DNA of 29,456 nucleotides from the IMG/VR virus record IMGVR_UViG_3300009432_000034, positions 1 to 29,456 of that record; one strand, 5' to 3'. The notes beneath the pieces were generated by a model. The model saw only the letters and a list, made by a program, of their open reading frames with translations, was not told where the DNA came from and did not search any database. Made by a program: the position numbers and the translations under genes. This DNA is from a virus. Every line of letters begins with the position of its first letter. The stretch's first letter is position 1. Below are positions 1-29,456 of the stretch, piece by piece.

Positions 1-1
1 T

Positions 2-163
2 AAGCTACGAGACTGGGTATCACCTAGTAAAACTACAGGTACATCATCTGACTTAGTAGCGATACAGATTTTAGACCTCAAGACACAAGGTGCTATGGAG
101 TTCGAGGATACTGGTGCGTTTGGGGATGAAAGTGAAAGTGAAGGTTATGCAGCAGACTATTAA
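2..163 (+). CDS. C-terminal end of an acidic-tailed protein (possible ssDNA-binding protein), 5' truncated
   Basis: The reading frame beginning at base 2 is open for 53 codons and ends in TAA at 161-163; the start lies before the window. The tail is strongly acidic (EFEDTGAFGDESESEG) and ends in an aromatic residue (AADY). An acidic C-terminus ending in an aromatic residue is the hallmark of phage and bacterial single-stranded DNA-binding proteins, such as T7 gp2.5, where the tail docks polymerase and helicase. The replication genes downstream fit this, but no OB-fold can be judged from the fragment, so the function is inferred. It is followed directly by a terminator. Confidence 0.6.
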   Translation, partial: KLRDWVSPSKTTGTSSDLVAIQILDLKTQGAMEFEDTGAFGDESESEGYAADY

Positions 164-176
164 TTAATTAACATTA

Positions 177-208
177 GGCTCTTAGGGATTTCCCTAGGGG
201 CCTTTTTT
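177..208 (+). terminator. Rho-independent terminator between the truncated gene and nadM
   Basis: The arms 177-188 (GGCTCTTAGGGA) and 191-202 (TCCCTAGGGGCC) can pair along 12 positions, including two or three G-T pairs, around a tiny loop; in practice the innermost pair would open. Six T residues follow at 203-208. This is a textbook intrinsic terminator. The ribosome binding site of the next gene starts only about nine bases after the T-tract, so no promoter fits between them. The downstream operon must rely on read-through, antitermination or a promoter further upstream. Confidence 0.85.
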
Positions 209-227
209 ATATCCAAAAGGAGAACCT

Positions 228-1232
228 ATGAAATTAGCAATCGTGATTGGAAGATTCCAACCGTTACACCTAGGACACATGTCCCTTATTGATAAAGCAC
301 AGAAGGAAGCTGATAAGGTGTTAATACTTATTGGTAGCTCACGTCAACTACCAGATTACAAGAACCCCTTTAGTTACGAGGAGAGGCTCGCTTTGATACA
401 AGATGTATACTCAGCCAGCACTGACCTAATCCTTCGTCCTTTGCCCGATGCCCCTAGTGATGATGAATGGATTAGTAATGTTATTGGTGAGGTACTCAGT
501 ATCGAAGAAGACCCAACCGAAGTATTACTATTGACCCACGAGAAAGATGAGGACTTCTATCGTACCACTTTCCTATTCCCTGTGGAAACCGTGAAAGATG
601 TGCCTATCTCAGCTACAATTATACGACACGCATGGTACCAAGATACACTATGGACTGTTGATGCTTTCATAGATTCACGTGTACTTGAGTTCCTAGAGAA
701 CCATAAAGACCTAGACCGTCTAAGTATGGAGTACGAGGACACAGAAGGCATGTGTGAGATTAAGACACAAGGGCATCCCTTTGGTAATCCCATGGAACCC
801 GTAAGCTTTGCTGCTATCATTCAGGGCGGTAAGTTACTTGTAGGCAGACGAGGCGGTTCTCGTGGTCGTGGGCAGCTAGGGCTTGCTGGTGGTTATGTCC
901 AGAATGACGAGACAACTATGGATGGTTGCATCAGGGAAGTTAAGGAAGAATTAGGTGTTGACTTAGCCTCCTTGATACTATCTAATGATGCTCAGTGTTT
1001 AGCACAGGCTGTCGAAGAGAACATGAATGACTTAGGTTCACGTACCCTTGGGATTAATTACCTATTCGTATTGAAACCTGACCTAGAGTTAGAGATAACG
1101 ATTGATGGTGAAGAGACGACTGAGTTCCAGTGGTTACCCTTGGATTCTGTGTTGCAAGATAAGGAACTCCTCTTCTACAACCACAGTCTAATTCTTAAAC
1201 GTTTATTATCTAAAGTAGGAGAAGCTAAATGA
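228..1232 (+). CDS. nadM: Bifunctional NMN adenylyltransferase / Nudix hydrolase
   Basis: The protein has 334 aa. The N-terminal half is a nucleotidyltransferase of the NMNAT type: GRFQPLHLGH at residues 8-17 carries the HxGH motif (H14, H17), and ISATIIR at 127-133 matches the ISxTxxR substrate loop. It would join NMN and ATP to give NAD+. The C-terminal half holds a complete Nudix box from G222 to about V244 (G-x5-E-x7-REVKEELGV), expected to hydrolyse ADP-ribose or related NDP-X compounds. The domain order and length match the bifunctional NadM/Nudix proteins known from cyanobacteria and from phage KVP40 (NatV). The start follows AAGGAGA at 217-222. It opens the plus-strand operon, overlaps the RNA ligase by four bases, and pairs functionally with the NadV gene at 2021. 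Assignment is firm; the Nudix substrate is inferred. Confidence 0.95.
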   Translation: MKLAIVIGRFQPLHLGHMSLIDKAQKEADKVLILIGSSRQLPDYKNPFSYEERLALIQDVYSASTDLILRPLPDAPSDDEWISNVIGEVLSIEEDPTEVLLLTHEKDEDFYRTTFLFPVETVKDVPISATIIRHAWYQDTLWTVDAFIDSRVLEFLENHKDLDRLSMEYEDTEGMCEIKTQGHPFGNPMEPVSFAAIIQGGKLLVGRRGGSRGRGQLGLAGGYVQNDETTMDGCIREVKEELGVDLASLILSNDAQCLAQAVEENMNDLGSRTLGINYLFVLKPDLELEITIDGEETTEFQWLPLDSVLQDKELLFYNHSLILKRLLSKVGEAK

Positions 1233-1786
1233 TTAATACTAAAGTAGAGTTCAAAGCATGGCCTAAGATACCACGGGCAGTCCTTGGTACTGTTGTAATT
1301 ACCGAGAAAATGGATGGTACTAATGCCTGTGTTATCATAGAAGGTGACGAGATAGTAGGTGTACAGAGTCGTAAGCGTATGTTAAACGTAGGTAAAGAAA
1401 GTGATAACTATGGCTTTGCTCAACACGTGTTTGATAATCAAGAGAAGTTCTTAGCATTAGGTGACGGTAAGCATTATGGTGAATGGGCTGGTTTAGGTAT
1501 CCAAGGGAATCCTCATTGTCTCCCTGAGAAACGTTTCTTCCTCTTTAACACTAGACGGTGGGGAGAGCATAATCCTACTCCTGAGGGAATCTATGTTGTT
1601 CCTATGTTATACCAAGGTGAGTACTCTCACGAGGTTGTTGATGCTATAATGAATGCCCTTAAGACTTCAAGTGAGGATAGAGGTTATAAACCAGAAGGAT
1701 GTGTTGTTTACTTCCCTAAGATAGAGGCTATGGAGAAACATACATTCGAATACAGTAAAGGTAAATGGTTAGGAGACACCGCGTGA
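1229..1786 (+). CDS. RNA ligase family protein (Rnl2-like nucleotidyltransferase)
   Basis: The protein has 185 aa. It contains the covalent nucleotidyltransferase motif I, EKMDGTN, with K27 as the expected AMP-accepting lysine. It also has GEWAG at about residue 83, an aromatic strand (RFFLFNTRRW) in the place of motif IIIa, PEGCVVYF as motif IV, and Lys-rich candidates for motif V near the end. This is the core catalytic domain of the RNA_ligase family (PF09414). It is short, with no C-terminal domain like that of T4 Rnl2 (334 aa). Such enzymes seal nicked RNA, for example tRNA cut by host anticodon nucleases. It overlaps nadM by ATGA and is sandwiched between the two NAD+ salvage enzymes, so it is co-translated with them. 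The family is well supported; the substrate is not. Confidence 0.85.
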   Translation: MINTKVEFKAWPKIPRAVLGTVVITEKMDGTNACVIIEGDEIVGVQSRKRMLNVGKESDNYGFAQHVFDNQEKFLALGDGKHYGEWAGLGIQGNPHCLPEKRFFLFNTRRWGEHNPTPEGIYVVPMLYQGEYSHEVVDAIMNALKTSSEDRGYKPEGCVVYFPKIEAMEKHTFEYSKGKWLGDTA

Positions 1787-2028
1787 ACGATATATTTAAG
1801 TTTTTATGTATAAAGGATTTCTGGATGCAGCCACAGGAACACGAGGAGAGTCCTGCGTTCCTCAAGGGAGAGGTATACGAGGCTGTACGTAGGACAAGTG
1901 ATATATGGAAGTTCCTCTCGGATGCCCACGGAGATAAACACATGATGTCTATAGAGGAACAATTCGTAGATGACCCCATGCACTCTTACATATTATCAGA
2001 CCACCTACAGGAGATAACAAATGAATAA
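1783..2028 (+). CDS. Small conserved-position protein in the NAD+ cassette, function unknown
   Basis: The protein has 81 aa when started at GTG 1783, which overlaps the RNA ligase stop as GTGA and sits seven bases after AGGAG (1771-1775). An in-frame ATG at 1765 would add six residues but lacks a good ribosome binding site. The product is acidic and rich in His, Trp and Met (FWMQPQEHEE, DIWKFLSDAHGDKHMM), with no Cys cluster beyond one residue and no membrane segment. It overlaps nadV by eight bases. Position and tight coupling say it is a real gene working in or with NAD+ salvage or RNA repair. I do not recognise the family. Confidence 0.8.
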   Translation: MNDIFKFLCIKDFWMQPQEHEESPAFLKGEVYEAVRRTSDIWKFLSDAHGDKHMMSIEEQFVDDPMHSYILSDHLQEITNE

Positions 2029-3394
2029 CGTATTACTAATGACAGATAGTTATAAGCTCTCACATTATAGCCAGTATCCCGAGGGCACCGAGTATGTCTA
2101 CAGCTACATAGAAGCAAGGAAGGGGAGCTATCCTGTGGTTGTCCTAGGTATCCATGACTTCATTGATAAGATTACTGGTGGTCTTACAGGTGGAAATATC
2201 TTAGAGCTACAGAATATTGCAGAAGAACACGGGGTACCTTTCAATGAAGATGGGTGGTGGTCTCTCTACAAGAAACACTACGGCTCTGGATTTCCTGTGA
2301 AAATCTATGGTGTACCTGAGGGTACAGTAGTCGACCCAAGTACTCCAGTGGCAACCATAGTAAACACTGACCCTGAGTTCCCTTGGTTAACCTCCTTCTT
2401 CGAGACATTGTTCTTGCGTTGTGTATGGTATCCCTCAACTATTGCAAGCCGTAGCCGTTACGTGAAGTCTCGTATCAAAGAGTTCATGGAACGTACTGGT
2501 GCTGACATGAGTACCATTGATTTCAAACTACATGACTTTGGTGCACGAGGGGTTTCCTCTGGTGAATCATCAGCAGGAGGAGGAGCAGCCCACCTTACAC
2601 AGTTCCTTGGTACTGATAACCTTGAAGCAGTAAAGTATGTTAAAGATAACTACGATATTATTGCTGGTTTTAGTATACCTGCTACTGAGCATTCAACTGT
2701 AACCTCATGGGGTCGTGATGCTGAGTATAAGATGTACGAGAACTTCCTGCGTGTCAATGGTGGAGAAGGTAATATCTTTGCTTGTGTGAGTGACTCATAT
2801 AACATCTGGGAAGCATTACAGATATGGAAAGAGTTAGAGCCAGTGTTGTTAGAGGTCGGTGGTACACTGGTTGTCCGTCCTGACTCAGGTGATCCAGTGT
2901 TAACCCCAGTCAAAGTTATCTCTGACCTAATGGATTACTTTGGTTACACTATAAATGCTAAAGGGTTCAAAGTCCTTCCTGATCATATCCGAGTTATTCA
3001 AGGGGACGGTGTTGACGAGAACTCCATTGTACGTATCATGCAAAGAATGGTTGACAATAAGTTTTCTATTGATAACATAGCATTCGGAATGGGTGGTGGA
3101 TTGTTACAGAAGGTTGACAGAGATACCCTAGGCTGGGCTATGAAGTGTAGTGCTGCCCGAGTTAACGGTGTCTGGAGAGATGTATGGAAAGATCCTATTG
3201 GTGGAGGTAAGACATCTAAGAAAGGCTTAGTTACTGTGGGGGATACAATAGAATTTACTGACCCAGTAGCTTATGTCTACATGGCGCAGAATACTATGGC
3301 ATTCCTAGGTCCTTGGGTAACCTACTATAATGGCGACGCTAACATTAGACCTAGGGATTCATGGGAAACAGTTAAGAAACGAGCGTCCATATGA
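2021..3394 (+). CDS. nadV: Nicotinamide phosphoribosyltransferase (NAMPT/NadV)
   Basis: The protein has 457 aa, close to the usual 460-490 aa of the family. It makes NMN from nicotinamide and PRPP, the step before NMN adenylyltransferase. Visible family signatures are the start TDSYKLSHYSQYP, HDFGARGVSS at about 171-180, PATEHSTVTSWG with the expected catalytic histidine (H224), RPDSGDP for phosphate/ribose binding, and GMGGGLLQKVDRDT near residue 360. The gene starts inside the preceding 81-aa gene (8-base overlap) and ends with an ATGA overlap. With nadM it forms the complete two-step route from nicotinamide to NAD+, as in phage KVP40 and in the NARP2 pathway that lets phages refill NAD+ destroyed by defence NADases. 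The enzymatic call is very secure; the counter-defence role is inferred from context. Confidence 0.97.
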   Translation: MNNVLLMTDSYKLSHYSQYPEGTEYVYSYIEARKGSYPVVVLGIHDFIDKITGGLTGGNILELQNIAEEHGVPFNEDGWWSLYKKHYGSGFPVKIYGVPEGTVVDPSTPVATIVNTDPEFPWLTSFFETLFLRCVWYPSTIASRSRYVKSRIKEFMERTGADMSTIDFKLHDFGARGVSSGESSAGGGAAHLTQFLGTDNLEAVKYVKDNYDIIAGFSIPATEHSTVTSWGRDAEYKMYENFLRVNGGEGNIFACVSDSYNIWEALQIWKELEPVLLEVGGTLVVRPDSGDPVLTPVKVISDLMDYFGYTINAKGFKVLPDHIRVIQGDGVDENSIVRIMQRMVDNKFSIDNIAFGMGGGLLQKVDRDTLGWAMKCSAARVNGVWRDVWKDPIGGGKTSKKGLVTVGDTIEFTDPVAYVYMAQNTMAFLGPWVTYYNGDANIRPRDSWETVKKRASI

Positions 3395-3579
3395 TTGACG
3401 TTGGAGTAGGGTTTTTGCTAGGGATTCTATTAGTATTCGTCCTTTCCCTTAGTTACTCGGTAGGGGCGAGTGGTGTTGAGATAGACATAGAAAAGTCATG
3501 TAAGTTAACAGGTACTTTTGTTGTAAAAGGTACGGTATATACTTGTGAGGAGAAACATGGGTACCATAGTAAAATCTAA
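3391..3579 (+). CDS. Small single-pass membrane protein
   Basis: The protein has 62 aa. Residues 4-26 (VGVGFLLGILLVFVLSLSYSVG) form one hydrophobic helix, followed by a short polar tail with two Cys residues (C37, C52). It could be an N-in or N-out inner membrane protein; a signal peptide with processing after SVGASG is an alternative that would release a peptide of about 35 residues with two Cys into the periplasm. It starts in an ATGA overlap with nadV and overlaps the start of the primase-helicase gene. No family recognised. Confidence 0.75.
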   Translation: MIDVGVGFLLGILLVFVLSLSYSVGASGVEIDIEKSCKLTGTFVVKGTVYTCEEKHGYHSKI

Positions 3580-5221
3580 TTTACCGTGCACTGCCCCTGA
3601 TTCCTGTGGTTCATCCAATGCTATGTCGCAATACGAGGACGGAGGTAAATTCTGTCACAAGTGCCAAGGCTGGGATAACTCAGAGAAATCAGGGGATTAC
3701 GAAGTAGAACAACCAAGAGGTAAGCAGATGAGTTTTGATTTTGAGTTCTATCATAACGCTGAGTTCAAGGGTATCCCTGATAGGCGTATTGATTTAGATA
3801 CATGCAAGAAGTTTGGCATGAAAACAACGAGTAAGGGATCTCACTTGTTCCCTGCGTACAACCCTAAAGGAGAACTGATTGCAGTAAAGGAAAGGTTTTA
3901 CCCCGATAAGAAGTATCAGATACATGGGGACATGAGTGAGGCTATGCTCTTTGGTATGCAGGAGTTTCCTAAGACCGGACGTTCCGTAACGATAACCGAA
4001 GGTGAGTATGATGCTATGGCTGCTTACAGAATGACAGGTAGTAAGTATCCTCACTTCAGTATCTTTAATGGTAGTGGTAGTGCTAAGAAGGAATGCAAGC
4101 GAGGTTTTGAAGCCTTAAAGAACTTTGAGACGATCACCTTAAACTTTGACTCAGATGCTCCCGGGGATAAAGCGATTGAAGAAGTAGGTCCTTTGTTTCC
4201 CGGGCGTACCAAGGTACTAAGGTTAACCGAAGGTAAGGATGCTTGTGATTACCTAAAGGCTAACAAGGGTTCCAAGTATGTCGACGAGTTCTTCCGTGCA
4301 CGACAATATACCTTAGGAGGTATCATTAATGGCGCGGATACTTGGGAGAAGTACAAGGAGAAGAAGAACGTAGAGAGTATATCTTTCGATCCTCAGTATG
4401 AAGTGTTGAATCAGAAGACCTATGGTATACGCTTGGGAGAGATAGTTCTCCTGACAGCTGGCACAGGCTCAGGTAAGACACAGATACTCAGGGAGTGGAA
4501 GTATCACTTGTTAACTACCACGATGTTCTCTATACTTGATATCTCGTTAGAAGAGGATACAGGGGACACAGTTGGTGGGTTGATGGCTATACACGCTAAC
4601 AAACGTATCATGCTTCCTGACGTTAACATACCAGAAGCAGAGGAGAAGAGGATACACGATGAGTTATTCTCTAATAAACGTTTCTTTGCCTTGGATCACG
4701 AGGGAGCAGTCGAAGACGAATCTCTTCTAGACAAGATGGAATATGCAGCTACAGTTGATGGTGTTAAGATTATATTCTTAGATCACATTACTATTGCGGT
4801 ATCCGATTGTGCCGCTGGTAGTGAGAACCTTAGTATGGACAAGTTCATGAATCGTCTGCTTAAGTTAGTTAAACGCTTGAACATATGCGTGGTTGTCGTG
4901 AGTCACCTGCGTAAAGTTGGTGGCGGTGGTAAATCCTTTGAAGAAGGCAGGATACCCACGGAAGATGACTTGAAAGGTTCAGGCTCCCTTAAACAAATAG
5001 CTATGACAACCATAGCAATAGCGAGGAACAAGTATGCTGAAAATGATAAAGAACGAAATACTACTTCATTCCATGTACTTAAATGCCGATTCAGTGGTAG
5101 GACAGGGCCTTGTGATTTTGCCCACTTTGATGACGATACTGGCAGGATGTATGTAGTTAATCCAGACACATTCTTCGATGATGCACAGAGTGAGTTTGAC
5201 GATAAGCCAATAGGTTACTAA
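3557..5221 (+). CDS. T7 gp4-like DNA primase-helicase
   Basis: The protein has 554 aa, close to T7 gp4 (566 aa). The start ATG 3557 follows GAGGAG (3547-3552); an in-frame GTG at 3545 is part of that site and is less likely. Domains in order are: a zinc-binding primase domain with C11, C17, C33 and C36 (the first pair is spaced CX5C rather than the CX2C of T7); a TOPRIM primase core with ITEGEYDA near 145-152 and FDSDAPGDKA near 197-206; and a RecA-like hexameric helicase with Walker A AGTGSGKT near 301-308 and Walker B KIIFLDH near 403-409, followed by VVVVSHLRK. It unwinds DNA ahead of the polymerase and lays down primers at the phage fork. The tail is acidic (DDAQSEFDD), as in gp4, where it contacts the polymerase. 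Confidence 0.96.
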   Translation: MGTIVKSNLPCTAPDSCGSSNAMSQYEDGGKFCHKCQGWDNSEKSGDYEVEQPRGKQMSFDFEFYHNAEFKGIPDRRIDLDTCKKFGMKTTSKGSHLFPAYNPKGELIAVKERFYPDKKYQIHGDMSEAMLFGMQEFPKTGRSVTITEGEYDAMAAYRMTGSKYPHFSIFNGSGSAKKECKRGFEALKNFETITLNFDSDAPGDKAIEEVGPLFPGRTKVLRLTEGKDACDYLKANKGSKYVDEFFRARQYTLGGIINGADTWEKYKEKKNVESISFDPQYEVLNQKTYGIRLGEIVLLTAGTGSGKTQILREWKYHLLTTTMFSILDISLEEDTGDTVGGLMAIHANKRIMLPDVNIPEAEEKRIHDELFSNKRFFALDHEGAVEDESLLDKMEYAATVDGVKIIFLDHITIAVSDCAAGSENLSMDKFMNRLLKLVKRLNICVVVVSHLRKVGGGGKSFEEGRIPTEDDLKGSGSLKQIAMTTIAIARNKYAENDKERNTTSFHVLKCRFSGRTGPCDFAHFDDDTGRMYVVNPDTFFDDAQSEFDDKPIGY

Positions 5222-5232
5222 GGAGATAACGG

Positions 5233-5436
5233 ATGTCACGTGTATTCTATGCAGTTAATAGAGAAACAGGGGAACGGTGGTCGCCTAACCCCCACGAAGA
5301 GAAGCAGTACTTAGTTATGTATGATAGTGGTTACTTAGCTGTGGTTACTTTCGTACCTTGGGAGAATAACTATTTAGTTCCATTAGACCCTAAGGTATGG
5401 AGGATAGAACACAATGTGGAAAGAGTTAGAAGGTAA
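5233..5436 (+). CDS. Small hypothetical protein between helicase and polymerase
   Basis: The protein has 67 aa. It starts after AAGGAGATAACGG and its last 23 bases overlap the beginning of the polymerase gene, whose own ribosome binding site (GGAGG, 5399-5403) lies within it. The sequence is rich in aromatic residues and beta-prone (QYLVMYDSGYLAVVTFVPW), with no Cys cluster or membrane helix. Its place between two replisome genes suggests an accessory role, but no family is recognised. Confidence 0.8.
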   Translation: MSRVFYAVNRETGERWSPNPHEEKQYLVMYDSGYLAVVTFVPWENNYLVPLDPKVWRIEHNVERVRR

Positions 5437-7456
5437 AACCATTGGTGTCTTTGATACTGAGACTAATGGTTTGCTACACAATGTATCAGAGGTTCACTGC
5501 TGTGTTATATCAGTTACTAGGGACCCTAAGAGCATGGAGACCATGGAGTACTGCCTTGGTGCACAGAAGTTATACCTAGCAGCACTTGATAAGTTAGATG
5601 TATTAGCAGGACATAACATCATTGGGTTCGACCTTCCTCTCTTGAAGCAGATGTTTGGTTGGTCCCCTAGGCCTGATGTTATAATCCTAGATACCTTATG
5701 GATGAGTAGAATGTATCATCCTGATATTGAAGGAGGACATTCCCTTGGTTCTTGGGGTGCTCGCTTAGGTAACTCCAAGGTGGAGTATTATCCAGTAACC
5801 GACCCTGAACAGGACTGTTATGATCCTGATGCTAACATTAAATTAGATAAGGGTTGGGAGCGTAGTCATTACACAGAAGCCATGGGTGCTTACTGTGTTC
5901 AGGATGTTAAGGTCAATGTTGATGTATTCTGGAAGCTCGTTAGTTTACTTAAGAACTTCTCATGGCAGAGTATTAAATGTGAGATGGATACTGCTATAAT
6001 AATCCAAAGACAGATGCAACATGGGTTTGTCTTTGATGTTAAGGGTGGTGAGCTTTTACATGCGAAACTCGTGGAACGTGTTATTGAGTTAGAGGACGAG
6101 GTGCTGAAAACCTTTAAGCCTATCGCTAAGTTTGTTCGAGAAGTTCAACCTAAGGTTAAGAAGGATATTACAGTTTCTTCTGTTGGTCTTAAGAAGATTG
6201 ATGACTGGGAAACTGTTATAGATGTTCCTGAGTTTACTGAACGCTTACAGATAGACTCTACTTTCAAACTAGTACCTGAGGGAACCCCAGATTCCTTTCC
6301 TGATGGGGAGGAAGGTACATGGTACACCTCTGAGGACTTTCCTGTATATCACAAGGTTTATACCAGTGGTTCCTTTAGTCTCATAGAGTTTCCTGAGTTT
6401 TCCCTAGGTTCTAGGCAACAGATTGCGGAACGCTTAGTACGTTCAGGATACGTATTAACTAAGCAGACTGAGAAAGGTAACTATATTATAGACGATGTAG
6501 TTCTACAGGAGGCCGCAGACGCAGGTATCCCAGAAGCTGTTCCCTTGGCTGAATACTTTCTAGTTCAGAAACGAGAAGCTATGGTTAAGTCTTGGATAGA
6601 AAAATCGGTGTGGCATAAGGACCAAGGTGTACATAGGATCCATGGTTACGTTAATTCCATGGGTGCTAATACTAATCGTATGACTCATAGTTCTCCTAAC
6701 GTTGCTCAGGTTCCCGCTGGTGGTAAGCCTTACGGTAAAGAATGCCGTAGTCTCTTTGGGGTCCGCAAGGGTTACAAGTTAGTTGGCTGTGATGCTAGTG
6801 GCTTGGAGCTACGTACTCTCGCTCATTACATGGGTGATAGAACTTACATACAGACTTTACTTGAAGGTGATATCCATTGGGTAAACTGTATAGCTGTTGG
6901 GTTTGTACCCGAGGGAACCGTTCGTGATAAGACAAGCCATATACATGATGGACTTAGGGACAACGTTAAGACGTTTATCTATGCCTTTCTTTACGGTGCT
7001 GGAGATGCTAAGATAGGGGCTATAGTTGGTGGTAAAGCTAAGGAAGGTAAGAAGCTTAAAGCTAACTTCCTAGAGAAAACACCAGCACTCGCTAAGCTCA
7101 GAGAAGGTGTATTAAAGGCTGCTAAAGATCGTGGGTGGCTTAAGGGATTCGATGGTCGTATCCTGAGAGTACGTAGCCCACACTCAGCCCTCAACACACT
7201 GTTGCAAGGCATGGGAGCTATAGTCATGAAGTACTGGTTAATTGAAGTAGCACTTGTTGCTGATGCTGAAGGCTTAGATTGGAACCCTTCTGGTAACATA
7301 CATGATGAAGGTCAGTTTGAGGTTCTTGAGAAAGACGTTGAACGCTTCAGTGAGATATGTGTCGCAGCTTTCCCTAAGATTTCACAGGAACTAGGTTCCA
7401 AGTGTTTACTTGAGGGTGAGGTCAAGGTAGGCGATAACTGGTCTCAAACACACTAA
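5414..7456 (+). CDS. Family A DNA polymerase with 3'-5' exonuclease (T7 gp5-like)
   Basis: The protein has 680 aa (T7 gp5 has 704). The N-terminal proofreading exonuclease shows motif I FDTETNG with D14 and E16, a second motif GHNIIGFDLP near residue 66-75, and YCVQDVKVN near residue 165. The polymerase domain has motif A CDASGLELR with catalytic D460, motif B KTFIYAFLYGAG with K519 and Y523, and motif C NIHDEGQ with H630, D631 and E632. Tyr at 523 corresponds to Y526 of T7 and position 762 of E. coli Pol I. It would replicate the phage genome with the upstream primase-helicase. The start ATG 5414 follows GGAGG at 5399-5403 and overlaps the previous gene. The thioredoxin-binding loop of T7 is not obvious by eye. 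Confidence 0.97.
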   Translation: MWKELEGKTIGVFDTETNGLLHNVSEVHCCVISVTRDPKSMETMEYCLGAQKLYLAALDKLDVLAGHNIIGFDLPLLKQMFGWSPRPDVIILDTLWMSRMYHPDIEGGHSLGSWGARLGNSKVEYYPVTDPEQDCYDPDANIKLDKGWERSHYTEAMGAYCVQDVKVNVDVFWKLVSLLKNFSWQSIKCEMDTAIIIQRQMQHGFVFDVKGGELLHAKLVERVIELEDEVLKTFKPIAKFVREVQPKVKKDITVSSVGLKKIDDWETVIDVPEFTERLQIDSTFKLVPEGTPDSFPDGEEGTWYTSEDFPVYHKVYTSGSFSLIEFPEFSLGSRQQIAERLVRSGYVLTKQTEKGNYIIDDVVLQEAADAGIPEAVPLAEYFLVQKREAMVKSWIEKSVWHKDQGVHRIHGYVNSMGANTNRMTHSSPNVAQVPAGGKPYGKECRSLFGVRKGYKLVGCDASGLELRTLAHYMGDRTYIQTLLEGDIHWVNCIAVGFVPEGTVRDKTSHIHDGLRDNVKTFIYAFLYGAGDAKIGAIVGGKAKEGKKLKANFLEKTPALAKLREGVLKAAKDRGWLKGFDGRILRVRSPHSALNTLLQGMGAIVMKYWLIEVALVADAEGLDWNPSGNIHDEGQFEVLEKDVERFSEICVAAFPKISQELGSKCLLEGEVKVGDNWSQTH

Positions 7457-7465
7457 GGAGAACTA

Positions 7466-7636
7466 ATGATAACTAAGAAAAACTGTGGTAACTGTGTAAA
7501 CTTCCTAAAACTGAAAAATAGTACACACTCAATTTGTGAATTTCATGACAGCTTAACAACCTCAGGAAGTCCCAAGTGTGAGGATTGGAAAGGTATTAAG
7601 TATGAATATAGGAGAAAAAGTAATGGCAAGAGGTAA
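7466..7636 (+). CDS. Four-cysteine small protein (probable zinc knuckle)
   Basis: This is a 56-aa gene. ATG 7466 follows AAGGAG (7455-7460) and the frame ends at TAA 7634-7636. Cys residues lie at C7 and C10 (CGNC), C24 and C38, an arrangement (CX2C-X13-C-X13-C) able to hold one zinc ion; the ending is basic (YRRKSNGKR). It fills the gap between polymerase and ligase, and the ligase start lies inside its end with a ribosome binding site (AGGAGA, 7610-7615) in its coding sequence. Its order in the module suggests a nucleic-acid-binding accessory. No family recognised. Confidence 0.75.
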   Translation: MITKKNCGNCVNFLKLKNSTHSICEFHDSLTTSGSPKCEDWKGIKYEYRRKSNGKR

Positions 7637-8324
7637 GTTCAATGAAAACAAAGCTAAACCATGGAAGGGCAATGACCTCAAGGGTATTTGGAGTATCACC
7701 CTTAAGATCGATGGAGCTAGAATGCTTAGGGATTCAGAGGGTAATCCAGTCTCTAGAGCAGGTAAACCCCTGTATAACCTTTCCCTCGTGGACAAGAGTA
7801 TAACCGATGCTGAGATCTATAACCAGAACTGGGAAACATCAATGTCTTTGGTACGCACTAAGAACAATGGTTCCCCTGTTGATCCTAGTTATGTGTATAG
7901 TTTAGATCCCTTGGATTCTCGGTTGGACTTAGGTTCTATTGATACTCCATCAAGGCGTGACCTAGAACTACTTATGAAACACAAAGTATCCCAAGGATAC
8001 GAAGGTCTAATATTACGTCAAGGAGATACATGGCTCAAGGTTAAACCCAAGGATACCGCTGATGTGTTTATCATAGGGTTCCAAGAAGGCACAGGTAAGC
8101 ACACAGGTAAGATGGGAGCGTTGTTAACTTGGTTTGGTAAGGTCGGCACAGGGTTCTCCGATGTCGACCGAGAGTGGTGGCAGATGATGTTTGATTTACA
8201 TGGGTTAACTTGGTTGACTAAGCAGTTAATTGAGGTAGAATACATGGAGATGACTAAGTATAACAAGTTTAGACATCCTCGGTTCGTTCGAATCAGGGAG
8301 GATAAAACAGAGGAGAGCTTATGA
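7623..8324 (+). CDS. lig: Small ATP-dependent DNA ligase
   Basis: The protein has 233 aa from ATG 7623, chosen because AGGAGA (7610-7615) sits at the right distance; upstream in-frame starts at 7602 and 7578 are possible. Motif I is LKIDGARM with K28 as the adenylated lysine. YVYSLDPLDS fits the motif III position, EGLILRQGD at 127-135 is motif IV, and WLKVKP at 137-142 is motif V. The remainder (from about 145) would be the OB-fold domain, ending RHPRFVRIRED, a common final motif VI-like segment. It seals nicks between Okazaki fragments. It is notably shorter than T7 ligase (359 aa), mainly through a shortened N-terminus and adenylation domain. It is linked to its neighbours by overlaps on both sides. 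Confidence 0.9.
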   Translation: MARGKFNENKAKPWKGNDLKGIWSITLKIDGARMLRDSEGNPVSRAGKPLYNLSLVDKSITDAEIYNQNWETSMSLVRTKNNGSPVDPSYVYSLDPLDSRLDLGSIDTPSRRDLELLMKHKVSQGYEGLILRQGDTWLKVKPKDTADVFIIGFQEGTGKHTGKMGALLTWFGKVGTGFSDVDREWWQMMFDLHGLTWLTKQLIEVEYMEMTKYNKFRHPRFVRIREDKTEESL

Positions 8325-8818
8325 AAGAATGCCGAAGGTGTGACAGAGAGAAACCCTTGGATCACTTTAGAATGATTCCTTCCACACTCAAAACCCACTC
8401 ATGGTGTCAGAAGTGTGAGAGTAAATATCATAAGGAAAGGCGGACAGGTACTCAGGTAGCTGTTATTAATACTCCCAGTGTTAATCCAAAGGATGCCAAG
8501 GAAATCGCAATGAAGCGCATGTTAGCTGGAGCTAAACAAAGGTCTAAAGATAAAGGTCTTATGTTTGATTTACATTATGAAGACGTTCAGATACCTAACA
8601 TATGTCCTATACTTAGGATACCTTTGATCCCTAGTGTTGATGGTACTCATAATGATAACTCGCCTTCCTTAGATAGATGCATCCCTTATCTTGGGTATAC
8701 TAGGGGTAACGTAAAGGTTATCTCTATGAAGGCAAACAGGATTAAGACTGACGCTAACTCTAATGAGATAGCTGCTGTACTTGATTACGTACTTAAAATT
8801 GAAGAGGAGAATACTTAA
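8321..8818 (+). CDS. Zinc-finger protein with HNH-like fold, putative endonuclease
   Basis: The protein has 165 aa. It starts in an ATGA overlap with the ligase gene. The N-terminus holds two Cys pairs, C4-x2-C7 and C29-x2-C32, a likely zinc site. The C-terminal half shows the phage pattern CPILRIPL (95-102), SPSLDRC (114-120), GYTRGNVKVIS (125-135) and ANRIKTDA (138-145). I recognise this from phage proteins usually called HNH-like or endonuclease VII-like, in which DR, N and N residues stand at ββα-metal positions. The canonical HNH histidine dyad is not evident. It may cut branched DNA or act as a homing-type nuclease, but its tight coupling to the ligase gene argues for a resident replication or recombination role. 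Family likely, activity unproven. Confidence 0.6.
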   Translation: MKECRRCDREKPLDHFRMIPSTLKTHSWCQKCESKYHKERRTGTQVAVINTPSVNPKDAKEIAMKRMLAGAKQRSKDKGLMFDLHYEDVQIPNICPILRIPLIPSVDGTHNDNSPSLDRCIPYLGYTRGNVKVISMKANRIKTDANSNEIAAVLDYVLKIEEENT

Positions 8819-9018
8819 TGACTGAACAAGAAGATGCGTTAGTAAAACAATTAGCAGCCCCTATCATAGCCGCCCAGAAGTATACTAAGAAGTTTAATGC
8901 TAGGAATCGTAGTGTTTGGAAACGAATGAACCGTCCTTGCAAGACAGCTAAGATAGAAGAAGGTGTTACATTCATTGATAAGTTTCTTAAGTTAGCTCAT
9001 GGTTCAATGGGGATTTAA
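8818..9018 (+). CDS. Small basic hypothetical protein
   Basis: The protein has 66 aa. It begins in a TAATG overlap with the preceding gene and ends in a TAATG overlap with the exonuclease gene, so translation is coupled on both sides. The middle is strongly basic (KYTKKFNARNRSVWKRMNRPCK), suggesting contact with nucleic acid. It is predicted mostly helical and has one Cys. No family recognised. Confidence 0.8.
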   Translation: MTEQEDALVKQLAAPIIAAQKYTKKFNARNRSVWKRMNRPCKTAKIEEGVTFIDKFLKLAHGSMGI

Positions 9019-9917
9019 TGAAGATAGTTCTTATTGATGCAGACCTAATAGTATATGAAGCAGCCTTCTGTGTAGCAGGTAAAGAGAAGGATGGTACATA
9101 CTTAAACTGGTACCAAGTCAGTAAGATAGTCAATACAATAGTCAGAGGAATCCTTAGGGGTTCCAAGGCTACTCACCACCTTGGGTTCCTAACGGAAGGC
9201 AAGAGTAACTTCAGAATCAAGGTAGCTACAACGTTACCTTACAAAGGACAACGCAAGACTAACGAAGAGAAACCCAAGTTCTATGATGAGATTAGAGACT
9301 ACTTACAGAAACACTTTGGTTTTCAAATGATGAGAGGAGTCGAAGCAGATGATGCATTAACTATAGCAAGTGAGTACTTCAAGGGTAATCCAAGGGTAAC
9401 CACTATAATAGCTACGAAAGACAAAGACCTATGGCAGTATGCGGGTGAGCACTATAACATGAACACCAAGAAACTAATGACCATAACTCCTGAGGAAGGA
9501 CACAGGAATCTATGGGAGCAGGTTCTCTTAGGTGATATGGGCACTGACAACATCCCCGGCCTTTCTCATTCAGGTAAGTGGGAGATAGTATTTAGAGATG
9601 AGGAGGCTCGTAAGAAACACAGGCCAATACCTTGTCATTCTTTCGGGAAGGTAACTGTAAATAAAATACTTGACTCCATTGATCCTAAGGATTACCCTAG
9701 GGCTACATTGGAACACTACCTTGATGCTTACGGGATTGAGGATGAAGCGGATGATGACTTCGGTGAACAACGTTTCCATGAAACCTTTACCTTAGTCTAC
9801 ATGCTCTTATTAGCTCCACCTACTTTAAAAATACATTACACCCCTGTTAAAGTTAAACAATCAGACATTGCGTTTGATGATGACTATGATGGGTTCAGAC
9901 CTAACCTAGAATTCTGA
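9018..9917 (+). CDS. 5'-3' exonuclease (T7 gp6 / FEN family)
   Basis: The protein has 299 aa, equal to T7 gp6 (300 aa). Acidic metal-binding clusters of the FEN/PIN-like fold are present in order: IDADL (D7, D9), EADDAL (E109, D111, D112), TKDKDL (D135, D137) and GDMGTDNIPG (172-181), the last being the helix-hairpin-helix entry. The enzyme removes RNA primers and degrades host DNA or makes recombination ends. After residue 185 the sequence keeps the short DNA-binding region, then an acidic stretch (DEADDDFGE) and a final tail DDDYDGF. It starts in a TAATG overlap. Confidence 0.93.
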   Translation: MKIVLIDADLIVYEAAFCVAGKEKDGTYLNWYQVSKIVNTIVRGILRGSKATHHLGFLTEGKSNFRIKVATTLPYKGQRKTNEEKPKFYDEIRDYLQKHFGFQMMRGVEADDALTIASEYFKGNPRVTTIIATKDKDLWQYAGEHYNMNTKKLMTITPEEGHRNLWEQVLLGDMGTDNIPGLSHSGKWEIVFRDEEARKKHRPIPCHSFGKVTVNKILDSIDPKDYPRATLEHYLDAYGIEDEADDDFGEQRFHETFTLVYMLLLAPPTLKIHYTPVKVKQSDIAFDDDYDGFRPNLEF

Positions 9918-9926
9918 GGAGAATCT

Positions 9927-10193
9927 ATGCAGAAATTAACTTATAAACGATTCCTTAAACACCAGACCCTAAACATTATGATTGAGTTACTTAAGTCTTT
10001 AGTTGAACCCGAGGAAGCCGCAAGTGTTACCCGAGAAACTGTTATGAAGCAATTAGGAAAACGCTCGTATTACAAGGACCAAGATACTGGAGTAATTCAC
10101 TTGGGACTATGTTACAAACAGATTCGGAAAGAAGTAAAGAAGAATCCATATGTAACTATAGCAGACATTCGAAGTAAGAATAAACTTGGGTAA
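9927..10193 (+). CDS. Small hypothetical protein upstream of the RusA-like gene
   Basis: The protein has 88 aa and starts after GAGGAG just beyond the exonuclease stop. The sequence is basic and appears helical (TYKRFLKHQTLNIMIELLKSL, then KQIRKEVKKN), with no zinc site or membrane segment. The second half (VTIADIRSKNKLG) overlaps the start of the next gene by eight bases. It may be a DNA-binding accessory of replication, but no family is recognised. Confidence 0.75.
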   Translation: MQKLTYKRFLKHQTLNIMIELLKSLVEPEEAASVTRETVMKQLGKRSYYKDQDTGVIHLGLCYKQIRKEVKKNPYVTIADIRSKNKLG

Positions 10194-10602
10194 GATAGTA
10201 CTGGAAGTCAGACTGAGTCAGAAACCATTCTCCGCGAACAAGATGCACTATGCTAAGTTCAAGAAGGATACTAAAGAGTACCGTGAGTTTAAGTCTGACA
10301 TCCACCATCTACTTGCGGAGCGTACCTACGACTTCGATAGTGAAGATAAGTTTAAGTTAAGTTTAGTCGTGGGTTACTCAAGTAAATTGAGTGATCTTGA
10401 TAACGCTTTTAAACCCTTACTAGACTCTATGCAATTAGCCATGGGGTTTGATGATAGGCAAGTCTTTGAGATTGAAGCATTGAAAGACCATACCAAGAAG
10501 GGTGATGAATACATCATGGTTCGCTTGGAGAAGATAACAGATAACCAGTGGAAGCGTAGACTTAAAGGGCTGTTTCCTATGTTTACCAAGGAGAAGATAT
10601 GA
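10186..10602 (+). CDS. RusA-like Holliday junction resolvase
   Basis: The protein has 138 aa, typical for RusA (about 120 aa) plus a short extension. It has the order expected for the family: an N-terminal strand with LSQKPFSANKMHY, the acidic centre SDLDNAFKPLLDSM, then GFDDRQVFEIEALK and a closing strand EYIMVRLEKI. The D-x-D-N, K and DD residues match the conserved metal-binding and catalytic positions. It would resolve branched replication or recombination intermediates before packaging. The start is the TTG at 10186, overlapping the previous stop; the next ATG (10243) would cut away a conserved N-terminal segment, so TTG is preferred despite a weak ribosome binding site. Confidence 0.85.
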   Translation: MGKIVLEVRLSQKPFSANKMHYAKFKKDTKEYREFKSDIHHLLAERTYDFDSEDKFKLSLVVGYSSKLSDLDNAFKPLLDSMQLAMGFDDRQVFEIEALKDHTKKGDEYIMVRLEKITDNQWKRRLKGLFPMFTKEKI

Positions 10603-10922
10603 AAGATACCAAAGGGTTAGCAGGAGAAACAGCAGGCTCATTTAAGTATGACGCAGGTAAACCTCAAATGGACTTAATACCACTATCTTCTGTTTACGCA
10701 GTGGCTGAGGTAATGACATTCGGAGCTAAGAAGTATAGTGCTAACGGATGGAAAACAGTACCCGACGCAATCAATAGATACACAGCCGCAATGCTCAGGC
10801 ACATGACTGCTCTACAGGAAGGTGAGCTAGTAGATTCAGATTCAGGACTTCCCCACGCAGACCACATCGCGTGTAATGCATTATTCCTTAGTTGGTTACG
10901 TAAACAGGAGTTAAACAAATGA
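10599..10922 (+). CDS. dATP/dGTP diphosphohydrolase N-terminal-type protein (DUF5664/PF18909)
   Basis: The protein has 107 aa. The pattern KYDAGKPQMDLIP (16-28), then FGAKKYSANGW, RYTAAMLRHMTALQEGE, DSDSGLPHADHIACNALFL is that of the phage family now called dATP/dGTP diphosphohydrolase N-terminal domain. It is an all-alpha, MazG-like fold with paired acidic and His residues for metal. It is expected to act on purine dNTPs or related nucleotides. Here it stands alone and is followed two genes later by a second, classical MazG-type gene. The start follows AAGGAG and overlaps the RusA stop as ATGA. The family call is from pattern memory; the substrate is not shown. Confidence 0.75.
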   Translation: MKDTKGLAGETAGSFKYDAGKPQMDLIPLSSVYAVAEVMTFGAKKYSANGWKTVPDAINRYTAAMLRHMTALQEGELVDSDSGLPHADHIACNALFLSWLRKQELNK

Positions 10923-11092
10923 AATTACTAGAGAGACTGTCAGCACCGTGGGATAAACCTTCTTCAGTATGGGACGTATTCCTGATAGGTAGTATATTCA
11001 CTACCGAATACTTAGTAGCTCAGGTAATACTTTTGGTTATTCTCGTAGTACATACTGAAGTAGACTACCGGATTAAGGAGTTAAACAAATGA
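10906..11092 (+). repeat. Duplicated gene-junction sequence (two 17-base direct copies)
   Basis: AGGAGTTAAACAAATGA occurs identically at 10906-10922 and 11076-11092. Each copy encodes the end of one protein (ELNK, stop), contains the next gene's ribosome binding site (AGGAG) and start codon, and creates an ATGA overlap. The 57-aa membrane gene between them could therefore have been inserted, or can be lost, by recombination across the copies. Confidence 0.85.
10919..11092 (+). CDS. Small single-pass membrane protein (57 aa)
   Basis: ATG 10919 overlaps the previous stop and the frame ends at TGA 11090-11092, overlapping the MazG-type start. The product begins MKLLERLSAPWDKPSSVWD, continues with a hydrophobic stretch at about residues 18-44 (FLIGSIF, then LVAQVILLVILVV), and ends with a charged tail (HTEVDYRIKELNK). 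It has a ribosome binding site (AGGAG, 10906-10910) and lies between the two copies of a 17-base direct repeat. No family recognised; a single inner membrane helix is the only clear feature. Confidence 0.8.
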   Translation: MKLLERLSAPWDKPSSVWDVFLIGSIFTTEYLVAQVILLVILVVHTEVDYRIKELNK

Positions 11093-11469
11093 GCTTAGAA
11101 CAACAAGTAAACCAATTCAATACCACGTACAACGTACCAACCAGTGAGATCCCTCGGCTCCCTACGGACATGGAGGCAACACGTTTACATAACCTAATCT
11201 TAGAGGAACTCATGGAGTTGAATGACGCGATAGACGCAGGAGATATCGTAGAGGTAGCCGATGCATTAGCTGATATCCTTTATGTCACTGCACAGCAAGC
11301 TGTAACCCTAGGTTTCCCTGTGGACGCATTGCTCAGGGAGGTCCAACGGTCTAACATGAGTAAACTAGGGGCCGATGGTAAACCAATTTATCGTGAGGAT
11401 GGTAAGGTTCTCAAGGGTCCTAACTTTAGTCAACCTGATATTGCTAAGGTTCTTAGGTGTTACTCTTGA
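11089..11469 (+). CDS. MazG-like nucleoside triphosphate pyrophosphohydrolase
   Basis: The protein has 126 aa. The MazG/HisE all-alpha metal-binding signature is present: EELMEL (E-E-x-x-E) near residues 39-44 followed by EVADALADILYV (E-x-x-D) near 55-66. Next come VQRSNMSKLG and GKVLKGPNFSQPDI, the usual loop and substrate region of single-domain phage proteins. It cleaves NTPs or dNTPs to the monophosphate and pyrophosphate; in phages this may recycle host dNTPs or clear unwanted nucleotides. It is translationally coupled on both sides. Overall assignment is firm; the preferred nucleotide is unknown. Confidence 0.9.
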   Translation: MSLEQQVNQFNTTYNVPTSEIPRLPTDMEATRLHNLILEELMELNDAIDAGDIVEVADALADILYVTAQQAVTLGFPVDALLREVQRSNMSKLGADGKPIYREDGKVLKGPNFSQPDIAKVLRCYS

Positions 11470-12110
11470 AAGTTGAATACATTGATCACATGGGTTCCGA
11501 TAGTTCCGTAGTACGTGCTGCTCGGGTTTCCTTTGCTAGTGACGTAGAGGCCCCTAGGGGAGACATGAGAGACTCTAAGTTAGTTAACTATCTAGCTAAA
11601 TATAATCATTGGACCCCCTTTGCACACACGAGCATAACACTTAGAATGACTGCTCCAGTTCCTATTAGGACGCAATGTTTCAAACACAAGCAGGGGTTCG
11701 CTGAGAATGAAGAGAGTCGTAGGTATATCTCGGGTACACCTGAGTACTTCGTCCCTACCTTCCGTACCCAAGCTGATAATAAAAAGCAAGGGTCTGGTGG
11801 TGAATTAAATCAGGACTTACAACCGTACTGGCAACAGTTATACAAAGACCAAGTACGTGATGCTATCTGTATGTACGAGGCTATGGTTAAAGGAGGGGTT
11901 GCTGAAGAACAAGCTAGGTTCGTACTTCCTCAGGGATGTATGGTAAACTGGTATTGGACAGGAAGTTTAGCAGCCTTTTCTAGATTCTATAGTCAACGAA
12001 CAGACCCTCACGCTCAACTCGAAATACAAGAGTTAGCTAAGATGGTAGGTAAAATTATACAACCGCTGTACCCTGTGTCTTGGGCAGCTTTAACAGGAGA
12101 AATATTATGA
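11466..12110 (+). CDS. thyX: Flavin-dependent thymidylate synthase ThyX
   Basis: The protein has 214 aa from TTG 11466, which overlaps the MazG-type stop as TTGA; GTG 11457 is an alternative. It converts dUMP to dTMP using methylene-tetrahydrofolate, NADPH and FAD. Family features are TPFAHTSITLRMTAPVPIRTQCFKH (split over residues 52-74), ENEESRRYI, the FVLPQGCMVNWYWTGSL helix region, and SRFYSQRTDPHAQLEIQELA near the end. The usual RHRx7S motif is altered here to K73-H74-K75 followed by eight residues and S84. It supplies thymidine in the dNTP module with RNR. Confidence 0.93.
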   Translation: MKVEYIDHMGSDSSVVRAARVSFASDVEAPRGDMRDSKLVNYLAKYNHWTPFAHTSITLRMTAPVPIRTQCFKHKQGFAENEESRRYISGTPEYFVPTFRTQADNKKQGSGGELNQDLQPYWQQLYKDQVRDAICMYEAMVKGGVAEEQARFVLPQGCMVNWYWTGSLAAFSRFYSQRTDPHAQLEIQELAKMVGKIIQPLYPVSWAALTGEIL

Positions 12111-12325
12111 AACTTATACTTGGATATTTATTAGCAATACTAGGCGCTTTTATCGCGTGGGCCTCAGGAATAGCCCTTGTCGTATCTGTCGTAGCTTGGG
12201 TAGTCTCATTAATGGGACCTACTTTAATACAAGGAGCAGGCGTTCTTATCTTTAAGTTTGTGGGCGGTTGGGTAGTAGGTATAATCTCATTCATCTTAGG
12301 CTCTACTCTAGTAACCACAGCTTGA
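12107..12325 (+). CDS. Small membrane protein with two hydrophobic helices
   Basis: The protein has 72 aa from ATG 12107, which overlaps the ThyX stop as ATGA and follows GGAGA. Earlier in-frame starts lie inside thyX and have no ribosome binding site. Two membrane segments are clear, about residues 3-35 (LILGYLLAILGAFIAWASGI and onward) and 46-70 (VLIFKFVGGWVVGIISFILG). It is glycine- and valine-rich with almost no charge. It could be holin-like or a membrane takeover protein, but its place between thyX and the glutaredoxin gene gives no direct clue. Confidence 0.8.
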   Translation: MKLILGYLLAILGAFIAWASGIALVVSVVAWVVSLMGPTLIQGAGVLIFKFVGGWVVGIISFILGSTLVTTA

Positions 12326-12555
12326 ACGAGTACGTAATCTATGGGGCACCTGAGTGCTCCTATTGCGAGCAGGCTAAACGCTTGCTTGACATGAAAGAGT
12401 TACCTTATACGTACATGGACGCGCCTTCTTCTAAGTACTTTCAGGAGACCTTTGTAGCTAAAGGTATCCGTAAGGTTCCACAGATATTCGTAAGCGAACT
12501 AGTAGGGGAGCGTCACATCGGTGGCTTTGAAGAACTAATGAAGGAGATAATGTAA
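12322..12555 (+). CDS. Glutaredoxin
   Basis: The protein has 77 aa from TTG 12322, which overlaps the previous stop as TTGA. An upstream in-frame TTG (12268) lies deep inside the neighbour and would add a non-homologous leader. The active-site motif is CSYC (C12-C15), followed by a helix; VPQIFV supplies the cis-proline and HIGGFEEL the glutathione-binding GG. Length and order are those of a standard glutaredoxin, such as T4 NrdC (87 aa). Lying directly before nrdB and nrdA, it is the likely electron donor for the phage ribonucleotide reductase. The ribosome binding site is weak, so translation probably depends on coupling. Confidence 0.9.
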   Translation: MNEYVIYGAPECSYCEQAKRLLDMKELPYTYMDAPSSKYFQETFVAKGIRKVPQIFVSELVGERHIGGFEELMKEIM

Positions 12556-13517
12556 TGCCTCTATTGAAACCCACAGAAGGTTACGTAGTAGAATATGAAT
12601 GGGCGCTTAAGGCAGCCGAGACTCAGCAGGATATCTTATGGACACCCAAGGAAATCGAGGTATCCAAAGATATCCAAGATATCAAAGTGAACATGACCGC
12701 TAGTGAATCCTTCGCAGTTACATACATGCTTAAGCTCTTTACCTTAATAGAGAAGATGGCAAGCACAAGTTACTGGGGTGATCGCGTTGTTAAGGCGTAT
12801 GATAAACCCGCGTGTATCGAACGCATGGCTATGACCTTTGCTTTCGTTGAGGATGCTGTCCATGCTCCATTCTATAATAACTTGAATGCTGCGTTAAACT
12901 TAGATAACGAGGAGTTCTATACTGAGTATAAGAAAGATAAGGAACTCTCAGAACGCATGTCTTTCATAGGTCGTATGATTGGACACCATGATAACGTAAT
13001 TTCCCACGGTGCTTTTAGTATGGTTGAAGGAGCTATAGTGTATTCAACATTCGCGTTTTTCCTTCACTTCCAGAGTGCAGGTAAGAACTTATTGAAAAAT
13101 GTATGTAGTGGTATTAAGTTCTCCGTGCGGGATGAGAATCTACATAGTGAAGCAGGAGCCTTGTTAACTAAGACGTATATCAATGAGTACCAAGGTGGTA
13201 AGTATACTAAGGTACAGGAAGATGCTTTGTACGATTGTGCTAAAGAGATTATTCTGTACGAAGATATGATCATTGATAAAGCTATACCTAACAATGACAT
13301 AGATGGTATATCCACTGCGAGTATGAAGATCTTCGCAAGACACCGTGTTAACTTATGCTTACAACAGTTAGGATTAAAAGCTATATTCAACGAGGAGCGT
13401 AACGTGATTAAGGAATGGTTTTACCAAGGTATCAACAGTGTTCAGTTGCATGATTTCTTTGTTGGTGTCGGTAATGAGTATAATAGAGATTGGAATGAGA
13501 AGAGGTTTACATGGTGA
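12555..13517 (+). CDS. nrdB: Class I ribonucleotide reductase, beta (radical) subunit
   Basis: The protein has 320 aa, a usual size for NrdB/NrdF. Candidate metal ligands are E66 (TLIEK), D100 and H103 (EDAVHAPFY), E158 (VEGAIVYSTF) and E194/H197 (RDENLH). Y107, four residues after H103, stands at the position of the radical tyrosine Y122 of E. coli NrdB. It houses the cofactor that starts nucleotide reduction in NrdA. By eye the first-half ligands look swapped in type relative to E. coli (E for D84, D for E115); E99 next to D100 leaves room for a different alignment. It starts in a TAATG overlap with the glutaredoxin gene. Confidence 0.95.
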   Translation: MPLLKPTEGYVVEYEWALKAAETQQDILWTPKEIEVSKDIQDIKVNMTASESFAVTYMLKLFTLIEKMASTSYWGDRVVKAYDKPACIERMAMTFAFVEDAVHAPFYNNLNAALNLDNEEFYTEYKKDKELSERMSFIGRMIGHHDNVISHGAFSMVEGAIVYSTFAFFLHFQSAGKNLLKNVCSGIKFSVRDENLHSEAGALLTKTYINEYQGGKYTKVQEDALYDCAKEIILYEDMIIDKAIPNNDIDGISTASMKIFARHRVNLCLQQLGLKAIFNEERNVIKEWFYQGINSVQLHDFFVGVGNEYNRDWNEKRFTW

Positions 13518-13621
13518 TACTTAAGATATTAAAAAGGATTAATATAGACCCTAGGTTTGCAGTATGTAGTAAGTGTGACCAGTGGGCCATAGATTGTAAC
13601 TGTGAGGAGTTTGGTGAATGA
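13511..13621 (+). CDS. Four-cysteine mini-protein between nrdB and nrdA
   Basis: This gene has only 36 codons. ATG 13511 (or GTG 13514, which would form a GTGA overlap with the nrdB stop) opens a frame ending at TGA 13619-13621, which overlaps the nrdA start as ATGA. The product starts basic (MVILKILKRINIDPRF) and ends VCSKCDQWAIDCNCEEFGE, with pairs CX2C and CXC able to hold a zinc ion. An AGAGG site lies at 13501-13505, and the nrdA ribosome binding site (GAGGAG, 13604-13609) lies within it. Four-base overlaps on both sides argue for a real gene. No family recognised. Confidence 0.65.
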   Translation: MVILKILKRINIDPRFAVCSKCDQWAIDCNCEEFGE

Positions 13622-15315
13622 GTGATGAAACAATATACCAGAAGTTATCAGCAGAACGGAAGCATCTCCAGTCAATCGGAGCAGTACCTGAGTGGTTTAC
13701 TACGCCATCTTGGCAGCTATTTAAGGCTAAGTACTTACATGAGGCCACGGGTATCCGAGATACCTTTGAACGCGTAGCTAGTACGTTAGCTCGTCATATG
13801 CCTGATAGTGCTGAGTGGGAGACTAAGTTCTTCAACATACTATGGACAGGACATTTGGCTGGTTCCACCCCAGTAATATCAAACACAGGGACTAACAAGG
13901 GTTTACCTGTGTCTTGCTCAGGTCAATATATAGGAGACTCAATTGACTCATTTTATTCAAACAGACGAGAGACTGCTCTGCTTACAAAAGAGGGCTTCGG
14001 TACTTCAGCTTACATGGGAGACATTAGGCCTCGCGGAGAATCTATTAGTAAAGGAGGATCTGCTTCAGGCGTCGTTCCTGTTTTTGAAGGATTCGTGCAG
14101 GATATGCGAGACGTTGCTCAAGGAACCTCCCGTAGGGGAGCGTGGGCAGGCTACATTGAAATCACTCATGGAGACTTTTTCGAACTTGCTGACAAACTAC
14201 TCCACGAAGGAGATGATCTTAACGTTGGATGGATCATTACAGATGGTTTTATTGAAAGACTTAATAGAGGAGATCTTGATGCTGTTGAACGTTATCAGAG
14301 AGCGCTTAAAGTCAAGTGTATCACGGGTAAAGGGTACTTCTACTTTGTGGACAAGATCAATAGAGCTAATCCACAGAGCTATAAGATACATGGGCTAACC
14401 TGTAAGGCTAGTAACTTGTGCACTGAGATCATGCTTCATAGTGACGAGGACGAAACGTATACTTGTGTACTCTCTTCGATGAACCTTACTAAGTGGGATG
14501 AATGGAAGGATACTGATGCAGTGTTTAACTCTATAGTATTCCTTGACTGTGTTGCTAGTGAATTTCTTGAGTTAGCTAGGGAAATCCCGGGATTAGAGAA
14601 AGCAGTGAGAGGAACTGAACGAGGAAGACCGTTGGGCCTAGGTGCCTTAGGTTTCCATACACTATTGCAAATACGACGATTCCCCATGGATTCTCTAGAT
14701 GCAGCGTTACTTAATGAAGAAATATTTAGTTATATGCGAAAGGAGGCTGAACGTGCCACAACTTATCTTGCCGAAGTACTTGGGGAGCCTGACTACTGTA
14801 AAGGCCTTGGACGCCGCAACACTCACCTACTTGCAGTCGCTCCCAACACAAGCTCTGCGCTCCTTTGCGGTGGAGTTTCTCAAGGAATCGAACCTGTGGT
14901 GGCGAATGTCTACAACCAACCTAGTGCAGCAGGAGAAATCTATCGTGTTAACCCTGTGTTCCTTGAGTTGGCGAAGAGCAGAGTTGGGTGGGACGAAGGA
15001 ATCGTTAAATCAATTATTGACAACAATGGAAGTGTGCAGCACCTAGACTGGTTAACTGACCATGAGAAGCAGGTGTTTCTTACGGCCTACGAGATTGACC
15101 AGAATGTGTTGATACGTTTAGCAGCGCAGAGAGGTTCTAAGTTAGACCAAGGACAGAGTCTAAACTTATTCTTTGATGCAGATGAAGATGAGGAAGTAAT
15201 ATCCGTAGTGCATAAGTCTGCCTTCGGTAATGAATCAATTAAAGCATTATACTACATGAGATCAAAGGCGGGAGTCAGTGGTTCCAAGGGTGAATGCGTA
15301 GCTTGTGAGGGGTAA
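13618..15315 (+). CDS. nrdA: Class I ribonucleotide reductase, alpha (catalytic) subunit, short form
   Basis: The protein has 565 aa, much shorter than E. coli NrdA (761 aa), because the N-terminal ATP-cone (allosteric activity) domain is absent. Catalytic features are all present: redox-active Cys pair C100 (VSCSGQY) and C283 (TCVLSSMN), the substrate-radical motif N266-L-C268-T-E270 (SNLCTEI), radical-transfer tyrosines Y545-Y546 (ALYYMRS), and the C-terminal shuttle CVAC (C560, C563). It reduces ribonucleotides to deoxyribonucleotides with NrdB and the phage glutaredoxin. Loss of the ATP-cone means it should escape dATP shutdown, which is common in phages. The start ATG 13618 follows GAGGAG (13604-13609). 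Confidence 0.96.
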   Translation: MSDETIYQKLSAERKHLQSIGAVPEWFTTPSWQLFKAKYLHEATGIRDTFERVASTLARHMPDSAEWETKFFNILWTGHLAGSTPVISNTGTNKGLPVSCSGQYIGDSIDSFYSNRRETALLTKEGFGTSAYMGDIRPRGESISKGGSASGVVPVFEGFVQDMRDVAQGTSRRGAWAGYIEITHGDFFELADKLLHEGDDLNVGWIITDGFIERLNRGDLDAVERYQRALKVKCITGKGYFYFVDKINRANPQSYKIHGLTCKASNLCTEIMLHSDEDETYTCVLSSMNLTKWDEWKDTDAVFNSIVFLDCVASEFLELAREIPGLEKAVRGTERGRPLGLGALGFHTLLQIRRFPMDSLDAALLNEEIFSYMRKEAERATTYLAEVLGEPDYCKGLGRRNTHLLAVAPNTSSALLCGGVSQGIEPVVANVYNQPSAAGEIYRVNPVFLELAKSRVGWDEGIVKSIIDNNGSVQHLDWLTDHEKQVFLTAYEIDQNVLIRLAAQRGSKLDQGQSLNLFFDADEDEEVISVVHKSAFGNESIKALYYMRSKAGVSGSKGECVACEG

Positions 15316-15318
15316 CAT

Positions 15319-15660
15319 ATGATTAACTATATATTAAAGAGAACATACTTTGCAGACAGAACAGAAGGAAGACTTGAGTCCCCTTCGGGACGCATTGTAA
15401 CGACCCTAGAACGCCCTGACAGGAACAATCAGGTAAATGTAAGCTGTATACCCGAGGGAACCTATGAAGTCCATAGGGATCGACATGGGAGGCATACGTG
15501 GTTCAAGGTACTCGACGTTGAGCGCAGAACTGCTATTGAGATACACGAGGGATATAAGGTCTCTCATAGTGCTGGATGTATCTTACTTGATTTGCTTGAA
15601 CTACAGGATATAATGATAGAGACTAAAGGGTTACCATTTATCCTTGAGATAACCTCTTGA
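15319..15660 (+). CDS. DUF5675 family protein (possible YkuD-like fold)
   Basis: The protein has 113 aa. The pattern TLERPDRNNQVNVSCIPEGTYEV (30-51 region) and IEIHEGYKVSHSAGCILL (73-90) is that of DUF5675, found in many phages. Its closing motif H76-x-G78 with S82-H83 and G86-C87-I88, plus P45-x-G47-x-Y upstream, looks like the P-x-G, HG and S-x-GC-I core of L,D-transpeptidases (YkuD). A role on peptidoglycan is therefore conceivable, but DUF5675 has no established function that I know. It starts after GAGGGG, three bases past the nrdA stop, and the last codons overlap a promoter for the next unit. Confidence 0.8.
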   Translation: MINYILKRTYFADRTEGRLESPSGRIVTTLERPDRNNQVNVSCIPEGTYEVHRDRHGRHTWFKVLDVERRTAIEIHEGYKVSHSAGCILLDLLELQDIMIETKGLPFILEITS

Positions 15661-15685
15661 CTTTAGCAGTAAAGTGTGATAGGAT
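15657..15685 (+). promoter_or_regulatory. Sigma70-like promoter for the last two plus-strand genes
   Basis: TTGACT at 15657-15662 matches the -35 box in five of six positions. After a 17-base spacer comes TAGGAT at 15680-15685, which matches the -10 box in four of six. A start site near 15692 would leave a leader of about 20 bases before ATG 15713. It overlaps the end of the DUF5675 gene and occupies the only real gap in this part of the operon. With the hairpin at 16211-16244 it defines a separate two-gene transcription unit. Confidence 0.6.
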
Positions 15686-15712
15686 ATACCTATGTTAACA
15701 GGGGAGACAAAG

Positions 15713-15973
15713 ATGTTAAAGATACTATCAGCTAAGACCATAGCTAGATTAGAGAAGGAAGCAGAAGGATATGACATTAAGGAGCTAGGATCATTCACTA
15801 TTAGTAATGGACATTACTTCCTAAGTTTCCTAGGGGAACCTAAAGTAAACCCAAGTTTACCTAAGGAAGAAAAGCCTGCTATAGAGGAGACTAAAGTAAA
15901 CCCGAGTTTACCTAATGTACCTTCTATAGCGAAACATAAACCAACTAGACGAAAGAGGAAACCTAATGTTTAA
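15713..15973 (+). CDS. Small protein with duplicated KVNPSLP motif and basic tail
   Basis: The protein has 86 aa from ATG 15713, chosen because GGGGAG (15701-15706) precedes it; an in-frame ATG at 15692 coincides with the predicted transcription start. The first 45 residues look folded (ARLEKEAEGYDIKELGSFTI and onward). They are followed by a low-complexity linker with KVNPSLP twice, 17 residues apart, and a basic tail (KHKPTRRKRKPNV) suggestive of nucleic-acid binding. The repeats coincide with two palindromes in the DNA. It overlaps the next gene by eight bases. Function unknown; a small early regulator or host-takeover protein is possible. Confidence 0.75.
   Translation: MLKILSAKTIARLEKEAEGYDIKELGSFTISNGHYFLSFLGEPKVNPSLPKEEKPAIEETKVNPSLPNVPSIAKHKPTRRKRKPNV
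15845..15911 (+). repeat. Two copies of a 16-base palindrome (GTAAAC-N4-GTTTAC)
   Basis: GTAAACCCAAGTTTAC lies at 15845-15860 and GTAAACCCGAGTTTAC at 15896-15911, 51 bases apart in the same reading frame. Both are six-base inverted repeats around four bases, and the match extends outward (CTAAA before the second, CCTAA after both). They encode the repeated KVNPSLP. They may be mRNA hairpins, paired operator sites, or simply a short coding duplication. Confidence 0.8.
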
Positions 15974-16202
15974 CACCTACGAGAGTAAACCAGTAACTAG
16001 ATTAGCCTACCAGCTACAGCCAGAGGATAACGTTGTACAATATGGGGATTCAAATGAGTATAAGGTAGTAATAGAAGGTGATTGGATAACCTTTAAAGCC
16101 CATCAAAAAATAGAAGATTATGATTGGATTGTTTACCTAACAATGGACGATGTATATCATTGTTCTGATTTAGTATTTAGAGAAAGAAATGTAGTACCAT
16201 AG
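15966..16202 (+). CDS. Small acidic hypothetical protein at the end of the left arm
   Basis: The protein has 78 aa. ATG 15966 follows AGAGGAAA and overlaps the previous stop by eight bases. It is acidic and aromatic (EDNVVQYGDSNEYKVVIEGDWITF, DYDWIVYLTMDDVYH; described in parts), with a likely all-beta fold and no membrane segment. It is the last plus-strand gene before the convergent terminator. It shares the 15657-15685 promoter unit with the 86-aa gene. No family recognised. Confidence 0.8.
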   Translation: MFNTYESKPVTRLAYQLQPEDNVVQYGDSNEYKVVIEGDWITFKAHQKIEDYDWIVYLTMDDVYHCSDLVFRERNVVP

Positions 16203-16210
16203 AAACAAGA

Positions 16211-16244
16211 AAGGCTCCAAGGGGAAACCCAAGGAGCCTTTTTT
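16211..16244. terminator. Convergent hairpin terminator between the two arms
   Basis: AAGGCTCC (16211-16218) pairs with GGAGCCTT (16233-16240), and GGG (16221-16223) with CCC (16228-16230) across an AA/AA bulge, closed by a GAAA tetraloop. T residues run from 16239 to 16244, giving a strong plus-strand terminator. On the minus strand the stem is followed by a looser T-rich run (TTTCTTGTTTCT), so it probably also stops the opposing transcripts. Confidence 0.88.
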
Positions 16245-16259
16245 ATGCGTTGTGATTAC

Positions 16260-16703
16260 TTAGTTTTCGCCTGTAGCCTTACGAGAACCAAAGGGACTCC
16301 ACGCTCTGAACAAGCGCATCAATCCAAACACACTCACAAATATTCCTACTATAATAAACTCCAACCACCAAGGGGCACTCGCGTATCCCATGGCAGCCCA
16401 ACCCGCCGCTAATGATGCAGGAAAGACGAAGTGAGCACCTACTAAGACAATAACACACAAGATAAGTACCTCATCTGCGATGGTATACCTACGCTCAATC
16501 TGTGCTTGGTTATCGTAATCCGCGTCTGCTGCATCCATGTTAAGTAAGCGCGTAGCCTTCGCTGTGTTAGTCGCTATCTCTAGGGCAACCTTAGATTTAG
16601 TTATCTCTAGTTTCCCCTCTTCTTTCATGTAATCCCTAGAAGCTTTCCCCTCGACCCAAGCGGTCGCTGGTCTACTTAGGAACCCTAATATATTTGACCA
16701 CAT
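16260..16703 (-). CDS. Holin-like membrane protein
   Basis: The protein has 147 aa. The N-terminal half is amphipathic and charged; two membrane helices follow at about 79-98 (VLILCVIVLVGAHFVFPASL) and 112-132 (WWLEFIIVGIFVSVFGLMRL), then a basic tail (RAWSPFGSRKATGEN). The form, a helical cytoplasmic part, DE before the first helix, PWW before the second and FGLMR at the end, recalls the holin-like proteins of marine phages (3TM/DUF3154 type). It would open the inner membrane at lysis. GGAGG precedes the start. It is last in the minus-strand operon. Holin is the best guess, not proven. Confidence 0.55.
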   Translation of the reverse strand: MWSNILGFLSRPATAWVEGKASRDYMKEEGKLEITKSKVALEIATNTAKATRLLNMDAADADYDNQAQIERRYTIADEVLILCVIVLVGAHFVFPASLAAGWAAMGYASAPWWLEFIIVGIFVSVFGLMRLFRAWSPFGSRKATGEN

Positions 16704-16713
16704 TCTATACCTC

Positions 16714-17043
16714 CTATTGCTCTAATAAATCAATACGCCTTAACAACAGTTGAATCACTACATTCATTTCTGCTGCGCTCCTCATGTGTACTCCATATCC
16801 TTCAGCAGGGTACAATTTAATATCTTCTATGGGACGGTCGCCTCCTTCTACTTCCAGTTCATATACACTCGCTGTCTCTAAAGAAACTACTAACTCTATA
16901 AACTGTTCCGTGAGTACCTCAGGCATATAGAGAATACACTCAGATTCCCCTGATATAAGCTCAAGGTTCCTAGGTAGTGCTAAGGTTACCTCAGGTGCAC
17001 ACATGTCCACGGTAGAGAATATATGTCCTGTTTCTATTTCCAT
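16714..17043 (-). CDS. Small tail-region protein, paralogue of the next gene upstream
   Basis: The protein has 109 aa. Its C-terminal 35 residues (IKLYPAEGYGVHMR, then NVVIQLLLRRIDLLEQ) closely match the C-terminus of the gene at 17043-17339 (VTLYPAEGDGVHIR, NVLLQLAVKRIEILEK), so the two arose by duplication. The N-terminal part is beta-prone and differs. The closing helix with regular Leu/Ile could form a coiled-coil oligomer. It starts in a TAATG overlap, after GGAGAAAG. Placed straight after the tail fibre, it may be a fibre-tip or accessory protein; no named family recognised. Confidence 0.75.
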   Translation of the reverse strand: MEIETGHIFSTVDMCAPEVTLALPRNLELISGESECILYMPEVLTEQFIELVVSLETASVYELEVEGGDRPIEDIKLYPAEGYGVHMRSAAEMNVVIQLLLRRIDLLEQ

Positions 17044-17339
17044 TATGCTTTCTCCAGTATTTCAATACGTTTAACAGCTAGTTGTAGTAATACATTCAGC
17101 TGTCTCATATTTCGAATATGTACTCCATCTCCCTCAGCAGGATACAAGGTAACCTTAGGTGTTGCTTCCCTCAAACTCCTTATGAATTCGTGTCCGTAAA
17201 TAGTAGCAGTGGATCCCATGAAAGAAAGTACCACTCCCGTACTCTCAATGTAAATAAAACCAGAAGTGGCTAAAGCTAACGTAGGAGAGGCTCCACTGTA
17301 CAGGAACCCTCCTGTTGCTAATGTTAGCGAGTTAAGCAT
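17043..17339 (-). CDS. Small tail-region protein with internal repeat, paralogue of the downstream gene
   Basis: The protein has 98 aa. The N-terminus carries an internal repeat: LTLATGGFLYSG is followed at once by LALATSGFIYIE. The C-terminal 36 residues are paralogous to the downstream gene (LYPAEGDGVHIR and the NVLLQLAVKRIEILEK helix). Its start overlaps the tail-fibre stop by eight bases and has only a weak ribosome binding site, so it is probably translated by coupling to the fibre gene. A role as a fibre-associated or virion decoration protein is inferred from position. Confidence 0.75.
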   Translation of the reverse strand: MLNSLTLATGGFLYSGASPTLALATSGFIYIESTGVVLSFMGSTATIYGHEFIRSLREATPKVTLYPAEGDGVHIRNMRQLNVLLQLAVKRIEILEKA

Positions 17340-19755
17340 CTCTAGTTATTGTAGAGGTACTCACCCCATTTCCACTAATAGTAAGGTCTATGTCGTCTAC
17401 ACTTATACTTGTAGGAGTCATAGTCACTGGATTTCCTAATGACAAACCTCTTATTTTATGCAGATCTGTTGTAAAACCTTCAACTGCTGTAAGTTTAGCA
17501 CTTTCTGTTGGGGTTAAACCACTTACACCTGTAGACACTGTATATACCGGGTCATAATCTATCTGAATAGACCCCGACAATGAAGCTATAATAGTGGCAC
17601 CATCCGTACCGTATATCCTACCCCCTTTTAAAAGTAAGGGAACTGTCTTTGTGTTATCAATTTTAACACCAACAACAGCGGCGTTTATCCTAATACTATT
17701 TAAGCTTTCCCACAGTATTGCACCAAAACCCTCATTAATGCCTACTGATGTAGTTATAAAATAGTAATACCATGCTGCAAACCTCTGGACACTTGTACTA
17801 TTATCTGCATCATTAATGTCTACTTCTATGTTACCACTATCCCAACTAAACTCAGAAATTGCAGACCCATCCACACCGAAGGTGGTGTAGTTGGTAAAAG
17901 CTACTTGTGTTGTGGGGAGGGAGTTCACTGTTGATGCTGTTGTAAATGTAAAGGAACCCTCTATTGGCTCTTTAGCATTCACACCACTCTGGTAGCTTAC
18001 ACGGTATCTGCCAACATCCCCTGCTGTGTACTCTGTCCCTTTTGTGTAGCTAGCACTAATCCCTGCACCTCCAGAGACCGTTGCATTGTTTAACTCACTT
18101 CCTGTAGTGACGTTGTATATTTGAAAGCGTGAGCCGTCTATGATATTGGGAAGCTGTAAGCTGTAAGTGACGGGAGGGGAAATTGTTCCATTGGCATCAG
18201 TTCGCGTTCCATTAAATGTAGCGCCATTTAATAGGGTTATTACACCTGTTGTTACCATATCACCCGTGTAAGTAGATGATTTAATAGTTATTGTTGTTCC
18301 TGCAAAAGAAAAGGCACTACTTGCTGTAGCGTCAATATTTACGTTAAACGCCCCTAGTATTGCTTCATTTCCTGATAATCTGACATATTTTTCGTTTTCA
18401 AAATTATCATTATTTACCCACTCATACTTAGCTCTACAATAAAAGTCTTCTTTAGAGTTAATGAGTGTTAGTGCAGAGGCTTCTGATTCAGTTAGTGTTG
18501 CCTCTAAATCAAGAATCATAATTGTTGTTGCCACGTCATCACCGAGTAAGCCACCAACTCCGTAGTTTCTGTTTTGGAATATGTAACGAGGTGAATCGTA
18601 CTCGTAGATTCTACCTTGTGCATTGTATTGGTAAGACTCAGTAATACCGTTAGAGTCTCCTTGTCCAGCATTGTTTCTGGCTTTTAACGTGTCTATAAGG
18701 TCTACTTGGTATATGCCATCCGCTGTAGTTGTGAAATCAAGCGCCGCTGCCTGTGGATGTGTTGCAAGTAAAGAAAGATCATAACCACTGCCTGCGCTTC
18801 TAACTATAGTATCAATACGAACTAATACGCCTTCTATGCCGTTAGTGCCGTCAGAAAATGTAATCTTTTGATTGAATCTTACACAGAAGCCAGTGACAGA
18901 ACCAGCGCTAAACCCTGCATTTAAATCACCATTCCAAGAATTTATCGGGAATTTAGGTGAGTTAATAAAATATTGCCCTTTCCTCCAAGTCCCTGTAAAT
19001 GCGGCTGAGCTGACACCGTCTGTTCCAAAAGATGCGTTATTAAGTACTACAACGCTATCAGAGACCTCTCCAGCAATTGCAAAGGTAGGTATAGAAGCGT
19101 TTTCATAAGTCGTGTCGTATGCTTGGAATATCTCACCCCCTCCTGAAAGGTTTAAGTTTTCAGAAAGATCTAAAGACCCGACATTTCTTGAAGTACCAAA
19201 ATACCATTTTTGCGAGCTGGTAATTCCTGCTACTACAATGTATGTCAGGCCTTCCATCTGTATAGAAGCTGGTCTCAAAGCTGGATTCAGTGTAGGAAAG
19301 TCGTTCCTATTAGTATTATTTTTTGTAATTAAAGGATTGATTCCTGTTACGTCTTTAAGAAAGATAGCAGTGCCTCCAGTGCTTACCATAAAGCAGTCTC
19401 CATCAAATCTTCTAACGCTAGTTAATAATTTAATAACTGAACGGTATCCAAAAATGACAGAGCCACCATCATTTGCATTAGGAGAACTTTCACTCTTTGG
19501 ATAACTTCGAAAATCTGTTCTAAGTTCAACTGTGCTGTCATCATCCCATTTAAACCAAGCACCTGCTTCTACAGCAAGCTTAAGACTATCAAGCCACATT
19601 ATATTACCAGAGCGAAACCCTCTCGTGTTTATGTCCGAAGAACCGTTTGCAACAAAAGCATCGGCTAAAGAAGAGGCTAAGTTAGGAGACGCTTGTGTGC
19701 CTCCCGTCACTGTTGCTACGACATTAGAACCATCCCAGTTTAGTGAAAAAGACAT
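17332..19755 (-). CDS. Tail fibre protein
   Basis: The protein has 807 aa. It is rich in Ser, Thr, Asn, Gly and Ala with few Cys and reads as a long beta-structured fibre. The region RFAAWYYYFITTSVGI through INAAVVGVKIDN to LLLKGGRIYGTDGATIIA is a module shared by many phage tail fibres. The last 65 residues (LTPTESAKLTAVEG, HKIRGLSLGNPVTMTPTSI) form the conserved distal segment seen in fibres and linked small proteins. No catalytic depolymerase motif is evident by eye. It would bind the host surface and set host range. AGGGGAG precedes ATG 19755. It lies downstream of the 59-aa basic gene and overlaps the first of two small paralogous genes. Confidence 0.85.
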   Translation of the reverse strand: MSFSLNWDGSNVVATVTGGTQASPNLASSLADAFVANGSSDINTRGFRSGNIMWLDSLKLAVEAGAWFKWDDDSTVELRTDFRSYPKSESSPNANDGGSVIFGYRSVIKLLTSVRRFDGDCFMVSTGGTAIFLKDVTGINPLITKNNTNRNDFPTLNPALRPASIQMEGLTYIVVAGITSSQKWYFGTSRNVGSLDLSENLNLSGGGEIFQAYDTTYENASIPTFAIAGEVSDSVVVLNNASFGTDGVSSAAFTGTWRKGQYFINSPKFPINSWNGDLNAGFSAGSVTGFCVRFNQKITFSDGTNGIEGVLVRIDTIVRSAGSGYDLSLLATHPQAAALDFTTTADGIYQVDLIDTLKARNNAGQGDSNGITESYQYNAQGRIYEYDSPRYIFQNRNYGVGGLLGDDVATTIMILDLEATLTESEASALTLINSKEDFYCRAKYEWVNNDNFENEKYVRLSGNEAILGAFNVNIDATASSAFSFAGTTITIKSSTYTGDMVTTGVITLLNGATFNGTRTDANGTISPPVTYSLQLPNIIDGSRFQIYNVTTGSELNNATVSGGAGISASYTKGTEYTAGDVGRYRVSYQSGVNAKEPIEGSFTFTTASTVNSLPTTQVAFTNYTTFGVDGSAISEFSWDSGNIEVDINDADNSTSVQRFAAWYYYFITTSVGINEGFGAILWESLNSIRINAAVVGVKIDNTKTVPLLLKGGRIYGTDGATIIASLSGSIQIDYDPVYTVSTGVSGLTPTESAKLTAVEGFTTDLHKIRGLSLGNPVTMTPTSISVDDIDLTISGNGVSTSTITRDA

Positions 19756-19758
19756 TAA

Positions 19759-19938
19759 CTACGACTCCCCTGTTAGCTTACTTATTTTCTTGTACTTTGT
19801 TACGTAGGTATCATATCTAGCCTGATGTTTAGCTTGAGTTAACCGAAGTACCCTACGTTTATCAGGACCCTGTTGTACTTTAATAAAAGCAACACGTGCT
19901 CTCCAGCGAAACCATACTTCTTTGATTAAATCTATCAT
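19759..19938 (-). CDS. Small basic hypothetical protein
   Basis: The protein has 59 aa when started at ATG 19938, which overlaps the preceding stop as ATGA; a GTG at 19950 would add four residues. The product is strongly basic and helical (FRWRARVAFIKVQQGPDKRR, then HQARYDTYVTKYKKISK), with about a third charged residues. It sits between the 132-aa tail protein and the fibre gene. It could be a chaperone or a small virion part; no family recognised. Confidence 0.7.
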   Translation of the reverse strand: MIDLIKEVWFRWRARVAFIKVQQGPDKRRVLRLTQAKHQARYDTYVTKYKKISKLTGES

Positions 19939-20333
19939 AAGGAAAACCACCCACTTGTATTTACTGTAACGTTGATATTAGTACCATTAGGAGTAACAGG
20001 TAATCCTGTGGCTGTGTCTATGTAAGCAACAAGCCTACTGGTAGCTGCATCCCCTGAGTCCTGTACGAGCACTAAAGCTTCTGAGACATCCCCTGTAACC
20101 GAAGGGTATACAAGGTCATCTGAGTTGAACACCCCGTTAAGGATGCTCTTAGTGCTTAAGTTATTTGACGTAGCTATACGATCCCCTATGGGTATTTCAC
20201 TTAGGAATACATGGGAGGCATTATAGGAGTATGCAGCAGTATCTACTAGGACTGCTACAATGTTATCTATCTCTAGGTCTATGTCCCCTCCTAAGAAACC
20301 TTCTTTAGCTTTTGGGTATAATACATTAGGCAT
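19935..20333 (-). CDS. Conserved tail-associated protein
   Basis: The protein has 132 aa. The order NVLYPKAKEGFLGGDIDLEID, LVDTAAYSYNASHVFLSEI, IATSNNLSTKSILNGVFNSDDLVYPSVTGD, and SRLVAYIDTATGLPVTPNGTNI is a pattern I recognise from many phage structural proteins encoded next to tail-fibre genes, usually without a named function. It is predicted all-beta. It starts in a TAATG overlap and follows GGGAGGTGAG. A tail or fibre-attachment component is the most likely role. Confidence 0.75.
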   Translation of the reverse strand: MPNVLYPKAKEGFLGGDIDLEIDNIVAVLVDTAAYSYNASHVFLSEIPIGDRIATSNNLSTKSILNGVFNSDDLVYPSVTGDVSEALVLVQDSGDAATSRLVAYIDTATGLPVTPNGTNINVTVNTSGWFSL

Positions 20334-20659
20334 TACTCACCTCCCTTGTTCATAAATTTAAGTAAACTATTAAGTTCTTTAATTGCTGTGGTTAAGTGTT
20401 CCATTTGAACCTCTCTCTTAGCGGCACTAATTTCCCCTATTTGTATCTGTTTACGATTCTGTTCTATCCTGATGTCTTGTTTATCCAGAGACTCCATGTT
20501 TATCTGGGTACGCTGGGCCGCTTGTGCTGTGATAGCTAACGCAACCTGTACCTGTCCCAAATCCTTCTCCAAGGGAACTATAGTGAGGGTATAAAGCCCC
20601 GCTACAATCCCTATACAAACACCAACTGCTGCGATGAAATCACTAGTATTTACGATCAC
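20333..20659 (-). CDS. Membrane-anchored coiled-coil protein (spanin- or XhlA-like)
   Basis: The protein has 108 aa from GTG 20659, eight bases after AGGAGG (20673-20668); TTG 20662 is an alternative five bases after it. One N-terminal helix (residues about 8-28, IAAVGVCIGIVAGLYTLTIV) is followed by a long polar helix rich in Gln, Glu and Lys with heptad-like spacing and no Cys. This shape fits an Rz-type inner-membrane spanin or a hemolysin XhlA-like protein, both lysis functions, but it could also be a virion membrane anchor. Neighbours are structural genes, so the lysis reading is uncertain. Confidence 0.6.
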   Translation of the reverse strand: MIVNTSDFIAAVGVCIGIVAGLYTLTIVPLEKDLGQVQVALAITAQAAQRTQINMESLDKQDIRIEQNRKQIQIGEISAAKREVQMEHLTTAIKELNSLLKFMNKGGE

Positions 20660-20671
20660 CAACTGTACCTC

Positions 20672-21553
20672 CTATTTAGTTTCTAGAGCATCCAGCTTTA
20701 GTTCAGCTATCTTTTTAAAGTTTGCCCATCTATCTCTGTAGGAATTACCAAGTTCTCGCTTAGTAATCTTACCTGCCGTAGCAGACTCTCGTGCTTCGTT
20801 ACGTTCAACTTCCTCATCATCTTGAAGAAATGCAATAATCTTATGCCATGTAGGATTCTCTTTCTTCCATACTTCCCAATCGTGATTCTTACGCTGCTTC
20901 ATCCTCTTATCCAATCCCTCTGGATTTAAACTTTCAATAGATTTAATATGTTTATCCGCACCATCCCTATAACCATCATGATGTAACAGGGAGTCAGCTT
21001 GTTTTATAATTAACTCTAGATCCTCTTTATTATCATCCTTAAGACGCTTTGTTCGCATCTTGTCACCGTGTTTCTCTTGGTTCATCTCAAAGAATATATC
21101 TTCCTTGAATGCAGAAAACGTCTTAGCTTCCTTAAGCATTATACGCCTAACCGCATTCTCTTCCCCACCGAAGAAACCACCGTGACTTGGCTTGTCATCT
21201 AGTAACTTATGTGTGTACTCGTGAGCGGCAGTTTCCTTTATAGCCCCAGTATCTAGACCTACGACTTCCCCGGGTTCCATGGTGTAATTACCTCCTTGTC
21301 CTTTGAAAGACGAAGGGACACGCTCAGTGTAAGTACCTAAGTATTCTTTAGGTAAGTAAGCTCCCTTCTTAGTCCACCGAATAGGTACGCCTGTAGATCC
21401 TACATACTTATAAGCCTCTGGATCTACCTTACCTTCTAAGAGGGCACCACCAGCATAATCAACATCTGATTGGAACTCAACGTCCCCAACATCTTCGTTC
21501 ATCTTACGTAACTCTTCTTCCGTGAAGTTACCAAACATACTTTTCTTAGCCAT
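20672..21553 (-). CDS. HExxH zinc metallopeptidase-like virion-region protein
   Basis: The protein has 293 aa. Residues 111-115 are HEYTH within KETAAHEYTHKLL, a full HExxH zinc-peptidase motif preceded by helix-forming residues. E131 or E132 (FFGGEENAVRRIM), about 16 residues further on, is a candidate third ligand in a following helix. The rest is charged and helical (many Lys, Asp, Glu, Arg) with no membrane segment or signal peptide. GGAGG precedes ATG 21553, which overlaps the stop of the 1293-aa gene by eight bases. Possible roles are processing of the large internal proteins or attack on host protein after ejection. The motif is clear; activity is inferred. Confidence 0.7.
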   Translation of the reverse strand: MAKKSMFGNFTEEELRKMNEDVGDVEFQSDVDYAGGALLEGKVDPEAYKYVGSTGVPIRWTKKGAYLPKEYLGTYTERVPSSFKGQGGNYTMEPGEVVGLDTGAIKETAAHEYTHKLLDDKPSHGGFFGGEENAVRRIMLKEAKTFSAFKEDIFFEMNQEKHGDKMRTKRLKDDNKEDLELIIKQADSLLHHDGYRDGADKHIKSIESLNPEGLDKRMKQRKNHDWEVWKKENPTWHKIIAFLQDDEEVERNEARESATAGKITKRELGNSYRDRWANFKKIAELKLDALETK

Positions 21554-24500
21554 TAATGAATACCTCCAGTTCTTCTTCAGTTGCGTCTGGGTTAGTTTCT
21601 AAGAACTTAATAACCGAAGCAGATGGTTTACTAGAGGCCTTAACCCTATCGACTACACTTTCTGGTAGACCCTTCTGAGCTAGCTTTTTAGTTACTCTAT
21701 CAATAATCTGTTGATCATCAATACCTCTAGACCTTCCTTCTACTAACGCTTCTTCTATCGCGTTAACATCAGCTACCCATTCTTGGTCGTAACCTAATCC
21801 ACCTTCTTCCTCAGAAACACCAGCACTCGTGGTAACACCAGCCTGTAACCATGTTCGATTTAGATTTAAAGCCGCAGCCTCTTTCTCCATCTTAGTATGT
21901 GCTTTAGTAAACTGAGAACGAGCAGCAAATGTTTCAGAGGCAAACGCTTTATCTGAAAGTAACTTACTCATTAGATAGGTAAGTTCTTCAACTTGGTCAT
22001 CACTCATAGAAGCAACACGCTTAGCAGCAATCTTACCTGCGTGAAGTAAAGCTAAGTAAGTACGGTTGATCCCCATTACTTCTCTCTGTCTTAACGAAGT
22101 AAATAACGAAGGTAACTCTCGAATCACTGTTAGCATTTTACTTGATGGGTGCATTGAATCGAAGTCAGTTATAACTTTAGTATCTGGTACATTATTACTA
22201 AACTCTACTTGTTCCATGAAACCCTGCATATTCTCAAACTCATCCTTCCCTAAGAGAACCTTTAGTCCTTTCTTGTGTGCTTGAAAAGATTTAAGTAATT
22301 CTCCAGTATCTAGGAAAGCCTCAGGATTCTCAGAATTAAATGCTTTCTGAAAGATTGAGGATACAGCTTGCTTCTTTATAACAGGTATTTGATCAGGTTG
22401 AAAAGTATCCAACCACTCTTTCAAACTAAGAGAAGAGATGTCACTCTTAAGTATCTTAGAGAAAGAAGCATCCAAGTCATCAGTATCCATTAACTGTTTC
22501 ATAATCTTAGTAGTTTGGTCAAGCTCAGCTACCCGTACGTCCTTTAGTGCCTTCTGTACATCAGGAGAGCTAAAGATAGAACTAGTGTCCTTTATTAAAT
22601 TATCAACCTCACTGAGAATCTCAGGGAAGAATTGTAACTTAGAACTATTATCAAACTTCCACTGGCTTAATGCGGCCCTAGGATCACTAGCTTTAACTAT
22701 AGTCTTCGCTATTTCCTGCTGGATATGATTAGTTACACCTAACATTAAAGACATGTGAGCATCCTTAGAGGTAGCGTAAACAGTATCTATTCCCGGGAGT
22801 TGCTCTAAGATATCCTCACTTAGTATATCCCCTAGTCCTTGCATCTCGTCAAACATATTAATACCGGGAGTACTCTCGTTAGATAAGGTAGCCAATCTAC
22901 GAATGTTGGTATCTGATTCAGGGCCTCCCCAGATCATGGCACCTACTTGATCAGCAGCAACCTTACCTACTGTGGTGTTTCTAGCAGCAGTCTTTAGAGT
23001 ATCTCCGCCTACTGACATCTCTCCAAAGATAGGAAGGTAAGCTGTCTTATACCATTCCTTGGCTGCCGTACGTTTCTTAAGTAACTCAGGAAATTCTTTC
23101 AAGCCTTCAGTCAAGAAATCTTCCATTCCAGACACAGCTTTAGTGAGATACTTTAGACGCTCAGGGTCGTTGTTAGAAGACTTAAGGTCTCTTTGTTCTG
23201 ACTTTAAATCTTTAACTACAGTATCCAAGTGTGTATAAGTAGTCTGTCTATACTTAATAGGTATGTTAGTAATAGCATAACTAGTTTCGCCTTTAGCTAT
23301 AGAACTAGCTACCTCAGTAATATCTACCAATACGTCGCCTACTTTTACTTTAATATCAGCACCCTTATACATATCTAAGATACTTCTAGACTGAGCAACA
23401 TTCAAAGAGCTATACACTTCCTTAGCTATTTTATCAGGTACCTCAAACTTAAAGAACTGATTCATCTCAGCAGAAGAACCTCTCTTCATGTCCATTGTGT
23501 ATACAACAGAATTCTCAGGGTCTATATCAAACAAAGCATCATTGACCTGCTTAATATTCTTCCTGAAGTACTCAAACTTCTCTTTAATCATAGCCCCTAC
23601 AACGGTTCTAGACTCGGGAGCATTCAAGGTATCTAGTATAGTAATATTAGTTAAGGAATCAACACCACCATAAAGTTCAGTCAAGGCTTCTTGCTTAACC
23701 TTATAGTTTTCCTCAGCAGCTAAAACTAATGCTCTTTTCTCCAGAGGAGTAGCTGTAGACATCTTGGATTTTATGATTCCATCTATCTTAGTTAAACGTG
23801 CAAAGGTCTTTTCAACGTGAACATCCCCTTGGATCTCCGCAAGCATAAGAGCAAACTTCTGTTGGTGTGGAGTTTTAGCGTAGTTAATCCAAGAGATATC
23901 ATCCCCAAACTTAAGAGGAGAGTTTTCTTCTAACCACGAAAACCTTGATTTATCACTAAGTAAATCCTCAAGTTGTACACCTGACTTCTGTAGTTTATCA
24001 AAGATCTCATCCGCGAACAGTCCTGTACTAGAGTTACTCTTTGTCATATCCGTGCTTAACTTTGTATCCATAGGTACTTCAATGTCTACCTCAAAAGTAG
24101 CATTACCTTCCACGTCTAATATAGGCTTACCTGCTTCATCTAGAATAGGCTTTCGTTTGTTAATAAATCTATCAATACCTTTAAGCACAGCACCAACATG
24201 AGTTTTCTTAACTGTATTTACTGTGTCTCCTAGTAACTCATTGTCCCCTAGTTTACCAAAGAACTTTCTACCCATGTTCCAAGAGGCACGAGAGGCAGTA
24301 GTAACAACTTTCAATCCTTGTGCTGTTCTATTGAAGGCAGGTCTTAACTTATCAGTACCCCTATATCCTACAGCCCCTCCTCCAAAGGCAGCGAGTATAG
24401 CAACAACAGGTGCGTATTCAGGCTTAGCTGATTCATCACTGAGGTACCAATCCATAACAGCTTCCGAAGAAAGTGAACTAGTTATTGCTGCCATTCCTTC

Positions 24501-25427
24501 CCTAGCTAAGAAGTAAGCAGGATTATCCGTCATCTTTATAATGTCATCTTTAAGGAACTGAGGTAAATCCGAGTCTATAATATTAGTAGATTTACCTAGC
24601 TTACGCATGGCAGACGCAGCAGTAACTACCGAAGCTAGAGCACCGAAAGCGTTACCTGCGTAAGAAGCTAAAGCTGTCTCAGGTTTAACTTGGGCTACAT
24701 TCTGCATATAAAGTTCTTCAACTGAAAACCCAAACCACTCAGGAGTAAACCCAGTAGCAGGGCTAGCATCCTTAACAGCTTCCTCAAATGACATGTCGCC
24801 ATCTATCATATTCCAGAGTAACTCATAAGGAGCCGCTCCGGTTTCCGTAACGAAATCAACTGTGTTATGGATAAGAGTAGGAAGAAGAAAGGTAGCTATA
24901 TCTGCAGTACCTAAGATACCAGCGGGAATCTTGTGCGCCAAGAAACGTGCATCATTTCTATCTGCCCCATCAGTCATATAAGATCCGTCGTATACAGCTT
25001 TAAGAAACTGTTCGTCTTCCATCTTAGTCTGCCAGTTCTCTTCTGGCTGAAACCCTTCTGCGTATATACTATCTTCAGCACCTTGAGTATCCTCATCTAA
25101 CCCGAATAGAGAATTGAATGCTGCTTGGTTTTCTTCAGCAATATAAGGTTCTTCTTCTTCTTCAGGCGCAACTGTAGGGTCTAAAGTAACTGTAGGTTCT
25201 TCAGGTGTAACCTCAGGATCCATAGTAACCTCAGGATCCATAGTAACCTCAGGATCCATAGTAACCTCAGGATCCTCCTGTGGTACACTAGTAGGCATTT
25301 GTTCTGCCTGTGGTGGAGTAGGGTTGCTCCCTAGTAAAGACGTCTGAGGAACTAAATTAGGAGCCACTAACGTGTTATTTTCTATCTCTTTATCTTCATC
25401 TAAACTAGAGTCTAATGTAATTGGCAT
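21546..25427 (-). CDS. Very large internal virion (DNA ejection) protein
   Basis: The protein has 1293 aa, the longest product here and similar in size to T7 gp16 (1318 aa). The N-terminus is acidic and Pro-rich with DPEVT repeated four times (52-75) and an EEEEE run, so probably disordered. Hydrophobic stretches follow near 167-192, 252-275 and 338-357, able to enter a membrane, and then a long helical, charged body. No lysozyme/transglycosylase or RNA polymerase motif is apparent. The place among virion genes, size and mixed hydrophobic-helical make-up suggest an internal protein ejected with the DNA. AGGAGC precedes the start. Confidence 0.75.
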   Translation of the reverse strand: MPITLDSSLDEDKEIENNTLVAPNLVPQTSLLGSNPTPPQAEQMPTSVPQEDPEVTMDPEVTMDPEVTMDPEVTPEEPTVTLDPTVAPEEEEEPYIAEENQAAFNSLFGLDEDTQGAEDSIYAEGFQPEENWQTKMEDEQFLKAVYDGSYMTDGADRNDARFLAHKIPAGILGTADIATFLLPTLIHNTVDFVTETGAAPYELLWNMIDGDMSFEEAVKDASPATGFTPEWFGFSVEELYMQNVAQVKPETALASYAGNAFGALASVVTAASAMRKLGKSTNIIDSDLPQFLKDDIIKMTDNPAYFLAREGMAAITSSLSSEAVMDWYLSDESAKPEYAPVVAILAAFGGGAVGYRGTDKLRPAFNRTAQGLKVVTTASRASWNMGRKFFGKLGDNELLGDTVNTVKKTHVGAVLKGIDRFINKRKPILDEAGKPILDVEGNATFEVDIEVPMDTKLSTDMTKSNSSTGLFADEIFDKLQKSGVQLEDLLSDKSRFSWLEENSPLKFGDDISWINYAKTPHQQKFALMLAEIQGDVHVEKTFARLTKIDGIIKSKMSTATPLEKRALVLAAEENYKVKQEALTELYGGVDSLTNITILDTLNAPESRTVVGAMIKEKFEYFRKNIKQVNDALFDIDPENSVVYTMDMKRGSSAEMNQFFKFEVPDKIAKEVYSSLNVAQSRSILDMYKGADIKVKVGDVLVDITEVASSIAKGETSYAITNIPIKYRQTTYTHLDTVVKDLKSEQRDLKSSNNDPERLKYLTKAVSGMEDFLTEGLKEFPELLKKRTAAKEWYKTAYLPIFGEMSVGGDTLKTAARNTTVGKVAADQVGAMIWGGPESDTNIRRLATLSNESTPGINMFDEMQGLGDILSEDILEQLPGIDTVYATSKDAHMSLMLGVTNHIQQEIAKTIVKASDPRAALSQWKFDNSSKLQFFPEILSEVDNLIKDTSSIFSSPDVQKALKDVRVAELDQTTKIMKQLMDTDDLDASFSKILKSDISSLSLKEWLDTFQPDQIPVIKKQAVSSIFQKAFNSENPEAFLDTGELLKSFQAHKKGLKVLLGKDEFENMQGFMEQVEFSNNVPDTKVITDFDSMHPSSKMLTVIRELPSLFTSLRQREVMGINRTYLALLHAGKIAAKRVASMSDDQVEELTYLMSKLLSDKAFASETFAARSQFTKAHTKMEKEAAALNLNRTWLQAGVTTSAGVSEEEGGLGYDQEWVADVNAIEEALVEGRSRGIDDQQIIDRVTKKLAQKGLPESVVDRVKASSKPSASVIKFLETNPDATEEELEVFING
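25207..25275 (-). repeat. 18-base tandem repeat in the large internal protein gene
   Basis: On the plus strand GTAACCTCAGGATCCATA is repeated exactly at 25207-25224, 25225-25242 and 25243-25260, with a fourth copy of 15 bases (25261-25275). Read on the minus strand it encodes DPEVTM three times, then DPEVTP. The lack of any silent change between copies shows recent expansion or active homogenisation. Confidence 0.95.
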
Positions 25428-25436
25428 GTAGTGCTC

Positions 25437-27113
25437 CTATGGCATAAGTTCGTAAAATTGAGCAAGCATATTAGGATTAACATTCTTTTCAACCTGTCCC
25501 GACTGAGACATAAATACGGTGGTAAATTTACCGTTCTCTAAAGGTACGTAGAAAGCTACACCAGAAGGCATTCCAGACTTAATATCTTTAGGTTGTAGTA
25601 CAGACGGTTTAGCAAACGTTAGGTTCTTAAGAATACTTGCGTCCCCTTCACTACCTAAGAAATTACTTACAGCATTCCTAGCTGTATCAATACTACTCAT
25701 TTTAAATTTAGTGGCGAAAGTCTTAAACACGGTCTGCTTAGCTTTAACACCTGTTGCTTCGACTATTTCTTTAAGCATCTTAATGTCCATCGTATTAAGT
25801 TCTTTAGCAGTATCCCCTCGTAATGCAGAGGCTCCTTTATATATGAAATAGGTATCATTAACATTAGATAATGTCTTAGTAACAATACGATCTACTTCTG
25901 AATCTTGTCCTGAAGTATACCCAAGTGCCTTATACAGACGCTTAGTCTCCTCTCCCTTGGCATACTCTTTAATAGACTCAACACTATTTAATGTAAGATT
26001 ATACTTATTCATGGCATCACCTTTAATCGCAGCTATACGAGCAGGATCATTTGTGAAAGTAAACATAGTATCTAACCAGTTAAGCCCTGAATCAATACCT
26101 TGCATAATACCTTCGTTAGTTGGCATTATAGTAGTAAAAGCATCATTAGCCGCCACCAACGCAGTCATCTGTTTAACGAAAGAATCTCTAGGTTTCTCTT
26201 TGTTCTTAGAACTACGTACATCATCACCAGAGGCATCGGCCATAACAACGTTAGAAGTAATATCAGTTTCAGATCCATCATCGTTTCTCTGTATGTACTG
26301 AACCCTAGTACCTCCTAAAGGACCTTTGATTTCTTGTTTAATCACACCACTTAATAACTCTTGAGTATTCTTATCGTAAGCTGGTTGGGTCAATAGATCC
26401 TGTGTTAGAACATTCCCCGCTTGAGCAGTATTAAACACAGGGCTAACATAAGGTTTCTCGGGTTTCTGAGGAACCTGTGCTGCCATAGGACTAGACTCGG
26501 CTAACGCTGGGACTTCTTGAGAAGGACGTGGAGTCATGCCTGATTGTATATCAACAGCACCCTCAGTAACCGCACGTGCACCATCCCCTATAGTATTAAT
26601 AGCGGAGTCTGCCCCTTTCATTAGTAACTTATCAATCCCAGTTAACACAGGTTGACTTGATTCTACTTGTTGTCTCGCGGAGATACTTCTGTGTAATTTA
26701 GTAAGATCTGCATCTCGCTCCTGCGCTGACTTATAAGGGTTTACAAAGGCCTTCTTCTTTATCAGCTTTGAATACTGTTCTTTAAATACCTTTTCCCCAC
26801 CATCCCCACCATGCGCTTTACGTACTTCAGGATCCTTCCATTCTAGATATGCTTCGTTATCATAGTACTGTTTAGTATACTCCCCTGTGCTAGGATCGAT
26901 AAAGTTATTAGCTATTAACCCAGCTTGAGTAGAAGAGATAGAAGCCGCCGCCTTAGATGTGTTGTCGTACTGGCTCTGTGCTCGCTCTCTAGACATAGCA
27001 GCGTTGTTATCAGCAAGAGCTAACATACGTTCTTCCATACGTCTAGCGCGTTGATTGTTTTCCTTAAGACCACCCTTAACTGCTCCCATTAAGAAAGCTT
27101 TAGCGATACTCAT
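25437..27113 (-). CDS. Probable internal virion protein (558 aa)
   Basis: The protein has 558 aa. It is helical and Ala/Gln/Lys-rich: an N-terminal coiled region (RARRMEERMLALADNNAAMS), a Pro-rich hinge near 190-225 (PRPSQEVPALAESS, QVPQKPEKPYVSP), then a helical C-terminal body. There are no enzymatic motifs or Cys. It directly precedes the 1293-aa gene, the same order in which T7 encodes gp15 before gp16, so it may be the partner internal protein in DNA ejection. It starts in a TAATG overlap. The role is inferred from order and composition. Confidence 0.7.
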   Translation of the reverse strand: MSIAKAFLMGAVKGGLKENNQRARRMEERMLALADNNAAMSRERAQSQYDNTSKAAASISSTQAGLIANNFIDPSTGEYTKQYYDNEAYLEWKDPEVRKAHGGDGGEKVFKEQYSKLIKKKAFVNPYKSAQERDADLTKLHRSISARQQVESSQPVLTGIDKLLMKGADSAINTIGDGARAVTEGAVDIQSGMTPRPSQEVPALAESSPMAAQVPQKPEKPYVSPVFNTAQAGNVLTQDLLTQPAYDKNTQELLSGVIKQEIKGPLGGTRVQYIQRNDDGSETDITSNVVMADASGDDVRSSKNKEKPRDSFVKQMTALVAANDAFTTIMPTNEGIMQGIDSGLNWLDTMFTFTNDPARIAAIKGDAMNKYNLTLNSVESIKEYAKGEETKRLYKALGYTSGQDSEVDRIVTKTLSNVNDTYFIYKGASALRGDTAKELNTMDIKMLKEIVEATGVKAKQTVFKTFATKFKMSSIDTARNAVSNFLGSEGDASILKNLTFAKPSVLQPKDIKSGMPSGVAFYVPLENGKFTTVFMSQSGQVEKNVNPNMLAQFYELMP

Positions 27114-27754
27114 TATACTTTCTCCTGTGAAACTTTAGTCACCGCTTCTTTAGAACGAGCTAGTAGACTATTAGGCATATTGGTTGGTGCTTGGAAATCA
27201 GAGATTGTAAGCTTCTCACCTTGAGGCTCCTCTTTCTTAAGTAACTCTTGAGTAGCTCTCTTATATAGATCTGTGTTTATAGCATCTGACTGTTCGTCAA
27301 CCATAGGGTCCTCTGGATATAACACTGGATCAATCTCAGCATACGTAGCTAATGATATGAGCATGTATATAGTAGGTTCAATAGCTAACATTAGTAAATC
27401 AGGAGTAATATCACCATCCTTGAAAGATTTACTAAGATACTTTTCAGCAATGTGTTCCACTGGTAATCCTGTCCGCATAGCACCTAGTAGATCAGGTAAC
27501 TTCTCTTCTTCAGTAAACCTAAGAAAGGTCTCATCAATAAAGTCTTGTACCTTAGTAAACTTAGGAGGTTTCTCGTAAGCCATACGGCTCTCGGGGTCCT
27601 GCGTTAAAGATTGACCCGGTATAGGAGAAGCCATCATCATGCTCTCAGTTTCCTGTAGTTGCTCCTCAGAAGCACCTCCCTCCTTAGAGAACTTCGGCAT
27701 TCCCGAAGTCCCCTCTTGACCTGATAGGTCTTTCAATTGCTGCATTACACTCAT
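27113..27754 (-). CDS. Conserved virion-module protein, function unknown (213 aa)
   Basis: The protein has 213 aa. Ends are polar and probably disordered (first 60 residues rich in Gly, Ser, Gln, Met; last 40 rich in Lys, Gln). The middle (DFIDETFLRFTEEEKLPDLLGAM, then LMLAIEPTIYMLISLATYAEIDP) is a compact helical domain with one strongly hydrophobic helix. AAGGAGA precedes ATG 27754. Similar acidic helical proteins stand between internal protein genes of marine podoviruses; I cannot name a function. Confidence 0.75.
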   Translation of the reverse strand: MSVMQQLKDLSGQEGTSGMPKFSKEGGASEEQLQETESMMMASPIPGQSLTQDPESRMAYEKPPKFTKVQDFIDETFLRFTEEEKLPDLLGAMRTGLPVEHIAEKYLSKSFKDGDITPDLLMLAIEPTIYMLISLATYAEIDPVLYPEDPMVDEQSDAINTDLYKRATQELLKKEEPQGEKLTISDFQAPTNMPNSLLARSKEAVTKVSQEKV

Positions 27755-27764
27755 TTATGTCTCC

Positions 27765-28967
27765 TTAGCCAAACATCATGTTCTGGGAATTACGCACGGA
27801 TTGTTCTAGTCCCTGCACTCCTCCTAGCAAGGAGAAACCTGCGGAACCTTGTCCACGCGCGGCACCAGCGTTACTAACTGTTTGGGATTGAATTGCTCTT
27901 GGGGTATACTGTTGGTAACCATTCCCCTGAGGAGCACCGCCTAGTAAGCTCTTCATGCTCTTCAAGCGATCAAGGGCGTTACTTCCATTTGCAGGAGCAT
28001 TAGCGGGAGCGCTAAAAGTAGTGTTCCCTGAATAAGCATTATCTATAGTATTCCTAAGTACACCATTACTTATACCAGCTTTGCCTGAGGCAGCGCTTGT
28101 AGCATCTAAAACATCTGAGTAAGTATTAACATTACCTGCACCTTGCCCAGAAATATCCCCAGATAGATCATCAAGCCACTGATTATTATTTACAGGAGAC
28201 ATATTACCCGCACCATCAAGTCGCATCTTAACCCCCTGCTGTAAGGAGTCTACTGTGTTACTTGAACGAGCTAAAGTTTGTGGATCCATACCAGCAATAG
28301 TATCTGCCCCTAGTTGTCCCATGCCCTCAAGACTCTGAAGGGACCCAGCAGCACTATCGGTTAGCATGTTTACTTGTCTCGCGGAACCTCCTATTGCCGA
28401 AAGATCAGCAGCAGCGGTTGTAGCAGCTTGCATGGCACCAGAGTTAACCGCAGCCATTCCAGCTTTACCTGTGAACGCATTAGACATGTTAGTAGCGAAT
28501 GAACTAGCAGCACCAGAGAAGTTACCTGCCATCACGTTACTCGCACTCTCAGTTATAGCGTTACCCATGGCACCTAAAGTACCACCGATAAAGTTACCTG
28601 TAGCAAATACACCTGATCCTACGGAACCTAAAGTACTCACGAATGCATTAGCTGAAGTTGCCATAGCCGCAGCACCAGCACCAAAACCACTCCACATGGA
28701 ACTAACCATAGGTCCCATGACAGGAGCGAGTACGAAGGACAACGCCATCATACCTACAGGCCCGAGTTTCGCGGATATCTTACCTATCCCTTTCATTACA
28801 CCTTTCCCTATCTTGGAACTTAAGTCCCACAATTGTTTACCCCCGGGTACTGCATAAGCTACTTTCTTAGCTACTTTCTTCACAGAACGAGCTACACCTT
28901 TTATAGCTTTCTTCGTACCGCTCCATGCTTTACTTAAGCCTTTCTTTATTGAACTAAATAATCCCAT
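27765..28967 (-). CDS. Virion protein with a highly basic amphipathic N-terminus and a hydrophobic Gly/Ala core
   Basis: The protein has 400 aa. The first 70 residues hold 16 Lys and 1 Arg against a single acidic residue, arranged as amphipathic helices (SSIKKGLSKAW, KKAIKGVARSVKKVAKKVAY). Residues 70-100 are hydrophobic and Gly/Met-rich (GPVGMMALSFVLAPVMGPMV), followed by a long Ala/Gly/Ser-rich low-complexity region and a Gln/Gly-rich end. The make-up resembles membrane-active peptides and the smaller T7 ejection protein gp14, which forms the outer-membrane pore. An internal or ejected role is inferred. AGGAG precedes ATG 28967. Confidence 0.75.
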   Translation of the reverse strand: MGLFSSIKKGLSKAWSGTKKAIKGVARSVKKVAKKVAYAVPGGKQLWDLSSKIGKGVMKGIGKISAKLGPVGMMALSFVLAPVMGPMVSSMWSGFGAGAAAMATSANAFVSTLGSVGSGVFATGNFIGGTLGAMGNAITESASNVMAGNFSGAASSFATNMSNAFTGKAGMAAVNSGAMQAATTAAADLSAIGGSARQVNMLTDSAAGSLQSLEGMGQLGADTIAGMDPQTLARSSNTVDSLQQGVKMRLDGAGNMSPVNNNQWLDDLSGDISGQGAGNVNTYSDVLDATSAASGKAGISNGVLRNTIDNAYSGNTTFSAPANAPANGSNALDRLKSMKSLLGGAPQGNGYQQYTPRAIQSQTVSNAGAARGQGSAGFSLLGGVQGLEQSVRNSQNMMFG

Positions 28968-28981
28968 ATATTATCTCCTGT

Positions 28982-29456
28982 TTAGTTACCGAGGAAATCA
29001 GTAAGAAACTGACTACCTTCGATTAGTCGCATTACGGTAGAACCCGCCTCAGAACCTACTTCGCTAGCCGCAGTTAGTATAGCTATTTCTTTCTCAGCCT
29101 TACGTAGCTTCTCTGCCTCGGAAGCTTGGTTTTCCCAGTGAGCTTCATCCCTCTGTTCTTGCCATAGGAAGGTTAACGCTTGGTTACTCAAGTTAAACGC
29201 ATTCTGAACGTTAGCTTGGTTAACAGCATTCTCTCCAGCGGTATTTGAAGAGTTGACTTGGCGTCTCCAGTTTACATTAGACTGCTCTAGTTGTGTGGAC
29301 ATATTAGCATTGAACTGATCGCGTTGTGCTTGTAGTTGAGCATTAGTAGTAACCATAGTATTCACTTGAGAAGAGTTAAACTGTTCAACCTGTGCGGCTA
29401 ATTGAGCATCAGTCTGCGTCATATTGTCTTGTCTACTAGCATTCTGTAAGTCAGCA
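28982..29456 (-). CDS. Gln/Asn-rich helical virion protein, start beyond the right edge
   Basis: The frame is open to the very end of the window. The first ATG inside (29422) has no ribosome binding site, and the codons upstream of it (ADLQNASRQDN) continue the same Gln/Asn-rich repeat style, so the true start most likely lies outside. The visible 157 codons show loosely repeating Q-x-x-QF-N units (QVEQFNSSQ, QRDQFNANM, QLEQSNVNW), then NLSNQALTFLWQEQRDEAHW and a charged helix ending in a hydrophobic tail. Similar segments occur in structural proteins of marine podoviruses. The role is inferred as virion-internal or tail-tube associated. Confidence 0.75.
   Translation of the reverse strand, partial: ADLQNASRQDNMTQTDAQLAAQVEQFNSSQVNTMVTTNAQLQAQRDQFNANMSTQLEQSNVNWRRQVNSSNTAGENAVNQANVQNAFNLSNQALTFLWQEQRDEAHWENQASEAEKLRKAEKEIAILTAASEVGSEAGSTVMRLIEGSQFLTDFLGN

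Follow-up and report, generated by a model that had tools for sequence, protein, structure and literature searches.

A probable NadV/NadM-type NAD+ re-synthesis cassette in the replication block of an undescribed podovirus-like phage clade

The viral DNA analyzed here (IMG/VR record IMGVR_UViG_3300009432_000034, all 29,456 nucleotides; hereafter, the window) encodes what is, on its sequence, probably a NadV/NadM (NARP2-type) NAD+ re-synthesis cassette. Its two enzymes, an NMNAT-Nudix bifunctional protein (NadM/NatV-like; 334 aa; 228..1232) and a nicotinamide phosphoribosyltransferase (NAMPT/NadV; 457 aa; 2021..3394), are encoded on the + strand, 788 bp apart in the same gene block. While the pairing of NMNAT and NAMPT is already known in phages, its arrangement in the window belongs to an undescribed podovirus-like clade with an estimated genome size of ~60 kb.

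Both reading frames are free of internal stops, their motif and family matches are far beyond chance, and a contig of 99.6% identity encodes both enzymes again, as do four diverged lineages. In the first protein, which follows an AGGAG ribosome-binding site, the NMNAT half spans approximately aa 1-140 and the Nudix half aa 190-334; Pfam matches are to CTP_transf_like (E 5e-13) and NUDIX (E 8e-13), and a profile built from nine phage homologues matches 2qjo (E 1e-108) and 2qjt (E 1e-98). The sequence-only reading had described both enzymes as intact, and this description holds. NMNAT-Nudix carries HLGH (aa 14-17), ISATIIR (aa 127-133), and an exact Nudix box, GX5EX7REUXEEXGU (aa 222-244, from G222); NAMPT carries H224, RPDSGD (286-291), and GGGLLQKV (358-365). 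Two properties of the bifunctional protein were counted against the NARP2-type reading. It scores well below the NCBIfam equivalog cut-off (141 versus 397 bits), which the characterized NatV of KVP40 likewise misses (272 bits), and its gene is the fastest-diverging of the block, with 45-48% identity versus 61-76% for NAMPT, primase-helicase, and PolA. NAMPT matches NAMPT_N (E 9e-19), NAPRTase (E 3e-48), and PHROG 448 (E 6e-141), and it passes the curated NCBIfam NF006629 cut-off (489 versus 405 bits). Residues D9, Y11, F173, R176, D199, S218, H224, R286, and D288 are invariant in alignments with its relatives.

The family match alone cannot distinguish NAMPT from its homologue Namat, so a NARP1-like route from ADP-ribose through ADPR-PP to NAD+ also has to be considered. 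NARP1 comprises Adps and Namat and uses ADPR-PP without NMNAT; its Namat features the selectivity-clamp aromatics Phe392 and Tyr396 (PMC12774641). In the window, the corresponding positions are Gly360 and Lys364, as in Nampt, an NMNAT gene is present, and no Adps (PRPP-synthetase-like) match occurs among the proteins scanned from this genome fragment. A Namat assignment was rejected because the clamp residues are absent, and we give the NARP1-like route almost no credence. Together, the intact motifs of both enzymes and the Nampt-type clamp positions argue for the NARP2-type reading.

The cassette lies just downstream of an intrinsic-terminator-like hairpin (176..203, + strand), a 12-pair stem with seven G-C pairs followed by TTTTTATATC. 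This intergenic hairpin is the strongest of five terminator-like sites in the region, a number not above the 5.6 expected from shuffles, and it would mark the end of the preceding transcription unit. Beyond it, the two enzymes had been read as one overlapping operon. A chain of overlaps is indeed present, running from NMNAT through an RNA ligase, a small ORF, NAMPT, and a 62-aa ORF into primase-helicase and then DNA polymerase, but NMNAT and NAMPT neither overlap nor adjoin each other. Nor do they form a simple two-gene unit, as the RNA ligase (1229..1786) and the small ORF (1783..2028) intervene. The latter encodes 81 aa on the + strand from a GTG start within a GTGA overlap with the ligase stop, with AGGAG upstream; it has no family match in Pfam, PHROG, or PADLOC scans, and its place is filled in relatives by a 127-aa ORF (L006) and an 87-aa ORF (L019). 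The 62-aa ORF (3391..3579, + strand), taken from the ORF list, shares an ATGA overlap with the NAMPT stop and has no family match in Pfam or PHROG. That the genes overlap, have AGGAG sites, and follow a terminator-like hairpin is a further reason for the NARP2-type reading.

The next gene of the block encodes a primase-helicase (3557..5221, + strand; PHROG 239, E 5e-146), and the same block continues to a family A DNA polymerase (5414..7456, + strand; PHROG 17, E 7e-132). The joining of the cassette to these genes introduces a serious rival, metabolic support, in which the cassette serves phage nucleotide and DNA synthesis by raising NAD(P)(H) and any effect on NADase immunity is incidental. 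Both subunits of ribonucleotide reductase, ThyX, a thioredoxin/glutaredoxin-like protein, and MazG-like hydrolases are encoded on the same strand, and PMC6715854 interpreted such phage genes as nucleotide salvage for replication. On the other hand, the nearest named phages by PolA (Slicky01, Aeromonas 1233, and Vibrio CHOED; 40-45% identity) include two, Slicky01 and Aeromonas 1233, that have similar replication genes and lack NMNAT and NAMPT in the corresponding stretches, and the NadV/NadM pair has been proposed to reconstitute NAD+ against NADase effectors (PMC9503650). We regard metabolic support as a credible explanation, though one with somewhat less than even chances.

Across 50,697 phage records, NAMPT matches 1,904 and NMNAT matches 416. 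Of 80 viral NMNAT-Nudix loci, 71 contain NAMPT, in every case on the same strand; the order is NMNAT>NAMPT in 69, and the gap is <1 kb in 55. Within the clade, this order is found in 5/5 lineages, with the RNA ligase between the pair in all except L019. The longer order NMNAT>NAMPT>primase-helicase>PolA is shared by the window, L019, L020, and L098, whose proteins differ by 24-55%, and L006 follows NMNAT>RNA ligase>NAMPT as far as its contig end. No DNA-level relatives were found among named phages. A comparison of synonymous and non-synonymous changes between the window and L004 yielded too few changes, clustered in the 5' 700 bases. That NMNAT and NAMPT travel together elsewhere, and that the clade keeps their order despite protein divergence, likewise favors the NARP2-type reading.

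The gene wedged between the two enzymes encodes a small RNA ligase (185 aa, + strand) consisting of the Rnl2/Rnl5-like nucleotidyltransferase domain alone. It matches PF09414 (E 1.8e-12, above the cut-off) and PHROG 548 (E 7e-26) and features KMDG (aa 27-30), GEWAG (84-88), FFLFN (103-107), PEGCVVY (155-161), and K170. In a 37-sequence alignment, K27, G30, E85, E156, and G157 are invariant; for motif V (K-x-K), a single lysine, K170, is nearly invariant, and x-T comes after it in most cases. The AlphaFold model (pLDDT 89) has its best PDB matches in Naegleria RNA ligase (E 5e-7) and also matches T4 Rnl2, of which the catalytic domain alone aligns; the second domain of the full-length T4 enzyme is absent (185 versus 335 aa). 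Small PF09414 ligases of Vibrio phage 1.026.O, RHEph21, and Tucker belong to the same 177-205 aa family and are 41-49% identical. Such podovirus and mycobacteriophage ligases lie in replication or nucleotide-metabolism blocks, whereas that of the window lies between NMNAT and NAMPT.

This position invites a joint module for NAD+ and RNA repair, in which the ligase re-seals tRNA or other RNA cut by defense nucleases while NAMPT and NMNAT reverse NAD+ loss. Retention of the ligase in 4/5 lineages is consistent with such a module, as are RNA-repair genes near NadM-NadV in unrelated phages: RtcB lies just upstream in Rhizobium phage V1VFA-S, an RNA ligase with polynucleotide kinase lies nearby in DSS3P8 and RcXuper, and 9/80 loci have a large RNA ligase. 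Against it, only 4/80 loci of the small ligase family are within 1 kb of NMNAT or NAMPT, all of this clade, and its relatives outside the clade, including L017 and L018, often lie near polA or primase-helicase rather than NMNAT/NAMPT; L019 has no ligase, and a scan of window proteins turned up neither a kinase nor a phosphatase as a partner. We consider the joint module unlikely, and the ligase as a general NAD+ partner was rejected as a default on the same locus count. Most simply, the ligase would belong to the replication block of these phages and be expressed together with the cassette, and the genomic neighborhood of its relatives adds to the case for the NARP2-type reading.

A second departure lies in the Nudix half. 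The X-loop, downstream of the Nudix box, contacts the X moiety of the substrate (PMC5389931). At aa 263-274 (1014..1049, + strand), EENMNDLGSRTL represents a clade-specific replacement of the D-x-P-x-R-S-x-R-G-R motif. The D-x-P-x-R-S type motif, which typifies an ADP-ribose-type loop, is kept in 79/80 other phage NMNAT-Nudix proteins examined and in 0/5 clade members, all of which instead encode EEN[M/L]xxLxxRT (EENMND at aa 263 in the window) alongside an intact catalytic box. Because the motif is absent, the protein is filed as NMNAT-Nudix and not as an ADP-ribose pyrophosphatase, and the suggestion of the sequence-only reading that this half could remove ADP-ribose is weakened. Given a working-looking box and a replaced substrate loop, the substrate of the Nudix half is more likely to be a compound different from free ADP-ribose, or else its activity on ADP-ribose is weak. 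One such activity would be editing of NAD-capped or otherwise capped RNA, or of another dinucleotide, with the RNA ligase acting on the product. The altered loop beside a conserved box, the adjoining ligase, and a weak, sub-cut-off hit in Pfam (E 7e-4) to a Nudix family of RNA-decapping enzymes point in this direction, but the best solved relatives of this half remain NadM proteins and the NADH-diphosphatase signature SQPWPFPQS (PMC5389931) does not occur in the sequence; we judge such editing very improbable. A PADLOC scan of the cassette and late proteins returned a single weak match, on the Nudix half, that is not informative.

Known precedents also support the NARP2-type reading. As cited in PMC6715854, NadV and NatV of KVP40 form an NAD+ salvage pathway (Lee et al. 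2017). They are the same two enzyme types, including the NMNAT-Nudix fusion, and the alignment with NatV covers 97% of the window NMNAT-Nudix at 28% identity. Unlike the window, KVP40 is a 245-kb myovirus with no NAMPT within 10 kb of natV and a standard FDNPNRS X-loop. NARP2 (Osterman et al. 2024, as described in PMC11984713 and PMC12300627), the name for phage NAD+ reconstitution by the NadV/NadM route where it counters defense, resembles the window in having NAMPT and NMNAT that are predicted to rebuild NAD+ from nicotinamide; relative to those descriptions, the window has an inserted RNA ligase and small ORF and a replaced Nudix loop. Ruegeria, Rhodobacter, and Xanthomonas phages DSS3P8, RcXuper, and X1 share the order NMNAT-Nudix, one small gene, and NAMPT on one strand, but their genomes are 146-200 kb, no RNA ligase separates the pair, and their NMNAT is ~30% identical to that of the window.

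We infer the following course of infection. NAMPT would join nicotinamide, released by any NADase, to PRPP and yield NMN, which the NMNAT half would adenylate with ATP to NAD+. Gene content, catalytic residues, and the Nampt-type G360/K364 fit this previously proposed route, which survives without the simple two-gene unit. Since the cassette genes form one translationally linked chain leading to replication genes, the phage probably maintains NAD+ from an early or middle stage of infection onward. Sustained NAD+ would blunt NAD+-depleting immunity, as the sequence-only reading had proposed, and also feed the phage's own nucleotide synthesis. A bolder version, which we regard as a long shot, is that the clade combined the re-synthesis of NAD+ with RNA sealing in a replication-linked operon and re-tooled the Nudix half away from ADP-ribose (e.g., toward capped RNA or an immune signal of the cyclic ADP-ribose type), such that three proteins jointly reverse NAD+ loss and RNA damage.

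Overall, this looks like a known kind of cassette with clade-specific departures: an unusually small phage, an RNA ligase wedged in, and a side domain seemingly re-tooled. Among named phages sampled, the complete cassette occurs almost only in genomes > ~110 kb; here, it would extend to genomes estimated at 60 kb, in a podovirus-like clade that is still undescribed, and would sit inside the replication operon. The recurrence of RNA-repair genes near NAD+ salvage genes in unrelated phages provides a testable hint that both kinds of damage are handled together. Finally, whether phage NMNAT-Nudix proteins are obliged to destroy ADP-ribose can be tested cleanly here, since the catalytic box is intact and the specificity loop has been replaced entirely.

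Directly downstream of a terminator-like hairpin (176-203, + strand), a chain of + strand genes begins with NMNAT-Nudix (228-1232) and continues through a small RNA ligase of PF09414/PHROG 548 (1229-1786), an 81-aa ORF (1783-2028), NAMPT (2021-3394), a 62-aa ORF (3391-3579) and a primase-helicase (3557-5221) to PolA (5414-7456). Neighbouring genes from NMNAT to the 62-aa ORF overlap by a few bases, and AGGAG sites are present at the first four. The sequence-only reading had identified both NAD+ enzymes correctly; its description of them as a single overlapping pair does not hold, as the RNA ligase and an ORF intervene. No end repeats occur in the 29,456-base window, a fragment of a viral contig.

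Both enzymes retain their catalytic motifs. The NMNAT carries HLGH and ISATIIR, the Nudix box matches the consensus exactly, and the NMNAT/Nudix structures 2qjo and 2qjt align from end to end with a profile built on nine phage homologues. NAMPT residues 2-406 align with Xanthomonas NAMPT 7yqo (E 5e-111), and the protein has the active-site residues, H224, D199, R286 and D288 among them. Where Namat, the NAMPT homologue of NARP1, has Phe392 and Tyr396 (PMC12774641), the window NAMPT differs in having Gly360 and Lys364, a correspondence that we mapped from a shared RD motif; the authors of that study introduced the same Gly/Lys residues into Namat to perturb its clamp. The intact motifs and these non-Namat residues therefore support the earlier pathway assignment, and the predicted chemistry is nicotinamide to NMN to NAD+.

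The proposal that the Nudix half also removes ADP-ribose is weakened: its catalytic box stands, while its specificity loop is replaced. This X-loop lies ~17 residues past the Nudix box and contacts the X moiety; some ADP-ribose hydrolases are marked by a proline at this site, and the NadM of Synechocystis falls in an ADP-ribose clade (PMC5389931). Among 80 distinct NMNAT-Nudix proteins outside the window's clade, a script found the motif D-x-x-x-R-S/D, mostly as FDxPxRSxRGR, in 76, and on reading three of the four misses (L016, L075, L091) also carry it, leaving Xanthomonas phage X1 as the only protein without it. All five clade members have EEN[M/L]xxLxxRT in its place and retain the Nudix-box catalytic positions. 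Because the swap is consistent and the box retained, this pattern suggests altered specificity rather than decay, and on sequence grounds we infer a loss of ADP-ribose activity in the clade.

The cassette type itself is already known, given its frequency in phage records, a role for NAD+ rebuilding against NADases proposed in 2022 (PMC9503650), and NARP2 counter-defence reported in two further sources (PMC11984713, PMC12300627). Of 50,697 phage records, 1,904 match NAMPT and 416 match NMNAT, every one at <60% identity. Across 80 viral-contig loci retrieved by an NMNAT-Nudix profile, NAMPT is present in 71, always on the same strand; NMNAT precedes it in 69 and the gap is <1 kb in 55. A macro-domain-like gene occurs in 20/80, often between the two (between or near them in L052, L056, L063, L065, L072 and others), and two of four such proteins checked pass the Pfam macro cut-off. 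The clade member L006 has one 8.3 kb upstream (PHROG 335).

The motif around the catalytic lysine is retained in the 185-aa RNA ligase. The AlphaFold model of the protein (pLDDT 89) matches the catalytic domains of Naegleria RNA ligase and T4 Rnl2; the second Rnl2 domain is missing. Its PF09414/PHROG 548 relatives elsewhere lie within replication and nucleotide blocks, and NMNAT or NAMPT is found ≤1 kb away in only 4/80 ligase-family loci, all from the window's clade. On the simple reading, the ligase and the NAD+ genes are co-residents of a replication operon. A less simple reading, that they form a joint repair module, draws some support from unrelated phages in which RtcB or PNK/RNA ligase genes adjoin NadM-NadV; RNA-repair genes thus recur close to NAD+ salvage genes. 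RtcB is immediately upstream of NadM-NadV in Rhizobium phage V1VFA-S (L015, 15012-19209); in L002 and L010 a large RNA ligase accompanies PNK upstream of the pair.

The window's clade comprises L004, the same phage at 99.6% identity, and the diverged relatives L006, L019, L020 and L098, whose proteins share 45-48% (NMNAT), 67-72% (RNA ligase), 61-70% (NAMPT), 70-76% (primase-helicase) and 63-67% (PolA) identity with those of the window. NMNAT>NAMPT order is constant; window/L004, L006, L020 and L098 all carry the ligase, and L019 lacks it, having an 87-aa ORF in the gap. Window 109-701, the upstream gene's end plus the 5' half of NMNAT, holds 36/46 differences from L004, as a recombination patch or fast-evolving segment. 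A Gene product 88 family protein (PF17338) is encoded 1.6 kb upstream of the cassette (L004:82-810), with a similar ORF in L006 (6256-6969). The L020 primase-helicase (3133-5790) is 885 aa versus about 560 usually; its extra sequence, intein-like by eye, begins at the Walker A motif.

Because a relative's contig (G002, 30,951 b) encodes head-tail adaptor, terminase, major head and tail proteins by PHROG matches and the window PolA is closest to podoviruses, the window phage appears to be a podovirus. Large late-side proteins (807, 293, 1293, 558, 213, 400 and 157+ aa) occupy the - strand at 17332-29455; most match neither a PHROG nor, significantly, any Pfam family, and tblastn gives no match for the 558-aa protein among named phages. 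Measured from the NMNAT start, G002 extends ~28 kb in one direction and the window ~29 kb in the opposite one, giving a genome of at least about 57 kb if they are collinear; the named phages nearest by PolA are mostly 63-67 kb. The 416 NMNAT matches were sampled twice by rank, and nearly all of the sampled records exceed 110 kb; a Klebsiella record of 53 kb, bearing a myovirus name, is among the samples. Of the small phages in PMC9503650, about 2% carry NadV and 0.25% carry Nudix proteins. Carriage by small genomes is unusual but has precedent.

NMNAT and NAMPT should, judging from their sequences, maintain the NAD+ supply of the cell during infection. The strand that carries the cassette also encodes ribonucleotide reductase, ThyX and a thioredoxin-like protein. 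An anti-defence function is plausible, and selection may act through NADase immunity, the phage's own reductive nucleotide synthesis, or both benefits.
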